Part shown: positions 1 through 64,000 of the stretch, piece after piece
Layout: each line of letters opens with the position of its first letter
Position numbering within the stretch: the stretch's first letter is position 1
From: Promicromonospora sukumoe
GTDB lineage: Bacteria > Actinomycetota > Actinomycetes > Actinomycetales > Cellulomonadaceae
Direction of reading: 5' to 3'
Assembly: GCF_014137995.1 (NCBI RefSeq)
Contig: NZ_JACGWV010000002.1
Location: 930,001-994,000 of the forward strand
DNA: 64,000 bases
Translations under genes and position numbers: made by a program
The notes under the pieces: model-generated
The model's input: the letters and a program-made list of their open reading frames with translations, nothing else
Told to the model about the DNA's origin: nothing
Database searches by the model: none

Positions 1-97
1 CAGAAGGTCGATCGGGTCGGCGGCCAGGAGAGGACAGCTGGGCTGTCTACGGCAAGCAAGCAGGACCGTAGCCGACTCCGCTCAGCGCGACGAGCGG

Positions 98-290
98 GGT
101 AGCGCAGGTAGCGGAGCCCCCCGCTACCGGTAGCGGGGGCGCTACCGCACCCGCCACCCCGGGAGCCGCTAGATTTCAACGATTCTCGCCGAAGGTAGCG
201 GAGTAGCGGCCTTCGAGCTAGACCCCTGATTTGGCCCGAAACCCGGGTTCTGGCACTCGACGGATAGTCCGCGACTCCGCTACCGCTACC
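98..290. repeat. Cluster of GGTAGCGG octamers (possible transfer or replication locus)
   Basis: Exact copies of GGTAGCGG, in either orientation, lie at 107-114, 121-128 (inverted), 129-136, 194-201, 277-284 and 283-290 (both inverted). One-base variants lie at 98-105, 139-146 and 202-209. Copies 121-136 form a perfect palindrome and 194-209 are head to tail. No convincing gene occupies 1-293. Streptomyces conjugative elements carry clusters of 8-bp repeats in clt, bound by the TraB translocase, and plasmid origins carry iterons; either role is possible here. The assignment is inference; the repeats are directly visible. Confidence 0.7.
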
Positions 291-293
291 GCG

Positions 294-704
294 TCAGGCC
301 AGCGTCGTCGTGAGGTAGTCCTGCACCGCTGGCGCGAAGCCGTAGGGCACGTAGTCGGTGAACGTGTCCGGTGTCGCCCACACGATGTCTGCGAGTTCTT
401 CGGCGTCCGCGACGTACGCCGCGCCGCTGATGACGTCGCACGCGACATAGCCCATCAGGCGACCCGTGTTCGGGTGCACCCGCTCCCCCAGCACCTTCAC
501 AGCCTCGACGGTGAGCCCGGCCTCTTCGGCAGTCTCACGGACCGCCGCCTGCTCGAACGTCTCCCCCGGCTCGACTGCGCCGGCGGGGAACTGCCACGAG
601 AGCGAGCCCTCGGAAACGCGCCGCTGGACCAGGAGCAGCTTCCCGTCCTGGACGATGATTGCCGCTGCGATGGCGGGCTTCTCTTCGGTCACTGCCTCAG
701 ACAT
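294..704 (-). CDS. Nudix hydrolase (Pif-like, AICE cargo)
   Basis: This 136-residue protein is essentially one Nudix domain. The box (G-x5-E-x7-RE-x2-EE-x-G) is complete at residues about 42-64, so it should hydrolyse a nucleoside-diphosphate-linked substrate with Mg2+; the substrate cannot be told. The chosen ATG at 704 overlaps the end of the upstream HTH-Nudix gene by 8 nt, which suggests translational coupling; a longer in-frame extension upstream is only antisense-free coding of the neighbouring gene in another frame. In the Streptomyces element pSAM2 a Nudix protein, Pif, gives immunity against redundant transfer, so a similar role is plausible in this element. Confidence 0.8.
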   Translation of the reverse strand: MSEAVTEEKPAIAAAIIVQDGKLLLVQRRVSEGSLSWQFPAGAVEPGETFEQAAVRETAEEAGLTVEAVKVLGERVHPNTGRLMGYVACDVISGAAYVADAEELADIVWATPDTFTDYVPYGFAPAVQDYLTTTLA

Positions 705-1347
705 GCGTGCCTCCCAGCACTTCGAGAATGGGCGGGTAGATAGTGCTCTCCGGGATGAACCTTCCCAGGTCCGCCACGGCGACCCATGCGACACTGGCGT
801 TCTCCACGACGTCGCGATTCTCCGCCTCACCGGCGAGGTAGTCACAGTGGAAATACTCGATGTACACGCCCGTGTGCGGGTGCACACGGGCTCCGATCTG
901 CTCGCTGACGGAGCAGTGGACGGCGGTCTCGACGTAGGTCTCACGGACGGCGGCATCGGCAGGTGAGCCGCCGGGCTTCACGATGCCAGCCGGGAACTGC
1001 CAGCGGAGCGCGCCGTCGTCGCGGCGCTGAACCAGGAGGACGGAATCGTCCCGCTGGACCACGGACAGGGCGACCATCAGCCGCTGAGGCCCGCTGTCGT
1101 CCCGTTCTGGTTCAGCAGCTCGCATCGCATGCGCGAACCGCTGACGGGCGCCGTCGTCGGCTCGCTGCACGGCTGCGTCGAGCATTCGCTGGACGTCGGG
1201 ACGCGGTCGAGTACCCGGGTTCTGGTGCCAGCCCGCCACTGTGCGTGGTGCGAGCCCTAGATGCTCCGCGAACTCTTCGTTGGACATGCGTAGCGCGGCC
1301 TGGAGCCTCCCTGCTCGCTCGCCGTTCCACGCGTCGATCACAGTCAC
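697..1347 (-). CDS. HTH-Nudix fusion protein with a degenerate Nudix box
   Basis: The protein has an N-terminal helix-turn-helix-like segment (EEFAEHLGLAPRTVAGW) and a C-terminal Nudix fold. Its Nudix box has lost key residues: the first Glu is Gly, and the REUxEExGU part reads RETYVETAV, missing one catalytic Glu and the Gly. It may therefore bind rather than cleave a nucleotide ligand and act as a ligand-sensing regulator. It lies directly upstream of, and overlaps, an intact Nudix gene. The start is uncertain: GTG at 1347 has a strong GGGGGTGA site 5 nt upstream; ATGs at 1365 and 1407 are alternatives. TGCA-rich repeats at 1361-1400 may be its promoter or operator region. Confidence 0.7.
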   Translation of the reverse strand: MTVIDAWNGERAGRLQAALRMSNEEFAEHLGLAPRTVAGWHQNPGTRPRPDVQRMLDAAVQRADDGARQRFAHAMRAAEPERDDSGPQRLMVALSVVQRDDSVLLVQRRDDGALRWQFPAGIVKPGGSPADAAVRETYVETAVHCSVSEQIGARVHPHTGVYIEYFHCDYLAGEAENRDVVENASVAWVAVADLGRFIPESTIYPPILEVLGGTHV

Positions 1348-1453
1348 TGCAATCACCCCCTGCATCGGTTGCACGTGCACTGCATCGGGACTGCACCGGG
1401 GCGTCATCGATCGCCCGCCCGAACAGCGATTCGCTGGTCACATGCGAAACGAC

Positions 1454-1780
1454 CTACTCCGCCCGAGCCTCTTCCAGGGCCTTGACCCGCGCTTCGAGCG
1501 CGGCGACGCGCTCGACCAGGCTCTCAGCGTCGCCCGTCGCGCTCCGCTGGTCAGCAGAGGCAACGAAGACTCCCTTGCCCTGCTGCCCGACGACGTAGCC
1601 CTCCGCCTTAAGCGCGCTGATGGCGTCACGGACGACCGTGCTGGAGACGCCGTGCTCCGCCTGGAGCGACGACGAGGAGGGCAGTTGAGCGCCCTCGGGA
1701 AGGTCACCGCTGACGATGCGGCGTCGAAGTTCTCCGGCCAGCCGTCGACCGGCGGGTTCGCTCGTGAGGTTCGTGTTCAT
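1454..1780 (-). CDS. GntR-family transcriptional repressor (KorSA-like)
   Basis: This 108-residue protein has a GntR winged helix (RRRIVSGDLPEGAQLPSSSSLQAEHGVSSTV... region) followed by a short C-terminal helix rich in Ala, Glu and Leu that could be a coiled coil. It has no large effector domain, like KorSA of pSAM2, which represses element replication and transfer genes. ATG at 1780 is chosen because GGAGG stands 10 nt upstream; an upstream start would have no such site. The divergent region to 1944 holds three GCACTA(A/G)GT repeats that are likely its operators. Confidence 0.8.
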   Translation of the reverse strand: MNTNLTSEPAGRRLAGELRRRIVSGDLPEGAQLPSSSSLQAEHGVSSTVVRDAISALKAEGYVVGQQGKGVFVASADQRSATGDAESLVERVAALEARVKALEEARAE

Positions 1781-1800
1781 CAGGGCACCGCCTCCTTCGT

Positions 1801-1880
1801 GCACTAAGTACAGCACACCCCACCTGCGAGTTCACGGAAGTTCACTCGTGACGCTTGACGCACTAGGTGCACTAAGTGCA
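1801..1880. promoter_or_regulatory. GntR operator repeats
   Basis: The motif GCACTA(A/G)GT occurs at 1801-1809, 1860-1868 and 1870-1878. The last copy is part of the perfect odd palindrome TGCACTAAGTGCA (1868-1880). The sites sit between the GntR gene (start 1780, minus strand) and the plus-strand gene at 1944, as expected for an autoregulated divergent control region. Binding by the neighbouring GntR protein is inferred. Confidence 0.6.
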
Positions 1881-1943
1881 TTGTGGAACCACTCGCCAAT
1901 GACACAGGGTCATCGGCCAGGACAACGAACATCGGAGGTCATC

Positions 1944-2339
1944 ATGTCTGTGACGACGACGGAGAAGACAGCGCTCGGGGCGATGGAGCCGCGGAGCCTG
2001 GTGGACGTCATGATCGACACCGCGGCGCTGGTGGGCCGCATCGGCCGTGACCGCGTCGTGGAGGCGCACGTCCACGTTCACGACGTGATCATCACGCTCG
2101 CAAGCGGTGTGGACGCATGGGCCGTGGCCGACGAGCTGGGCCTGTCGGGTCGGGACCTGACCGAGGACAGCGCCATGGGCGAACTGAGCCGGACGGCCTG
2201 GGGCTACGACGCCGCGCCCGGCGTCTCTTACGTCGCGCTGATGGGCGAGGAGATGCCCGGCGACGTCGAGACGTACGCCAAGCAGACCGGTCGCCGCGAC
2301 GCTGGCGCTGGGCTCCGTGCGGTCGGACCGAACGCGTGA
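1944..2339 (+). CDS. Hypothetical AICE protein
   Basis: A 131-residue soluble protein that I do not recognise. ATG at 1944 follows a GGAGG at 1934-1938. Residues 15-95 look like a compact alpha/beta fold with an HVHVHDV segment; there is no signal peptide or membrane segment. It is the first plus-strand gene after the GntR operators and probably heads the replication/integration operon (ATPase, HTH, integrase). Confidence 0.65.
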   Translation: MSVTTTEKTALGAMEPRSLVDVMIDTAALVGRIGRDRVVEAHVHVHDVIITLASGVDAWAVADELGLSGRDLTEDSAMGELSRTAWGYDAAPGVSYVALMGEEMPGDVETYAKQTGRRDAGAGLRAVGPNA

Positions 2340-2403
2340 CGCGGCCCGGCTTCTACTCGGGCCGCTCTCGCCGTCCGGCTCCTGTCCGTCCGCCAGCACG
2401 CGC

Positions 2404-2487
2404 GGACCGGTCCGCCTGGCGCGGACGACCGGACCGGTCCGGACCGCCGGACACGCGCCCCGGACATCCGGACCAGCGGACCGGTCC
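2404..2487. repeat. GGACCGGTCC palindrome cluster upstream of the replication ATPase
   Basis: The palindrome GGACCGGTCC occurs three times (2404-2413, 2431-2440, 2478-2487), embedded in many CCGGAC/GTCCGG hexamers across about 2370-2570. This 274-bp stretch (2340-2613) contains no credible gene. Short palindromic iterons just before a replication gene suggest an origin or a binding site for the ATPase or a partner initiator. Confidence 0.6.
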
Positions 2488-2613
2488 GGACATGAACGTC
2501 ATCCGGCCGGACAGCACGAATGCCGCCCGGCCGGAAACGCGGACAGGACACCCGGCCAGGGGTGACCAGTCCAGTCAGACCGCACACGAATCCAACCGCC
2601 AGGAAGGGTCACG

Positions 2614-4476
2614 ATGAACAGCCCAAACCCAGTGAACACCACGGGTGACAGCCACGTCACGCCGGACATGTCCGCCCGGACAGACGGCGACGCGGCACCC
2701 GCCGCGCCCGCCCCGGACACCTCCGGTCCGAAGGAACGCAAGTCCGCCGCCGCCGTCCTGGTCGAACTCGCCCAGGACCGGTACGGGTTCGGCTGCACCA
2801 CGGACGGCGAGCCTTTCGCCGTACCGAAGACCGGCGGCAACATCGTGCGCATGCTGCGCGGCGGACGTTCATCGCTCCGCGCGGAACTCGCCCAGAACTA
2901 CCAGCGCCAGACCGGCCTCATCGCCGGACAGCAAGCCCTGGCTGACGCGCTGCTCGTGATCGAGGGCACCGCCCGCCAGTCGGAACCGAGAGCGGTGCAC
3001 CTGCGGGTCGCGGAGCACGCCGGCGCAACCTGGATCGACCTCGGCGACGCCGCCGAGAGCGTCGTACGGGTCGACTCGCGCGGCTGGACCATGGCGGGCG
3101 AGGTGCCCGTCCTGTTCCGCCGCACCGCCCTGACCGACGCGTTCCCCGCCCCAGAGCCGGGCGGGACGCTCGATGACCTGTGGGCGCTCCTCAACGTCAC
3201 CCCGGCTGACCGACCGCTCGTGCTCGGCTGGCTCGTGGCCGCTCTGGGATGGGAACAGATCCCGCACCCGATGCTGGCACTGCTGGGTGAGCAGGGCACC
3301 GGGAAGTCATCAGCGACCAAGAACCTGGTGCAGCTCGTTGACCCGTCCGGCGTCCCGCTGCGCAAGCCACCCCGAGACGCCACAGGCTGGATCACCGCTG
3401 CGGCCGGATCGTGGGTCGTCGGGCTGGACAACATGTCCGTCATCCCCGGCTGGCTGTCCGACTCGCTGTGCAGAGCCGTGACCGGTGACGGCGATGTCGT
3501 GCGCCGCCTCTACACCGATGACGACCTGGCCGTGGTCTCCTTCCGCCGTGCCATCGTCATGAACGGCATCGACGTCGGCGCCATGGCTCCCGACCTCGCG
3601 GACCGATCCATCGTGGTCAACCTGGACCGGATCACCGAGGACCGCCGCCGCCCCGAGTCGCAGTTGGTCCAGGCGTGGGAGACGGCATGGCCGCGCGTCT
3701 TCGGTGCGCTGCTCTCCCAGGTCCAGGCGTGCAAGGCCCAGGTGCCCGGCGTGCGGCTCGACTCACTGCCGCGCATGGCCGACTTCGCCGTCGTGCTCGC
3801 GGCGCTGGACCAGGTGAACGGGACGGCCGGGCTGGCTGCGTACCGGGACCAGGCGAGCACGCTCGCGCTCGACGCCGTGACCTCTGACCCGTTCCTGGCC
3901 GCGCTGTCCGTCCACGTGACCGAGGCGTGGCAGGGCACGGCCGGTGCGCTGCTCGACCTGGTCCAGCCGGAGGGCAACCCGCCGCGCACCTGGCCCAAGA
4001 GCGCCCGAGGCGTGACCGGGATCTTGAAGCGCACCGCGCCCGCTCTGCGCTCCGCCGGATGGGGCGTGGAGGACCTCGGAGCCGCGAACAAGAACGGCGT
4101 CACCGTCTGGCGGCTCACCCCGCCCGGAGATGTCTCGGAATCATCCCCGCTTATCCCCGCTTCCCCGTCGTCGCAGGTCACAGCCCTGCCCACGACGGGA
4201 AGCGGCGGGGAAGGGCGGGTTAGCGACCCGAGCAGGCGGGGTAACGGCGGGGAACGATACCCCGCCCTGAGAGTCGTTAACCCGCCTATCCCCGCCACCC
4301 CCGACGCTCTGACCAGCAGAAACGGGGAAGCGGGGAAGGCGGGGAACGAATCCGGGACATCTCAGGTCGGGACCTGCCCCGACTGCGGAGAGTCCCTGAC
4401 TGGACCCGGATACACCGCCCGCTGCCGACCGAACCACCACACCGACGACGCCCAGGAGAGCACCCATGTCTCGTGA
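2614..4476 (+). CDS. Primase-helicase-like ATPase, probable element replication protein
   Basis: A 620-residue protein with a Walker A motif (LGEQGTGKSS, about residue 226) and a Walker B-like WVVGLDN about 40 residues later, in the arrangement of the helicase half of phage/plasmid primase-helicases. An arginine-containing segment (DLADRSIVVNL) follows. The C-terminal 120 residues are low in complexity and end in a zinc-ribbon-like CPDCGES...C. No primase active site is evident, so it probably works as a replicative helicase/initiator for the excised element. ATG at 2614 has AGGAAGG upstream. It overlaps the next gene by 11 nt. The low-complexity part coincides with a DNA repeat cluster (GCGGGGAA). 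Confidence 0.75.
   Translation: MNSPNPVNTTGDSHVTPDMSARTDGDAAPAAPAPDTSGPKERKSAAAVLVELAQDRYGFGCTTDGEPFAVPKTGGNIVRMLRGGRSSLRAELAQNYQRQTGLIAGQQALADALLVIEGTARQSEPRAVHLRVAEHAGATWIDLGDAAESVVRVDSRGWTMAGEVPVLFRRTALTDAFPAPEPGGTLDDLWALLNVTPADRPLVLGWLVAALGWEQIPHPMLALLGEQGTGKSSATKNLVQLVDPSGVPLRKPPRDATGWITAAAGSWVVGLDNMSVIPGWLSDSLCRAVTGDGDVVRRLYTDDDLAVVSFRRAIVMNGIDVGAMAPDLADRSIVVNLDRITEDRRRPESQLVQAWETAWPRVFGALLSQVQACKAQVPGVRLDSLPRMADFAVVLAALDQVNGTAGLAAYRDQASTLALDAVTSDPFLAALSVHVTEAWQGTAGALLDLVQPEGNPPRTWPKSARGVTGILKRTAPALRSAGWGVEDLGAANKNGVTVWRLTPPGDVSESSPLIPASPSSQVTALPTTGSGGEGRVSDPSRRGNGGERYPALRVVNPPIPATPDALTSRNGEAGKAGNESGTSQVGTCPDCGESLTGPGYTARCRPNHHTDDAQESTHVS
4145..4350. repeat. GCGGGGAA iterated repeats inside the replication ATPase gene
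   Basis: CCCCGC/GCGGGG cores recur about ten times, for example at 4145-4150, 4155-4160, 4205-4210, 4236-4241 and 4247-4252, then in both orientations to about 4346. The encoded peptide segment is low in complexity. Origins inside rep genes are known in actinomycete plasmids, so this may be an intragenic iteron array. Confidence 0.5.
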
Positions 4477-4684
4477 GACCACCGTCGCCATCGCGACGAC
4501 ACCCATCCCCGCTGACGCGTTCCTGACGACCGAGGAAGTAGCTGCGTGGCTCAAGGTCGCTCCCTCGACGGTGTGCCGCTGGCGGCTCGCTGGCAAGGGT
4601 CCGCGCGTCGTGTGGCTCTCGCCCTCGCTCCCCCGCTACCGCCGGGACGACGTCATGGTCTGGCTCGACAAGGTGGCCGCCTGA
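4466..4684 (+). CDS. Excisionase-like helix-turn-helix protein (Xis)
   Basis: A 72-residue protein with a MerR/Xis-type winged HTH: TTEEVAAWLKVAPSTVCRW followed by a wing ending PRYRRDDVMVWL. ATG at 4466 has AGGAGAG upstream and lies within the end of the ATPase gene. Its stop overlaps the integrase start (TGATG). Its position directly before the integrase is the usual xis-int order in AICEs, so it probably directs excision. Confidence 0.85.
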   Translation: MSRETTVAIATTPIPADAFLTTEEVAAWLKVAPSTVCRWRLAGKGPRVVWLSPSLPRYRRDDVMVWLDKVAA

Positions 4685-5802
4685 TGAGCATCGTCAAGGA
4701 GAACGGCCGGTTCCGCGCCCGCCTGAAGTCCGGCCGTCAGAACATCGCCTCCAAGACGTTCGACACCAAGCGTGAGGCCAAGGCGTGGCTCGACCGGGAA
4801 CGGGCCGCCCTCGCGGGCGGCCTGGACCCCCGGGCGGGCAAGGAGCCGGTGAAGTCGGCCCTGGACCGCTGGCTGTCGATCCGCAGGACGACGGTCGCGA
4901 AGAAGACCTACACGGCGGACCTGGACCTGCGCCGGCTAACCCCCACGAGCATGCTGAACGTGCACCTGTCGGCGGTCTCAGAGCGCGAGGTCGCGCGCTC
5001 CTTCGAGAAGTTGCTCGCCGCCGGTCTGGCCGAGTCGTCGGTAGTGCGGTACCGCGCCAGCCTGTCGGTGTTCTTCTCCTGGTGCGTCCGTGAGAAGTTG
5101 CTTGCGCGGAACCCCGTCGCCGGGGTCAAGGTCCCCAAGGGCTCCGACGAGGTGGACGAGATGCACCCGTTCACGGAGAACGAGCTCGAAGCCGCGTACC
5201 TGGTCTGGAAGATGAAGGACGAGCGGCTCGCGGACATCCTGCTCGTGCTGGGCTGGACCGGGCTCCGCTGGGGCGAGGCCCGCGCGATGCAGGTCGCGTC
5301 CGTGATGGAGGTCCCGACGCCCGCGCTCATGGTCCGCCGTAGCCAGCCCGAGGGCTCCCCGATCAAGGCAACCAAGGGCCGGAGCATGCGCCGCGTGCCC
5401 CTGGGCAACCGAGTGCTGCCGATCGTCCGCGAACTGGCACGCGACAAGGCACCGCACGATCTGCTGTTCACGACGTCAGGCGGGGCGCAACTGTGGCGGT
5501 CGTCGTCGCTGCGGCTGCTCGACTGGACGAGGCTCGACGATGCCAGGAACAACGTCGGGACAGGTCGGGGCCGTCGCCTCCACGACCTGCGGCACACGGC
5601 CGCGTGCCTCTGGCTGGCACGGCGCATCGACCCCGGAACAGTGCAGGCCTGGTGCGGCCACGAGTCCATCGCGACCACGAACCGATACCTGCACTACCTC
5701 GGTACTGGAGCCGACAAGGCGGGCCTGGATCGCCTCAACGAAGGGGTCTCTGACGACTCGGGGGCCGCCGGGGGGCCGCAATCCGAGGAGGACGCCTCCT
5801 AG
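4684..5802 (+). CDS. Tyrosine site-specific integrase
   Basis: A 372-residue phage-type recombinase. It has an N-terminal Arm-type DNA-binding domain (residues 1-45), a SAM-like core-binding domain (about 55-150) and a catalytic domain. Visible active-site residues are Arg195 (TGLRWGEA), His300 and Arg303 (LHDLRHTA), His326 (CGHES) and nucleophile Tyr335 (NRYLHY). The ATG at 4684 overlaps the xis stop; a longer in-frame reading upstream is within xis and was not used. The gene ends 60 bp from the 3' end of tRNA-Ala(CGC), the presumed attachment site. Confidence 0.95.
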   Translation: MSIVKENGRFRARLKSGRQNIASKTFDTKREAKAWLDRERAALAGGLDPRAGKEPVKSALDRWLSIRRTTVAKKTYTADLDLRRLTPTSMLNVHLSAVSEREVARSFEKLLAAGLAESSVVRYRASLSVFFSWCVREKLLARNPVAGVKVPKGSDEVDEMHPFTENELEAAYLVWKMKDERLADILLVLGWTGLRWGEARAMQVASVMEVPTPALMVRRSQPEGSPIKATKGRSMRRVPLGNRVLPIVRELARDKAPHDLLFTTSGGAQLWRSSSLRLLDWTRLDDARNNVGTGRGRRLHDLRHTAACLWLARRIDPGTVQAWCGHESIATTNRYLHYLGTGADKAGLDRLNEGVSDDSGAAGGPQSEEDAS

Positions 5803-5810
5803 GCAACGAA

Positions 5811-5856
5811 GAAACCCCGCTTGACCGGAGCGTTTGCCCTGGTCAAGCGGGGTTTC
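5811..5856. terminator. 16-bp perfect hairpin between int and tRNA-Ala
   Basis: Arms 5811-5826 and 5841-5856 (GAAACCCCGCTTGACC and its complement) are perfectly paired around a 14-nt loop. It lies between the integrase stop and the 3' end of the convergent tRNA and probably terminates both. It could also be part of the attachment region. Confidence 0.75.
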
Positions 5857-5862
5857 CGTCTG

Positions 5863-5935
5863 TGGAGCTAGGGGGATTCGAACCCCCGACCTTCTCATTG
5901 CGAACGAGACGCGCTACCAACTGCGCCATAGCCCC
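5863..5935 (-). tRNA. tRNA-Ala (anticodon CGC)
   Basis: The minus strand folds as a complete 73-nt cloverleaf: acceptor GGGGCTA/TAGCTCC containing the G3-U70 wobble typical of alanine tRNA, D arm GCGC...GCGC, anticodon stem TCTCG/TGAGA with loop TTCGCAA (anticodon CGC), and T arm GGGGG-TTCGAAT-CCCCC. The discriminator base is A and CCA is not encoded. The integrase gene lies beside its 3' end, which marks it as the element's insertion target. Confidence 0.95.
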
Positions 5936-5986
5936 TCGGACTGCAGAAGACTAGCACTTCACCGCCGGTGCTCCGCAACTTGATGC

Positions 5987-6084
5987 GGTGTCGCGCGGGT
6001 CACGAGCACGTGACTCGCGCGACACCCGACCAGCCACGACGCCGCGCGGCGGGGTGCGGCAGGTCACCCCGCCGCGCGGCGTCG
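5987..6084 (-). terminator. Two long hairpins after the GlpR-like gene
   Basis: One hairpin has 20-bp perfect arms at 6037-6056 and 6065-6084 with the stop codon of the GlpR-like gene at the loop edge (6064-6066). A second, with 18-bp arms and one mismatch, lies at 5987-6004 and 6009-6026. Together they should stop minus-strand transcription before tRNA-Ala. Confidence 0.65.
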
Positions 6085-7239
6085 GGCCAGGATCTCCTCG
6101 AGCGGCTGGCCCAGCGTCTCCGACTTCATGCGGGGCGGCTCGCCCCGCAGCAGCTCGTCCTCGGCGACGGCGTCGGCCCCCGACCCGGCAGCCCCGGACG
6201 TGGCGGCACCAGCGGCGCCGGCCGCCGTCGTCGGACCGGAAGCCGAGGAAGCCGAACCAGAACCCCCAGCGCGCCCAGAACCGCCCGCAGACGCCCCCTT
6301 GGCCGACGAAGCCGACGAAGGCCCCAGAGCAGCCGGCAGCGCCGCAGGCGTCCGCTGGGGCGCCTTCGGCTTGGTCACGTACGTGGGCAGCGGCACCGGG
6401 ACCGGGTCCCAGGCCCGCCCGCTCTGCGGCTCGGCGACCTTCGTCGGCGCGCCACCAGCAACACCAGCAGCACCCGCACCACCAGCAGGCGACTCCTCGA
6501 CAACCTCCGCCGAGACCTCGATGACCTGCGGCTTCTCCGGCCCGTCGAGGATCTCGTCGAGCACGTTCTTGCCGCCGACCCGCGGGATCGCCTGCGTCTG
6601 CGTGTCCGAGCCGCGCGTCGCCAGGCCCACGACCTGCGCGCGGTTGCGCGGCGCGTACGGGCCGCCGTTGGCGAGGGCACGGGCCTGCGTCGCGCGCTGG
6701 CGCGCCGCCCGGACCGTGGCCTGCCATCGGGCGTCCGCCCGGCGGGCCGCACGGGCCGCGCGACGGCCCAGGAACAGCACGAACAGCAGCATCGCCGACG
6801 TCGCGACGGCGGCGCCCCAGTGCAGCTGACCGAAGCCGACGAGCGCCCACGCGACGACACTGGACACCAGCAGGAAGATCGAGACGATGAAACGACGGCG
6901 CGCACGGGCGGCCCGGCGCGCACGGCGCTCGACCCGGCGGATGCGCTCCGCGGTCAGCGGGCGGCCGCGCACCATGATCTGGAGGGGCAGGCCCTGTCGC
7001 GGGGTCGGGTGGGCGACGCGCGGCACGCCCTGGCCGCTACCTCGCCGGTTGCCGTCGTTGACCATCGCCCCTCCTCTCCTGGCCGAGCCGCTCATGGCGA
7101 CGATGCGCAGTCCACCTGAGAACCGGTCCGGCACCCGTGCGTCGGCGAGCTCCGCCCGTCGACGCACCATGCTCGGCATCCAGTAGCCCAGCCACAGGAC
7201 GAACAGCGCTACGGCTGTGAGTCCCGCGGTCGATTCCAC
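6064..7239 (-). CDS. Three-TM membrane protein resembling the Glp receptor (GlpR)
   Basis: A 391-residue protein with a membrane helix at residues 5-23, a basic linker, two more helices at about 117-135 and 139-158, and a long C-terminal cytoplasmic tail rich in Ala, Gly, Pro and Ser. In mycobacteria and corynebacteria the gene order is galU, glp (MoeA-like), rimJ-type GNAT, membrane protein; the last has been described as the receptor GlpR, which links Glp to division and polar growth. Here the gene follows a GNAT gene, so the GlpR assignment rests on topology and neighbourhood, not on a recognised motif. The GTG start has TAACGT 6 nt upstream, so the mRNA may be leaderless. Confidence 0.6.
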   Translation of the reverse strand: MESTAGLTAVALFVLWLGYWMPSMVRRRAELADARVPDRFSGGLRIVAMSGSARRGGAMVNDGNRRGSGQGVPRVAHPTPRQGLPLQIMVRGRPLTAERIRRVERRARRAARARRRFIVSIFLLVSSVVAWALVGFGQLHWGAAVATSAMLLFVLFLGRRAARAARRADARWQATVRAARQRATQARALANGGPYAPRNRAQVVGLATRGSDTQTQAIPRVGGKNVLDEILDGPEKPQVIEVSAEVVEESPAGGAGAAGVAGGAPTKVAEPQSGRAWDPVPVPLPTYVTKPKAPQRTPAALPAALGPSSASSAKGASAGGSGRAGGSGSASSASGPTTAAGAAGAATSGAAGSGADAVAEDELLRGEPPRMKSETLGQPLEEILARRRAAG

Positions 7240-7299
7240 GACACGACGTTAGGCGAGCATCGCCACACCCGGCCGCAGCACGCACGGCGTGTCCCACCG

Positions 7300-8073
7300 T
7301 TACAGGGCCTCGCGCAGGCGCTGCCAGCGCGCGAGCAGCCCCTCGGGAACCTCCTCGCGGGTGACCGCGAAGGTGCGGTGGTCGCGCCACTGGCCCTGGA
7401 TGTGCAGGAACCGCTCGCGCACGCCCTCGTCCCGCAGGCCCAGCTTCTCGACGACGCGGAGGCTCGGCTTGTTCTCGGGCCGGATGTTGATCTCGATGCG
7501 GTGCAGCCCCAGGAAGAAGGCGTAGTCCGTGGCCATCGCGACGCCGGTCGGGATCACGCCGCGCCCGGCGACGCTCTGGCTGACCCAGTAGCCGATGCTC
7601 GCGGAGCACATGGAGCCCCAGGTGATCGAGGCGACCGTCAGCTGGCCCACGAGCGCGCCGTCGAGCTCCACCCCGAAGGGGAGCGACGTGCCGGCACGGG
7701 CCTGCGCCGAGAGGGACCGCACGTACTCGCCGAACGTCGAGGCGATGTAGCGGTTCGCACCGGGCGACGTCGCCTCCCAGCGCTCCAGCCAGGCCGCGTT
7801 CTCCGCCCGGAGCCGCGACCAGTCGGTAGCGTCCCGGCGCCGGAGCGGACGCAGCACGACCGTCCCCGTCGGTGTGTCCTCACGCAGCGTCACCGGCCAT
7901 GGCTTGGCCACCGTCCACCCCTTCACAAACTTTCCCGTGGTGCCTTCCGGCACGTCCGACTTACTCGACGGCAACATCGTTCGCCCCCTGCCACGTCCCA
8001 TGACGTATCCCTCGCTGGAGGAGGGTCTACCACGCTCGGTGGCCTGGGACCCGTCGAGCAGCCGCTCGGTCAT
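7300..8073 (-). CDS. GNAT-family N-acetyltransferase (RimJ-like)
   Basis: The GNAT fold spans about residues 65-240, with the acetyl-CoA loop region (SIGYWVSQSVAGRGVIPTGVAMATDYAF) and the typical HRIEINIRPENKPSLRVVEKLG motif of ribosomal-protein/peptide N-acetyltransferases. An extra N-terminal 50-60 residues precede it. ATG at 8073 is chosen because AAGGCGAG stands just upstream; starts at internal Met codons are possible, as the N-terminal part is not conserved-looking. It is divergent from the cyclo-ligase gene and 60 bp upstream of the GlpR-like gene. Confidence 0.8.
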   Translation of the reverse strand: MTERLLDGSQATERGRPSSSEGYVMGRGRGRTMLPSSKSDVPEGTTGKFVKGWTVAKPWPVTLREDTPTGTVVLRPLRRRDATDWSRLRAENAAWLERWEATSPGANRYIASTFGEYVRSLSAQARAGTSLPFGVELDGALVGQLTVASITWGSMCSASIGYWVSQSVAGRGVIPTGVAMATDYAFFLGLHRIEINIRPENKPSLRVVEKLGLRDEGVRERFLHIQGQWRDHRTFAVTREEVPEGLLARWQRLREAL

Positions 8074-8138
8074 GTTCTCGCCTTCTTGTTGCGCTGTTCG
8101 TAACAATCCAGTCTCGGAGTCTTGGCACAATAGCGGTC

Positions 8139-8783
8139 ATGAGCGGCATCTCTGTTCCGACGCCACAGCCGTACCCCGTCCACCCCGGCATGGAGACAGG
8201 TGACGCCAAGGAGGAGCTCCGTCGCGCGATCCGCGCCCAGCGTGGCCTGCGGTCCGCCCGACGGCGGGCAGAGGCGGCCTCGGCCCTCGCCGACGTCATC
8301 GAGTCCATTCCCGAGGTGCGCGACGCCGGGTGCGTCGCGGCGTACGCGGCCCGCAGCGCGGAGCCCGACATGCTGCCGCTCCTGGACCGGCTGGCGGACC
8401 GCGGCGTCCGCGCGCTGCTCCCGGTGCTCGGCGCCGGCCTCGCGCGCGACTGGGCGGACTACACCGGCCCCGACGACCTGCTGGAGCGCGCTCCGGGCCG
8501 GCCGCCCGAGCCGGGCGGCCCCGCGCTGGGCACCGACGCCGTCAAGCTGGCCGACGTCGTCCTCGCGCCCGCCCTCGCCGTCGACTCCCGTGGGGTGCGG
8601 CTCGGGCAGGGCGGCGGCTGGTACGACCGCGCCCTGACCCACCTGCGGCCGGGCGCCAAGGTCGTCGCCGTCGTCTTCCCCGAAGAGGTGTACGACGCCG
8701 CGGACCACCCGCTGCCGCGCGAGGACCACGACATCCCGGTCCACGCCGTCGCGACCCCGGCCGACTGGCGCTGGCTGGGCTGA
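8139..8783 (+). CDS. 5-formyltetrahydrofolate cyclo-ligase
   Basis: This 214-residue protein matches the 5-FCL family, which converts 5-formyl-THF to 5,10-methenyl-THF using ATP. Visible marks are the N-terminal K/R-rich helix (KEELRRAIRAQRGLRSARRR), the central acidic segment, and the C-terminal folate-site motif GQGGGWYDRAL at about residue 151. A CACAAT element 7 nt before the ATG suggests leaderless transcription. ATG at 8190 is an alternative start that would remove an unconserved stretch of 17 residues. Confidence 0.9.
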   Translation: MSGISVPTPQPYPVHPGMETGDAKEELRRAIRAQRGLRSARRRAEAASALADVIESIPEVRDAGCVAAYAARSAEPDMLPLLDRLADRGVRALLPVLGAGLARDWADYTGPDDLLERAPGRPPEPGGPALGTDAVKLADVVLAPALAVDSRGVRLGQGGGWYDRALTHLRPGAKVVAVVFPEEVYDAADHPLPREDHDIPVHAVATPADWRWLG

Positions 8784-8843
8784 CGCCGGGCTGGTCGAGC
8801 AGGTCCGCCGGCCGAGCCAAACCGCCGGTCGAGCCAAACCGCT

Positions 8844-8887
8844 GGTCGAGCTTGTCGAGACCTGGTGAGGTCTCGACAAGCTCGACC
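8844..8887. repeat. Dispersed palindrome, copy 1 (GGTCGAGCTTGTCGAGACC arms)
   Basis: Perfect 19-bp arms at 8844-8862 and 8869-8887 enclose a 6-nt loop between the ends of two convergent genes. The same arm sequence recurs at 51513-51566 and, as a single arm with one change, at 48978-49000. It may act as a bidirectional terminator, but repetition at unlinked sites points to a REP/MITE-like family. Further GGTCGAGC fragments flank it (about 8790-8900). Confidence 0.8.
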
Positions 8888-8924
8888 GGCGAAGGCGCTC
8901 GACCGGCGAACGAGCCCGACGTCG

Positions 8925-11594
8925 CTACGGCGTCAGGGTCTGCTCGTCCTCCGACGCGCCCTCGACGGCCTCGGGGCTGAACGGCCACGGGAAGGTCTCC
9001 CCTGCCGCCCAGGCGCTGAGCTGGTCGTCGTAGTGCGGTGACGCCGGGTGCGCGGACGCGCCGGTCACGACCACCCAGGTGGAGGCGTCCAGGTCCGCGA
9101 GGTCCACGACCATGCGCATCGACGGGCCGGCGGTCACCTCGAAGCTGCCGCTGGCCGCGTCCCACGAGGTGGCGTTCACGATCGACGAGCCGCCGCCCAC
9201 CTTGACCGGCGCCGGGTTCATGTAGGTCGCGATCGGCGCCGGGATTCCGGGGCCGCCGAGCACGAGGTGCCGCAGCCGGAGCTGGTGCAGCGTGCCCCAC
9301 TGCCAGTCGCTGGTGTCCTTGCCGAGCTCGACCGTGAGGTCCTGGCGGGCGCTGACCAGCGCCTGCGTGAGGACCTGGTCACGGCTCTCGACGACGGCCA
9401 CCGTGGACTGGTCGTCCCAGAAGGCGTCGTTCGGGTCGTCGAGCATGCCCTGGATGACGGCGAGCCAGCGGCTGCCGCCGTCGGGCCACATGGACTCCGG
9501 GAGCTCGTCGTTGAACGTGGTGCGCAGCAGGTTGCGCCACACGGCCGCGAAGTAGGCCGCGGCGGCGGAGTCGGCGTCCATCGACTTGTCCCAGTCGGCC
9601 AGGAGCGCCTGGCCGTCCGAGTCGTAGCCGGCGGGGAGGTCCACCTCGAGCAGCACGGGCACCAGGGTGTCCGCGAACACGCTCCACTGGTCCATCTGGA
9701 ACTCGGACATGTCGGCGGCCGTGAGCTTGCGGCCCTCCGCGATCCGGTCCGAGATCAGGGTGCGGATGCGCTCGGAGCGGTACCCGTAGTCCCAGTCGCG
9801 GCTGATGAACGGCCCGTTGTCGCCCGGCAGCACGGCCTGGTTCGCCGCGACGATGAAGCCCTCCTTCGGGTCCACGACGCCCGGCATCTGCGCCGGGTCC
9901 ACGTAGCCGGTCCAGTCGTACCGGGGGTCCCAGCCGGGCCGCGGCCAGGTGCCGTCCGACTCGACGGCGCCGGGCACGACCGCGCGCACCGGGATCTTGC
10001 CCGGCGCCTGGTAGCCGATGTGCCCGTCCGTCGTCGCGTACACGATGTTCTGCGCCGGGACCTCGAACTTGGCGGCCGCCGCCTTCATGTCCGCGGGGGT
10101 CTTCGCCTTGTTCATGTCGAACACGGCGTCGGCGGTGTGGCCCGGCTCGAGCGCCGTCCACTGCAGCGAGATCTCGTACTGGCCCAGCTCGGTGCCGGTC
10201 TCGGTGGGCGAGCCGGCCACGGCGTCCATCTGCGCCTCGTCCATGACGGTCGACACGATCGGACCGTGCACGGTGCGCCGGACCTCCAGGTCGATGGGGC
10301 TGCCGCCGTCGACCCGGATCACCTCGGTCTCCTTCTCCATCGGGACCCACTTGTCCGCGCCACGCAGGTACGTGTCGTTGCGGACGCGCTCGATGAAGAA
10401 GTCGGTGACGTCGGCGCCCATGTTGGTCAGGCCCCAGGAGATGTCGGCGTTGTGGCCGATGATCACGCCCGGGAAGCCGGAGAAGGAGAAGCCCGACACG
10501 TCGAACGGGCACTCCGGGCCCACCTGGTTGCAGTGCAGGCCGACCTGCGCCCAGATGCCCGGGGCGGCGAGGTCGAGGTGCGGGTCGTTGGCCAGCAGCG
10601 GCTTGCCCGACTCCGTGTACTGCCCCGACACCACCCACGAGTTCGAGCCGGTGCCCTCACCGCGCGCGATCTGCACCGGCACGGCGTCGAGCGCCTTCTG
10701 CGCGGACTCCAGGGCGTCGGCCAGGCCGGCACTCTGGTACACCTCCTTGGTGGCGGACGCCGTCCCGGCGCCGGCCGGGGCGTTCGCCTGCGCGCCCGCC
10801 TCGGCGGGGTCGAGGATCGGCGCGTTGCCGGTGCCGGAGTACGCCGGGAACAGCTCCGCCACGCGCGACGCGTCGCCGAGGGTGCTGTACGCCAGGGCGC
10901 GGTCGAGCTCCTCGTCGTAGTTGCCGCGCAGGTCCCAGGCCATGGCCTTGAGCCAGGCGAGCGAGTCGATCGGGTCCCACGGCTCGGGCTCGTTCACCTC
11001 GACGCTGACGTCGAGCACCGTGTACTCCACGGCCGTCTCGCCGGGGCTGCGGTCCGCGAGGTAGGCGTTCACGCCGTCCGCGTAGGCCTGGAGGTACTGG
11101 CGGGTCGTGTCGTCGAGGATGTTGAACTCCTCCTCCGCGACGTGCCGCCAGCCGAAGGTGCGCGTGACCATGTCGGCCTGGATCGCGTCCTCGTTGTTGC
11201 CGACGAGCTCGGCCAGCCGGCCCGCGGTCACGTGACGGCGGTAGTCCATCTCGAAGAAGCGGTCCTGCGCGTGCACGTAGCCCTGGGCGCGGAACAGGTC
11301 CTCGGCGTTGTCCGCGTAGATCTGCGGCACGCCCTGGGCGTCGCGACTCACGCGGACGTCCGAGCTCAGCCCCTCGACCTGCACCTCCCCCGAGTACTCC
11401 GGGAGCGGACGGCGCCCGGTGAGCCAGCCGAAGGTCGTCACGGCGACCAGCGCCAGTACGACGACGATGGTCGTACCGACCAGGAACTGACGGACTCGTG
11501 TGGTGCGAGTCCGACGGCGCTTGGCGGGTCGCGCACCGGCGGAGGAAGCAGTTTCGGCGGGCTCGAGTGGCTCGGCGGGAGTGGTCGCGGACAC
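8925..11594 (-). CDS. Penicillin acylase-family (Ntn) hydrolase, membrane-anchored
   Basis: An 889-residue member of the penicillin amidase S45 family. After a basic N-terminus a membrane anchor spans about residues 35-58 (FLVGTTIVVVLALVAVTTFGW). The alpha-chain motif (AQDRFFEMDYRRHV) follows. Self-cleavage should expose Ser of GTGSNSWVVSG, the N-terminal nucleophile, followed by a DPHL segment typical of the beta chain. Natural substrates may be acyl-homoserine lactones or N-acyl compounds; none can be inferred. GTG at 11594 has TAGTCT 7 nt upstream, a leaderless arrangement; the much longer open frame upstream runs through the FmdB gene antisense and is not coding. Confidence 0.85.
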   Translation of the reverse strand: MSATTPAEPLEPAETASSAGARPAKRRRTRTTRVRQFLVGTTIVVVLALVAVTTFGWLTGRRPLPEYSGEVQVEGLSSDVRVSRDAQGVPQIYADNAEDLFRAQGYVHAQDRFFEMDYRRHVTAGRLAELVGNNEDAIQADMVTRTFGWRHVAEEEFNILDDTTRQYLQAYADGVNAYLADRSPGETAVEYTVLDVSVEVNEPEPWDPIDSLAWLKAMAWDLRGNYDEELDRALAYSTLGDASRVAELFPAYSGTGNAPILDPAEAGAQANAPAGAGTASATKEVYQSAGLADALESAQKALDAVPVQIARGEGTGSNSWVVSGQYTESGKPLLANDPHLDLAAPGIWAQVGLHCNQVGPECPFDVSGFSFSGFPGVIIGHNADISWGLTNMGADVTDFFIERVRNDTYLRGADKWVPMEKETEVIRVDGGSPIDLEVRRTVHGPIVSTVMDEAQMDAVAGSPTETGTELGQYEISLQWTALEPGHTADAVFDMNKAKTPADMKAAAAKFEVPAQNIVYATTDGHIGYQAPGKIPVRAVVPGAVESDGTWPRPGWDPRYDWTGYVDPAQMPGVVDPKEGFIVAANQAVLPGDNGPFISRDWDYGYRSERIRTLISDRIAEGRKLTAADMSEFQMDQWSVFADTLVPVLLEVDLPAGYDSDGQALLADWDKSMDADSAAAAYFAAVWRNLLRTTFNDELPESMWPDGGSRWLAVIQGMLDDPNDAFWDDQSTVAVVESRDQVLTQALVSARQDLTVELGKDTSDWQWGTLHQLRLRHLVLGGPGIPAPIATYMNPAPVKVGGGSSIVNATSWDAASGSFEVTAGPSMRMVVDLADLDASTWVVVTGASAHPASPHYDDQLSAWAAGETFPWPFSPEAVEGASEDEQTLTP

Positions 11595-11780
11595 GCAGTG
11601 GAGACTACCGTCCGCCCCAGGGCTTGGGTGAACGCGCTTGGGTGAACAGGCTCGAAAGATCCTGGGACTATCCCCCGCCGCTCGACCGTTACTATTGGCA
11701 CTCGGAAACCCCGAGTGCCAGGCCCCGGACCTATGAGCGCGCGACGCCCCGGCCGCCTGCGACGTCCCAGAGGAGTGCAC

Positions 11781-12146
11781 GTGCCCACCTACGCGTACCG
11801 GTGTGCCGACTGCGGCCACGCGTTCGACATCCACCAGGAGTTCAAGGACGAGTCGCTGACCGTCTGCCCCGAGTGCCAGGGCAGGTTGCGCAAGGTGTTC
11901 AGCTCCGTGGGCGTCACCTTCAAGGGCTCCGGCTTCTACCGCACCGACTCGCGTAGCACGTCGACCAGCAGCACGGTGAAGGCGGGCAAGTCGGAGTCTT
12001 CGGGCTCGGGCTCGGACTCTTCGTCCTCGGGCTCGTCGTCGAGCGACTCCGGTTCGTCCTCGTCCTCGTCGGGCTCCTCGTCTTCGTCGGGCTCGTCCTC
12101 GTCGTCGTCCAGCGGGTCGGGTTCGTCGAAGGCCGCCTCGTCCTGA
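11781..12146 (+). CDS. FmdB-type zinc-ribbon protein with a poly-serine tail
   Basis: The first 60 residues form the FmdB/regulatory zinc ribbon: PTYAYRCADCGHAFD with a second CPEC pair 25 residues later. The last 60 residues are almost only Ser with Gly and Asp. GTG at 11781 follows AGAGGAG. Family members are small and of unclear role, often near methionyl or formamide metabolism genes; no partner is indicated here except the downstream SAF and MscL genes, with which this family commonly neighbours in actinobacteria. Confidence 0.8.
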   Translation: MPTYAYRCADCGHAFDIHQEFKDESLTVCPECQGRLRKVFSSVGVTFKGSGFYRTDSRSTSTSSTVKAGKSESSGSGSDSSSSGSSSSDSGSSSSSSGSSSSSGSSSSSSSGSGSSKAASS

Positions 12147-12282
12147 TCGGGTCCCTCGACCGGCACGCCTGACGCCGTTCCAGGGGTTCGAGCGCGACCA
12201 CAGGGGCCGTTTTCGAGCCTCTGTGCACAGATTGCCCGACGGCGGCCCCGCGACCCCGCACCGGCTGCCTAACGTCGGCGGC

Positions 12283-13086
12283 ATGGGACTTCTCGACACG
12301 CTCGCCGCACCGCCCGCGCAGGCCGCGCCCGCCGCGGGGTTCGCACCAGCGGCACGCCACGAGGCGCCGCGCGGCTCCGGCTCGCGGATGCCGTCGCGGA
12401 TGCCGCGGACCCGGGAGGCGCGGTCGGTGCCGTCGCCGGCGTTCCGGCGGGCGCGGCGCATCCTGTGGCGCTGGCGGTTCGCGCTCGCCGCGCTGCTGTT
12501 CGGGCTGGCCGCCACCCTGACGGTGCACCTCCTGCGCCCGCCGCCGCCCCCGACGGTCGACGTCGCCGTGACAACCCGCTCCATAGCGCCCGGAACCCTG
12601 CTGAGCAGGGAAGACATCGAGATACGGGCCGTCGACGCCGACCTCGCCCCGCCCGGCGTGCTGCTCTCCTGGCGTGACCTGCTGGGCCGCGCCGCCGTCG
12701 TCGGGCTGCCGGCAGGCGCCCCGCTGCACGCCACGCTCGTGTCCGACGACGGCGTCTCCGCCGCGGCCCCGCACGGCACGGTGGTGGTCCCGGTCCGTCT
12801 GTCCGACGACGCCGTGGCCGACCTCTTGCGACCCGGCGACCGGGTGGACCTGCTCGCCGGGACGACGTCGAGCAGCGAGCCGGTCGGCGAGACCCGCTAC
12901 CTCGCCCGCGGTGCGCTGGTGCTGCCGGTCCCCGCCGCGCGCGAGCCGAAGGACGCCGGCGGGCTGCTCGGCGCGGCCCCGGACGGCGAGGGGCCCGTGA
13001 CGCTCGTCGCGGTGAGCCCCGACGACGCCCCGGAGCTCTCGGCGGTGTCTGGCTGGGGCTCGGTGACGGCGGTGCTGGTGCCGTGA
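12283..13086 (+). CDS. SAF-domain membrane protein (CpaB/RcpC-like)
   Basis: A 267-residue protein with a basic N-terminus, one membrane helix (about residues 64-84, FALAALLFGLAATLTVHLL), a Pro-rich linker and a SAF domain (VAVTTRSIAPGTLLSREDIEIRAV...). A second beta-rich region (VVVPVRLSDDAVADLLRPGDRVDLLAG) resembles the RcpC/CpaB fold of Flp-pilus assembly. No other pilus genes are visible, so the function remains open. TAACGT stands 7 nt before the ATG, suggesting a leaderless mRNA. Confidence 0.75.
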   Translation: MGLLDTLAAPPAQAAPAAGFAPAARHEAPRGSGSRMPSRMPRTREARSVPSPAFRRARRILWRWRFALAALLFGLAATLTVHLLRPPPPPTVDVAVTTRSIAPGTLLSREDIEIRAVDADLAPPGVLLSWRDLLGRAAVVGLPAGAPLHATLVSDDGVSAAAPHGTVVVPVRLSDDAVADLLRPGDRVDLLAGTTSSSEPVGETRYLARGALVLPVPAAREPKDAGGLLGAAPDGEGPVTLVAVSPDDAPELSAVSGWGSVTAVLVP

Positions 13087-13202
13087 TCGAAGCGGTCAAT
13101 GGCCGACTGCGCGTGCGTTGAACGGGATTTTCCACCACAATCCCCATCGAGGTTCCGGCCCACGCCGACCCACACCAACGTGAGAGAGATCCAGGGGAAT
13201 CA

Positions 13203-13655
13203 ATGCGTAACCTGCTCAACGGCTTCAAGGAATTCATCACCCGCGGCAACGTGCTCGACCTCGCGGTCGCCGTCGTCATCGGCGCGGCTTTCTCCGGAGT
13301 CATCAGCGGCCTCGTCGACGGCTTCATCATGCCGTTCATCGGGTGGCTCTTCGGCGCCCCCGACTTCACCGAGATCGCGTTCTACGTCCCGAACTGGCAG
13401 GGCGAGGAGACCAAGTTCCAGATCGGCCTGTTCATCCAGGGCCTGATCATGTTCCTGCTGATCGCGTCGGCGATCTACTTCTTCGTGATCATCCCGGTCA
13501 AGAAGCTGAGCGAGCTGCGCAAGAAGCCCGTCGAGGAAGAGGTCGTCGAGGAGGCCCTCGACGAGCAGACCGTTCTCCTCACCGAGATCCGCGACCTGCT
13601 CCGGGTCCAGGCCGGCGTGCAGTCGAGCCCGGCGTCGGACGCACGACCCAACTGA
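13203..13655 (+). CDS. mscL: Large-conductance mechanosensitive channel MscL
   Basis: A 150-residue MscL: N-terminal amphipathic helix (NGFKEFITRGNVLDLAVAVVIG region), TM1 with the A/G-rich pore lining (VIGAAFSGVISGLVDGFIMP), periplasmic loop, TM2 (about residues 78-100) and a charged C-terminal helix bundle. It opens under membrane tension to release solutes on hypo-osmotic shock. ATG at 13203 has AGGGGA upstream. It follows the SAF gene by 116 bp. Confidence 0.95.
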   Translation: MRNLLNGFKEFITRGNVLDLAVAVVIGAAFSGVISGLVDGFIMPFIGWLFGAPDFTEIAFYVPNWQGEETKFQIGLFIQGLIMFLLIASAIYFFVIIPVKKLSELRKKPVEEEVVEEALDEQTVLLTEIRDLLRVQAGVQSSPASDARPN

Positions 13656-13680
13656 GCCACCGGCTCTCTGAGGCAGCAGA

Positions 13681-13746
13681 GTGGTCGGTAGATGGTCAGG
13701 TGATCGGTAGTTCGAACTACCGATCACCTGACCATCTACCGACCAC
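13681..13746. terminator. 66-bp perfect palindrome after mscL
   Basis: The whole 66 bp reads as its own reverse complement, with 33-bp arms meeting at TTCGAA (13711-13716). A further partial copy of the right arm (AACTACCGATCACCTGG) follows at about 13751-13767. It sits just past mscL and before the end of a convergent small gene, so it probably ends transcription in both directions. Confidence 0.7.
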
Positions 13747-13792
13747 CCGGAACTACCGATCACCTGGCGCCGCCGATCACCCGTCGCCGGCG

Positions 13793-14035
13793 TCAGCCCC
13801 AGTGGGGCGGGACGTCGCGGCGGAGCTGCTCGTCGTTGGAGCCGTGACCGCCGTCCGCCGAGCTGCCCGGGCCGCCGTCGGCGCCCTCGCCCCAGCCGGA
13901 CGGGCGCTCGTCCGCGCTCACTCCGAGCACCGCCTCCCGCTCGGTCCCCCGTCGCACGGCACGCCGCGGACCCCGCCGCCGGGCCGCCGACCCTGACGCC
14001 GCGGGATCGGCCGGAAGTTTCTCGGACTCACTCAC
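13793..14035 (-). CDS. Small hypothetical protein
   Basis: An 80-residue charged protein, with an Arg-rich centre (SAARRRGPRRAVRR), a Gly/Asp-rich stretch and a C-terminus DEQLRRDVPPHWG. A tail of this type (D-x-x-L-x-x-D-x-PPHW) is familiar to me from small actinobacterial proteins of unknown role. The GTG start at 14035 has GACAAT 6 nt upstream, fitting a leaderless transcript. It converges on mscL. Confidence 0.6.
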   Translation of the reverse strand: MSESEKLPADPAASGSAARRRGPRRAVRRGTEREAVLGVSADERPSGWGEGADGGPGSSADGGHGSNDEQLRRDVPPHWG

Positions 14036-14063
14036 GACACCATTGTCGCCCGGCCGCCCACCG

Positions 14064-14135
14064 CCCTCGTTGAGTGCTGGATATTTGTCCTCTCGAAACG
14101 TTCCGAGAGGACAAATATCCAGCACTCAACGAGGG
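14064..14135. terminator. 32-bp-arm inverted repeat
   Basis: Arms 14064-14095 and 14104-14135 are perfectly complementary around the loop AAACGTTC. The repeat lies between the 3' end of the large gene (14153, minus strand) and the 5' end of the small minus-strand gene at 14035, so it should insulate the latter from read-through. Confidence 0.7.
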
Positions 14136-14152
14136 GTGGGGCGGGGGGCGGG

Positions 14153-17100
14153 TCAGTCGTCCAGGACCTGGGGGACGATCAGGTCCGCCGCCGGCGGGAC
14201 GCCCCCGGACAGGCCGACACGGGCGTCCCGCACGGCCAGGACCACGCGGCGCACGCGCTCCGCCTCGGCGTCGGGGTCCAGGAACGCGGCCGCGGACCAC
14301 ACCTGCGCCACGACCCAGCCGAGCCGTTCGAGCCGCTCGGCGAGCTGCCGGTCGCGCACCCGGATGGAGGGCTCGGCCACGTACGCGGCGTCGTCGGTCA
14401 GCACGCCCACGAGCAGCTCCCCCGGCAGGTCCGGGTGCCCGACCGCGAGCGGGATGCGGTCGCCGCCGGGCAGCCCGTAGTCGGTCTCGACCACGAGGCC
14501 CGACCGCCACAGCCGCTCCCCCAGGTCCACGACGAGCCGGTCCACGGACCGCGCCACGTCCACGCCGTTGCCGATCTCGACCTGGTCCGCGAGCCCCGAG
14601 CGCTCCTCCGCGAAGGACAGCACCCGTGCCAGCATCTTCGGCCCGGGCCCGCGCAGCCTCTCGGGGTCCAGGTCGGACGCCGGGAAGCAGGACACGACGT
14701 GCAGCCGCTTGCGCGCCGCCCCCAGCGAGCCGAGCAGCATCGCGTCGCCGCCGCCCTCGCCGAGCACGCCGAACCGGTGCAGCACGCGGCCGTGCGGCGT
14801 CCGCCCGAAGCCGAGGGTGAGCACGATCGTGTCGCGCGCCAGGCCGGCCACGCCGGTCACGTCGGCGACCACCACGGGCTCGGGGCGTGAGCCCGCGAAG
14901 AACGGCGCCAGCGCCGGGTTCGCACGAACCTCGGCGAGCAGCCGCTCGCGGATGCGGTCGGCGTGCGCGGCCGTGACGGTCACGATGCCGAAGGTCTCCT
15001 CGGGCCGGGTCATCGCGTGCTCGATCGCGAGGTCCACGACCCGCTCCACCTCGGCACTCGTCGACTCGACGGTGCCGGAGACCGGGTCGGGCATGCCGGT
15101 CCCGTCCACGAGCGAGAAGTGCACCAGGGCCTCGGTGCGCGGCAGGGGCGCGGGGCGCATGATGCCCTCGTACCCGTGCTCGGCCAGCAGGCCCGTCAGT
15201 CGCGGGTCGCGCCGGGCGGGCTCGGGCTGGAGCGTCACGCGGGGCAGCAGCCGCGCGAGGTCGCGCACCGCGGTGCCCGACGCCGACCGCGGGTCGCCGA
15301 CCACGACGATCTGCCGGCCGCGCGCCAGCGCGGGCACGACCACCTCGACCGGCACGTGCTGCACGGCGTCGAGGATCACCAGGTCGGCGCTCTTCTCGGC
15401 GGGCAGCAGGTGCGGCACCATCGTCGGCGTGGAGACCCAGGTGGGCCGCAGCCGGCGCACGGTCGAGCCGTGGCCCTTGACCAGGTCGCGCATCGAGGTC
15501 AGGCCACCGCCGACCAGCGTCGCGTAGAGCGCCTCGGCGTCCTCCCGCTCGTCCCGCATGGCCGCGCCGAGGTGCGCGCGCACCGCCGCCCGGACGGGCG
15601 CGGACAGCGATCCGACGTGCCGCCGGTCGAGCTCGCGGAACCGGCCCGAGAGGGCGTCCAGCCCGGCGCCGTCCTGCCCGGCGAGGTCCGGCTCGACGGC
15701 CAGGATCTGCTCGAACACCGACGACCACCATGACAGCTCCAGCTCGGGGCCCACGAGGTCGACCTCGACCCGGCGCTCACCGAGGTCATCGACCAGCTCG
15801 CCGAGCCCGGCCGCACGCAGGCGCCGCAGCACCGCCGTCCGCTCGGGGAGCGGGACCAGGGCCTCCTGCGTCTCGGACAGCGCGGCGAGCCGCTGGACCA
15901 GCGCGAACAGGTCGAGATCGAGCAGGTCGCCGCCCGCCTGCGAGGAGCGCAGCACGGGTTCGAGCGCCTCGAGGTCGATGCGCACCGCCTCGTACGTCTC
16001 CTCCACGCCCGCGAGGCCCTCGGGGAGCGTGGGCCAGCCGCCGCGCGGGCACTGCGCCTGCCAGACCTCGCGCTGCCGCTGCACCTCGACCAGGGCCGCG
16101 TGCATGTCGGGCACGCGGACGCCGGGCCGCACCATCTCGCGGGCGCGCCGCTTCAGCCGGCGTCGCTCCAGCCAGCCCATCTCGGTGCCCTGGTCGGCGC
16201 GCTGCTTGCGCGACGCCGTGGCCTGGACCATGTCGGCCGCGGTTCGCTCGAAGACCATCGGCTGGAACACGTCGAGCGTGCCCCGCATGCCGCCGAGCAT
16301 CGCGAGCTGCTCGCCCCACTGCCGCGCCGTCGACGCCTCGACCAGGCCCGTCACCTTCGATACGTATTCGATCTGCTTGCGCAGCTCCGGCAGCGTGTGC
16401 TCGCCCAGGCGGGTCACGCGGGCGAGGGCCGAGCGCGCGTCGTCGTCCGTGAGGATGTGCGCGCCGAACCACGGGCTCGACGACGACTTAAGCGTGAACG
16501 CCCCGAGCTCGGCCGCGCGTTCGAGGTCGGCCGCGAGCTCCGCCCGGCGCTCGGCGGGCAGGGCGAGCACCGAGTCCGAGCCGAGCCGCACGCGCGTGGC
16601 CGGCGCGGGCCGCTCCGACGTCAGCCGGGCCAGCGCCTGGAGCGCGTCGTACGCGGAGACCCGCCACGGCTCGCGCACCCGGTGCAGCGCCCCGATGTAG
16701 CCGGCGAGCTGCGCCCGCGAGCCGATGAGCGCGTCCCGGACCCGGGCGACCTCGTCGGCGTCGATGCGCTCCTGCGCGGGGGCCATCGCCTCCAGCAGGC
16801 GGCGCGACGTCGAGGTGCGCCAGGTCGGCACGGGCGCGATGTCGAGCAGGAGCCCGCCCAGGCCGAGCGTGTCGAGCCGGGCGGCCAGCGCGTCCGCGGC
16901 CCGGCGGTGCCCCGGCACGTACAGCACGGACCGGCCGCTGGCGTTCGCCTCGGCGACGACGGCGGAGAGCGTGCCCGCGACGTCGGACCCGACCGGGGCG
17001 TCGACGAACAGGTGGCTGCCCGTCGCGAGCGCGTCCACGACGTGCCGCTGGTGCGGGTCGAGGTCGCCGACGCCGCGCTCGTGCGCCGGGTCGGCGTCGC

Positions 17101-18223
17101 CCACGCGCGGCTCGGGGAGCTCCACCTGCCCGAGCTTCGTCACCGACGCGTCGACGCCGCCGAGCGCGGCGACCACCTCGTGGTCCCGCAGGCCGGAGCC
17201 GAGCTCGTCTAGGTCGTCGACCAGCACCTGGCCGGGGTGCACGAACGTGCCCACCAGCATCCGCCGGTCCAGCCGGAACTCGCTCAGCACGGCGGACCCG
17301 AGGCTCGCGACCCGGTCCAGCACGTCCGCCGGGTTGAAGCCCGCCAGCGTGAACGTCGCCTTCGCCAGCGCGACCGGGTCGAGCAGCGCGCCGTGGGCGC
17401 GCAGCGTGCGCGCCACCACGGGGTTGAGCTCGGCCGTGGGGTCGAGCGTGATGTCGTAGTCGCCCTCGCCGTCGCTGCGGGGCGTGAGCATGACGGGTCG
17501 CAGCAGCACGGGCGCGCGCACCACGCGCGGCTCCTGGTCGTCCTCGTCCGACGCCGCGGCGCCGCCCGCGGGCATCGCCAGCGTCACGATCGGCACGGAC
17601 CCGGTCAGCGCGGGCGCGTCGGCGGGGCTGTCGACGGAGTCGCCGCCTGTCTCGGGGGCGGACTGCGCGGAGGCGGACTGCGCGTAGCGCACCGACGCCG
17701 GGCCGAGCACGCGGGTCAGCGCCTCCATGTCGTCCGAGTCGTTGTCCGCGCGGCCGCCGGGCCGCTCGGTCCAGGTCGCGACGCCGATCGCCAGGTAGGT
17801 GGGCGACACCCCGTAACGCTGTGCGTGCTCCGCGGAGCGCGCGGCGACGGCCCGTGCCCGACGGCGGGCGGTCGGCAGCGCGCCGGACTCGCGCACCAGG
17901 CTGGACAAGCGGGTGGGCCGGCCCGCGAAGAGCTGGGCGACCCCCGACGGGTGGGCGGCGGACAGATCGATCACGGCCTCGCCGAGCAGTCCGACGTCGG
18001 CCAGGGAGGAACCCCCGGCGAGGTGCACCAGCCCGGCGCGCCACTGCGCGACCGACTCGGCCATGGGGTCCCGGACGGCGTCCGGTGTGGACCCCGGGGC
18101 CTCCGACGCGGCCAGCTCAGCGGCTGGGTCCACGTTCTCGTCCTTCAGCGCGGCCGAGAGCTCCTCGGACAGGTCGACCGAGATCTCGGGAGCGGCTGCG
18201 GTCTGGCGGCGTGCAGCGTTCAC
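14153..18223 (-). CDS. Very large SF1-helicase-like protein with degenerate ATPase motifs and a C-terminal nuclease-like domain
   Basis: A 1356-residue protein. Residues 387-470 have the start of a DExx helicase core (LDPHQRHVVDALATGSHLFV) but the P-loop reads DAPVGSDVAGT (408-418), lacking the GKT lysine. The Walker B region reads LVILDAVQHV instead of DEAQ. The C-terminal core (motif V/VI-like RDTIVLTLGF...GSLGAARKRLHVV) is kept. The last 100 residues resemble a very-short-patch/REase-like (MTES/DUF559) fold: RDRQLAERLERLGWVVAQVWS. It may bind DNA without hydrolysing ATP. GTG at 18223 has TAGTTT 6 nt upstream, a leaderless arrangement. Role unknown. Confidence 0.6.
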   Translation of the reverse strand: MNAARRQTAAAPEISVDLSEELSAALKDENVDPAAELAASEAPGSTPDAVRDPMAESVAQWRAGLVHLAGGSSLADVGLLGEAVIDLSAAHPSGVAQLFAGRPTRLSSLVRESGALPTARRRARAVAARSAEHAQRYGVSPTYLAIGVATWTERPGGRADNDSDDMEALTRVLGPASVRYAQSASAQSAPETGGDSVDSPADAPALTGSVPIVTLAMPAGGAAASDEDDQEPRVVRAPVLLRPVMLTPRSDGEGDYDITLDPTAELNPVVARTLRAHGALLDPVALAKATFTLAGFNPADVLDRVASLGSAVLSEFRLDRRMLVGTFVHPGQVLVDDLDELGSGLRDHEVVAALGGVDASVTKLGQVELPEPRVGDADPAHERGVGDLDPHQRHVVDALATGSHLFVDAPVGSDVAGTLSAVVAEANASGRSVLYVPGHRRAADALAARLDTLGLGGLLLDIAPVPTWRTSTSRRLLEAMAPAQERIDADEVARVRDALIGSRAQLAGYIGALHRVREPWRVSAYDALQALARLTSERPAPATRVRLGSDSVLALPAERRAELAADLERAAELGAFTLKSSSSPWFGAHILTDDDARSALARVTRLGEHTLPELRKQIEYVSKVTGLVEASTARQWGEQLAMLGGMRGTLDVFQPMVFERTAADMVQATASRKQRADQGTEMGWLERRRLKRRAREMVRPGVRVPDMHAALVEVQRQREVWQAQCPRGGWPTLPEGLAGVEETYEAVRIDLEALEPVLRSSQAGGDLLDLDLFALVQRLAALSETQEALVPLPERTAVLRRLRAAGLGELVDDLGERRVEVDLVGPELELSWWSSVFEQILAVEPDLAGQDGAGLDALSGRFRELDRRHVGSLSAPVRAAVRAHLGAAMRDEREDAEALYATLVGGGLTSMRDLVKGHGSTVRRLRPTWVSTPTMVPHLLPAEKSADLVILDAVQHVPVEVVVPALARGRQIVVVGDPRSASGTAVRDLARLLPRVTLQPEPARRDPRLTGLLAEHGYEGIMRPAPLPRTEALVHFSLVDGTGMPDPVSGTVESTSAEVERVVDLAIEHAMTRPEETFGIVTVTAAHADRIRERLLAEVRANPALAPFFAGSRPEPVVVADVTGVAGLARDTIVLTLGFGRTPHGRVLHRFGVLGEGGGDAMLLGSLGAARKRLHVVSCFPASDLDPERLRGPGPKMLARVLSFAEERSGLADQVEIGNGVDVARSVDRLVVDLGERLWRSGLVVETDYGLPGGDRIPLAVGHPDLPGELLVGVLTDDAAYVAEPSIRVRDRQLAERLERLGWVVAQVWSAAAFLDPDAEAERVRRVVLAVRDARVGLSGGVPPAADLIVPQVLDD

Positions 18224-18440
18224 CCCAGCAAACTAACCGCGCGGTGTCCACAAGGTCCGGACGCCACGCCGCGCGACACACCGCACCCCGGGCGAGGTCC
18301 GGGGCGCGCGCATCGGAAGTCACCCGGGTGATGTGCGCCCGGAAGGAGTCCGGAGCGGGTGAATCAGGACTCCGACGGGCGCGCCTCGGACGTGGGGCGG
18401 GGTGATCCCGGGACGCCCCGCGAAACGGCTCACGGCATGC

Positions 18441-18546
18441 AAAAGCCCCTCCGGCAGGGGGTCCGAAGGGGCTCAGCAGGTGGACCGAGGTCCACCGGGG
18501 AAATGACGGTGCGCACCGCGCAGGGGGCGGGCGATGCGCACCGTCT
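18441..18546 (-). ncRNA. Candidate small RNA with three hairpins (6C-like)
   Basis: Read on the minus strand, a transcript starting near 18546 would form: hairpin 1 with 11-bp perfect arms (18535-18545 and 18505-18515) and a C-rich 19-nt loop; hairpin 2 (18479-18496) with 8-bp arms; and hairpin 3 (18444-18473) with an 11-bp stem, loop ACCCCCTG, followed by TTTT. Hairpin 3 pairs fully (with one G-U) only as minus-strand RNA. Both outer loops contain CCCCCTG. C-run loops in paired hairpins are the mark of the actinobacterial 6C RNA, so this may be a member or relative. No ORF is needed to explain it. Confidence 0.6.
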
Positions 18547-18552
18547 TGTGAG

Positions 18553-18581
18553 AGTGTGCACCTGTTCCAGGCGGACGTCAA
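18553..18581 (-). promoter_or_regulatory. Promoter of the small RNA
   Basis: On the minus strand TTGACG (18576-18581) and CACACT (18553-18558) are separated by exactly 17 nt, a good primary-sigma promoter. The expected start is about 18546, precisely at hairpin 1 of the candidate RNA. Confidence 0.55.
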
Positions 18582-18753
18582 CACCAACTCGGACGGTCGT
18601 CCAGGTCGCGGAAAACAGGTCACAAGAACGTCGTCGAGGTGCAAGTTTTCGCCTCGCCGGAGGCCCTCGGAACCCCGACATTCCGCCGTTCCTGGGTACC
18701 CCCGCGCCGTCCTGGAAAAAAGCCTGGACGACGGCTCCTAGACTCGAACGTTT

Positions 18754-19995
18754 GTGAGCGCACTCGTCGAGGCAGTCTTCCCGCGCCGGCTCGGCCGGCC
18801 GTTCCGCTGGCTCGTCGCGGGGTCCTGGACGAGCAACATCGGCGACGGGATCGCGCTCGCCGCAGGCCCCCTGCTCGTCGCGTCGCAGACCGACAGCGCG
18901 TTCCTCGTCGCCCTCGCCGCGATGCTCCAGCGGCTGCCGTGGCTGATGTTCGGACTCTGGGCCGGAGCGCTTGCCGACCGGCTGGACCGGCGCCTCGTCG
19001 TCATCGTCGCCAACGCGATCCGGGCCGTGGTCATCGCCGTCCTGTGCGTCTTCATCGGGACCGGCACGGTCAGCATCTCCATGGTGCTCGCCGCGATGTT
19101 CCTCTACGGCACCGCCGAGGTCTTCGCCGACACCACCCAGCAGACCCTCCTGCCCACGCTCGTGGCCCCCGCCGACCTCGGCGCCGGCAACCAGCGCATG
19201 CAGGCCGGGTTCCTCGCGGCGAACCAGCTCGTCGGCCCGCCGGTCGGCGCGTTCCTCTTCGCCGCCGGCATGGTGTGGCCGTTCGTGATCCAGGTGGTCT
19301 GCGTGGCGCTGGCGATCGTGCTCGTCTCGCGCATCACCGCCCCGCCCGGCACCTCGTTCGTCACCGTGCGCGACGCCGACTCCCACGTCCGCAAGGACAT
19401 CGCCGAGGGCCTGCGCTGGGTGTGGCACCACCCGCCCGTGCGCACGCTCTGCATCGTCATCCTGGTCTTCAACGTGACCTGGGCCGCGCCGTGGGGCGTG
19501 CTCGTCAAGTACTCCCTGGACCACCTGCACATGAGCGAGGTCGGCTACGGCCTGCTCACCACGGCGAGCGCGGTGGGCGGCATCGTCGGCATCCTGGTCT
19601 ACGGGTGGCTGGAACGACACGTGAACCTGGCGACGCTGATCCGCGTCTGCCTCACCCTCGAGGTGCTCACGCACGCGGCGTTCGCGCTGACGACGACCGG
19701 CTGGGTCGCGATCCTCATCATGTTCGAGTTCGGCGTCTACGCGTTCGTCTGGGGCACCCTGTCGACGACGGTGCGGCAGCGCGCGGTGCCCAAGGCGTTC
19801 CAGGGCCGGGTCGCTTCGATCAACATGATCTGCGTGTTCGGCGGGCTCGTCGTCGGGCAGGGAATCGGCGGTGTGATCGCCGAGCACTGGGGCCTCGTGG
19901 CGCCGTGGTGGTTCGCGTGCGCCGGTGCGGGCATCACGCTGGTGCTGGTCTGGCGCTCCCTGGGCCACATCGCCCACGCCCGCGCGACGGACTAG
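18754..19995 (+). CDS. MFS transporter (EntS/MFS_3-like)
   Basis: A 413-residue protein with about 12 hydrophobic segments. The start (FRWLVAGSWTSNIGDGIALAAGPLLV) and the loop motif GALADRLDRRLVVIVAN match the enterobactin-exporter-like MFS_3 group. Its substrate is not evident. GTG at 18754 is preceded by TAGACT 9 nt upstream, giving a very short or no leader. It is divergent from the large helicase-like gene; the 530-bp gap between them holds the small RNA. Confidence 0.85.
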   Translation: MSALVEAVFPRRLGRPFRWLVAGSWTSNIGDGIALAAGPLLVASQTDSAFLVALAAMLQRLPWLMFGLWAGALADRLDRRLVVIVANAIRAVVIAVLCVFIGTGTVSISMVLAAMFLYGTAEVFADTTQQTLLPTLVAPADLGAGNQRMQAGFLAANQLVGPPVGAFLFAAGMVWPFVIQVVCVALAIVLVSRITAPPGTSFVTVRDADSHVRKDIAEGLRWVWHHPPVRTLCIVILVFNVTWAAPWGVLVKYSLDHLHMSEVGYGLLTTASAVGGIVGILVYGWLERHVNLATLIRVCLTLEVLTHAAFALTTTGWVAILIMFEFGVYAFVWGTLSTTVRQRAVPKAFQGRVASINMICVFGGLVVGQGIGGVIAEHWGLVAPWWFACAGAGITLVLVWRSLGHIAHARATD

Positions 19996-20102
19996 CCGCC
20001 GCCGTCCGGCCGACGGACCCACCAGCGCCGCGACGGACCAGCCGACAACGCGCCGCCGTCCGATGTCCGCTGTCCGCCGATCCCCTGAGGGACCTAAGTC
20101 GA

Positions 20103-20172
20103 TCTCCTTTGAGACCTAAGTTTCTTCGCTTTGGACTGGTCCAAAGCGAAGAAACTTAGGTCTCAAAGGAGA
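20103..20172. terminator. 34-bp-arm inverted repeat between convergent genes
   Basis: Arms 20103-20136 and 20139-20172 are perfectly complementary around a 2-nt centre. It lies between the MFS gene and the convergent DUF2637-like gene and is likely a bidirectional terminator. AT-rich for this genome (contains TTTCTTCGCTTTGG). Confidence 0.7.
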
Positions 20173-20246
20173 GAGCTTCCCGGGCAGTCGACCGAGCTCG
20201 CGTCGCGGGCCCGGCGGAGTCGCGGGCCGCGCGGCGCGCGCCGCCG

Positions 20247-20293
20247 AGCCGTCAGCCGTCAGCCGTCAGCCGTCAGCCGTCAGCCGTCAGCCG
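20247..20293. repeat. Tandem 7-bp repeat AGCCGTC
   Basis: Six head-to-tail copies of AGCCGTC start at 20247, 20254, 20261, 20268, 20275 and 20282, followed by a partial copy. It lies just past the stop of the minus-strand DUF2637-like gene. Its length may vary between strains by slippage. Confidence 0.9.
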
Positions 20294-20298
20294 GGGGG

Positions 20299-21636
20299 TC
20301 AGCGCGCCTTGACGATCGGGATCGGGCCCGTCGCCTCGTACTCGCGCAGGCGCTTGCGTACGGTCGACTCGCTGACGCCGACCTCCTTCGCGATCTCCCG
20401 GACCGGACGGCCCTCGGCCCGCAGGTCGAGCATCTGGTCGGCCTCGCGCGTGCCCAGCCCGATGTTCCGGCGGGGCGGACGGCGGGCGGGCATCGCCTCC
20501 CGGACGTTCGCCGTGGCACGGTCCGCTGCCTGGACCGGGTCGACGACCTCGTCCGGGATCGTGTCGGGTTCCGGCGCGCGCTCGGTCACGCCCTGGCGGC
20601 CCATGTCGAGGGCCGCGGTCCGGCGCCCGGCGGTGCGCTCCGGGTCCGGGTCCGGCTCGCCGGAGCCGTCGCCACGCGCGCCGACGCCGACGGGCTGCGC
20701 CCCGCCGTCCAGCCCCGCCCCGACGCCGTCCAACCGCGCACCCGCACCGTCCGGCCCGACGCCGGCGCCGACGAACCGCCCACCGTCACCCGGCCTGCCG
20801 TCGAACCGGTCCCCGAACTCGGCGGCCACCGCGTCCGCGGCCCAGCGCTCGTAGTCGAGCGCCCCCACCTCGGTCCGCGAGTCGCCACTACGGCCGTCCA
20901 TCGGCTCGTCGACCAGGATGCCGGTGAGCCGCTGCCGGTCGGCCAGGTGCAGCCGGGCGACGTCGGCGGTCCCGTCGCCCACCGCAGCGAGCGCCTCGCA
21001 CCAGGCCGCGACCTGGGCACGCATCTCGGTGGGTGGCACGGTGCGCAGGGCCACGGAGCGGGCCCGACGGCGGCCGGCCTCGGCGCGGGTGAGCCGACGG
21101 CGCGCGGTCCGCGACCCGTCGTTGAGGCTCTGCGCCCGGAACAGGTCCTCGGTGCTGAGGAACAGGGCGTGCATGCGCGCGGACTGCCGCAGCGCGGACC
21201 AGGACGTGCCGGTGGCGAGGTGCCGGTCGCCGATGAGGGCGAGGTGCCACATGAGCGCGGCGAGCAGCGGCACGATGAACCGGAACAGCACGGCGCCGAC
21301 GGGGTGCCCGATGTACGCCTCGTGCCAGGCGGCGAACACGCCGGAGGCCGACGAGAGCGCCCAGGTCAGGGCGAGCAGCGTGCCGCCGGGCCGGTTGTCG
21401 CGCGCGGCCTCGCGGGCCAGCAGGGCGACGGTCACCAGGGACAGCTCGAAGACGCCGGCGGTCGCGTACGCGGTGCCCTGGCTCATGGCGAGGACGTCGA
21501 TGCCGAACTGGACCATCGCCAGGTACGCGGACCCGGTCGAGATGAGGGCGACGGATATCGCGCCCGTGAGTACCAGGTTGCGGGAACGGCGCGTCGGGAC
21601 GGTCGTGACGGGGAACGTCCGGTCGGCGGGGGCCAC
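20299..21636 (-). CDS. DUF2637-like membrane protein with C-terminal HTH
   Basis: A 445-residue protein. Residues 20-140 contain about four membrane helices in the DUF2637 style (SVALISTGSAYLAMVQFGIDV; GVFELSLVTVALLA; ALTWALSSASGVFAAWHEA; FIVPLLAALMWHLALI). A basic middle, a Gly/Asp/Pro-rich linker, and a C-terminal HTH (REIAKEVGVSESTVRKRL) follow. DUF2637 proteins are frequent in Streptomyces plasmids and conjugative elements (SpdB-like), so it may be a remnant of one, though no other mobile gene is adjacent. GTG at 21636 has GGAGAG at the right distance; longer open frames are antisense to the transpeptidase and ABC genes. Confidence 0.7.
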   Translation of the reverse strand: MAPADRTFPVTTVPTRRSRNLVLTGAISVALISTGSAYLAMVQFGIDVLAMSQGTAYATAGVFELSLVTVALLAREAARDNRPGGTLLALTWALSSASGVFAAWHEAYIGHPVGAVLFRFIVPLLAALMWHLALIGDRHLATGTSWSALRQSARMHALFLSTEDLFRAQSLNDGSRTARRRLTRAEAGRRRARSVALRTVPPTEMRAQVAAWCEALAAVGDGTADVARLHLADRQRLTGILVDEPMDGRSGDSRTEVGALDYERWAADAVAAEFGDRFDGRPGDGGRFVGAGVGPDGAGARLDGVGAGLDGGAQPVGVGARGDGSGEPDPDPERTAGRRTAALDMGRQGVTERAPEPDTIPDEVVDPVQAADRATANVREAMPARRPPRRNIGLGTREADQMLDLRAEGRPVREIAKEVGVSESTVRKRLREYEATGPIPIVKAR

Positions 21637-21849
21637 GGTGATCTCTCCTTCGTCGGGGGCCTGACGGTCAACTGCCCCGCGCCGGAACCGAACAACAGTT
21701 CGGATCGTCATACGGGCGGGCACGAAGATATCGGACAACTGTGACAAGCCGGTATCTTCAGTGGCTCGGCTGCGCGCGTCACCGGCGCGCGGGGCACGAT
21801 GGGAACGCCGTCGGACCAGGCAGGCAGTGGACGCAGGGGGAGAACACGC

Positions 21850-22725
21850 ATGTCGCAGAGGCTTCGGGCCTGGATCTGGGTTGCCGGTGTCGTGGCGGTC
21901 GCACTCGTCGGTACGGCGGTGTGGTTCGGGCTGCGGGGCGGGCCCGATGCGGCCGAGGCGGCGCCGTCGGCAAGCCCGTCGCCGTCCGCCAGCCCGACGC
22001 CGGCCAAGGCCGAGCCGCAGGCCGCCGGGTACTCGCTCGCGGCCCTGTCCACGCCCGACATCGACGGGATGCTCCCCCGCGAGCTCCCCCTGACCAAGCT
22101 CGACACGCTCGACGGTCTGCCCGGCAAGGCCGCGCAGCCGACGAAGGGCCGCATCCCCGTGTGGGCGGAGCCCGACCTGACGAAGCCGCCCGTGCTCGCC
22201 CTGGAGTCCGACTACTACGACGCCGACGCTCGCTGGCTGGTGCTGGAGCAGAACGAGGACTGGGTCGAGGTGCTCATCCCCTACGGCCGCGGGGCGCTGC
22301 CGTCGGACGACCCCGCGAAGGTCAACGGGGTGTCCGGCTGGGTGGCCGCCGACCAGGTCGTGGTCGAGGACGAGAAGCGCTCGCTCGTGATCGACCTCTC
22401 GGACCGCACCGTGACCGTCACCCGTGGCGACGGCACGACGGACGAGCTCCCGATCGCGATCGGCGCGCCCGAGACGCCGACGCCGCTCGGGGTCACCCAG
22501 GTCTTCACGGTCACGGAGGCGGTGAACACCGGGATGTCGGTGTTCCTGTCGTTGCAGAGCGAGTCCCTCGACGGCTTCTACGGCACGGACTACGCCGCGA
22601 CGGCGCTGCACGTCGGCGAGGGCCAGGGCCAGGCGGTCAGCAACGGCTGCCTCCGCCTGACCCCGTCCGACTTCGAGCGCCTCACCGGCCTCGACCCGGG
22701 CGTGCCGGTCCTGATCAAGGAGTAA
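21850..22725 (+). CDS. L,D-transpeptidase (YkuD domain)
   Basis: A 291-residue exported protein. A membrane anchor at residues 8-27 is followed by a Ser/Pro/Ala linker, an SH3-like region (about 95-175: KGRIPVWAEPDLTK...WVEVLIPYG...GWVAADQV) and a YkuD catalytic domain (180-291). The active site reads ALHVGEGQGQAVSNGCLRL: catalytic Cys in SNGC with His upstream. It should form 3-3 peptidoglycan cross-links or attach proteins. ATG at 21850 has GGGGGAG 7 nt upstream; an earlier in-frame ATG lacks this. Confidence 0.9.
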   Translation: MSQRLRAWIWVAGVVAVALVGTAVWFGLRGGPDAAEAAPSASPSPSASPTPAKAEPQAAGYSLAALSTPDIDGMLPRELPLTKLDTLDGLPGKAAQPTKGRIPVWAEPDLTKPPVLALESDYYDADARWLVLEQNEDWVEVLIPYGRGALPSDDPAKVNGVSGWVAADQVVVEDEKRSLVIDLSDRTVTVTRGDGTTDELPIAIGAPETPTPLGVTQVFTVTEAVNTGMSVFLSLQSESLDGFYGTDYAATALHVGEGQGQAVSNGCLRLTPSDFERLTGLDPGVPVLIKE

Positions 22726-22747
22726 GCGCCCCCGGTCAGGGACCGAG

Positions 22748-23746
22748 TCACGCCCCCGCCGGGCACTCCTCCTCGGCCGCCTTGCGGAAGCACCCCACGA
22801 AGTGGCCGGGCGCGTGTTCGACCAGCCCGACGTCGTCGGGCACCCCGCCCGCCGGACCGCCGTCGGCCTCCTCGCCCAGCGCACGCCCCTGGGCCGCGAG
22901 CGCCTCGTGGTACAGGCACCGCCCCGCGAGCCGCGCGGACCGCTGCGACTCCTCGGCCTCGACCTCGTCCCAGGTGCGGTCGAGGTGCGGCACGGAGGCG
23001 AGCAGGTCGCGGGTGTACGGGTGCAGCGGGTCGTCGAAGACGGCGCTGGTGACGCCCTGTTCCACGATGCGCCCCTTGTAGAGGATGACGACGCGGTCGG
23101 AGACGTAGTTGCCGAGCGAGAGGTCGTGCGTGACGAACAGGATGCCGAGGCCGCGCGACTTGAGCTCGCCGAGCAGGTTGAGCACGTCGATGCGGGTGGA
23201 GGCGTCGAGCATGGAGATGATCTCGTCGGCGACCAGCAGCTCGATGTCGAGCAGCAGGGCGCGCGCGATGAGCAGGCGCTGGAGCTGCCCGCCGGAGAGC
23301 TGGTGCGGGAACTTGCCGAGGATGTCGCCGGGTTCGAGGCTGACCGCCCCGAGCGCCTCCTCCAGCCGGCCACGCCAGTCGGACTGGGACACCCGCGGGA
23401 AGTAGGTGCGCCGCAGCGTCTCGAACGTCCGGTCCACCTTGAAGATGGGGTTGAACGAGCTGAACGGGTCCTGGAACACGCCCTGGACCTTGCGGTAGTA
23501 GTCCCGCCGGGCCCGGAACCCCAGCCGCGTCACGTCCTGCCCGTCGAACGTGATGGTGCCGCCCGTGGAGTCGAGCAGGTGGAGCACCATCTTGCCGATG
23601 GTCGACTTGCCGCTGCCGGACTCCCCGATGAGGGAGACCACCTCGCCACGCTGCACGTCGAGGCTGACGTGTCGCACGGCGTGCAGGTCGGAGGTGCCGA
23701 ACGTGCCCGTCTTGTAGACCTTGTCGAGGGCGCTGAGGGTCAGCAT
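22748..23746 (-). CDS. Oligopeptide-type ABC transporter ATPase (DppF/OppF-like)
   Basis: 332 residues with Walker A (GESGSGKST), the Q-loop, signature LSGGQLQRLLIARAL, and Walker B (LLVADEIISMLDAS), where Glu follows Asp as expected. The tail after residue 255 differs from the usual oligopeptide C-terminal domain and is cysteine-poor. It is the last gene of a five-gene importer operon; its ATG overlaps the preceding stop by one base pair pattern (ATGA). With the neighbouring ATPase it forms the heterodimeric motor. Confidence 0.9.
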   Translation of the reverse strand: MLTLSALDKVYKTGTFGTSDLHAVRHVSLDVQRGEVVSLIGESGSGKSTIGKMVLHLLDSTGGTITFDGQDVTRLGFRARRDYYRKVQGVFQDPFSSFNPIFKVDRTFETLRRTYFPRVSQSDWRGRLEEALGAVSLEPGDILGKFPHQLSGGQLQRLLIARALLLDIELLVADEIISMLDASTRIDVLNLLGELKSRGLGILFVTHDLSLGNYVSDRVVILYKGRIVEQGVTSAVFDDPLHPYTRDLLASVPHLDRTWDEVEAEESQRSARLAGRCLYHEALAAQGRALGEEADGGPAGGVPDDVGLVEHAPGHFVGCFRKAAEEECPAGA

Positions 23747-24696
23747 CAGCTCACCGCCCAGCACGCGACCTGGTGACCCTCGGCGACCTCGCGGAACGGC
23801 GGCGCCTCGGCACACTTGTCGTGGGACAGGGGGCAGCGGTCGCGGAACCGGCAGCCCGCGGGCGGGTTCAGCAGCGACGGCGGTCGCCCCTCGATGCCGT
23901 CGAGCTGCTGCTCCTCGTACCGGTCGCCCACCTTGGGCAGCGCCCCGATGAGCATCTTCGTGTAGGGGTGCAGGGGCTCCTCGATGATGGTCCGGGCCGG
24001 CGCCTTCTCGGCGAGGTGCCCGGCGTACATGACCAGGATCGTGTCGGCCACCTGGAACAGCACGGAGATGTCGTGCGTGATGACGATCATCGAGCGCACG
24101 AACCCGTGGTCGCGGAACTCGACGAGCGCGCGGGCCACGGCCTTCTGCGAGGACACGTCGAGCGCGGACGTCACCTCGTCGCCGATCAGCAGCGACGGGT
24201 TGAGCAGCGTGGAGAGCACCAGCACGACGCGCTGCTTCATGCCCCCGGACAGCTCGATCGGGTAGCGCTTCAGCACCTCGGCGTCGAGGCCGACCAGGTC
24301 CAGACGCCGTTCGAGCTCGGGCAGCACCTCCGTGTACCGCACGTTGTGCGCGGCCAGCAGGTCGCGGATCATCCGGCCGATCTTGCGGGTCGGGTTCATC
24401 GCAGACATCGCGTACTGCGGGATGAGGGACACCTCGCGGTAGCGGTGGCGGCGCATGGCGCCGTCGTCGGCGATGGGGAGCTTCTCCCCGTCGAGGGCGA
24501 CGGTGCCGCCCACGTGCTCCATGCGGGTGTCGAGGCGGATCAGGGCCTTGCCGAGGGTCGTCTTGCCGCAGCCCGACTCCCCGGCGATGCCCATGATCTC
24601 GCCGTCGGCCACCTCGAAGCTGACGCCGTCGAGCGCCTTCACGGGGCCGCGCAGGGTGCGGTAGTGGACCCTCAGGTCGGTCACGGAAAGGGTCAT
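23746..24696 (-). CDS. Oligopeptide-type ABC transporter ATPase (DppD/OppD-like)
   Basis: 316 residues with Walker A (GESGCGKTTLGKAL), signature LSGGMKQRVVLVLSTLL, Walker B (LLIGDEVTSALD) and the C-terminal oligopeptide/dipeptide motif with cysteines (GCRFRDRCPLSHDKC), which in the family can hold an iron-sulfur cluster. ATG at 24696 overlaps the upstream permease stop; the downstream ATPase start overlaps its own stop. Confidence 0.9.
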   Translation of the reverse strand: MTLSVTDLRVHYRTLRGPVKALDGVSFEVADGEIMGIAGESGCGKTTLGKALIRLDTRMEHVGGTVALDGEKLPIADDGAMRRHRYREVSLIPQYAMSAMNPTRKIGRMIRDLLAAHNVRYTEVLPELERRLDLVGLDAEVLKRYPIELSGGMKQRVVLVLSTLLNPSLLIGDEVTSALDVSSQKAVARALVEFRDHGFVRSMIVITHDISVLFQVADTILVMYAGHLAEKAPARTIIEEPLHPYTKMLIGALPKVGDRYEEQQLDGIEGRPPSLLNPPAGCRFRDRCPLSHDKCAEAPPFREVAEGHQVACWAVS

Positions 24697-25637
24697 CACA
24701 TCTCCCGCAGCTTGGGGTTGAAGACCTCGTCGAGGCCCACGTTCATGATGTAGAGCGAGCCCACGATGAGCGTGATCCCCAGCCCCGGTGGGACGAACCA
24801 CCACCACAGCCCGAGATGGAGCGCGCTCCACTGCACGGCCTGGTTCATCATCAGGCCGAGCGACATCGCGTTGGTGGGTCCCAGCCCGATGAAGTCGAGC
24901 GACGCCGCCGTCAGGATGGACCCGCCGAACAGCAGCACGAACGTCATGAAGAGGTAGGAGTACATGTTGGGCGCGACCTCGCGCCGCAGGATCGTGCCCA
25001 CCCCGGCGCCCGACAGCCGCGCCAGGTCGATGAAGTCCCGCGAGCGCAGCGACAGTGTCTGGGCGCGCACCGCGCGCGCCACCCACGGCCAGGAGAAGAC
25101 GCCGATGTAGAGCGCCTGCATGGGCACGCTGCGCACGCCCAGGTAGGCGTTGATGATGATGAGCACCACGAAGCCCGGGATGACCAGCACCACGTTGGTG
25201 AGCATGTTGAGCAGCTCGTCGATCAGGCCGCCGCAGTACCCCGCGACGAACCCGATGGTCATGCCGATGACGGCGGCCACGCCGCCGCCCAGCAGGCCCA
25301 CGAGGAACGTGGACCGCAGGCCGGCGACGAACTGCGCGAAGACGTCCTGCCCGAACGTCGTCGTGCCGAACGGGAAGTCCGCCGACGGCGGCGCCATGGG
25401 CGGCCCCGCGTAGTCCATCGGCGCGAACTTCAGGAACAGCGGCCCGAGCAGCCCCAGCAGCAGGAACGCGAGCACCACCACCGAGCCGATCACCACCTTG
25501 GGGTTGCGCAGCGCGAAGTACAGCGTCTCGCGCGCGTCTCCCCCGGGTTTCCGGGCGGTGGCCGACGACGACGGGGCCGCCCCGGGCGGTTCGGCCGCCT
25601 CGGTCCCCGGTGCCGCGGCAGGTTGTGTCGCCGTCAT
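24696..25637 (-). CDS. Oligopeptide-type ABC permease (DppC-like)
   Basis: 313 residues. A variable Ala/Pro-rich N-terminus precedes the first TM (about 50-70), then the typical DppC-type BPD_transp_1 core with the EAA-like loop (SLRSRDFIDLARLSGAGVGTILRREVAPN). Six membrane segments are predicted. ATG at 25637 overlaps the upstream permease stop. Pairs with the DppB-like protein. Confidence 0.9.
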   Translation of the reverse strand: MTATQPAAAPGTEAAEPPGAAPSSSATARKPGGDARETLYFALRNPKVVIGSVVVLAFLLLGLLGPLFLKFAPMDYAGPPMAPPSADFPFGTTTFGQDVFAQFVAGLRSTFLVGLLGGGVAAVIGMTIGFVAGYCGGLIDELLNMLTNVVLVIPGFVVLIIINAYLGVRSVPMQALYIGVFSWPWVARAVRAQTLSLRSRDFIDLARLSGAGVGTILRREVAPNMYSYLFMTFVLLFGGSILTAASLDFIGLGPTNAMSLGLMMNQAVQWSALHLGLWWWFVPPGLGITLIVGSLYIMNVGLDEVFNPKLREM

Positions 25638-26629
25638 GAGGTGGCCCCCGTCAGTCCGGTCCGCGTGCGGGGGTCCACCAGCACGTAGACGATGTCGATC
25701 ACGAAGTTGGCCAGGAGCACGCCGATCACCACGAAGAGCAGGGTGCCCTGCAGCAGGAAGAAGTCCTGGTTCTGGATGGCGGACAGCACGAGCTTGCCCA
25801 GGCCCGGGTACGCGAACACGATCTCGGTCACCAGGGCGCCGCCCAGGATGGTGCCGAGCTGCAGCGCCAGGCCCGTGATCTGCGGCAGCATCGCGTTGCG
25901 GAACGCGTACCTCCGCACGAGCCGCCTGGGCGCGCCGAGCGCGGACAGGTAGTTCGCGTAGTCGGACTCGAGCTCGTAGATGATCAGGTTGCGCATGCCG
26001 ATCGCCCAGCCGCCCAGCGACACGAGGAACAGCGACAGGAACGGCAGCACCCAGTGCTGCAGCAGGTCGCCGGCGAACGCCCACGACCACTGCGGCACCA
26101 TCCCGAAGTCGTACCCGCCCGCCACGGGGAACCAGCCGAGCGCGACGCCGAGACCCCACGCGAGCAGGATCGCGAGCCACATGTACGGCATGGCCGTGAT
26201 CAGGTACCCGACGGGCAGGGCCACGTTGTCGAGCCAGCCGCTGCGCGCCGCCATGGCCCCCACGCTGTTGCCGATCACGAAGCTCAGCAGGATCGCGGGG
26301 ATCATGATGCCGAGCGTGTACGGCACGGCGTCGAGCACGACCTGGGCCACGGGCGCGGGGAACAGCCACACGCTCGTGCCCAGGTCGCCGCGGAACAGCG
26401 CGGCCCAGTAGTTCAGGTACTGCTGCCAGAGCGGCAGGTCGAGCCCGAACGTCCGCTCGTAGTACGCGGTCATGGCCGCGATCGTCTCGGGGTGCTGGAC
26501 GGCGGCGCGCGCCACCATCCGCTGGACCGGGTCCCCCGGCATGAGCCGGGGGATCAGCCAGTTCAGCGTGACCGCGACGACGAACGTCAGCCCGTAGATG
26601 ACGGTCTTACGAGCGAGATAGCCGCGCAT
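25634..26629 (-). CDS. Oligopeptide-type ABC permease (DppB-like)
   Basis: 331 residues with the N-terminal DppB signature (KTVIYGLTFVVAVTLNWLIPRLMPGDP), six membrane segments and the EAA loop (ANYLSALGAPRRLVRRYAFRNAMLPQITGLA). It starts 3 nt after the stop of the substrate-binding protein and overlaps the next permease by 4 nt. Confidence 0.9.
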   Translation of the reverse strand: MRGYLARKTVIYGLTFVVAVTLNWLIPRLMPGDPVQRMVARAAVQHPETIAAMTAYYERTFGLDLPLWQQYLNYWAALFRGDLGTSVWLFPAPVAQVVLDAVPYTLGIMIPAILLSFVIGNSVGAMAARSGWLDNVALPVGYLITAMPYMWLAILLAWGLGVALGWFPVAGGYDFGMVPQWSWAFAGDLLQHWVLPFLSLFLVSLGGWAIGMRNLIIYELESDYANYLSALGAPRRLVRRYAFRNAMLPQITGLALQLGTILGGALVTEIVFAYPGLGKLVLSAIQNQDFFLLQGTLLFVVIGVLLANFVIDIVYVLVDPRTRTGLTGATS

Positions 26630-26632
26630 ACG

Positions 26633-28405
26633 TCAGGAGGCCGGCTCGAGGGCGAGCAGCGTGTTGATGCCACCCATCTGCACGTACCCGTTCCACATGA
26701 TCGGGAAGTACGCGTCCTCGCGGCCCTCCTTGGGCCAGTTGGTCCACTGCGACTCGTTGTACTGCGCCCACGCGCCGTTGTACCAGAGCGGGATGGCCGG
26801 CAGGTCGGTCATGAACTTCTCCTGGACCTGCGAAAGCGTCTCGGAGAACTCCGGCGTGCCGCTCTCGGTGCGCGAGAGCTGCTCGACGAGGTCCCAGGCC
26901 TCGTCGTCCTCGTAGCGCCCGAAGTTGCCCGCCAGCATCTGCTCCTGGATCGGCTGGTAGAACGCGTAGTTGTAGTAGGTCCACGGGGTGTTGCTCACGC
27001 CCGCGTTGCCGTTGATCACCAGGTCGAAGTCGCCGGTGGCCCGCGCGTCGTCGACGGCGCCCGCGTCGGGGAAGTCGGCCGTGACCTTGATGCCGACGGC
27101 GGAGGCGTCCTCGGCGATCACGCGCGCGGCCTCCATCCAGTCGGTCCAGCCCGCCGGGACGATGAGCTTCAGGTCGATCGCCTCGCCGTCGGGCGACTCG
27201 ACGAACCCGTCGCCGTCCGAGTCCTCGTAGCCGGCGTCGGCCAGGATCGACTTGGCCTCGTCCGCGTCGAAGGTGAAGCCGTGCTCGGCGACGACGTCCT
27301 CGTCGTAGTACTCCTCGAACGCCGGGACCAGGCCCGACGGGTGCGCCTTCGCCACGAGGCCGCCGTACGCGTTCGTCACGATCTTGTCGACGTCGATCGA
27401 CCGCGCGAGCGCCTGCCGGAAGTCGACGTCGTCCATCGGGGGCCGCGTCTGGTTCGGGATCAGGTTCGCCGACGCCGCCGCCAGCATGTACGGCTCGCCG
27501 TCGTAGTAGGTGCTCACCTGACCGGAGTCGGCGAGCTGGTTGACGCCGGGCAGGAAGTTGTTGCTCAGGTCGAGGCCGCCGGACAGCATCATGCCGAGCG
27601 CCACCTCGTTCGAGGTGTTCACGACGTCGACGATGTACTTCATCGGCATCTCGAGGCCCAGCTCGCTGCGGGCCCACCAGTCGTCGTTGCGCTCCCAGAC
27701 CATGCGGTCCTGGCCGACGGCGGAGAACTTGAACGCGCCGGAGCCGACCGGGTCCTCGTTCGGGTTGGACAGGAGCTCCTCGTCCGACCAGTCCCCCATG
27801 ATGTGCTCGGGCACGACCATGGTGCTGTAGAGCCAGTTGTCCCACTCCTGGTAGCGGGGGTCGGAGAACGTGAACTCGACGGTCGTCGCGTCGGTCGCCT
27901 CGACCTTGTCGAGCCAGGTCCACAGGTTGCTGTACGGCACGGCGTCGACCTTGCCGAGCTCGGTGGAGAAGACGACGTCGTCGGCGTCGAGCGTCTCGCC
28001 GTCCTGCCAGGTCAGACCCTCGCGGAGCGTGAGCTCGTACGTGTCGTCGCCGGTCCACTCGCCGCCCTCGGCGAGCCAGGGCGTCAGCTCGAGGGTGATC
28101 GGGTCGAACTGGAACAGCGGCTCGTACACCAGGCCGCGCGCGCCCGTGGCGTGCCCGGAGCTGGGGATCGGGTTCCACGACGTGGGCGGGCCCCACTGGG
28201 TGCCGCTCGTGAAGAGCGTCTCCTCGCGCGGGTACTCGGCCACGAGCTCGTTGGCCGAGTCCATGCCTTCCGCCGAGGCGTACGGGTTGGACGTCGTGGG
28301 TGCGCTCCCACCGCCGCCGGAGCAGCCGGCGAGCAGCGCGCCCGCCGCGGTGGCCGCCGCCAGGGCCAGCACGCCCCGGGACCTGGTCTGTCGAAGGAAC
28401 ATCAT
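26633..28405 (-). CDS. Family 5 ABC substrate-binding lipoprotein
   Basis: 590 residues with a lipoprotein signal (AAATAAGALLAGCSGG, lipobox LAGC at about residue 27) and a family-5 solute-binding fold (GLVYEPLF..., LREGLTWQDGETLDADDVVFS). It captures the solute for the operon's permeases. Family 5 proteins bind peptides, but in cellulolytic bacteria also cello- and xylo-oligosaccharides; the sequence does not settle which. Start: ATG at 28405 (28402 is equally possible) after GGAGAGG. The 236-bp gap to tRNA-Arg should hold its promoter; I see no clear operator there. Confidence 0.85.
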   Translation of the reverse strand: MMFLRQTRSRGVLALAAATAAGALLAGCSGGGGSAPTTSNPYASAEGMDSANELVAEYPREETLFTSGTQWGPPTSWNPIPSSGHATGARGLVYEPLFQFDPITLELTPWLAEGGEWTGDDTYELTLREGLTWQDGETLDADDVVFSTELGKVDAVPYSNLWTWLDKVEATDATTVEFTFSDPRYQEWDNWLYSTMVVPEHIMGDWSDEELLSNPNEDPVGSGAFKFSAVGQDRMVWERNDDWWARSELGLEMPMKYIVDVVNTSNEVALGMMLSGGLDLSNNFLPGVNQLADSGQVSTYYDGEPYMLAAASANLIPNQTRPPMDDVDFRQALARSIDVDKIVTNAYGGLVAKAHPSGLVPAFEEYYDEDVVAEHGFTFDADEAKSILADAGYEDSDGDGFVESPDGEAIDLKLIVPAGWTDWMEAARVIAEDASAVGIKVTADFPDAGAVDDARATGDFDLVINGNAGVSNTPWTYYNYAFYQPIQEQMLAGNFGRYEDDEAWDLVEQLSRTESGTPEFSETLSQVQEKFMTDLPAIPLWYNGAWAQYNESQWTNWPKEGREDAYFPIMWNGYVQMGGINTLLALEPAS

Positions 28406-28641
28406 CGATCCTCTCCGCCCGCACGGCCGTCGTGCGGACCAGGCGCCTCGTCGCGCCGGGTTGCTGAGCATCGTTGTGGTTCGGAGAGGGATTGGTCAAG
28501 GTTTGTCAGCTATGTTGCGCAATTGACACCTACGCCCGACCCGGGCGCTTAGCGCGCCGGGCCGGGCGGCCGGTAGGCTGTGTGGCGCGGTCCGGGCTTC
28601 ACCCGGCCGCCGCGCGCGGATCTCCTCCCGGAGAGACGCGG

Positions 28642-28714
28642 GCGCCTGTAGCTCAGTGGATAGAGCACCGCTCTCCTAAAGCGGGTGTCGGCAGTTCGAG
28701 TCTGCCCAGGCGCA
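28642..28714 (+). tRNA. tRNA-Arg (anticodon CCT)
   Basis: A complete cloverleaf: acceptor GCGCCTG/CAGGCGC, D arm with GCTC...GAGC, anticodon arm CCGCT-CTCCTAA-AGCGG (anticodon CCT), T arm GGCAG-TTCGAGT-CTGCC. CCA is not encoded. An accessory, less GC-rich island starts directly after it, which makes it a likely historical integration site, although no repeated copy of its 3' end was found downstream. Confidence 0.95.
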
Positions 28715-29046
28715 CCGAATCAGTCGCTTTCCTTCATTCTCTACAACAGGGTGGCGAGGTCCCGTCGAAGACCCTCGATAGCGCACAGTCCTCCGAGGGG
28801 TCTTCGCGTTGTCTTCGTCACCGCTTAGTTGCGAAAACTCAACCGAAAGACTCCCTCACGCGTGCTGGTCGACCCCTGCTTCTCGACGAAAGAGCGGATG
28901 CCCTAGCCACAGTCCACGAACGATGCACTGCCAGGGGTGATCTTTTTGCTCGGTCTGGTCATGCGCCCCGTGGCCCCATACAGTTACTGCCCTCTCGGCG
29001 GTGCACTACTCCCGGCCGCCGGTGATCTACAGGGCGAGTGATTGGT
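28715..29046. other. Gene-free left edge of the island
   Basis: These 332 bp between tRNA-Arg and the helicase gene hold no convincing ORF. A short inverted repeat (CGAAGACCCTCG... / CCTCCGAGGGGTCTTCGCG, about 28769-28809) could terminate the tRNA transcript: the arms GAAGACCCTC and GAGGGGTCTTC pair. The helicase promoter should lie in the right half. Confidence 0.45.
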
Positions 29047-30468
29047 ATGGGACTACCCACGCCCCAGGGGCGGCAGCACTACGTCGTGTACATGCCCCCA
29101 AGAGGCCACCATGTGATCCTCGGTACGGCAGGCACAGGCAAGACGGTCATGGCCGTGCACCGCGCCTTCTATCTGGCGCAACCTGGAACTGAGAACGCCG
29201 GTCCGGTCCTTCTGCTGACCTACAACAAGTCGCTGGTCACCTACATCCAGCACCTGGCATCGGACCACCCCGGTGATGTCACGATCGAGACCTACGGCCG
29301 GTTCGGACGGGGCTACCTGGCATCACAGGGCCTGATGGGCTACGGGCAGATTGCCGGCTCAGACCAGCGTGAAGCACTCGTCGAAGGCGCGGTCAGGGAT
29401 GTCGCGGCCGGCTACCGGCCAGGAGCCCGGTTCTTCACCCGCCCGACCGACTTCTTTCTTGACGAGCTGGCGTGGATCGAGGGCAACGGGCTGTCTACCG
29501 ACGCCGAGTACTTCGACGCGGAGCGAGTTGGTCGCCAGGAACCGCTGCAGCGCCGCCAGCGCGAGGCGGTCTGGGCAATCAGGGAGACATATGTGGCAGC
29601 CCGCAAGGCCGCGGGCCTGCACTACGACTGGGCGTCACTGCCGTCGGCCGTCAAGGCGCAGCTCCATGTGGACTCGTCGAAACGTCGTTACAAGCACATC
29701 GTCGTCGACGAAGCCCAGGATCTGACACCCGAGGCCATCCGGTCGCTGGCAGCCGCGATTCCGCCTGACGGAAGCCTCACGCTGTTCGCGGACTACGCCC
29801 AGCAGATCTACGGCCAGCGCGTGTCGTGGCGGTCGTGTGGGCTCGCGGTTGGCAAGGTCGAGACGTTCATCGACAACTACCGCAACTCCCCAGAGATTGC
29901 ACGGCTCGCGATCGCCCTGGCGAACATGCCGCACTTCAAGGACTCCGCGGACTTGGTCGAACCGCGTGCGCCGATCCGCGCCGCCGGTGCCAAGCCGACT
30001 CTCATCGCGTGCGGGTCCAGCGATGACGAAGCTCTCGTCGTCCGGGACGCCGTCCAGTCGGCCGGTCGCACCGCACGCGTGGGAATCCTGACCCGGACCC
30101 GAGCAGAGGCTCGCGCCGCGATCGCTGAGGTGCGTCGGACTACTCGGGTGACGATGCTGCACGAGAACAACTCGATCGCGACCTGGCAAGCGCCTAGCGG
30201 CGTCTACGCCGGCACCTATCACTCCGGCAAGGGCCTGGAGTTCGACGTAGTTGTGCTGCCGTACTGCAGCGATGGTCGACGGCCCCACGCCGATACCATC
30301 GCTGCGTTCGGGCCTGACGAGGCTGCCAGCCGCGAGAGCCGCCTCCTCTATGTTGGCGTTACCCGCGCACGCGACGAGCTGATCATCTCCCATACCGGGG
30401 CTCTCACGACGCTGCTGCCTCCAGCGACGCCAGATTTGTACGACCTGTACGAGGTGACCACGTCATGA
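29047..30468 (+). CDS. Compact SF1 (UvrD/Rep-like) helicase of a DarT operon
   Basis: 473 residues with all main SF1A motifs: Walker A GTAGTGKT (26-33), motif Ia/Ib (LLLTYNKSLVTYI), motif II VDEAQD (220-225), motif III (LTLFADYAQQIYG), motif IV (NYRNS), motif V (GTYHSGKGLEFDVVVLP) and motif VI (LLYVGVTRARDEL). It is shorter than UvrD (about 720) and lacks room for full 2B insertions. ATG at 29047 has AGGGCGA 9 nt upstream; GTG at 29038 is too close to that site. Its stop overlaps the DarT-like start (ATGA), so the proteins are probably made in a fixed ratio. It may act on ADP-ribosylated or invading DNA. Confidence 0.85.
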   Translation: MGLPTPQGRQHYVVYMPPRGHHVILGTAGTGKTVMAVHRAFYLAQPGTENAGPVLLLTYNKSLVTYIQHLASDHPGDVTIETYGRFGRGYLASQGLMGYGQIAGSDQREALVEGAVRDVAAGYRPGARFFTRPTDFFLDELAWIEGNGLSTDAEYFDAERVGRQEPLQRRQREAVWAIRETYVAARKAAGLHYDWASLPSAVKAQLHVDSSKRRYKHIVVDEAQDLTPEAIRSLAAAIPPDGSLTLFADYAQQIYGQRVSWRSCGLAVGKVETFIDNYRNSPEIARLAIALANMPHFKDSADLVEPRAPIRAAGAKPTLIACGSSDDEALVVRDAVQSAGRTARVGILTRTRAEARAAIAEVRRTTRVTMLHENNSIATWQAPSGVYAGTYHSGKGLEFDVVVLPYCSDGRRPHADTIAAFGPDEAASRESRLLYVGVTRARDELIISHTGALTTLLPPATPDLYDLYEVTTS

Positions 30469-31187
30469 CCGTTGACGCCTGGGTTGCTGATGCACTTGCC
30501 GTTCGCGGCGTGACCCGACTCGCTCACGTCACGCCCGCCCGAAACTTGCCCAACATCCTGATCGACCAAGCGATCCGATCGGTGAAGGACATGGGCGACG
30601 ACGCCCGCGCCATCTACGCGGCGAACGATCTGCAGCGCCTCGACAACCATCCCGACAAGGTCAGCTGCTCCTTGGAGTACCCGAACGTGTTCTACCTGAA
30701 CAAGGTCAGGCACAGGCCCGACGCCCACAACTTCCCGGACTGGGTATGCATTCTCTTGGACCGTGACGTTGCAGCCACTCCCGACGCGCTGTTTTGCCCA
30801 CGCAACGCAGGCGCTTACGGAGCGTCCAAGGAGGCAGGCGTCGCCGGCCTCGACGCGTGCTACACCGAAGCGGTCTCTGGCTCCTACGGCAAGACCTACA
30901 GCCGTGGGACAAATCATGACCCGCGGTGCCCGACAGACGTCCAGGCCGAAATCCTCGTTCCTGCACCAATACCTCTGACGTCTGCCTATGGCATCGTGTT
31001 CCCGTCAGAACAGGCCGCCAGTAACGAGTTCGTACGACTGGAGCAACTCTCCGTGGCTATCCCGAACCACCTTCAGTGGATCGTCTCTCCCGGCCTGTTC
31101 GACGCCGCCAGCGTTACCAACGCCGTCCGAATGTCGCGCGGAATACTTGAGCAGCCATGGGTAGGCGAGGGGAGGGGTTCTTGGTGA
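30465..31187 (+). CDS. DarT-like DNA ADP-ribosyltransferase (DUF4433)
   Basis: 240 residues with the DarT family pattern: N-terminal LAHVTPARNLPNIL (His21 and Asn27, expected NAD contacts), central SCSLEYPNVFYLNKV, DWVCILLDRDVA, ALFCPRNAG, and the catalytic block QAEILVPAPIPLTSAYGIVFPS with Glu162 in the place of the catalytic glutamate. DarT enzymes attach ADP-ribose from NAD to bases of single-stranded DNA, blocking replication; they act as toxins and anti-phage effectors. The ATG at 30465 overlaps the helicase stop, with GAGGTGA upstream. Its stop overlaps the next GTG. Normally DarT is paired with macrodomain DarG; here the next gene is an ARH-fold hydrolase. Specific base and motif cannot be predicted. 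Confidence 0.8.
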   Translation: MTVDAWVADALAVRGVTRLAHVTPARNLPNILIDQAIRSVKDMGDDARAIYAANDLQRLDNHPDKVSCSLEYPNVFYLNKVRHRPDAHNFPDWVCILLDRDVAATPDALFCPRNAGAYGASKEAGVAGLDACYTEAVSGSYGKTYSRGTNHDPRCPTDVQAEILVPAPIPLTSAYGIVFPSEQAASNEFVRLEQLSVAIPNHLQWIVSPGLFDAASVTNAVRMSRGILEQPWVGEGRGSW

Positions 31188-33469
31188 GCGCCCTGACACA
31201 AGTGGATGTCGAGCGGGCCGTGGGCTCGCTACTCGGTGCGGCGGTTGGCGACGCTCTGGGCTGGCCGCAGGAGGTGCGCGGGGGTCTCGTCGGCGGTCAG
31301 AAAGCACGCGACCGGTGTGAGCCCAAGCCCGAGTTCGTCGCATGGACTCGGAGCGCCGGTCACTACTCCCGACGCTACTCCGACCGTGTTGAAGCTGGGG
31401 AATACAGCGACGACACCCAGCTGCTCCTAGCCGTAGCTCGGTCTTGTTTAGTAGGACACGATTGGTACGAACACCTAGTCGCCGCTGAGCTCCCGACCTG
31501 GCCCTTGTATCAGCGGGGTGGGGGCGGTGCCGTGCTGGCAGCAACCAACTCATGGGCTGATGCCGTGCCGCCGTGGACACATGACTCCGCACGTCGCGCA
31601 AAGGTAGCCGACCGATACGCAGGCGCCGGCGCCAACGGCGTCGCCATGCGTATTGCGCCCCACGCGATTCGAGCCCGCGCAGACGGCGAGCTATTCCACC
31701 GAGTACTCCAGGACGGCCTAACCACACACGGTCACCCGCGAGCCCTCGTGGGCGCCCTGGTCTACGCTTCCGCACTCCGCGCCGCTTTCCAAGCGTCGGG
31801 ACCGCTCTCGTTCGGGGAGCTCCTTGATGCGGCACGGGCCGGCCTCATCCCTCCTGATGCAGCCCTGGACGCGATCCCCCCGCAGTGGCTGGGTGAGCTC
31901 GCAATGAAGCAGTTTGCGGACACTTGGGAGCAAACGAACCAAGAGACCGAAGAGCTCCTAACGATTGCCGATGCATCAATTCGCCGTGGTGCGATGAGCA
32001 ACGCCGAGGCAACGCTTGAATCCCTCGGCTGCACCGATCCCAAAATCAATGGAGCGGGCACCGTCAGCGCGGTCGGCGCGTTGTACCTCGCAAGCCGTTT
32101 TGCAGCACGGCCCATGGACGGACTACTTACTGCCGCATTCCTCCGCAGGGGCGATACCGACACACTAGCTTCAATGACCGGTGCACTCCTGGGCGCTGTC
32201 CATGGCAAGGACTGGCTGGGAGCACTCGCACCTGCCGTTCAGGACTCCGACTACATCACCGCAATTGCCACCGCTCTTGTTGAGTATCCGGATAGGAGTG
32301 CGGGGGACTCACCCGTAGGCGACGGCAGCGAGTTCAGGAGACACCGTGAACAGTGGCGGCAGGACGCACCAGAGATCCGGGTCGGGAGCCGGGGTGTCTT
32401 TCCTGACGGTCGGCGCTACCACGCGACGGGCGTTGACATGCGGACCGATGTCGACATCAAACGAATCCGCCTACGTCTGGAAGATGGCCAGACTGTTCTG
32501 TCAGATATCCGCGAAGTCAGATCGACTCCTCAAGAGCCCGCTGATCGAGACATCAACTTGGTGACGCGCTTTCCAGACACCTCCTATCAGGTAAAGGATT
32601 TTTCTCCACCCTCAGGGGAATCAGGTGTCGTCACTGCGTTAACAAACAGCCTCCGTGAAACAACTGCCTTCTATGCCAGGTTGCTCGGAAGGGAAATTCC
32701 TATACATGGCAATGAAGCGGTTGTCACTGAGTGGCTCCATCTACGGCAAGCGGCGCGTGAGCTCCGCCCCGGTGAAGCATCCTCAGTTGCAGTAACACTG
32801 CATGTGATGACGCCACCATCCGCGAGAAAAGATATTGTCGTGGAGGGGTACGATCGAGAAACGGGCACGATGACCGTACGCGATCCAGACGGACGGAGCG
32901 TTCGCATTCGACCTGGTTCAGTCGTCGGTGAGCAGTCTCAATCACGGCCCACTGCCAGCGATCGCCCCATAGCCACCTCAAAGGAATCGGAGATTCCATT
33001 ACACATATTCGGGGACTTGACGGACGAGTTCTATGCTGGTGTTGGACGAGCGGGGACACTATCCTCGATGCTCGAAGACAGGATGCGCGCGCTAATTCAA
33101 GCAATGGAAGATGAGCCCCAGACATCACACGCTGGACAAGGCGCATCCGCACTCGTGACGATGGCCCGGAAGCGTGCACCCAGCCTTGGCGATGCCTGGA
33201 GAGAGTTCGACGAATTCGCTACGAGGGCCGATTCTGTGCTGCGACTCCGGAACGACCTGGTGCACAATCTCTGGCAGCCCAAGTCAGGCGGCTACTTCTT
33301 TGGCCACCGCATCGACCAGCGGACCGGTGAACGTCGCTCGACAACCCTATCGATCGACGATGTCCGTCATGAAGTGGCCGAACTTCTTTCGCTCAACGAG
33401 GAGTGGAACCACTGGTACATGCTCGCCGGATCTTCGCAGGTTGACGCCGAACCCCCCGCGCACAAATGA
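31184..33469 (+). CDS. ADP-ribosylglycohydrolase (DraG/ARH) fused to a long C-terminal region with a HEPN-like motif
   Basis: 761 residues. Residues 10-370 form an ARH-fold hydrolase with all metal-site signatures: GAAVGDALGW (18-27), YSDDTQ (74-79), HGHPRALVG (182-190) and GDTDTLASMTGALLGAVHG (323-341). It probably removes ADP-ribose added by the adjacent DarT-like enzyme. Residues 370-600 are unrecognised and beta-rich. Residues 600-761 look helical and contain RNDLVH (689-694), an R-x4-H pattern as in HEPN domains. GTG at 31184 overlaps the DarT stop (GTGA) with GGGGAGGGG 6 nt upstream. From about 32300 the third codon positions become visibly AT-richer than in the helicase gene, hinting at a separate origin of the C-terminal part. 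Confidence 0.75.
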   Translation: MSALTQVDVERAVGSLLGAAVGDALGWPQEVRGGLVGGQKARDRCEPKPEFVAWTRSAGHYSRRYSDRVEAGEYSDDTQLLLAVARSCLVGHDWYEHLVAAELPTWPLYQRGGGGAVLAATNSWADAVPPWTHDSARRAKVADRYAGAGANGVAMRIAPHAIRARADGELFHRVLQDGLTTHGHPRALVGALVYASALRAAFQASGPLSFGELLDAARAGLIPPDAALDAIPPQWLGELAMKQFADTWEQTNQETEELLTIADASIRRGAMSNAEATLESLGCTDPKINGAGTVSAVGALYLASRFAARPMDGLLTAAFLRRGDTDTLASMTGALLGAVHGKDWLGALAPAVQDSDYITAIATALVEYPDRSAGDSPVGDGSEFRRHREQWRQDAPEIRVGSRGVFPDGRRYHATGVDMRTDVDIKRIRLRLEDGQTVLSDIREVRSTPQEPADRDINLVTRFPDTSYQVKDFSPPSGESGVVTALTNSLRETTAFYARLLGREIPIHGNEAVVTEWLHLRQAARELRPGEASSVAVTLHVMTPPSARKDIVVEGYDRETGTMTVRDPDGRSVRIRPGSVVGEQSQSRPTASDRPIATSKESEIPLHIFGDLTDEFYAGVGRAGTLSSMLEDRMRALIQAMEDEPQTSHAGQGASALVTMARKRAPSLGDAWREFDEFATRADSVLRLRNDLVHNLWQPKSGGYFFGHRIDQRTGERRSTTLSIDDVRHEVAELLSLNEEWNHWYMLAGSSQVDAEPPAHK

Positions 33470-33521
33470 CATTTTCGGCAGTTCTGCGCGAGTTTCGGTA
33501 GGAGTACGGTGACGATGAAGT

Positions 33522-33905
33522 TTAATTTATATGACTCACGACAACTCGGTAGAGCCCGCCGGGCTCACTCTGCGCCGCCTTTTCACTGATGTCACTCAGC
33601 TCGCCGCCTCGCTGATCAAGGGCTGGGCTGACCAAATAGGCCTTGAAGACGTTATTCGCTCGTTCGACGGCCTTCGTGAAACCCCCCGGCATCGCGTCTA
33701 CGTCATCCGATCTACAGATGGCAAACCCACCGCTGAGCCAGTGAATGCCCATCTTTCGGCATTCGTCCTCGAAGAAGTAGACCCAACTCTCGGGTGGCCT
33801 ACGGTCGATCCATGGCGTTACCTGGATCTCCGCGCTGAATCGAGCTGACTTTTGGTGGTCAGCCTCCACAAACGTTAACGGCACGAACTCGGGCTCGGTA
33901 GTCAT
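33522..33905 (-). CDS. Hypothetical small protein in the DarT island
   Basis: A 127-residue soluble protein on the minus strand, not recognised. It contains ESWVYFFEDECRKMGIHWLSGGF and DDVDAMPGGFTKAVERANNVF. ATG at 33905 is taken; GTG at 33926 would add 7 residues. A 105-residue ORF overlaps it on the plus strand; the minus reading has a more protein-like composition. Orientation against both neighbours suggests independent expression, perhaps as a regulator or immunity factor. Confidence 0.5.
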   Translation of the reverse strand: MTTEPEFVPLTFVEADHQKSARFSAEIQVTPWIDRRPPESWVYFFEDECRKMGIHWLSGGFAICRSDDVDAMPGGFTKAVERANNVFKAYLVSPALDQRGGELSDISEKAAQSEPGGLYRVVVSHIN

Positions 33906-34076
33906 GTAGCCATGATATTCCTGCACTCTGGCCAGCGCGCAGCGTCGGGACGCCCTTAGAAGTGGTTTTTCACCATCCGAACACTCCTACTTTCCAGCTG
34001 CCCTCTCGGCGACGCTGCCGTGTACAATCGCAATCGCTTGCAAACTCTGCGCAAAATGTCACCACGAGGTGCAGTC

Positions 34077-35702
34077 ATGGGAGATGTGTCAGAACAAACC
34101 GCTCAGCGTCTTGTCGCTGCGCTCGGAGAGCCATTTCTCAAGTACGTCTTGGCCCTACCGGAAGACAAGCCGGCTCTAGAATCCATCCCGAAAATGACCA
34201 ATCCCGAGCCCGCAATTTTTCTGCTAACGGCAATAAACCAAGCGCCTTCAAGCGGGGACAGTGAACTCGATGTCACCCTGTTCGCATCAGGCAGCTTTGC
34301 TCGTTATCAGCCAGAACTTGGCGGGTCGCTCGCGCACCACATTCGACGTCTTTGTGGCGGCGAGATAGGAGACATTCCGGCGGGAAAGGACCCGGTCGTC
34401 CAGGCTCTGCGCACAGTCACTCAAGACGTTTGGCCCATCCTGTTGCTGCGGCCACCTGCCAAGGGGCCCCGTGCTTTCTGGATGAGCGCCATTTCGGGCA
34501 TAATTTCACATCCTGGAGCGCTCGACGCTGCTAAGACTTTCATGGCAGATGCAAAGCTGAGCCTCCTCTTTCCTGAAGCTGAGTCGATTGAAGACGTGAC
34601 GACGATGGGGAAGGAAGTGCTCGGCATTCAAGGTGAGTGGATTATGAGTAGCGGACAGGGCGGGACTCGTCAGCTCATTTCCGTTCTGGACGCCATCATC
34701 TTCAATGCCGCTGTGGTTGCCCAACTGGATGGTTCACCCCTTACACACGCCAGCATCATGGCTAGCCTGGAGAAGTCGGTCGCAACTTTTCGCACGCTTG
34801 CGTCTAAACGCGCTGTCGAGGTTTCCGCGATTATTGGGTTTGGCGGTGTGCGGGTGGACGGCGAGAGAAAATTCTCTTTTGGTGATGGTGAGCTCCGCGC
34901 GATGCTTCCCATCGAACATAACCTCATTCTTAGCGAGTCTGACCGGGTTACGAGCGTGTACGCGACGCGATTTTCTGTACAGATTCTGAATATCTCCAAG
35001 CATGACCCAAGTGACCCTGACCGCTTTTTTAGGGAATTGCAGAAATATGCTCCGCGTATCCAGGAGGCGCATCGCACGCTTCAGCGCCGAGTTGACCGGG
35101 TGCGCCTTGCCTTGCTCCTGGCTTCGCCCACGAAAGACCGGCTTCTTGCAACAAGCCAGGTATCGCGCTTTATCGGTGACCCAACGCAGTCCGGCGGGTT
35201 CTCATCTTGGGAGATGGACCCGCGCGGCCCTGCTAGCTACGAAGTAGTTGAAGAGGTTGGCAAAGAAGCGGTGCGCTGGCACGGCCTCATTCAGGCAAAG
35301 CATCCGGAGTCTCTGAATATCGCCATGAAGCGCTTACTAAGCTCGGTGTCTCAGCGGTGGGACGCAATTGACGCCTTCATCGACGCCGTTGTCGTCTGGG
35401 AGAACGCGTTTGGTACGCAGCAGGAGACGACCTTTCGTGTCACCGCATCCATAGCAAAATTGCTTGAACCCGGGAGCGCCAATGACCGAGCCAAACTGCA
35501 GACGGAACTGAAAAAGCTCTACTCTGCTCGGAGCCTCCTTGTGCATGGAGCGAAGGAGCCTAAGCCTGAGGATGCGTGGGCGCAGCGTGAACGGGCAATC
35601 GAGATTGCTGTTGAGCTCCTCCGCAAGCTCTACGACGAACGACCCGATTTGCTTGAACTTCCCTCGGACGCACGTGGGGCTCAGTTGCTTTTGGAGGGAT
35701 GA
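34077..35702 (+). CDS. Hypothetical protein with a C-terminal HEPN-like region
   Basis: A 541-residue protein with no signal peptide or membrane helix. I recognise no domain in residues 1-440. The last 110 residues are helical, with KLYSARSLLVHGAK (RSLLVH is an R-x4-H pattern) and a run of acidic and basic helix, like Apea-type HEPN domains found in defence proteins. ATG at 34077 has GAGGTG at 7 nt; GTG at 34020 is an alternative. Codon use and base content are markedly AT-richer than in the chromosome around, in line with horizontal transfer. It follows the helicase-DarT-ARH operon and may be part of the same defence island. Confidence 0.65.
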   Translation: MGDVSEQTAQRLVAALGEPFLKYVLALPEDKPALESIPKMTNPEPAIFLLTAINQAPSSGDSELDVTLFASGSFARYQPELGGSLAHHIRRLCGGEIGDIPAGKDPVVQALRTVTQDVWPILLLRPPAKGPRAFWMSAISGIISHPGALDAAKTFMADAKLSLLFPEAESIEDVTTMGKEVLGIQGEWIMSSGQGGTRQLISVLDAIIFNAAVVAQLDGSPLTHASIMASLEKSVATFRTLASKRAVEVSAIIGFGGVRVDGERKFSFGDGELRAMLPIEHNLILSESDRVTSVYATRFSVQILNISKHDPSDPDRFFRELQKYAPRIQEAHRTLQRRVDRVRLALLLASPTKDRLLATSQVSRFIGDPTQSGGFSSWEMDPRGPASYEVVEEVGKEAVRWHGLIQAKHPESLNIAMKRLLSSVSQRWDAIDAFIDAVVVWENAFGTQQETTFRVTASIAKLLEPGSANDRAKLQTELKKLYSARSLLVHGAKEPKPEDAWAQRERAIEIAVELLRKLYDERPDLLELPSDARGAQLLLEG

Positions 35703-35778
35703 GTAGACGTGAGCTCAGGCCACCGTGCAGGCTGGCTTGAGCCATGCCGTTCCTTGGCGGGAGTGGATCAGCCCTTGG

Positions 35779-36135
35779 TCAAGCGGAAGGCCACCGAACC
35801 GTGACGACCACCGAGTCGGCTTCCGCCTGCCATGAGTGGTCGATGCCCGGACCCCAGACGACATAGTCGCCCTGCCGCTCAAGTACGGTGCTGCCGACGG
35901 TCAGGTCGAGCCGGAAGCGGCCGCTCACGAGCAGAAGCATCGTGGTGCGCCGATCGTCAGTGGTCCACTCGGGTCGTTGCTGACCCTCAGGGTGGACGCC
36001 CCACTTCACCTCGAGTGCGTCGGAGTTCCGTACCGCCACCCCGGGAGTCTCGGGAGCGATGAAGTTGCCCAGGAGCCAGCCGCGGTGCTGGTCCGCGTCG
36101 TCAGTGGCGTTGCCGCTGTACCAGGTGTCTGACAT
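35779..36135 (-). CDS. Cupin-domain protein
   Basis: 118 residues with a single cupin barrel: RTTMLLLVSGRFRLDLTVG and YVVWGPGIDHSWQAEADSVVVTVRWP. The His of the second motif (IDHSW) is present, the first motif is poor in metal ligands. The ATG at 36135 overlaps the stop of the upstream XRE-Nudix gene (TGATG), so both are co-translated. It probably binds a small ligand or acts with that regulator. It ends close to the DarT island. Confidence 0.75.
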   Translation of the reverse strand: MSDTWYSGNATDDADQHRGWLLGNFIAPETPGVAVRNSDALEVKWGVHPEGQQRPEWTTDDRRTTMLLLVSGRFRLDLTVGSTVLERQGDYVVWGPGIDHSWQAEADSVVVTVRWPSA

Positions 36136-37724
36136 CACGTTCCCCATTCAACGCGCGGCAGATCGACGCGCTCAGGTCCGATCTCGGTGAGGCGGCGGAA
36201 GCCTTGGAGTAGAGCAAACAGGCCCTCGGTGCTCCAGGCCGGTTCGTGCGCGAGTGTATCCAGCAGGAAGCGGTCTCGGCTGGAGTAGCGGCGCAGGTTG
36301 TTGGACTCCCAGTTGGCTTCGATCTGGCCTCCGAAACGGGCCCACCACTCCTCGTCGTCGATGACGACGAGGCTTGCGAACTCATAGTTACCGGTCAAGA
36401 GGTTGTACCCGAATCCGGTGCACTCCATGCGCCAGGTCCGCTCATCGGCACGCTCCATCAGCCATGCCATCGGTTCAGAAAGGCGGCTGAAGTGCATCGG
36501 GTCGGCCTGCCGGGACTCGGAGACCGTGGAGTCGACGTCAGCCCGCCCGAAGAGCTCTTCTTCCATCTCTCGCGCAAGCGTTGCCCCGATCGGCGCATCA
36601 TCGGCGACGTCGACCAGTGGGCCGTGGAATCCCTTGGGTATCACGGAGAGCCGTCGGCTGCCGTTGAGTACCTGGTTGGAACGTTCTTGGATCAGCAGCA
36701 GGTAGTCGCCATCGTGGCGCCAGGTCTTCGGTCGAGCGATCGCAGTTAGCGCGAGAGCACCGCCGGCGCATAGCCGCGTGCCGACGTCGAGGACGGCTGA
36801 CAGGTCGGGTAGGTAGCGGTCACGCAACGGAAGGTCGCCTGGCCGCGGCCGCGGGTTGGTGGCGATGGCATCCACCAGTTCGTTCTCAAGCAGGTCCAGC
36901 GTGAGGGCGTAATGGATGAAGTCCGCCTGGGCGAGACGGCCTTTCATCCCTGCTCGGCTGATCGTGAGGTCGATGAGACGGTACAGATCCCGGTTCACCA
37001 TCGTTGTTCCGAAACGCTCGACCTCCGCGGCTCGTTGCAGCGCCGCGTCACGGCCGACGTCGTCAAGTGTCGGTCGGGCAACCGGTGCAGCGTCGAGGCG
37101 GAGGCCGTCTACCTCCTCGCCGATCGGTAGAGCCAGGTCGAGCCAGTCTGGTCGGGTCAGGATGCTCGTGGACAGTGTGCCGAGCTCTGTGCGCGCCGTG
37201 TATGGCTGCCAGCCGTCACGAAACTCGTAGTAGCTCGCCAGAGCAGCGACGATCTCCCGCCGACCGACATCGGCACGAACGACTTGCGGCAGGACCTGCG
37301 GCCTGGGGTCTCCACCTTGCGACAGCGCCTCGACTCTTTGCTTCGCCTCCCCTGGAGCGAGTCCGGCAGCGTCGTCGATCCATCTGAGGGCTGCATGCAT
37401 CCCGGGCGAGATCGGGCGATGTTCCACTGTGCTCGGCTGGTGCGGGCCTGACTCGACGCCCCGTGCGGTGTGCTCCAGACTCCCGCTGGGCGCCGGCTCG
37501 ACGGCTAGGAGGTCAGCCAAATCGGCCAGAGTGACCTGGAGTGCCTCGGCCAGCATCGGGCGGACCCACAGGGCCGGTGCGACCTCGCCCCGCTCCCAGC
37601 GTGCGACGGTCGTCCGATCGATCTGGAGCTGTGCTGCCAAGGCTTCCTGGGACAGCCCGACCAGATTCCGGCGCGCGACGAGCAGGTCGCGCCGTCCCCG
37701 CGCTGATGTTCGCCTGGTTCCCAA
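36135..37724 (-). CDS. XRE-family regulator with C-terminal Nudix-like domain
   Basis: 529 residues. An XRE HTH occupies residues 13-70 (LVGLSQEALAAQLQIDRTTVARWERGE). Residues 70-330 are helical and unassigned. The C-terminal 200 residues carry a Nudix-like helix (LAREMEEELFGR, about 390) and following strands (TGFGYNLLTGNYEFASLVVIDDEEWW). It is transcribed away from the lasso cluster, whose precursor lies 222 bp away, and likely controls it and the cupin gene. The TTG start at 37724 is uncertain: GGGGGAG lies very close to it. A functional link to the AICE HTH-Nudix protein at 697-1347 is only in architecture. Confidence 0.7.
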   Translation of the reverse strand: MGTRRTSARGRRDLLVARRNLVGLSQEALAAQLQIDRTTVARWERGEVAPALWVRPMLAEALQVTLADLADLLAVEPAPSGSLEHTARGVESGPHQPSTVEHRPISPGMHAALRWIDDAAGLAPGEAKQRVEALSQGGDPRPQVLPQVVRADVGRREIVAALASYYEFRDGWQPYTARTELGTLSTSILTRPDWLDLALPIGEEVDGLRLDAAPVARPTLDDVGRDAALQRAAEVERFGTTMVNRDLYRLIDLTISRAGMKGRLAQADFIHYALTLDLLENELVDAIATNPRPRPGDLPLRDRYLPDLSAVLDVGTRLCAGGALALTAIARPKTWRHDGDYLLLIQERSNQVLNGSRRLSVIPKGFHGPLVDVADDAPIGATLAREMEEELFGRADVDSTVSESRQADPMHFSRLSEPMAWLMERADERTWRMECTGFGYNLLTGNYEFASLVVIDDEEWWARFGGQIEANWESNNLRRYSSRDRFLLDTLAHEPAWSTEGLFALLQGFRRLTEIGPERVDLPRVEWGT

Positions 37725-37908
37725 TGCTCCCCCTGAGCCGCCCCGCGTTTGCCCAGGTCAGCGTCCTGGTGCCACAACCTTGCTACAACCCTGCACCAAA
37801 CGAGCCCTGTTCGCGACGAAGTAGGCCGGATTCGATGGTCCCGGAGCACCGCGGATCAGTTGGCCGCGTGCTCTGGGTGTCGGCATCCGGCGGCACTCTG
37901 CCATCCCT

Positions 37909-37926
37909 TCCGCAGGTACCTGCGGA
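37909..37926. promoter_or_regulatory. Palindrome upstream of the lasso precursor
   Basis: TCCGCAGGTACCTGCGGA is an 18-bp perfect palindrome ending 9-10 nt before the AGGAGG site of the precursor gene. It may be an operator for the divergent XRE protein or an RNA hairpin affecting translation. The rest of 37725-37908 holds no ORF and should contain the promoters. Confidence 0.5.
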
Positions 37927-37946
37927 GGCAGACCAGGAGGACGCAG

Positions 37947-38063
37947 ATGCAGGAGACGGAAACCTACAGCACCCCCGTGGTGGCCGACCTCGGTTCGGTC
38001 GCTGAGGTCACGCTCGGCAAGTACGCCGAGGACTCGCAGGACGAGGGCCGCTACTTCGAGTGA
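37947..38063 (+). CDS. Lasso peptide precursor
   Basis: A 38-residue precursor, too small for routine gene calling. The leader (residues 1-23) has the recognition pattern YSTPVVADLGSVAEVTLG: Tyr and Pro of YxxP for RRE binding and Thr at -2. The core is GKYAEDSQDEGRYFE (15 residues). Gly1 can close a macrolactam only onto Asp9, since positions 7 and 8 are Ser and Gln, giving a nine-residue ring and a six-residue tail with bulky Arg12, Tyr13 and Phe14 to lock it. Asp6-Ser7 lies within the ring, where the associated methyltransferase could form an aspartimide. ATG at 37947 follows AGGAGG. Cleavage site and ring are inferred. Confidence 0.85.
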   Translation: MQETETYSTPVVADLGSVAEVTLGKYAEDSQDEGRYFE

Positions 38064-38129
38064 TCCACCCGAGCGGGGGCGGTCCCAACATGCCGCCCCC
38101 GCTCCTGCACAGATGAGAGGGGCACCGTC

Positions 38130-39944
38130 ATGGTCTGGCTCGCTGGAGCATCGGCCGCGATTCCCGGGCCAGGACAAGCACGACAGCTGTGGGGCGGAGA
38201 GCGGCCCGTCTGGGTCGTCGACGAGCCGGACCGGCCCGAGACGGTCGTGCGCATGGTGGAGGACGGGACACAGCGCCTCGCCGTCGTCGGTGACGTCTGG
38301 CTGTCGGGCGGTGAGCTGGCACGCGGTCTGGCGCACGTCCGGCGAAGCGACTGGCACGAGCTGACGCGCTGGCCAGGCTCGTACTGGGTGGTCGCCGATA
38401 CGGGTAGGAGCACAGTCGTTCTGACCGACCTGTGCGGGCAGCGCCCGGTCTACCACGCACGCTCGGATGACGTCGCCCTCTGGGCCACACAGGCCAAGCC
38501 GCTTGCGCACGCCACCAAGGCCGCCATCGACCAGGCCGGGATGGTGCATCGGCTGGTGGTCCCCACGCTCGGTGATCTGGTCGGTGCGCACACCACGTTC
38601 GCCGGCGTCCACCGCGTACCCGGTGGCCACGCCCTGACGCTGACCGCACGATCGCGCCACGTCGATCCCTACGAGCCGGACCAACAGCCGACGACGTTCG
38701 CGGAGTCCGCCGTGCGGCTGCGGGATGCCCTAACCACCGCTATCGAGGCGCGCACCACTAGCCCCGCCGAGACCATCACCGCCGATTTCTCGGGCGGGCT
38801 GGATTCGACCACGCTCGCGCTTCTCACGGCTCGGGCTGGGCGGGATGTGCTGGGCGTGACGCTCGCTGACCGGCTCAACCCCAACGACGATGTTTCCTAC
38901 GCCGTCCTCGCCGCGACCGCTGAGCCCCGCCTACGGCACGAGCTGGTAGCCCCTGAACCGCCGCCAACATTCTTCAACGATCTGCTCGAGGCCCCAATCA
39001 CCGATCAGCCGCACTCGGATGCCGGGCGGTGGGCTCGCAAATGGTCCTACCAGCGCCACGCCGTAGCGGCTGGCAGCACGCTCCACCTGACCGGGTCGGG
39101 CGGGGATCTGCTGCTTGCTGCACCCGCGACCTGCCTGGCAGACCTTGCAGCAAGCGGCCACCACCTCACGCTGTGGCGCGCTGCCAGGGCGCGCGCCCGG
39201 CTCAGGCACCGACCCGTCTACGACGTCGCCCAGAATGCCTACCAGTTGGCAGACACCTCCTATCCTGATGCGCTCCGCCAACTAGCAGCGGCCATCCGGC
39301 TGGGTGGTCAGCGTGCACACGGGCGTCGGCCACTGCGCTGGTTGGTTCCAAGTGGCGTTGCCGCTTGGCTGACCCCCAATGCTCGGATTGGCCTGCTGAC
39401 CAGCATCTCGGATCTGGCAACTGTCGCTCCGCGCGGCTACGGCTCGATGAGCAGGCGTCGTGCGCGGGACGAGGTGCGCGAGTTCGGCACCTACCAGGCC
39501 GAGCTCAACGCGCAGGCAGCCTCGCTCGGCCTGCGGCTGCACACCCCCTTCCTGGACAACGAAGTCGTCCGGGCATGCGTGGCGCTGCCGCCCTACCTCC
39601 ATAACCATCCGCACCGCCAGAAGCCGCTCATGGCCGAAGCCCTGCGCGGTCTGGTGCCGAGCAGCCTGCTCGACCGCCGCACCAAGGGCGTCTACGGCGC
39701 GGCTGGCTATGTCGGTGTCGCCCGGAACATCGAGGTCATTCGGTGCTTGCTCGATTCGTCCGAGCTGGTTGCTACCGGCCTCCTCGACGCCGATGCGGTC
39801 GCGCACGACCTCGCGCTCGCCGCCGCTGGCATCCCGACCCGCTTCGCGGCCCTGGAGTCGGTCATCACGGCCGAACTGTGGCTCAGCCAGTACCGCGCCG
39901 AGACCAGCGTCCCGCAGTGGGAGGTGACCGCACATGCGCACTGA
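38130..39944 (+). CDS. Lasso cyclase (asparagine-synthetase-like C protein)
   Basis: 604 residues. The N-terminal part resembles the glutaminase domain of asparagine synthetases but starts with Met-Val, not Cys. The synthetase domain has the ATP pyrophosphatase loop SGGLDS (221-226) and the motif SGSGGDLLL later. It adenylates Asp9 of the core and closes the ring onto Gly1. ATG at 38130 has GAGGGG upstream. It overlaps the RRE gene by 11 nt. Confidence 0.9.
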   Translation: MVWLAGASAAIPGPGQARQLWGGERPVWVVDEPDRPETVVRMVEDGTQRLAVVGDVWLSGGELARGLAHVRRSDWHELTRWPGSYWVVADTGRSTVVLTDLCGQRPVYHARSDDVALWATQAKPLAHATKAAIDQAGMVHRLVVPTLGDLVGAHTTFAGVHRVPGGHALTLTARSRHVDPYEPDQQPTTFAESAVRLRDALTTAIEARTTSPAETITADFSGGLDSTTLALLTARAGRDVLGVTLADRLNPNDDVSYAVLAATAEPRLRHELVAPEPPPTFFNDLLEAPITDQPHSDAGRWARKWSYQRHAVAAGSTLHLTGSGGDLLLAAPATCLADLAASGHHLTLWRAARARARLRHRPVYDVAQNAYQLADTSYPDALRQLAAAIRLGGQRAHGRRPLRWLVPSGVAAWLTPNARIGLLTSISDLATVAPRGYGSMSRRRARDEVREFGTYQAELNAQAASLGLRLHTPFLDNEVVRACVALPPYLHNHPHRQKPLMAEALRGLVPSSLLDRRTKGVYGAAGYVGVARNIEVIRCLLDSSELVATGLLDADAVAHDLALAAAGIPTRFAALESVITAELWLSQYRAETSVPQWEVTAHAH

Positions 39945-40242
39945 GCCGTTGACGTTCCTCAAGCCGCCGCGCTACGTGCGCGCCACGATCACCCGACAGG
40001 GCGGCATGGTCCTCGACCTACGCGGCCGAGGACGCTGGCGCGCCCTGAGCCCGGTAGCCGCAGCGTGGTGGCAGTGCTTAGCCACGGGCATGAGCGTCAC
40101 CGCAACCGCCGACCACATCGCCGCCCGCTACGGGATCTCTCAGGAGCGAGCACGGCGTGACGGCGATGCACTCGTCCGAGACCTGCACGGGCGCGGCCTG
40201 CTGCGGCCGCCCTATCGCTCACGAAAGGACCGTGCGATATGA
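39934..40242 (+). CDS. Lasso RRE protein (PqqD-like, B1)
   Basis: 102 residues with the PqqD/RRE fold: LDLRGRGRWRALSPVAAAWWQCL...GMSVTATADHIAARYGI. It binds the leader (YxxP) and delivers the precursor to the protease and cyclase. It overlaps the cyclase end and, by ATGA, the B2 start. Basic C-terminus. Confidence 0.9.
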   Translation: MRTEPLTFLKPPRYVRATITRQGGMVLDLRGRGRWRALSPVAAAWWQCLATGMSVTATADHIAARYGISQERARRDGDALVRDLHGRGLLRPPYRSRKDRAI

Positions 40243-40658
40243 GCATCGCCATGGCGACCCAGATCGCACCGACCCGCCCAGCACCCGGCCATGCGGTGAT
40301 AGCCATCACCAGCCTGCTTATCGCCGTGGGCATGCTCCGACTGCTACCACTGCGCGCCGTCCTCGCACTGGCTGGAAGCGTCCAGCAAGTCGCGCCGCGG
40401 CATGCTTCGCTGGATGTCGCCCGCGAGGTCATCCGCGCTAGGGACTGGGCAGCCGCGCACTACCCAGGCCGGGCCACCTGCCTCGACCTCTCGCTCACTG
40501 CTTTCCTGATCGCCGCCTGGCGAGGGCGTCACGTCAGCTGGTGCATCGGCTGCCGCTTCAACCCGAGCGAGTCACACGCCTGGATCGAAGTCGACGGCGA
40601 GCCAGTGGCTGAGCCCGGCATGTTCGATGACCCCTTCCACGTGACCATCCGCCTGTGA
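40239..40658 (+). CDS. Lasso leader peptidase (transglutaminase-like B2)
   Basis: 139 residues of the lasso B2 family. A hydrophobic helix near residues 18-35 is followed by the cysteine-protease core: Cys81 (RATCLDLSL), His113 (ESHAWIEVDG) and the acidic residue after it as the third member. It removes the leader before Gly1. Its start overlaps B1. Confidence 0.9.
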   Translation: MSIAMATQIAPTRPAPGHAVIAITSLLIAVGMLRLLPLRAVLALAGSVQQVAPRHASLDVAREVIRARDWAAAHYPGRATCLDLSLTAFLIAAWRGRHVSWCIGCRFNPSESHAWIEVDGEPVAEPGMFDDPFHVTIRL

Positions 40659-40689
40659 TCCATCGGCTCCACGAAAGGAACCAACCCGC

Positions 40690-41688
40690 ATGAGTCCCAG
40701 CACGACCGACAGCGTGGACGCGGCCGCCCGCGCCATCCCCGCAGAGCTCTACCACGGGGCGGACGGCAAAGCGGTGCGCCCGTGCACCCCGGCGCCCGTC
40801 ACGCTGCGCCACCTGCGGATGCTCGACGTACGACCAGAGATGCGCGTCCTGGAAATCGGCACCGGCTCGGGCTACTCGGCCGCACTCCTGTCCCACCTCG
40901 TCGGCCCCACCGGCGTCGTGGTTACGGTCGACATCTCTGCCGACCTCTCCGAGCGAGCGCGGGGCCTCTTCGCCGAGCACAGGCACCAGGTGCAAGCCAT
41001 CCACGGTGACGGCATGTACGGCTGGCCTGAGGGCGCACCCTACGACCGCATTTTCGTCGGTACCACGCCACCCCAGATCCCTGCCGCGTGGCTCGACCAG
41101 CTCGCCCCCGGCGGTGAGCTCATCGCCGGCTGCCTGCTGTCGTCGCTACCCGGTGCCTATGCGGTCGCCCAGATCCGCAACACACCCGACGGCGAGCCGG
41201 ACGTCTTCGTCCTCGCCGGTGGCTACACGCCCACCATCGGGGACGAGAAGCCGCAGGCAGCCACCTACGTGACCGCGGACGACGACGACAGGTTCGACCT
41301 CGCGACCAACGCCACGATCACCGAGGACGCCGCCCGCGAGCTCCTGGCCGCCCTGCGCGTCGGCCGAGCCACCACGTGGACTACCGAGCCGGACGACTAC
41401 CTGCACCTCAAGAACTGGCTCATCGCTCGCGACCCCGAAGGGCTTCTGGTCACCACCACCGAACTCGGAACGGGCATCGGGCTCGGGTCTCTTGGCGGCG
41501 AACCGGACGCTGCCTTCGTCACAGGCACACACCTGGTGACCCGTCCGGCCAACTCGGCCGTGGGTACCAGGCTGCACGACCTCATCACCAACTGGCGGCT
41601 GGTCGGTTCGCCCACCACCCATGAGCTCCCGGCGCGACTTGTCCGCTCGGAGAACGGCTACACCGTCACCGTCCAGCCACTTACCTAG
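40690..41688 (+). CDS. Lasso-associated isoaspartyl methyltransferase homologue (PIMT-like)
   Basis: 332 residues, longer than housekeeping PIMT (about 210). The SAM motif is VLEIGTGSGYSAALL (53-67), with the acidic VVTVDIS, DGMYGWPEGAPYDRIFV and APGGELIAG following. The last 120 residues are an extra domain seen in peptide-modifying members. PIMTs located in lasso clusters methylate a ring Asp, and the ester collapses to an aspartimide (known for cellulonodin-2 and lihuanodin). The Asp6-Ser7 pair in the predicted ring fits. ATG at 40690 has AAAGGAA upstream; it follows the B2 gene by 31 bp. Confidence 0.85.
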   Translation: MSPSTTDSVDAAARAIPAELYHGADGKAVRPCTPAPVTLRHLRMLDVRPEMRVLEIGTGSGYSAALLSHLVGPTGVVVTVDISADLSERARGLFAEHRHQVQAIHGDGMYGWPEGAPYDRIFVGTTPPQIPAAWLDQLAPGGELIAGCLLSSLPGAYAVAQIRNTPDGEPDVFVLAGGYTPTIGDEKPQAATYVTADDDDRFDLATNATITEDAARELLAALRVGRATTWTTEPDDYLHLKNWLIARDPEGLLVTTTELGTGIGLGSLGGEPDAAFVTGTHLVTRPANSAVGTRLHDLITNWRLVGSPTTHELPARLVRSENGYTVTVQPLT

Positions 41689-41697
41689 GGAGTTGCC

Positions 41698-41832
41698 ATG
41701 ACACTCGTCAACGTGCTCACCAGACTCGGCACCATCCGGACCCGTATGACGCGCTTCCGCTGTTACTGCAACTGCGACACGTGCAAGGTCGGTCGCCACT
41801 GCCACAACCCCGAGAACAACTGCGACTTCTGA
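41698..41832 (+). CDS. 44-residue cysteine-rich peptide at the end of the lasso operon
   Basis: Starts 9 nt after the methyltransferase stop, with GGGAG 6 nt upstream of the ATG. Residues 1-20 are basic and amphipathic; residues 22-42 contain six Cys (22, 24, 26, 29, 35, 42) and two His (34, 36), as in RCYCNCDTC...GRHC. This may bind zinc or a Fe-S cluster, or be a second modified peptide. A strong terminator follows, so it belongs to the operon. I know no name for it. Confidence 0.65.
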   Translation: MTLVNVLTRLGTIRTRMTRFRCYCNCDTCKVGRHCHNPENNCDF

Positions 41833-41858
41833 GCCAGAGCTACGGCCCCTTTCAAGAC

Positions 41859-41888
41859 AGCGGCACCCACGCTTCGGTGGGTGCCGCT
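41859..41888 (+). terminator. Terminator of the lasso operon
   Basis: A perfect 12-bp stem AGCGGCACCCAC / GTGGGTGCCGCT (41859-41870 and 41877-41888) with a GCTTCG loop follows the cysteine-rich ORF. No clear T-run. Confidence 0.8.
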
Positions 41889-41934
41889 GATGCTCCAGGG
41901 GGCCGCCTCTGTTCGGCGAGTCACAGAGGCGCAC

Positions 41935-43197
41935 CTACTGCTCGACGAGGTGCCCGGCGGGTACCGCCGGGCGCACTTCGTCGGCCAGCTGCTCTGGGTC
42001 CAGACGCCCGGCCCGGGCCTCGGCCCGCTCCCCGCCTCGGGCCAGCGTCGCCACCACCATGACGACCAGTCCGGCCAGGGTCACGACGGCGCCCGCCCAC
42101 AGCGGGGACGTGTACCCGAGCCCGGCGGCGAGCGTCAGCCCGCCCAGCCACGCGCCGAACGCGTTGCCCAGGTTGAAGGCCGCGATGTTCGCGCCGGAGG
42201 CGAGCGTGGGCGCGGCCGACGCGTGCCGCATGACCCGCATCTGCAGCCCCGGCACGGTCGCGAAGCCGACGGCGCCCATCAGCACCAGGCTGATCATGGT
42301 CGCGACCTGGCTGGTCGCGGTGAGCGCGAAGACCGCCAGGACCACGGTGAGCAGCACCAGCAGTGTCAGCAGGGTGGCCCCGAGGTTCTTGTCCGCGGCC
42401 TTGCCGCCCACCAGGTTGCCCGCGAACAGGCCCGCCCCGAACAGGATCAGCAGCCACGGCACCGTCGAGCTCGCGAACCCGCTGACCTCGGTGAGCGTGA
42501 ACGCCATGTAGGTGAACGCGCCGAACATGCCGCCGAAGCCCAGCACCGTCACGACGATGGACAGCCACACCTGCGGTGCGCGAAACGCCGCGAGCTCGCC
42601 GCGCAGGCCCGGACCGGCCTGCCCGCTCGGCCCCGCGTCGTCGGGCACCCCTACCCGGGCCGGGACCAGCAGCGTGATGCCGATGAACGCGAGCACGCCG
42701 ATGCCGGTGATGGCCCAGAAGGTGGAGCGCCAGCCCGCCGCCTGGCCGAGCAGGGTGCCGAACGGCACGCCCAGCACGTTGGCGACGGTCAGCCCGGCGA
42801 ACATGATCGAGATGGCGGCGGCGCGCCGGTCGCGGGCGACCAGGTCGGCCGCCACGACCGCGCCGATGCCGAAGAACGCGCCGTGGCACAGCGCCGCGAC
42901 GACCCGGCCGAGCATCATCAGCTCGTAGGTGGGCGCGACGGCGGACACCAGGTTGCCCGCGATGAACAGGATCATCAGGCCGAGCAGGGCCTTCTTGCGG
43001 TCCACCCGGGTCAGCGCGGCGGTGAGGCCGACGGCGCCGACCGCGACGGACAGCGCGTAGCCGGAGATGAGGTATCCGGCGACGGTCTCGGTGACGCCGA
43101 AGTCCGCGGACACCTCGGGCAGCAGGCCCATGATGACGAACTCGGTGAGGCCGATCCCGAAGCCCCCGATGGCGAGGGCCCACAGGGCGACAGGCAT
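41935..43197 (-). CDS. MFS efflux transporter (DHA1, AraJ/PbuE-like)
   Basis: 420 residues, about 12 membrane segments, starting PVALWALAIGGFGIGLTEFVIMGLLPEVSADFGVT, typical of the AraJ/PbuE sugar or purine efflux group. It is 37 bp downstream of the aldo/keto reductase in the same direction and probably co-transcribed. It may export a compound metabolised with that enzyme; it is separated from the lasso operon by its terminator, so lasso export by it is possible but weakly supported. The longer open frame on the same strand in frame 2 is a shadow. Confidence 0.85.
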   Translation of the reverse strand: MPVALWALAIGGFGIGLTEFVIMGLLPEVSADFGVTETVAGYLISGYALSVAVGAVGLTAALTRVDRKKALLGLMILFIAGNLVSAVAPTYELMMLGRVVAALCHGAFFGIGAVVAADLVARDRRAAAISIMFAGLTVANVLGVPFGTLLGQAAGWRSTFWAITGIGVLAFIGITLLVPARVGVPDDAGPSGQAGPGLRGELAAFRAPQVWLSIVVTVLGFGGMFGAFTYMAFTLTEVSGFASSTVPWLLILFGAGLFAGNLVGGKAADKNLGATLLTLLVLLTVVLAVFALTATSQVATMISLVLMGAVGFATVPGLQMRVMRHASAAPTLASGANIAAFNLGNAFGAWLGGLTLAAGLGYTSPLWAGAVVTLAGLVVMVVATLARGGERAEARAGRLDPEQLADEVRPAVPAGHLVEQ

Positions 43198-43234
43198 GAC
43201 GGTGCTCCTTGAGGTGGTGGTGCGGTGGTTTCTG

Positions 43235-44122
43235 TCAGCCGTCGAAGCGGTCCGGGTGCGGGCCGGTGCGGCCGTCCCGGTCCAGGGCGTCGATCGCGGC
43301 GACCTGCTGCGCGGTGAGCTCGAACCCGAGCACGTCGAGGTTCGACGCGATGCGCGCGGGCGTGACCGACTTGGGGATCACGACGTTCCCGTGCTGCAGG
43401 TGCCAGCGCAGCACCACCTGGGCGGCGGAGACGCCGTGCGCGCCGGCGGCGTCGGTCACGGGGGCGGCGTCGAGCACGGCGCCCTGCGCGAGCGGGCTCC
43501 ACGCCTCGGTGACGATGCCCAGGCCCGCGTGGTGGGCGCCCAGCTCGCGCTGCTGCAGGGCGGGGTGCAGCTCCACCTGGTTGACGACGGGGCGCACCCC
43601 GGTCGCCGCGATGATCGCGTCGAGGTGCGCGGGCTGGAAGTTCGAGACGCCGATCTCGCGGACCAGGCCGGCCTCGCGGGCCTCGATCAGGCCCTCCCAG
43701 GCGGCGACGTGCTGCCCGCGGCCGGGTGCGGGCCAGTGGATCAGGTACAGGTCGAGGGCGTCGAGGCCGAGCAGCTCCAGGCTGCGCTCCAGCGCGGGCC
43801 GGACGGCGCCGCGCGCCATCGAGTCGGTCCACAGCTTGCTCGTGACGAACAGGTCCTCGCGGGCCAGACCGGACTCCGCGAGGGCGCGGCCCACGCCGGC
43901 CTCGTTGCCGTAGACGGCCGCGGTGTCGACGCTGCGGTACCCGGCCTCCAGCGCGTGGCCGACGGCGCGGGTGGTCTCGGCGTCGGGCACCTGGAAGACG
44001 CCGAACCCGACCTGCGGCATGGTCGCGCCCGGGCGGGCGGCGTTCGGGAGCGCGACGGCGGGGATCGCCGTGGCTGCCGTGCCGGTGCCTGCGGTGGTGG
44101 GGGTCTCGACGGGGGATGACAT
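43235..44122 (-). CDS. Aldo/keto reductase (2,5-diketo-gluconate reductase family)
   Basis: 295 residues. After a non-conserved 28-residue N-terminus the TIM barrel shows the tetrad: Asp (SVDTAAVYGNE), Tyr (VYGNE), Lys (VTSKLW) and His (YLIHWP), and the NADP-binding IPKSVTPARI near the C-terminus. It should reduce a carbonyl with NADPH. ATG at 44122 may be preceded by internal starts (MPQVGFGVF). It is divergent from a MarR gene, which likely controls it. Confidence 0.9.
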   Translation of the reverse strand: MSSPVETPTTAGTGTAATAIPAVALPNAARPGATMPQVGFGVFQVPDAETTRAVGHALEAGYRSVDTAAVYGNEAGVGRALAESGLAREDLFVTSKLWTDSMARGAVRPALERSLELLGLDALDLYLIHWPAPGRGQHVAAWEGLIEAREAGLVREIGVSNFQPAHLDAIIAATGVRPVVNQVELHPALQQRELGAHHAGLGIVTEAWSPLAQGAVLDAAPVTDAAGAHGVSAAQVVLRWHLQHGNVVIPKSVTPARIASNLDVLGFELTAQQVAAIDALDRDGRTGPHPDRFDG

Positions 44123-44186
44123 GGGGGCTCCTTGCTGTTCTCCGAGCGGTGCCGCTGTGCGTACGCGGACACCTGGCGGACGCGTT

Positions 44187-44249
44187 TAGTTGCATACGCC
44201 TCCTAGATAGTTGCACGCGCGCACTAGTTGCACAAGCGCTATAGTTGGA
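44187..44249. promoter_or_regulatory. TAGTTGCA direct repeats (MarR operators)
   Basis: TAGTTGCA occurs at 44187-44194, 44208-44215 and 44225-44232, with TAGTTGGA at 44242-44249; the last three are spaced 17 bp apart. They fill the gap between the aldo/keto reductase and MarR genes and are likely recognised by the latter. Confidence 0.55.
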
Positions 44250-44280
44250 GACCGGAATCACGCCCGACGAGGAGGCGCCC

Positions 44281-44730
44281 ATGGGAATCGCCGACGACGC
44301 CGTCGAGATCCGTGCCCAGGGCTGGCGAACGCTCGCCGCGCTGCACGGCTTGATCGACACCGCGCTGGAGCGCGCGCTGCAGGCCGAGCACGGCCTGTCC
44401 GTCGTGGAGTACACGGTGCTGGACGCGCTGTCCCGGCAGGACGGCTGGCACATGCGCATGCAGCAGCTCGGCCGCGCCACGGCGCTGTCGCCGAGCGCGA
44501 CGACGCGGCTGGTCAACCGCCTGGAGGACCGCGCCCTGCTCACGCGGGTGCTGTGCCAGGACGACCGGCGCGGCATCTACACCGAGCTCACGCAGGCCGG
44601 CGAGAAGCTGCTGCTCGCGGCGCGCCCCACGCACGACCGCGCGCTGCACGAGGCGCTGCAGGAGGCGGAGCAGGTGCCGGAGCTGGCCGTGCTCGTGGGC
44701 ACGCTCGGCGGGGTGTCCGCTGGGGTCTGA
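44281..44730 (+). CDS. MarR-family transcriptional regulator
   Basis: 149 residues with the MarR winged helix (LSVVEYTVLDALSRQDGWHMRMQQLGRATALSPSATTRLVNRLEDRALL) and wing DDRRGIYTELTQAG. It lacks a recognised ligand site. ATG at 44281 follows GAGGAGG by 5 nt; an earlier in-frame ATG at 44245 lies in the operator region and was not used. It probably represses the divergent reductase-MFS pair and itself. Confidence 0.9.
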   Translation: MGIADDAVEIRAQGWRTLAALHGLIDTALERALQAEHGLSVVEYTVLDALSRQDGWHMRMQQLGRATALSPSATTRLVNRLEDRALLTRVLCQDDRRGIYTELTQAGEKLLLAARPTHDRALHEALQEAEQVPELAVLVGTLGGVSAGV

Positions 44731-44751
44731 CCGGGTAGGAAAACGACCGAA

Positions 44752-44788
44752 CGACTGACTCGCGGCGCGCGATGCGCCGAGTCAGTCG
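44752..44788. terminator. Hairpin after the MarR gene
   Basis: GACTGACTCG and its complement enclose a GC-rich inner stem (GGCGC/GCGCC) with one bulge. It separates the MarR gene from the convergent ehuA-type gene; further ACTGACTC-like fragments follow to 44840. Confidence 0.6.
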
Positions 44789-44850
44789 CCCGGTCGAACC
44801 ACTCCCCTGACTCGGCTCACCGGCGGCGGCGAGTCAGGTGGTCGGTGAGA

Positions 44851-45645
44851 TCAGAGGACCGCGCGGAGGAACTCCTGGGTCCGCTCGTTCTCCGGCGACG
44901 TGAAGATCGTCTCCGGGTCGGCCTCCTCGATGATCTTGCCGCCGTCGAACATCAGCACCCGGTTGGAGACCTCCCGGGCGAACTGCATCTCGTGCGTGAC
45001 GATCAGCATGGTGATGTCCGTGGTCTCGGCGATGTTGCGGAGCACACCGAGCACGTCGGCCACGAGCTCGGGGTCGAGCGCGGAGGTCACCTCGTCGAGC
45101 AGCATGATGTCGGGCTCCATGGCGCAGGCCCGCGCGATGGCAACGCGCTGCTGCTGCCCGCCGGAGAGCTGGGTCGGGCGCGCGTCCCGCTTGTCGGAGA
45201 GGCCGACGAGCTCCAGCAGGTGCTCGGCCTTGTCGACCGCCTTCGCCTTGGGCCAGCCGAGCACGTGGATCGGGGCCTCGATGATGTTCTCCAGCACCGT
45301 CATGTTGGGGAACAGGTTGAACTGCTGGAACACCATCCCCACCCGGCGACGGACGAGCCCACGCTGCTTCTCGCTGCGCGCGACCCGCTTGTCGCCACGC
45401 ATCTCGTGCGTGTACGGCTCACCGTCGACGAAGATCAGGCCGCCGTCCGACTCCTCCAGCGTCATCAGCAGACGCAGGATGGTGGTCTTTCCGGAGCCCG
45501 AGGGCCCGATCAGCGTGACGCGGTCGCCCTTGGCGACCGTGAAGTCGAGGCCGTCCAGCACGGTGTTGTCCCCGAACTGCTTGACGACCCCACGGAACTC
45601 GATCGCCGGGGTGTCCACGGCGTCCTGGGTAGCGGGACTAGGCAA
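44851..45645 (-). CDS. ehuA: Ectoine-type ABC importer ATPase (EhuA)
   Basis: 264 residues with Walker A (GPSGSGKTT), Q-loop (GMVFQQFNLFPNMTVLENIIEAPIHVLG), signature LSGGQQQRVAIARAC, Walker B (IMLLDEVTSALD) and H-loop (LIVTHEMQ). The last gene of an SBP-permease-permease-ATPase operon. The polar amino acid/ectoine (HAA) group fits; the ectoine assignment rests mainly on the binding protein. Confidence 0.8.
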   Translation of the reverse strand: MPSPATQDAVDTPAIEFRGVVKQFGDNTVLDGLDFTVAKGDRVTLIGPSGSGKTTILRLLMTLEESDGGLIFVDGEPYTHEMRGDKRVARSEKQRGLVRRRVGMVFQQFNLFPNMTVLENIIEAPIHVLGWPKAKAVDKAEHLLELVGLSDKRDARPTQLSGGQQQRVAIARACAMEPDIMLLDEVTSALDPELVADVLGVLRNIAETTDITMLIVTHEMQFAREVSNRVLMFDGGKIIEEADPETIFTSPENERTQEFLRAVL

Positions 45646-46279
45646 GGCGGTTCTCCAATCGGCGCACGAGCATCGACGTCGGGTAGCTCACGATGAGGAA
45701 GAGCAGGCCGACCATCGTCAGCGCCTCGATGTATACGAAGTTCGCTGCGCCGTACTTCTGCGCGGCATTGAACATCTCGACGACCGTGATGGCGAAGAGG
45801 AAGGGCGTCTCCTTGAACATGGAGATCGCGTAGTTGCCGAGGCCCGGCAGCGTGTTGCGGATGGCCTGCGGCAGCACGACCGCGCCCCAGGTGCGCGAAC
45901 GCGGCAGGTCGAGGGCGACGGCGGCTTCCCACTGTCCCTTCGGCACCGCGTCGATACCGGCCCGGTACACCTCGGACAGGTACGTCGCGTAGTGGATCCC
46001 GAGCACGATGCAGCCGATCACCAGGGGTGGCGTGCTGCTGAACACGAGGTAGGCGAAGACCAGCTGCACGAGCAGCGGGGTCGAGCGGATGAACTCGGTC
46101 AGCAGGCCGACGGGCATCGTCACGATGCGCAGCTTCGAGCGGCGCAAAAGGGCGACGAGAAGGCCCAGCACCGACGCGATGGCCATGCCGACCACGGTCG
46201 CGAGCAGCGTGATCCAGAGGCCGTCGATCAGCAGCGGAAGCACTTCCCCGACGCGGTCCCAGCTCCAGGTGAAGCTCAT
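45638..46279 (-). CDS. ehuD: Ectoine-type ABC permease (EhuD)
   Basis: 213 residues of the His/Glu/Gln/Arg/opine permease family, about five membrane segments, EAA loop (AGIDAVPKGQWEAAVALDLPRSRTWGAVVLPQAIRN). Overlaps the ATPase gene by 8 nt and the preceding permease by 4 nt. Confidence 0.8.
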   Translation of the reverse strand: MSFTWSWDRVGEVLPLLIDGLWITLLATVVGMAIASVLGLLVALLRRSKLRIVTMPVGLLTEFIRSTPLLVQLVFAYLVFSSTPPLVIGCIVLGIHYATYLSEVYRAGIDAVPKGQWEAAVALDLPRSRTWGAVVLPQAIRNTLPGLGNYAISMFKETPFLFAITVVEMFNAAQKYGAANFVYIEALTMVGLLFLIVSYPTSMLVRRLENRLA

Positions 46280-47004
46280 GCGGTGACACCTCCGCCCGTG
46301 GTGGTGGGTACGGGCGCGACCTGGAGCACCTCACGCGGCGACGGGCCGATGCCGACACGACTCTTGGCCCGCGCCTCGATGGCGTTCATCAGCAGCGTGA
46401 GCAGGTACGCGATGGCGAAGTAAAGCAGGAGGCCGACGACGTACGAGAACACCGTGTCCTGCGTCCCGCGGCGCATCTGCTCGATGAAGTAGTTGAGGTC
46501 GTGCAGCAGGATGTAGGTGGCGAGGGCCGAGCCCTTCACGAGCTGGATGAGCAGGTTCGTGAACATGGGGATCATCAGCGGCCAGGCCTGGGGCAGGATC
46601 ACGCGTCGCAGCCGGTGCCCAGGGCTCATGTCGAGCGCCGTCGTGGCCTCCCACTGCCCCTGCGGCACCGCGTTGATGGAGCCACGCACGACCTCGGCGC
46701 CGTACGCACCGTAGTTCAGGCCGAGCGCGAGGATGCCGCAGGCCAGCGACTCGAGCTGGAACCCGAAGACGGGCAGCACGTAGAACAGCCAGAACAGCTG
46801 CACGACCAGCGACGTCCCGCGGAAGAACTCCACGACGACGCGTGAGGGCACCCGGACCCACCACCGGCCGCGCGACCCGAGTCCGAGCAGCATGGCTACC
46901 AGGAAGGCGAGGGCCGCGCCGCCGACGGTGAGCTCCAGCGTGACGAGGACGCCCTCACCGAGCCGGGGCAGCCCGTTGACGAGATATTCGAGATTCTCGG
47001 ACAC
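46276..47004 (-). CDS. ehuC: Ectoine-type ABC permease (EhuC)
   Basis: 242 residues of the same HAA permease family: VEFFRGTSLVVQLFWLFYVLP and the EAA loop GSINAVPQGQWEATTALDMSPGHRLRRVILPQA. The GTG start lies 8 nt after the stop of the binding protein; partner of EhuD in the membrane. Confidence 0.8.
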   Translation of the reverse strand: MSENLEYLVNGLPRLGEGVLVTLELTVGGAALAFLVAMLLGLGSRGRWWVRVPSRVVVEFFRGTSLVVQLFWLFYVLPVFGFQLESLACGILALGLNYGAYGAEVVRGSINAVPQGQWEATTALDMSPGHRLRRVILPQAWPLMIPMFTNLLIQLVKGSALATYILLHDLNYFIEQMRRGTQDTVFSYVVGLLLYFAIAYLLTLLMNAIEARAKSRVGIGPSPREVLQVAPVPTTTGGGVTA

Positions 47005-47012
47005 GGGCTCGG

Positions 47013-47954
47013 TCAGCCGTCCAGGCCGAGCTCCGGGGCGAGCTCGGTTGCCAGCGTCTCGAGGTCACCCTCGCAGAGCTTCTCGGTCGTCATCCCCTCG
47101 ACGGGACGCTCGGCGGCGGTGAAGCCATACTCACCGACGATGTCGAGGTAGCGGTCCTCGTCCGCGACGATCTCGGCGAGCTTCTCGTTGTACGCGTCGC
47201 GGAGCTCGGTGTCGTTGGTGCGGAAGACCGTGCCGCCGGCACCGATCTGCGGTACGCCGTCGATCTCGGCCACGAAGGATTCCGTGACCTCGATGTCGGC
47301 GTCCGACTTCGCGGCCAGCGCGTTGAGCGAGATGGCCGTCAGTGCGAACGCATCGACCCGACCTGCCGTCAGCGCGTCCAGGCCGTCCTGGGGCGTCCCG
47401 ACCTCGGTGTTGTCGATCTCGAGCGAGGAGGCGTAGTCGCCCTCGATCGCACCGCTCATCGTGGCGAGCTTGACCCCCGCGTCCTTGGCGGACTGCATGT
47501 CCGTCAGGTTGTCCGGGTTGCCCGCAGGAACCATGAACGCCGTGGTGTACATGAACTCGGGCTCGCTGAACGAGGCTTCCTCACAGCGCTCCGGGAGGAT
47601 GGACATACCGGCGCTCACGGCATCGAAGCGGTTGGCGTTGAGGCCGGGGATCAGCGAGCCGAACTCGGTGTTCACACCCTCGACGGTCTCGATGCCCAGC
47701 TCGGAGAAGACCTCCCGGTGCAGCGCGACGGTCGCGCCGGTGAGCTCGCCGTTCGCGTCCTCGTAGCTGTAGGGCTCCTCGCCGGCGAAGCCGACGGTGA
47801 CGGTGCCCTTGCTCTGGAGGTTCTCCAGGGCACTGCCGCCGCCCTCTGCTCCGCTCGTGTCGACGCGGGAGCACGCGGCCAGCGCCACCAGGGTGAGTAC
47901 GGACCCTGTGGCGAGGACGGCTCGGCGGAGCGGGCGGACGCTTGATCTAGACAT
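47013..47954 (-). CDS. ehuB: Ectoine/hydroxyectoine-binding lipoprotein (EhuB-like)
   Basis: 313 residues, lipoprotein signal with lipobox LAAC (SVLTLVALAACSR, about residue 27), then a family-3 binding fold. The run VEGVNTEFGSLIPGLNANRF followed by DAVSAGMSILPERCEEASFSEPE is typical of EhuB. It would import compatible solutes for osmoprotection or as food. ATG at 47954 has GAAGGGA upstream. No ectoine degradation genes are in the window, so another polar solute remains possible. Confidence 0.75.
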   Translation of the reverse strand: MSRSSVRPLRRAVLATGSVLTLVALAACSRVDTSGAEGGGSALENLQSKGTVTVGFAGEEPYSYEDANGELTGATVALHREVFSELGIETVEGVNTEFGSLIPGLNANRFDAVSAGMSILPERCEEASFSEPEFMYTTAFMVPAGNPDNLTDMQSAKDAGVKLATMSGAIEGDYASSLEIDNTEVGTPQDGLDALTAGRVDAFALTAISLNALAAKSDADIEVTESFVAEIDGVPQIGAGGTVFRTNDTELRDAYNEKLAEIVADEDRYLDIVGEYGFTAAERPVEGMTTEKLCEGDLETLATELAPELGLDG

Positions 47955-48071
47955 GGTTCCCTTCACGCCATCCGGGCAGGTCTCGTAAAGCCCGGATGGG
48001 CTGGAGTTCACGGACGACTCGCCACCGTAGCGAATTGGCGACGTTCAGACAATCTAGCGTTCGACATTAGG

Positions 48072-48083
48072 ATTGTCTACAAT
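48072..48083. promoter_or_regulatory. ATTGTCTACAAT operator candidate
   Basis: ATTGT-CT-ACAAT is an inverted repeat of the ATTGTNNACAAT type that FadR/FCD GntR proteins bind, with a related AGACAATCTAG 23 bp to its left (about 48047-48057). It lies between the ehu operon and the divergent GntR gene. Confidence 0.5.
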
Positions 48084-48193
48084 CTGCAAGTTCACCCGGC
48101 CGGCGCCACCCCTGCTACCGCCGTGGCCACACTGATGTCCGCGCACCGGCGATGATGGTCGTCATCGACGTTGCGCTCACGGAAGGAGCACCG

Positions 48194-48961
48194 ATGTCCC
48201 ACCCGCCACGGGCCACCCTGGCGACTGCGCCGTCCTTCTCGCGCGTGACGCGTCCCTCGACCGTCGACCTGATCCAGACCGAGCTGCGCAACGCCGTGTA
48301 CGCCGGTGTGCTCGCCGTCGGCTCGCCGATCCGGGAGGTCGAGGTCGCGACCCAGCTCGGCGTGAGCCGCGGCCCCCTGCGGGAGGCCGCCCAGCGCCTG
48401 GTCCAGGAGGGTCTGCTGGTCGCGACCCCCGGTCGCGGCATGCGCGTGGCGACCATCTCCAAGGAGCGGCTTCCGGCGCTCTACGAGGCGCGCAAGTCCG
48501 TGGAGATCACCGCCGCCCGCCTGCTCGTCCGCTCCGGGGACGACGCCGCTCTGGCGAGCGTGCGCCGGGCGCACGACGAGCTCGTCGAGGCGAACCGCAC
48601 GGGCGACGCACGGCGCCTCGGTGGCGCCGACCTCAACCTGCACTGGGCGCTCGTCGCGGCCACCGGCAACCCCTGGCTCACGCGCTGGATGACCACGCTC
48701 ATCGTCGAGGTGCGGATGGCCACGTTCTCCGTGAGCGACGAGTACGTGGTGCGCAAGGACACAGCCGACGCGCACGCGGTGATCGTCGAACGACTGGAGG
48801 CCCGGGACGAGGAAGGCCTGGTCACGGTCATCACCGAGATGCTCGACGGTGCCGTCGCCCGCCTGCTCGGCAAGGAGGACGAGCCCGTCGAGACGCTGGA
48901 GGAGCCCGCCGACGCGCCGGCGATCACGCTCGGCCCGATCGACGCCCCCGACGAGATGTAA
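48194..48961 (+). CDS. GntR/FCD-family regulator of the ehu operon
   Basis: 255 residues: winged HTH (IQTELRNAVYAGVLAVGSPIREVEVATQLGVSRGPLREAAQRLVQEGLLV) and an FCD effector domain (residues 95-215, with HWALVAATGN and DAHAVIVERL carrying His residues for a metal/ligand site), then an acidic tail. ATG at 48194 follows GGAAGGAG. Divergent from the importer, so probably its solute-responsive repressor. Confidence 0.85.
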   Translation: MSHPPRATLATAPSFSRVTRPSTVDLIQTELRNAVYAGVLAVGSPIREVEVATQLGVSRGPLREAAQRLVQEGLLVATPGRGMRVATISKERLPALYEARKSVEITAARLLVRSGDDAALASVRRAHDELVEANRTGDARRLGGADLNLHWALVAATGNPWLTRWMTTLIVEVRMATFSVSDEYVVRKDTADAHAVIVERLEARDEEGLVTVITEMLDGAVARLLGKEDEPVETLEEPADAPAITLGPIDAPDEM

Positions 48962-48977
48962 GGGTCGAGCCGCGCCG

Positions 48978-49000
48978 CTGGTCGAGCCTGTCGAGACCCG
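48978..49000. repeat. Dispersed palindrome, single arm
   Basis: CTGGTCGAGCCTGTCGAGACC is one arm of the family seen at 8844 and 51513, with one substitution and no second arm. It lies between the ends of the GntR and ROK genes. Confidence 0.65.
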
Positions 49001-49019
49001 GCTCCCCGAACGGCCGCCG

Positions 49020-50243
49020 TCAGACCCAGGCCGCCGGGTCCGCGAGGACCGCCCGCAGCACCTCGCGCGCCCCGCCCGTGAGCGCCGCCTGCGGGCCGGC
49101 CTGGGCGGCCCGCACCTCCAGGTCGACGAACGGCGCCGCGAGGACGCGGTCGGCGAGCACTGCCTCGACGTCGGCCCGGAGCCACGGCAGCAGCTCGGTG
49201 TAGGCGCCACCGAGCACGATGGTGGACACGTCGAGCAGGTTCACGAAGTCCGCGAGCGCCGAGCCCAGGGCGCGGCCGGCGGGCAGGGCCGCGCCGTCGG
49301 CGCCCGGAGCGGTGTCCCGCTCGGTGAGCAGGCCGACGAGCGCGGCGAGCGGCGCGTCGGGCGGCAGGCCGGCGGCGCGCATCATCGCCTCCTTGCCCGC
49401 GTACTGCTCCAGGCATCCGAACGCGCCGCACGAGCACCGCGGCCCGGCAGGGTCGACGACGACGTGCCCGATCTCGCCGTTCCAGCCCCGCTCCCCCAGG
49501 AAGAGCGCGCGGTCGACGACGATGGCGGCGCCGATGCCGACGTCGCCCGAGACGAAGACGAACGAGTCCGGGGCAGCGACGTCGGACCCGCCGGCGAGCT
49601 CGGCGAGCGCGGCGAGCTTGGCCTCGTTGGCGATGCGGACGGGCAGGTCGCCGAGGCCGAGCAGCGGCACGGGGTCGAGCGTGGACCAGCCCAGGTTGGG
49701 GGCCACCTCCAGCAGGCCGGTGCGCGGGTCGACCAGGCCGGGCAGGGCGAGCCGCGCGCCGGCGACGGTCATGCCCGCGGCCGCGACGTCGTCGCACACC
49801 TCCCGGGCGAGGTCGCCGAGCCGGTGCAGCACCAAGGCGGGGTCGCTGTCGTGCAGCGCGCCGGGGACCACGCGGTCGACCACGACGTCGCCGGTGAGGT
49901 CGAGCACGCGCACGCCGAGGTAGTCGACGTTCACCTCCAGCCCGAGGCCGACGACGGACCGCGGCGCGGGGACCAGGGGCACGGCGGGCCGGCCGGCGCG
50001 TCCACCGGTCACGGCGGGCAGCTCGCGGACCAGCCGGGCGGCGACGAGCTGGTCCACCAGCGTGGACACCGTGGCGCGGGCCAGACCGGTCGCGGCGGCC
50101 ACGCCGGCGCGTGACAGTGGTTCCGGGACCTCGAACACGGCACGGGCCACGAGCTCCAGGTTGTGCTCGCGCAGGGAGTGCTGGCGGGCCGCGGCGGGGC
50201 CCGTCCGCGTGGTGGTCTCGTGGGCGGTCCCGGCGGTGGTCAC
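49020..50243 (-). CDS. ROK-family regulator of xylose genes (XylR-like)
   Basis: 407 residues: winged HTH ([25 protein letters not shown]), then a ROK sugar-kinase-like domain with [27 protein letters not shown] and the zinc motif [10 protein letters not shown]. It likely represses xylA/xylB until xylose binds. GTG at 50243 has TACAGT 6 nt upstream, a leaderless arrangement. It is divergent from xylA. Confidence 0.85.
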
Positions 50244-50271
50244 GCCTTGACTGTAGCCGAGGCCCGGGTAA

Positions 50272-50290
50272 TAGTTCAGTCGTACAACTA
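50272..50290. promoter_or_regulatory. XylR operator candidate
   Basis: TAGTTCAGTCGTACAACTA is an imperfect inverted repeat (TAGTT ... AACTA) placed between the ROK gene and xylA, where its operator is expected. Confidence 0.5.
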
Positions 50291-50333
50291 ATGCGGCGCC
50301 GCATGCCGGGGCCGCCCTCGACGAGGAGACCCC

Positions 50334-51488
50334 GTGAGCGACATCAAGTACTCGTTCGGCCTGTGGACCGTCGGCTGGCCTGCCGCCGACCCGTTCGGCA
50401 CGGCGACCCGCCCCGAGCTCGACCCGGCCGAGTCGGTCCGCAAGCTCGCCGACCTCGGCGCCTGGGGCTTCACGTTCCACGACAACGACGTCTACCCCTT
50501 CGGCTCGGACGACGCCGAGCGCCAGAAGCACATCGACGCCGTCAAGAAGGCCTCCGCCGAGACCGGCCTGGTCTGCGAGATGGTCACCACCAACACGTTC
50601 ACGCACCCCGTCTTCAAGGACGGCGCGTTCACCTCCAACAACCGCGAGGTGCGCCGCTTCGGCCTGCGCAAGGTGCTGCGCAACGTGGACCTCGCCGCCG
50701 ACATGGGCGCGTCCACGTTCGTCATGTGGGGTGGCCGCGAGGGCACCGAGTACGACAACTCGAAGGACCTCCACGCGGCGCACGCGCGCTACGCCGAGGG
50801 CATCGACACCGTCGCCTCGTACATCAAGGAGAAGGGCTACGGGCTCAACATCGCCCTGGAGCCCAAGCCCAACGAGCCCCGCGGCGACATCTTCCTGCCG
50901 ACCATCGGGCACGCCATCGCGCTGATCGACTCGCTCGACAACGCCGACATCGTGGGCCTCAACCCCGAGGTCGGCCACGAGCAGATGGCCAACCTGAACT
51001 ACACGCACGGCATCGCCCTGGCCCTGCACGTCGGCAAGCTGTTCCACATCGACCTGAACGGCCAGCACGGCCCGAAGTTCGACCAGGACCTCGTGTTCGG
51101 CCACGGCGACCTGCTGTCCGCGTTCTTCACGGTCGACCTGCTGGAGAACGGCTTCCCGAACGGCGGCCCCCGCTACGAGGGCCCGCGGCACTTCGACTAC
51201 AAGCCCTCGCGCACCGAGTACCTCGACGGCGTGTGGGAGTCGGCCAAGGCCAACATGAAGACGTACGACCTGCTCGCCGCCAAGGCGAAGCAGTACCGCG
51301 AGGACCCCGAGGTCCAGGCCGCCTTCGAGCAGGCCGGGATCTTCGAGCTGGGCCAGTCGACGCTCGCCGAGGGCGAGACGTTCGACTCCTTCCTCGCCGA
51401 GGCCGACCCCGACGTCGACGCCCTGGCCGAGAAGGACTACGGCCTGGTCCGCCTGCACCAGCTGGCGCTGAACCACCTGATCGGCTGA
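50334..51488 (+). CDS. xylA: Xylose isomerase
   Basis: 384 residues of the short, actinomycete-type xylose isomerase. Seen are the His/Asp motif ([12 protein letters not shown]), the Glu of [14 protein letters not shown], the metal-ligand [11 protein letters not shown] and [17 protein letters not shown]. It converts D-xylose to D-xylulose. GTG at 50334 follows GAGGAG. The gene for xylulokinase follows after the palindromic repeat. Confidence 0.95.
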
Positions 51489-51512
51489 CCTCCTCTCTGG
51501 TCGAAGTCCCGT

Positions 51513-51566
51513 CCGCTGGTCGAGCTTGTCGAGACCTCACCAGGTCTCGACAAGCTCGACCAGCGG
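51513..51566. repeat. Dispersed palindrome, copy 2
   Basis: Perfect 25-bp arms at 51513-51537 and 51542-51566 around CACC. It contains the same arm as at 8844-8887. Located between xylA and xylB, both on the plus strand, so it could reduce read-through into xylB. Confidence 0.85.
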
Positions 51567-51649
51567 TGCGTTCGGCTCGACCAGACGCTCGCGCACCGCG
51601 CGGTAGCGTGTCAGTCGCCTCTTCCTACGAACCACCTCCTGGAGCACCG

Positions 51650-53140
51650 ATGCCCCTCGTCGCCGGCGTGGACACGTCCACGCAGTCCTGCAAGATCGTC
51701 GTGCGCGACGCCGAGACCGGCGCGCTGGTCCGCACCGGTTCCGCCAAGCACCCGGACGGCACGGAGGTGGACCCGCGGCACTGGTGGGACGCCTTCCAGG
51801 AGGCGGCGGCCGCGGCGGGCGGCCTCGCCGACGTCGCCGCGCTCTCCGTGGGCGGCCAGCAGCACGGCATGGTCACCCTCGACGTCGACGGCAACGTCGT
51901 CCGGCCGGCGCTGCTCTGGAACGACACCCGCTCCGCGCCGTCGGCCGAAGCCCTGATCACCGAGCTCGGCGATGGCGACCGCGCCGCGGGCGCGCAGGCC
52001 TGGGCCGACGCCGTCGGCTCCGTGCTGGTCGCCTCCCTCACCGTGACCAAGCTGCGCTGGCTACACGACAACGAGCCGGAGAACGCGGCGCGCGTCGCCG
52101 CCGTCGCGCTCCCCCACGACTGGCTGTCCTGGCGCATCGCGGGCTACGGGCCCGCAGGCGACCCGACCGCTCCCCTGGGCCCGCAGCTCGACAAGCTGTT
52201 CACTGACCGCTCGGACGCCTCGGGCACCGGGTACTACGACGCCTCCGTCGGCGAGTACCGGCCCGACCTGCTGGAACGCGCCCTGGGCCGGACCGACGTC
52301 CTGCTGCCGCGCGTCGTCGGCGTCGCCGAGGCGGGCGCCGTCGCGCACCCGAGCGTGGCGGGCGCCGACGTCGACGGCGGGGCCCTGATCGGCCCCGGCG
52401 CGGGCGACAACGCGGGCGCGTCCCTCGGCCTGGGCATGACGCCGGGCGACATCGCCATCTCGATCGGCACGTCGGGCGTGGTGTCCGCCGTCGCGCCGAA
52501 GCGCACCGCGGACGGTTCCGGCGCGATCAACGGCTTCGCCGACGCGACCGGCAACGCCCTGATGCTCGCCGTCACGCTCAACGCGGCGCGCGTCGTGGAC
52601 GCGGCGCGCGAGGTGCTCAACGTCGACTTCGACGAGCTGGCCGAGCTCGCGCTGCAGGCCCCGCCCGGGTCCGACGGCCTGGTGCTCGTGCCGTACCTGG
52701 AGGGCGAGCGCACCCCCAACCGGCCCGACGCCACCGGCACGCTGCACGGCATCCGCCTGGCGACCTCGACCCGCGCCCACCTGGCCCGGGCCTACATCGA
52801 GGGCATGCTGTGCGGGCTCGCCGACGGCCTCGACGCACTGCGCGCGCAGGACGTCTCGGTGGAGCGCGTCATGCTGATCGGCGGGGCGGCGCAGTCGCCG
52901 GCCGTGCAGCAGATCGCCCCGCAGGTCTTCGGGCTCCCCATCGGCATCCCCGAGCCGGGCGAGTACGTGGCCGACGGCGCCGCGCGCCAGGCGGCCTGGA
53001 CGCTCGCCGCGGCCTCCGCCGAGGGCGGCGCGGACGACGTCGCCCCACCCGCCTGGTCGACGACGATCGCGGCCACGCTGGCCGCCGACCCGAAGCCCGT
53101 GGTCCGCGAGCAGTACGCGGCGGTCAGCGACCTGGTCTGA
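51650..53140 (+). CDS. xylB: Xylulokinase
   Basis: 496 residues of the FGGY kinase family: N-terminal [40 protein letters not shown]-terminal GIGTSG-type block ([11 protein letters not shown]) and [12 protein letters not shown] near residue 408. It phosphorylates xylulose. ATG at 51650 has GGAG upstream; the frame is open far upstream but only through non-coding sequence. Confidence 0.95.
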
Positions 53141-53162
53141 CCTGCCCGTACGCGCGCCCCGG

Positions 53163-53678
53163 TCAGTCGGGGCGCGTGTACCGCAGGTGCCGGAACCGCA
53201 GCCCGGAGGACGACGTCGTCCAGTCCGTCGCGGAGGCGACCGCCCACTCCGGACCGATCTCCGGGGCGTAGACGTCGCCCTCGACCTCGGTGTTGATCTC
53301 GCTGACCTCGAGCACATCGGCCACGGGCAGCGCCGCGTTGTAGACCTGGGACCCGCCGATCACCCAGATCTCGTCCCCGCCCGGGGCCTCGGCCGCGAGC
53401 CCGAGCGCCTCGCTGAGGGACGCGGTCGCGACGACGCTGTCGCCGGCGTCCGGGACCCCGAACGGGCCGCGCGACGAGACCACGATGTTGGTGCGGCCCG
53501 GCAGCGGGCGCCTGGGCAGCGACTCCCAGGTGAGCCGGCCCATCACCACGGGGTGTCCCGACGTGGTCCGCTTGAAGTGCGCGAAGTCCTCCGGCACGTG
53601 CCACGGGATGTCGCCGCCCGCGCCGATCACGGGCCGGCCTGCGGCGTCGCGCGCCTGTCCCCAGATGAGCCCGATCAT
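53163..53678 (-). CDS. folA: Dihydrofolate reductase
   Basis: 171 residues. Starts IGLIWGQARDAAGRPVIGAGGDIPWHVPEDFAHF with the catalytic acidic residue (EDFAHFK), then GHPVVMGRLTWESLPRRPLPGRTNIVVSS and GGSQVYN. It reduces dihydrofolate made by the thymidylate synthase. Its ATG overlaps the thyA stop (ATGA). Confidence 0.95.
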   Translation of the reverse strand: MIGLIWGQARDAAGRPVIGAGGDIPWHVPEDFAHFKRTTSGHPVVMGRLTWESLPRRPLPGRTNIVVSSRGPFGVPDAGDSVVATASLSEALGLAAEAPGGDEIWVIGGSQVYNAALPVADVLEVSEINTEVEGDVYAPEIGPEWAVASATDWTTSSSGLRFRHLRYTRPD

Positions 53679-54481
53679 CAGACGGCGATCGGGGCCTTGA
53701 TGGTGGGGTGCGAGACGTACCCCAGCACCTCGACGTCCTCGAACTCGTAGTCGAAGATCGAGTCGCGCGGCGCGAGCCGCAGGGACGGGTAGGGGTACGG
53801 GTCGCGCGCGAGCTGCGTCTCGACCTGCTCCACGTGGTTGTCGTAGATGTGCACGTCGCCGCCGGTCCACACGAACTCGCCGACCTCGAGGCCGGTCTGC
53901 GCCGCGACCATGTGCGTGAGCAGCGCGTACGAGGCGATGTTGAACGGCACCCCGAGGAACAGGTCGGCGGAGCGCTGGTAGAGCTGGCAGCTCAGCTTGC
54001 CGTCGGCCACGTAGAACTGGAACAGGGCATGGCACGGCGGCAGCGCCATGTCGTCCACCTCGGCCGGGTTCCACGCCGTGACGATGTGCCGGCGCGAGTC
54101 CGGGTTGGTGCGGATCTGCTCGACCACCTTGGCGATCTGGTCCACGTGCCCGCCGTCGGGCGTGGGCCAGGAGCGCCACTGGACCCCGTAGACCGGGCCC
54201 AGCTCGCCGGACTCGTCGGCCCAGTCGTCCCAGATCTTCACGCCGCGCTCCTGCAGCCAGCGCACGTTGGAGTCGCCGCGCAGGAACCAGAGCAGCTCGT
54301 ACACGACCGACTTGAGGTGCACGCGCTTGGTGGTGACCAGCGGGAAGCCCTGGGCCAGGTCGTACCGGATCTGCCGCCCGAACACGCTGCGGGTGCCGGT
54401 GCCGGTGCGGTCGCCCTTGCGGGTCCCGGTGGCGAGCACGTCGCGGAGCAGGTCCTCGTACGGGGTGTCGATCTCGGTCAT
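53678..54481 (-). CDS. thyA: Thymidylate synthase
   Basis: 267 residues of Thy[32 protein letters not shown], catalytic Cys of [31 protein letters not shown]. It methylates dUMP to dTMP. ATG at 54481 gives the standard length; earlier Met codons would add unconserved residues. Forms a coupled operon with folA. Confidence 0.95.
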
Positions 54482-54533
54482 GGGGCAAGCGTACGTCTGC
54501 TCCCGTCGAGGACCCGGGAGGGGTGCTCGCGCG

Positions 54534-55100
54534 TCACCCCTGCTGCGCGCGCAGCTCCCTGAGCCGCACACCACGCCGCCGGTAGAGCACGCCCATGGTC
54601 ACGATCACGAGCGCCACCACGCCGCCGACGACGGCGCCCCACGCCGACCCGCCGCGGAACGCGGGACCGTCCACGTCGAGGATGCGCTCGCCCGCGTGCG
54701 CCGCGGCCGACGTGCCGAGCACGATCCCCAGGGTCAGCAGGTTCGGGATCGCGAACACGACCGCCAGGGCGAGGAACGCGCTGCGCACCTGGAGGGACTT
54801 CCTGGTGAGCACCGCCTGCGCCAGGAACAGCACCGGGACCAGCGTGAACACGGCGCCGACCATCAGCCCCCACCACGCGCCCGCGGCGAACGAGCCGTCC
54901 ACGGCGTTGCCAATCACCTGCGCCCACCAGCGCGGGAGGAACGCGTCGAGGAACAGATAGATCAGCCAGACGGCCAGGACCACCCCGGCCACGGCGAGCA
55001 GCCGCTTCACGATGTCGCGCCAGTCAGGCGTCCACAGCACCTTCCCGCTGCCCGACGTCGTACCGGCCGCCCCCTGCTCACCGCTCAGCTTCTCCCCCAT
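54534..55100 (-). CDS. Four-TM hypothetical membrane protein
   Basis: 188 residues. A hydrophilic N-terminus is followed by membrane helices at about 35-55, 75-95, 108-132 and 152-172 and a basic C-terminus. I do not recognise its family. It lies 53 bp upstream of thyA in the same direction. Confidence 0.75.
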
Positions 55101-55280
55101 CGCAGAATCGTCGCAGCGCAGGGGCGGATCGGCGCGGCGAACGGGCCGGTCCGAGGGCCGGACAGGGCGGCCGACGGGAACGTCGCGGAGGCCGTCCGCG
55201 TTGACCACTAGGCCGACCGACCGGGACCCGCTGCGCCCAGCTACGTGACCGTGTCGGTGACCAGTGGAAGGATCACCCTC

Positions 55281-55760
55281 ATGACGGAGCAGACGACCAC
55301 CCCGGGAGCCACGAGCAACGAGGACGCCGTGACCCCCTCGCCCACGGACCCGCTGTGGGTGGAGCGCAACGGCACGCGGACGTACACGGGCTTCTCCGCC
55401 CGCGGCGCCAGCGTCGAGATCGGGCCGGCGAGCGCCGGCGCGGTGTTCACGCCGGGCGAGCTGCTGAAGATCGCGCTCGCCGCCTGCGCCGGGATGAGCA
55501 GCGACCGCGCCTTCTCGCGCCGTCTGGGTGACGACTACAGGACCACCATCCGGGTCGAGGACCCGAAGGACATGGCGGAGGACCGGTACCCGGTCCTCAC
55601 GGAGACGTTCGAGATCGACCTGTCCTCCCTCGACGACGAGGACCGGGCAAAGCTCCTGACGATCGCCCAGCGATCGATCGACAAGGCATGCACCGTGGGC
55701 CGCACGCTCAAGGCGGGCGCCCAGATCCCGGACGCGCAGTTCAACCAGCCGGAGGGCTGA
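55281..55760 (+). CDS. OsmC-family protein
   Basis: 159 residues with an OsmC-like fold: FTPGELLKIALAACAGMSSDRAFSRRLG (first Cys motif) and KACTVGRTLKAG (second Cys), the redox pair of organic hydroperoxide resistance proteins. It likely reduces organic peroxides. ATG at 55281 has GGAAGGA upstream. Confidence 0.85.
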   Translation: MTEQTTTPGATSNEDAVTPSPTDPLWVERNGTRTYTGFSARGASVEIGPASAGAVFTPGELLKIALAACAGMSSDRAFSRRLGDDYRTTIRVEDPKDMAEDRYPVLTETFEIDLSSLDDEDRAKLLTIAQRSIDKACTVGRTLKAGAQIPDAQFNQPEG

Positions 55761-55761
55761 C

Positions 55762-56541
55762 ATGACCGACGACAAGAAGCTGACCAGGGCCGAGTCCAAC
55801 GGCAGGGCGACCCCCGGCGACGCACTCGTGAAGCCGGACGACTCCCTGCACGTCACCAAGGCGGACTGGCTGAACTACAAGCCGGACGGCCCGCTCGACC
55901 ACCTGGTCGACCGGGCGGTGACCATCCCGTCCGCGACCATCCACAAGCATGTGGACAAGATCCGCGCGCGGAACCCCGACGCCTCGCCGGCGGAGATCGT
56001 CAAGCTGCTGGAGAAGGAGTACCTGCGGGTCATCCAGACCACGGGCAGCGCGGTCGGCGCGGCCGCCGCGATCCCGGCGGTCGGCACGGCGGCGAGCGTC
56101 GCGCTGTCGACGAGCGACGTGGCGACGTTCTTCGCGTCGTCTGCGGCGTTCTCGCTCGCCATCGCCGACGTGCACGGCATCGATGTGCAGGACGTCCCAC
56201 GCCGGCGCGCGCTCCTGCTCGCCACGGTGCTCGGCGACAAGGGTGCCAAGGACGTCGAGGACGCCATCGGCGGTTCGGGCGTCGCGTGGGGCAAGGTGCT
56301 GCTCACGAGCATGCCGCGCGGCACGCTCCAGCGCGTGAACAAGGCGCTGACGCACCAGTTCATCAAGAAGCAGATCGCCAAGCAGGGCAGCCTGCTGCTG
56401 GGCCGCATCCTGCCGTTCGGCATCGGCGCCGTCGTCGGCCTGGTCGGGGCACGCGCGCTCGGCCACACCGTGATCGCGCAGTCCCGCGCCGCGTTCGGTC
56501 CCCCGCCGGACCGGTTCCCGCGCGTCATCGAGCAGAAGTAG
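55762..56541 (+). CDS. EcsC-like hypothetical protein
   Basis: 259 residues, one base after the OsmC stop. The hydrophobic centre (GSAVGAAAAIPAVGTAASVALSTSDVATFF) resembles the EcsC-family glycine/alanine region, followed by charged helices and a C-terminal hydrophobic hairpin (LLLGRILPFGIGAVVGLVGARALG). Role unknown. Confidence 0.65.
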   Translation: MTDDKKLTRAESNGRATPGDALVKPDDSLHVTKADWLNYKPDGPLDHLVDRAVTIPSATIHKHVDKIRARNPDASPAEIVKLLEKEYLRVIQTTGSAVGAAAAIPAVGTAASVALSTSDVATFFASSAAFSLAIADVHGIDVQDVPRRRALLLATVLGDKGAKDVEDAIGGSGVAWGKVLLTSMPRGTLQRVNKALTHQFIKKQIAKQGSLLLGRILPFGIGAVVGLVGARALGHTVIAQSRAAFGPPPDRFPRVIEQK

Positions 56542-56568
56542 GCCGCGCCGCCCCTCCGGGGGCCGCGC

Positions 56569-56588
56569 GGCACCCCCTCCGGGGTGCC
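56569..56588 (+). terminator. Hairpin after the EcsC-like gene
   Basis: GGCACCCC and GGGGTGCC (56569-56576, 56581-56588) form an 8-bp stem with loop CTCC, followed by TTAAG. Confidence 0.6.
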
Positions 56589-56649
56589 TTAAGACCCATA
56601 TCAACCAGCGGATCGGCAGGATTCCGGGAGCCGACCTAGGCTGCCGTTC

Positions 56650-59437
<2,788 letters not shown>

Positions 59438-59452
59438 CCTGTCAGACCCATG

Positions 59453-59502
59453 AACGTGTCAGACCCTCAGGTCACCCCGGTGACCTGAGGGTCTGACACG
59501 TT
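59453..59502. terminator. 24-bp-arm inverted repeat between convergent genes
   Basis: Perfect arms 59453-59476 and 59479-59502 around CC lie between the ends of the aminotransferase and Usp genes and should stop transcription both ways. A partial direct copy (CTGTCAGACCC) precedes it. Confidence 0.75.
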
Positions 59503-59534
59503 CTGGCTGGGCGCACGGCCGAGCCGGGGCGCGG

Positions 59535-60515
59535 TCAGTCCGGGCAGTGCTTGTTGACCACCAGCACCGGGCACGCCGCGTGGTGCAGCACGGCCTGGCT
59601 CGTCGAGCCGAGCAGCAGCCCGCGGAACCCGCCGCGGCCGCGCGAGCCCACGACCACGAGGTCCGACGCCGTCGAGAACTCCGTCAGCAGCTCCGCGCCC
59701 GTGCCGTCGAGCACGATCCGCCGGATGCGCAGCCCCGGGTTCTCGGCCTCGTACCGGTCGACGAGCACGTCCATGCCGGCCCCGATGTCGGCGAGCACCT
59801 GCTCCCGGTCGATCGAGGACGGCAGCCACGCGAGCATCCCGGCGTTCCCCACCGGCACCCCGGTGACGGCGGTCAGCTCCGCGCCCCAGGCGTTGGCCTG
59901 CACGATCGCGTGCTGCAGCGCCCGCTCGGCCTGCGGCGACCCGTCCACGCCGACGACGATGCGGCGCACCTCCCGGATCTCCGCGACCGCGGGGGTCGTA
60001 CCGGTGTCCGCGGCCACGACCTCGGCGGGCCCGTCGGAGCTGAGGTCGGGCGGGGTCCAGGAGACGCCGCGGTTCGTCTCGGCGCGCAGCGGCACCACGA
60101 CCACCGGGCACTTCGCGTGCGCGGGCAGCGCCGACGACACCGTGCCCAGCAGCCGCTCCGTGAACCCGCCCCGGCCGCGGGTTCCGACGACGGCGAGCCC
60201 GTAGTCGGCGGACAGCTCCACGAGCACGCCCGCGGCGTCACCGGTGGCGACCTCCGTCGTGGCGCGCACCCCGGCGTCGGCCACGCGGTTCTCCGCCTCG
60301 ACCAGGACCGCCTTGGCGCCCTCCTGGATGGTGGTGTCGTCGAGGGCGGCGTACCCGCCGTCGAGCGACGCGGCCGTGAACGACGGGAGGGAGTAGCTGC
60401 ACACGATGTGCAGCGCCCAGCCCACGCGGTGCGCGTAGGCGGTGGCCCAGTCCAGCGCGTGCAGACTCGCGGCCGATCCGTCCACCCCGACCAGTACGAC
60501 CTCGGATCGTGTCAT
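59535..60515 (-). CDS. Tandem universal stress protein
   Basis: 326 residues, two UspA domains. Each has the nucleotide-binding GxxGxGG...S/T pattern (VVGTRGRGGFTERLLGTVSSALPAHAKCPVVVVP; VVGSRGRGGFRGLLLGSTSQAVLHHAACPVLVV). ATG at 60515 follows AAGGACTGG. It is isolated, with terminators on both sides. Likely ATP-binding, for hypoxia or starvation survival. Confidence 0.9.
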   Translation of the reverse strand: MTRSEVVLVGVDGSAASLHALDWATAYAHRVGWALHIVCSYSLPSFTAASLDGGYAALDDTTIQEGAKAVLVEAENRVADAGVRATTEVATGDAAGVLVELSADYGLAVVGTRGRGGFTERLLGTVSSALPAHAKCPVVVVPLRAETNRGVSWTPPDLSSDGPAEVVAADTGTTPAVAEIREVRRIVVGVDGSPQAERALQHAIVQANAWGAELTAVTGVPVGNAGMLAWLPSSIDREQVLADIGAGMDVLVDRYEAENPGLRIRRIVLDGTGAELLTEFSTASDLVVVGSRGRGGFRGLLLGSTSQAVLHHAACPVLVVNKHCPD

Positions 60516-60617
60516 CGCCAGTCCTTTCCTCGGCAGTGCATCTTTGCCCTCCAACGCTACCGGCGGCGCGGTGCCCATGGGTATCCGGAGGCAAAAAGTA
60601 TGCAGGACGACGGCAAA

Positions 60618-60657
60618 GCAGAGCGCCCGCCCGGTCGTGACCGGGCGGGCGCTCTGC
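60618..60657 (-). terminator. Terminator of the NlpC/P60 gene
   Basis: Perfect 18-bp arms (60618-60635, 60640-60657) around CGTG, followed on the minus strand by TTTGCCG. Confidence 0.85.
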
Positions 60658-60677
60658 GAGGTACTACGTGGCTGCGG

Positions 60678-61472
60678 TCAGCCAAGGCGGATGAACGTCG
60701 GGTTCGACTGCCAGATGGTGCGGAAGTCGACCACGGTGCCCGGCTTCGAGGCGTCGATCATGGTGTTGCCACCGGCGTAGATCGAGACGTGACCCGGGGT
60801 CCACATGAGGTCGCCCGGCTGGGCCTCCGACGCCGACACCTGCGTGCCGTAGCCGGCCTGCGCCGAGGACGAGTGCGGCAGCGAGATGCCGAGCTGGCCG
60901 AAGACGTACGAAGTAAAGCCCGAGCAGTCGAAACCGCTCGGGCTGCCGCCACCGGAGACGTACGGGACGCCGATGTACCGGCTGGCGATGGAGATCACGG
61001 AGTTGCCGATCGCGGACGCCGGGACGTCGACGGACGCGGAAGCAGTCGAGACCGTGGCGGCCGCAGCATCGGCGGCCTCGGCTGCCTCGGCGGCTGCTGC
61101 CTCAGCGGCCTCCTTGGCGGCGATCTCGGCCTGGTAGTCCTCGTTGTCGGCGGCGGAGACCACCGAGACGGCGGACTTCTCGACGCTCAGCTCGGCGTCG
61201 GGCGCGACGGTCACGACGGGGGCGTTGGACAGGGACTCACGGGCCTGCGACGTCAGCGCGTTCAGGTCCACGGAGTTCATCTTCGCGGGGCCGGTCTCCA
61301 TCGGAGCGGCCTGCGCTGCCATCGCGCCACCGAACGTCGAGACCAGGAGCGCGCCACCCGCGGCGGCGACCGCGGTACGGCGACCCACGGCGGCGTTCTG
61401 GGCGAGCTCGGTCAGCGGGGTCACGGGGCGGCGCGCAGCACGATGGCGTGCGCGGGTGGTACGTGCGGTCAC
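60678..61472 (-). CDS. Secreted NlpC/P60 peptidoglycan hydrolase
   Basis: 264 residues. A long basic N-terminus leads to a signal sequence (RRTAVAAAGGALLVSTFGGAMAAQAAP, about 31-57). An Ala/Glu-rich helical stretch (105-145) precedes the NlpC/P60 domain with Cys of FDCSGFTSYVFGQLG and His of TPGHVSIYAGGNT. It cuts stem peptides in the cell wall. GTG at 61472 has AAGGAGAGG upstream. A c-di-AMP riboswitch occupies its leader. Confidence 0.9.
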   Translation of the reverse strand: MTARTTRARHRAARRPVTPLTELAQNAAVGRRTAVAAAGGALLVSTFGGAMAAQAAPMETGPAKMNSVDLNALTSQARESLSNAPVVTVAPDAELSVEKSAVSVVSAADNEDYQAEIAAKEAAEAAAAEAAEAADAAAATVSTASASVDVPASAIGNSVISIASRYIGVPYVSGGGSPSGFDCSGFTSYVFGQLGISLPHSSSAQAGYGTQVSASEAQPGDLMWTPGHVSIYAGGNTMIDASKPGTVVDFRTIWQSNPTFIRLG

Positions 61473-61486
61473 GTAGTACCTCTCCT

Positions 61487-61662
61487 TGTACGCCTTCGAG
61501 GTCAGCTGTCGGGTTCGGGTGGGAGAAATCACCCGGCCGTGCGCTCCACCAAAAATGGATTGCCCGGCTTCACCCCGAGGACGCACCCTGGCGCCCAATG
61601 GTGGGTCCCCCGCCTCTGTCATGCGGTCGTCTTGGGGCCCCGGCCGGTGACAGAGTTCGGCG
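61487..61662 (-). promoter_or_regulatory. ydaO/yuaA c-di-AMP riboswitch
   Basis: The minus-strand leader has the conserved blocks of the ydaO riboswitch: CCTCGGGGTGAAGCCGGGC, then CCGAACCCGACAGCTGACC followed by CTCGAAGGCG just before the ribosome site, and an outer helix at the 5' side. In actinobacteria this riboswitch commonly controls cell-wall hydrolases, turning them off when c-di-AMP is high. The 176-nt span is an estimate. Confidence 0.85.
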
Positions 61663-61848
61663 TCCGTCCGGAGACTCCCTCGGAATAAACTCCGCGGGAG
61701 CGGTCCGAACGTACCCGACGTCACCCCCGATGTCACGTTCCGGCAACGAATGTCATGGCGTGTCGGACGTGCGGCTAGACCTTTCCGACAAACTGGCCCG
61801 TTTCGGGCACCTGCAACCGGTCTCAGGCGGGCATTTCAGGCGTATGTC

Positions 61849-62565
61849 TCAGGCGGTCGCGACGAACAGGTGCCGCGCCAGGTCCTCGCCCAGCTCGAGC
61901 GCGGTCCCGGCGCCGTCGACCGTGACCGTGTAGGTCCCGTCGCTGAGCTCGGCCGTGATCCGCGAGCCGGGCACGAGGCCGGCGTCGGACAGCCGGGCCA
62001 GCAGCTCGACGTCCGTCTGCAGCGGCTCCGCGATGCGGGTGAGCGACGCCGCGAGCGGCTCGCCCTTGACGCCCTTCTTCGCCGCCGCCTCGAAGGCGGA
62101 GGGCAGCGAGATGACGCCGGCCAGGAACGGCACGTCCGTGTAGGCCTCGCCGAGCTCCGACAGGCCGGGGATCGGGTTGCCGTACGGGTCGTGGTGCGGG
62201 TGGTCGAGCAGGCCCACGAGACGCTTCTCCACGAGATCGCTCATGACGTGCTCCCAGCGGCAGGCCTCGACGTGCACGTGCTCCCAGTCGAGCTTGATCA
62301 CGTCGGTCAGCAGGCGCTCCGCGAGGCGGTGCTTGCGCATCACGCGCATCGCCTTCTCGTGCCCGAGCTCCGTGAGCTCCAGGTGGCGGTCCCCGGTCAC
62401 GATCACGAGTCCGTCGCGCTCCATGCGCGCGACGGTCTGCGACACCGTCGGCCCGGAGTGCCCCAGGCGCTCCGCGATGCGCGCGCGCAGGGGGGTGATG
62501 CCCTCCTCGTCGAGCTCGTAGATCGTCTTGAGGTACATCTCGGTGGTGTCGATCAGATCCGTCAC
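61849..62565 (-). CDS. DtxR/IdeR-family metal-dependent regulator
   Basis: 238 residues: HTH (TPLRARIAERLGHSGPTVSQTVARMERDGLV), the dimerisation domain with metal ligands (HVHVEACRWEHVMSD; Cys, Glu and His of the primary site) and a C-terminal SH3-like domain. It responds to Fe2+ (or Mn2+). GTG at 62565 is chosen because GGGAG stands 5 nt upstream and DtxR proteins start (M)-x-DL-x-DTTEMYL; the ATG at 62580 adds five residues. Confidence 0.9.
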   Translation of the reverse strand: MTDLIDTTEMYLKTIYELDEEGITPLRARIAERLGHSGPTVSQTVARMERDGLVIVTGDRHLELTELGHEKAMRVMRKHRLAERLLTDVIKLDWEHVHVEACRWEHVMSDLVEKRLVGLLDHPHHDPYGNPIPGLSELGEAYTDVPFLAGVISLPSAFEAAAKKGVKGEPLAASLTRIAEPLQTDVELLARLSDAGLVPGSRITAELSDGTYTVTVDGAGTALELGEDLARHLFVATA

Positions 62566-62639
62566 GTCAGCTCCCGTCATGCGCGCAGCCGTCCAGTCGC
62601 CCCTGGGCTCGGCGCCCCGGGCGTCGGCCCAGGTTCTAG

Positions 62640-63758
<1,119 letters not shown>

Positions 63759-63878
63759 CCAGCCTGATCACGTCCGCAATACCCCTTCGACGGGGACTTC
63801 TGCCTATTGTCCGGTACACCAGGAACTCTGTAACGTTTCCGCAACAGAGGGAACCATTCTGAGGGGCTGTTCAACAAG

Positions 63879-64000
63879 ATGCCATTGATCGACCACTTCA
63901 CCTTCGGGATCGTGACGCCCATCCTGGCGTTCGCGATCTCGTGCACCGGCGCAGCGACGGGTCTTGCGTGCACGTCCCGGGCCCGAGCGGCCTCCGGCGG
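63879..64000 (+). CDS. MHYT-domain protein (start only, partial)
   Basis: The 40 visible residues (MPLIDHFTFGIVTPILAFA, then ISCTGAATGLACTSRARAAS) match the first helix of MHYT membrane sensor proteins, which carry conserved M-H-Y-T residues thought to bind copper. It runs off the window. Confidence 0.6.
   Translation, partial: MPLIDHFTFGIVTPILAFAISCTGAATGLACTSRARAASG

Follow-up and report, generated by a model that had tools for sequence, protein, structure and literature searches.

Introduction

Two kinds of DarT-linked eraser, the macrodomain and NADAR, were found in the literature: in DarTG1 a DarT1 writer adjoins a NADAR protein, and in DarTG2 the eraser is a macrodomain. Members of both types protect E. 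coli from phage (excerpt of PMC12255303). In DarT1, residues R52, D54, N104 and E152 are essential, and D54, N104 and Q150 act on guanine or its phosphate; M71 is likewise essential in the E. coli C7 enzyme, Y75 contacts guanine, and DarT1 is inactive on double-stranded DNA (excerpts of PMC11543638). Among coupled systems the excerpt of PMC9503650 names DraG–DraT, DarT–Macro/NADAR and Macro–sirtuin, not DarT–ARG. The matches listed in the open-licence PMC literature (preprints lying outside that scope) contained no description of a helicase–DarT–ARH or DarT–ARH set.

ADP-ribosylglycohydrolases (ARH) are better known from other company. In DraT/DraG, in the toxin/immunity pair of 6dre and in the Listeria ART–ARH pair (8za7) the transferase is not a DarT. 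We take 6dre to be Tre1–Tri1; DraT and Tre1 modify proteins, and we know of no helicase or VOC domain in these ART–ARH pairs. Human ARH3 is, by its entry titles, an ADP-ribosylserine hydrolase, and is reported to have low activity on base-linked uracil ADP-ribose (excerpt of PMC13036486). Here we describe three adjoining genes that appear to attach ADP-ribose to DNA and to remove it again, the remover belonging to a family not known for that job. In a type II toxin–antitoxin system a toxic partner is neutralised by its neighbour; that the trio may be one is suggested by its genetic layout.

Results

The locus lies in Promicromonospora sukumoe (Cellulomonadaceae; GCF_014137995.1, contig NZ_JACGWV010000002.1, positions 930,001–994,000, forward strand). 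"The window" denotes that whole stretch of 64,000 nt, in whose coordinates the features are given:

28642..28716, forward strand, tRNA-Arg (CCT), called by ARAGORN; its 3' end is the insertion site of the island
28708..28716, forward strand, 9-base repeat AGGCGCACC, left copy; single copy in empty sites L212 and L213
28717..41926, no strand, integrated island of 13.2 kb with the operon; empty sites in L212 and L213, GC drop
29047..30468, forward strand, SF1 (UvrD/HelD-like) helicase, ~473 aa; Pfam and PDB matches
30465..31187, forward strand, DarT1-type ADP-ribosyltransferase, 240 aa; PF14487
31184..33469, forward strand, ARH-VOC protein, predicted eraser, 761 aa from GTG 31184; PF03747 1e-35, model mean pLDDT 81.6
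31196..32293, forward strand, ARH domain, residues 5–370; GDALGWPQE, YSDDT, TH and DTDT motifs
32609..32929, forward strand, VOC (glyoxalase/bleomycin-resistance-like) domain, residues 476–582
33005..33433, forward strand, C-terminal helical stretch, residues 608–750; RNDLVH (689–694), HEPN-like by motif only
41927..41935, forward strand, 9-base repeat AGGCGCACC, right copy, read from the sequence

A first-pass annotation of this DNA had proposed a coupled operon of helicase, DarT and ARH genes, and the overlaps it reported are real: ATGA joins helicase to DarT and GTGA joins DarT to ARH. By ORF call the helicase starts at ATG 29047 or at the in-frame GTG 29038 and stops at 30468. The 4-base helicase/DarT overlap recurs in 58 of 73 rows, two of these rows being the window locus itself. 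Open frames and intact motifs rule out decayed genes. The GKT (as GTAGTGKT) and VDEAQD motifs are present in the helicase as had been claimed, and Pfam supports an SF1 enzyme (UvrD_C 7.1e-16, UvrD-helicase 1.6e-12, both over cut-off); its PDB matches are HelD, UvrD and PcrA (best 1.7e-10), and the GK, DExQD, NxRN, KGLEFD and TRA positions are invariant in 38 aligned helicases. Its best PADLOC matches are NERD+UvrD (8.3e-29) and Gabija GajB (8.9e-16), systems whose partner genes are here replaced by DarT and ARH. Neither NERD nor GajA was matched in the six window genes scanned with Pfam and PADLOC; Gabija is ruled out by the two genes adjoining the helicase and by the absence of GajA among the PADLOC hits listed.

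The second gene, in which QAEILVP had been correctly noted, belongs to the DarT superfamily (PF14487, 2.2e-13, 50.8 bits against a cut-off of 22.5). The best PDB match of its family profile is E. coli C7 DarT1 (8baq, 8.7e-31, 110 bits), whereas DarT2 (7yk3) reaches only 13 bits. In the alignment, R52, D54, N104, Q150 and E152 of DarT1 are kept in 77 of 77 sequences, the ART catalytic Glu (E152) being E162 of the window protein, whereas D54 is present in 0 of 11 macrodomain-linked DarTs. Relatedness to DarT1 over DarT2 and the residues R52, D54, N104 and E152 thus mark the DarT1 subtype. M71 departs from it, being Tyr in the window DarT and in 72 of 77, and Y75 is replaced by Ala or Val in 67 of 77; M71 is present in 9 of 16 NADAR-linked DarTs, and a Staphylococcus DarT has Tyr there too, yet is paired with NADAR. 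Because of these two substitutions the target base could differ from that of DarT1. Since the closest relative is DarT1–NADAR, guanine is by analogy a likelier target than thymine. The DarT tree comes from a quick search with SH-aLRT support only, with L093, L094 and L074 as long branches and the DarT fusion L110 trimmed to its last 230 residues.

The ARH/DraG assignment of the third gene also holds. Alongside the PF03747 fold stand GDALGWPQE/YSDDT/TH/DTDT-type motifs, which we take to be the metal-binding motifs of the ARH family and which predict metal-dependent hydrolysis. Their residues are conserved in 68–69 of 69 loci, a set that, here and in the distance comparison below, omits L051, L056 and L059 as well as L001, which duplicates the window locus; loss of the active site in homologues had been named beforehand as a possible refutation. 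The model was compared by VIA-align to Foldseek's top 1000 chains, which barely cover residues 371–477 and 578–761.

The same gene also encodes the VOC domain and a C-terminal Rx4H stretch, both overlooked at first pass. The stretch has no Pfam match and forms low-confidence helices in the model; P0131 has RNALVH in the place of RNDLVH. We presume Rx4H to be a HEPN-type motif, a label drawn from the motif and those helices.

Of 79 loci surveyed, 71 hold the helicase, DarT and ARH genes with order and strand unchanged. The 79 are what remains of the 80 best among 219 confirmed DarT-profile matches once duplicates are set aside, a sample biased to the window's clade; within it the trio spans 17 phyla, one archaeon included. 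Rare co-occurrence, the other refutation foreseen, is therefore not what the survey found. The trio is also on both viral contigs found and in four of eight plasmid DarT hits. The reverse search, from ARH, covered 396 genomes, nearly every one with only three candidates scored: proteins of this subfamily exceed 200 bits in three, the same three that carry the trio, the next best score being 68.8. Chance adjacency is ruled out by this restriction and by the 71 loci. Distances among the three proteins correlate (r 0.84–0.87; 0 of 2000 shuffles as high, host phylogeny uncorrected), which shared host descent can also produce. Two loci count against a fixed module: L071 has helicase and DarT without a neighbouring eraser, and L165 has DarT and ARH without the helicase.

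At most one eraser type (ARH, NADAR or macrodomain) stands beside each DarT in 153 loci, a count that includes the seed genomes G397 (L137/L019) and G396 (L158/L074) and the overlapping or double places L119/L140, L120/L141 and L155/L164. No eraser was seen at eight loci (L044, L047, L050, L071, L089, L095, L099, L100); in the first three the contig ends at DarT or within 0.3 kb beyond. A NADAR-DarT1 antitoxin lies directly 3' of DarT, in the ARH slot, in 4 of the 79 loci (L065, L068, L074, L075), of which L074 and L075 are near-identical Staphylococcus loci that retain the helicase; the helicase is also retained with a NADAR eraser at L132/L166. The proposal that ARH replaces the usual eraser is thereby strengthened. 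Its comparison with macrodomain DarTG was incomplete in that the nearest relative is the known DarTG1.

The trio fits neither described type. It shares with DarTG1 the 8baq match, the essential residues R52, D54, N104 and E152 and a writer adjoining its eraser, but differs in its ARH(-VOC) eraser, its preceding helicase gene and the changes at M71 and Y75; NADAR gave no hit within flanks of up to 10 kb in the 71 trio loci. With DarTG2 it has in common a DarT-superfamily writer, a linked eraser and occurrence in defence islands. Canonical DarTG2 is ruled out by the separate DarT clade, by D54 and by the lack of any DarG-type macrodomain hit in the 71 loci, where ARH follows DarT. The NADAR-DarT1 antitoxin is absent from six ARH-type genomes and from the trio's own genome, which has no PF22397. 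A general NADAR is present in the own genome and in five of ten others tested, and could repair guanine adducts, a point against the proposed module.

The S. coelicolor ARH SCO5809 is inactive on ADP-ribosylated guanosine RNA, human hydrolases are likewise inactive according to a figure legend, and the abstract calls NADARs the sole family able to reverse this modification (excerpts of PMC11833690). These negatives for other ARHs count against base-adduct removal by the trio ARH. DarT might instead modify a protein, perhaps the helicase, or ARH act on some other acceptor, with reversal as by DraG for DraT. This seems to us quite unlikely, given that DarT keeps D54, N104 and Q150, which in DarT1 act on guanine or its phosphate, and that NADAR, a remover of guanine ADP-ribose, occupies the ARH slot in the same DarT clade.

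The operon had further been placed in an island beside tRNA-Arg, and this can now be made more precise. The best match stops exactly at the tRNA 3' base (28716) in 8 of 12 genomes of the genus, two of eight congener regions examined (L212, L213) show the empty site, and GC is lower around 31–37 kb of the window. A search for a repeated tRNA 3' end with a 20-base pattern found none; the actual repeat, derived from the empty sites, has 9 bases. No Pfam recombinase was found among the 12 island-region genes scanned.

Locus flanks are rich in restriction and BREX models, with 111 PADLOC families against 15 in controls, a comparison that counts models rather than proteins, many models matching one protein. 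The flank set held 108 of 109 chosen proteins (353 called, 48 loci) and the control set 108 of the 165 proteins of 20 regions whose genomes were in part different; in either set mad3 matches three proteins. The mobile island and these neighbours point indirectly to a defence role. Searched with DarT alone, 50,697 phage records gave no match, which counts against a defence module; a phage origin of DarT is not supported either.

Writer and eraser could be correctly identified and yet serve growth control or the stability (addiction) of the island. The module does sit in an integrated island without a recombinase match and on plasmids, and M. tuberculosis DarTG, the DarTG2 parallel to the trio's helicase link, shares a transcript with the replicative helicase DnaB and has been tied to the control of replication (excerpt of PMC12170906). 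The flanking restriction and BREX models and the phage-defending members of both DarTG types argue the other way, and we hold this account improbable. DnaB is not an SF1 helicase.

Discussion

We think it fairly probable that the three genes form a mobile writer/eraser module, to be classed as a third kind of DarTG-like system; its mode of action, from its DNA target to phage defence, we infer as follows. DarT would take ADP-ribose from NAD+ and attach it to a base of single-stranded DNA, guanine being the likeliest, and the co-translated ARH protein would hydrolyse the adduct and so protect the host, in the place held by NADAR in DarTG1 and by the macrodomain in DarTG2. The inactivity of DarT1 on double-stranded DNA gives the helicase a task: translated first, it would generate or follow single-stranded DNA at stalled forks and in the replication intermediates of phage, and thereby open substrate access for DarT, or gate it. 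Infection or stress would shift the balance, such that replicating phage (and cell) DNA would be modified and replication blocked. More tentatively, and as a possibility somewhat short of probable, the ARH-fold enzyme may strip base-linked ADP-ribose with the VOC domain coupling it to adduct recognition and the helicase coupling it to single strands of DNA. It would then be the eraser in a widespread third DarTG type whose marks on phage DNA are reversible.

The helicase might alternatively act on the protective side, clearing or remodelling ADP-ribosylated forks for ARH to reach the adduct, with DarT and ARH as toxin and eraser. Its kin of the UvrD, Rep and HelD types remodel stalled complexes. 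Replication stalls at DarT2 lesions, against which recombination and excision repair act (excerpt of PMC7003065), and the helicase persists where the eraser is NADAR (L074, L132/L166). However, none of seven plasmid DarT1–NADAR pairs has an annotated helicase in the regions shown (the plasmid gene tables being incomplete), which suggests that the eraser generally needs none, and we regard a protective helicase as unlikely.

If the writer/eraser module works as proposed, a third, unrelated eraser fold fills the same slot across 17 phyla, and ARH is predicted to cleave base-linked ADP-ribose. That prediction runs against the published negatives for other ARHs, and the antitoxin pair makes it directly testable. 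Since PADLOC 2.0.0 has no model matching the ARH protein, the trio has probably gone uncounted in PADLOC-based surveys. The tightly linked SF1 helicase would be a built-in route to reach or sense single-stranded DNA, and would bear on how DarT systems are triggered.

A conserved helicase–DarT–ARH gene unit

In the window, which comes from a 6.5 Mb genome, three overlapping open reading frames on the + strand begin 0.3 kb past a tRNA-Arg:

First gene, + strand: SF1 helicase, 473-476 aa
Second gene, + strand: DarT, 240 aa
Third gene, + strand, GTG start at 31184: ADP-ribosylglycohydrolase family (ARH) protein, 761 aa

Using a DarT profile built from 48 sequences, we collected the distinct loci in named genomes among the best 80 of 219 matches (79 loci) and called their gene content by phmmer and HMM scans. 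The complete trio, ordered and on a single strand, was present in 71 of the 79. The open frames and this fixed order confirm the overlapping unit proposed in the first-pass annotation, all of whose helicase, DarT and ARH motifs were found in the window sequence, and the co-occurrence survey that it had suggested thus came out in its favour. The other loci carried helicase–DarT with no eraser seen (four, three of which end at DarT or at most 0.3 kb from it), DarT–NADAR (two) or helicase–DarT–NADAR (two).

The 71 trio loci span 17 phyla, one of them archaeal, with several from metagenome assemblies. Both viral contigs found carried the trio; a search of phage records with DarT gave no match. Four of eight plasmid records with a DarT match held the trio (L103, L104, L105 and L219), in L105 adjoining TnsA-like and DDE transposase genes, and in the other four a NADAR match lies, by coordinates, immediately beside DarT. 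The helicase–DarT–ARH unit is a conserved, mobile system.

Individual loci show variant arrangements. Locus L002 has, in addition to a complete trio, an inverted helicase–DarT pair without ARH (3869-5988). At L165, from the Bacillota genome set, a DarT–ARH pair (4441-6893) has no neighbouring trio-type helicase, and at L061 (10669-14904) a type I methylase (HsdM_N, N6_Mtase) is fused to ARH right after DarT. At L071 (8514-12790) helicase–DarT has no adjacent eraser and is followed by an SLFN-g3 helicase gene; the ARH-subfamily profile found nothing in that genome (G399) beyond one 25-bit match.

Eraser partners of DarT

PF14487 was searched in three evenly drawn genome sets and matched 21 of 396 genomes in the window's phylum, 26 of 398 in that of Sphingomonas and 22 of 398 in that of Staphylococcus. 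Erasers were called with HMMs for ARH, NADAR and the DarG-type macrodomain (at least 40 bits, at most 700 bases from DarT). Over all 153 loci there were 77 ARH, 55 macrodomain and 13 NADAR erasers, with none seen at eight, and by these thresholds no DarT had two eraser types (0/153). The helicase was present at 76 of the 77 ARH loci and four of the 13 NADAR loci. In the set from the window's phylum, the ARH-subfamily profile exceeded 200 bits in three of 396 genomes (as a rule at most three candidates per genome), and these are precisely the set's three trio carriers; the next-best score was 68.8 bits.

Seven plasmid DarT–NADAR loci, opened from 28 NADAR records, have DarT 5' of NADAR and no helicase-annotated gene in the region. 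The NADAR family of DarT1 (PF22397) was found in both NADAR-type genomes tested and was absent from six ARH-type genomes tested, from G399 and from the window's own genome. General NADAR (PF08719) occurred in six of 11 genomes, the window's own among them; two trio genomes (G397 and G404) had neither family.

The DarT writer

The DarT family profile matched E. coli C7 DarT1 (8baq) at 8.7e-31 and DarT2 (7yk3) at 0.41. In a tree of 103 DarTs the macrodomain DarTs split off, and 74 of 77 trio DarTs fall inside one 82-row clade (SH-aLRT 98), which includes the two Acidobacteriota DarT–NADAR loci and the Staphylococcus helicase–DarT–NADAR loci; the remaining three form a deeper branch.

PMC11543638 gives R52, D54, N104, E152 and M71 as essential in DarT1, with Y75 touching guanine. 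We mapped these residues by sequence alignment, the PDB chain numbering running one ahead of the published numbers. R52, D54, N104 and E152 are retained in 77/77 trio DarTs, and D54 is missing from 11/11 macrodomain DarTs. Unlike DarT1, however, 72 of 77 trio DarTs have Tyr at the M71 position and 67 of 77 have Ala or Val at the Y75 position, which argues against simply equating them with DarT1. The trio DarTs would most probably act on guanine in ssDNA.

The helicase

The helicase is the most conserved member of the trio (mean identity 47%, against 41% for DarT and 36% for ARH), retains its SF1 motifs across 38 aligned sequences and matches HelD, UvrD and PcrA at 1.7e-10 or weaker. Since it is kept where the eraser is NADAR (L074, L132/L166), it is tied to DarT and not to ARH. 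Because PMC11543638 reports no detected DarT1 activity on dsDNA, the helicase would expose or sense ssDNA.

An island at tRNA-Arg

The tRNA region was used as query against 19 related genomes. The best match ends exactly at the tRNA 3' base in eight of 12 same-genus genomes, and at 156, 158, 160 or 199 of 201 in the rest. Two of eight fetched congener regions, L212 and L213, are empty sites in which the tRNA end joins window position 41927 directly. This sets the island limits at 28717-41926, bearing out the placement beside tRNA-Arg in the first-pass annotation; comparison with these sites shows a 9-base AGGCGCACC common to both island ends. Besides the trio and an HTH gene, the island contains:

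34020-35702: unassigned gene of 560 aa, no Pfam hit
38130-41685: Asn_synthase, PqqD, Transglut_core3 and PCMT genes (Pfam), which we take to be a lasso-peptide-like set

Close to its C-terminus the 560 aa gene has RSLLVH (Rx4H), presumably a HEPN-like motif. No Pfam recombinase was found in the island among 12 genes scanned. A different element follows the same tRNA-Arg in another congener (L217, 727-19600) and carries a serine recombinase as well as a T4SS coupling protein, so the site serves more than one element. The L217 element matches window 35738-36471 at 95%, a stretch that covers the HTH gene end and a 122 aa gene for which Pfam gave no match.

Defence context and assignment

With PADLOC models at 1e-15, 108 flank proteins gave 111 families, the 25 listed including BREX PglX/PglZ, type I and IIG restriction and Lamassu, whereas 108 control proteins gave 15, with no restriction or BREX models. 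This excess is suggestive of a defence context for the trio.

Identity with DarTG1 or DarTG2 was rejected because the predicted eraser is neither the NADAR of the former nor the macrodomain of the latter. No description of a helicase–DarT–ARH composition was found in the literature searched. We file the trio as a predicted DarTG-type reversible DNA ADP-ribosylation system of new composition, separate from DarTG1 and DarTG2.
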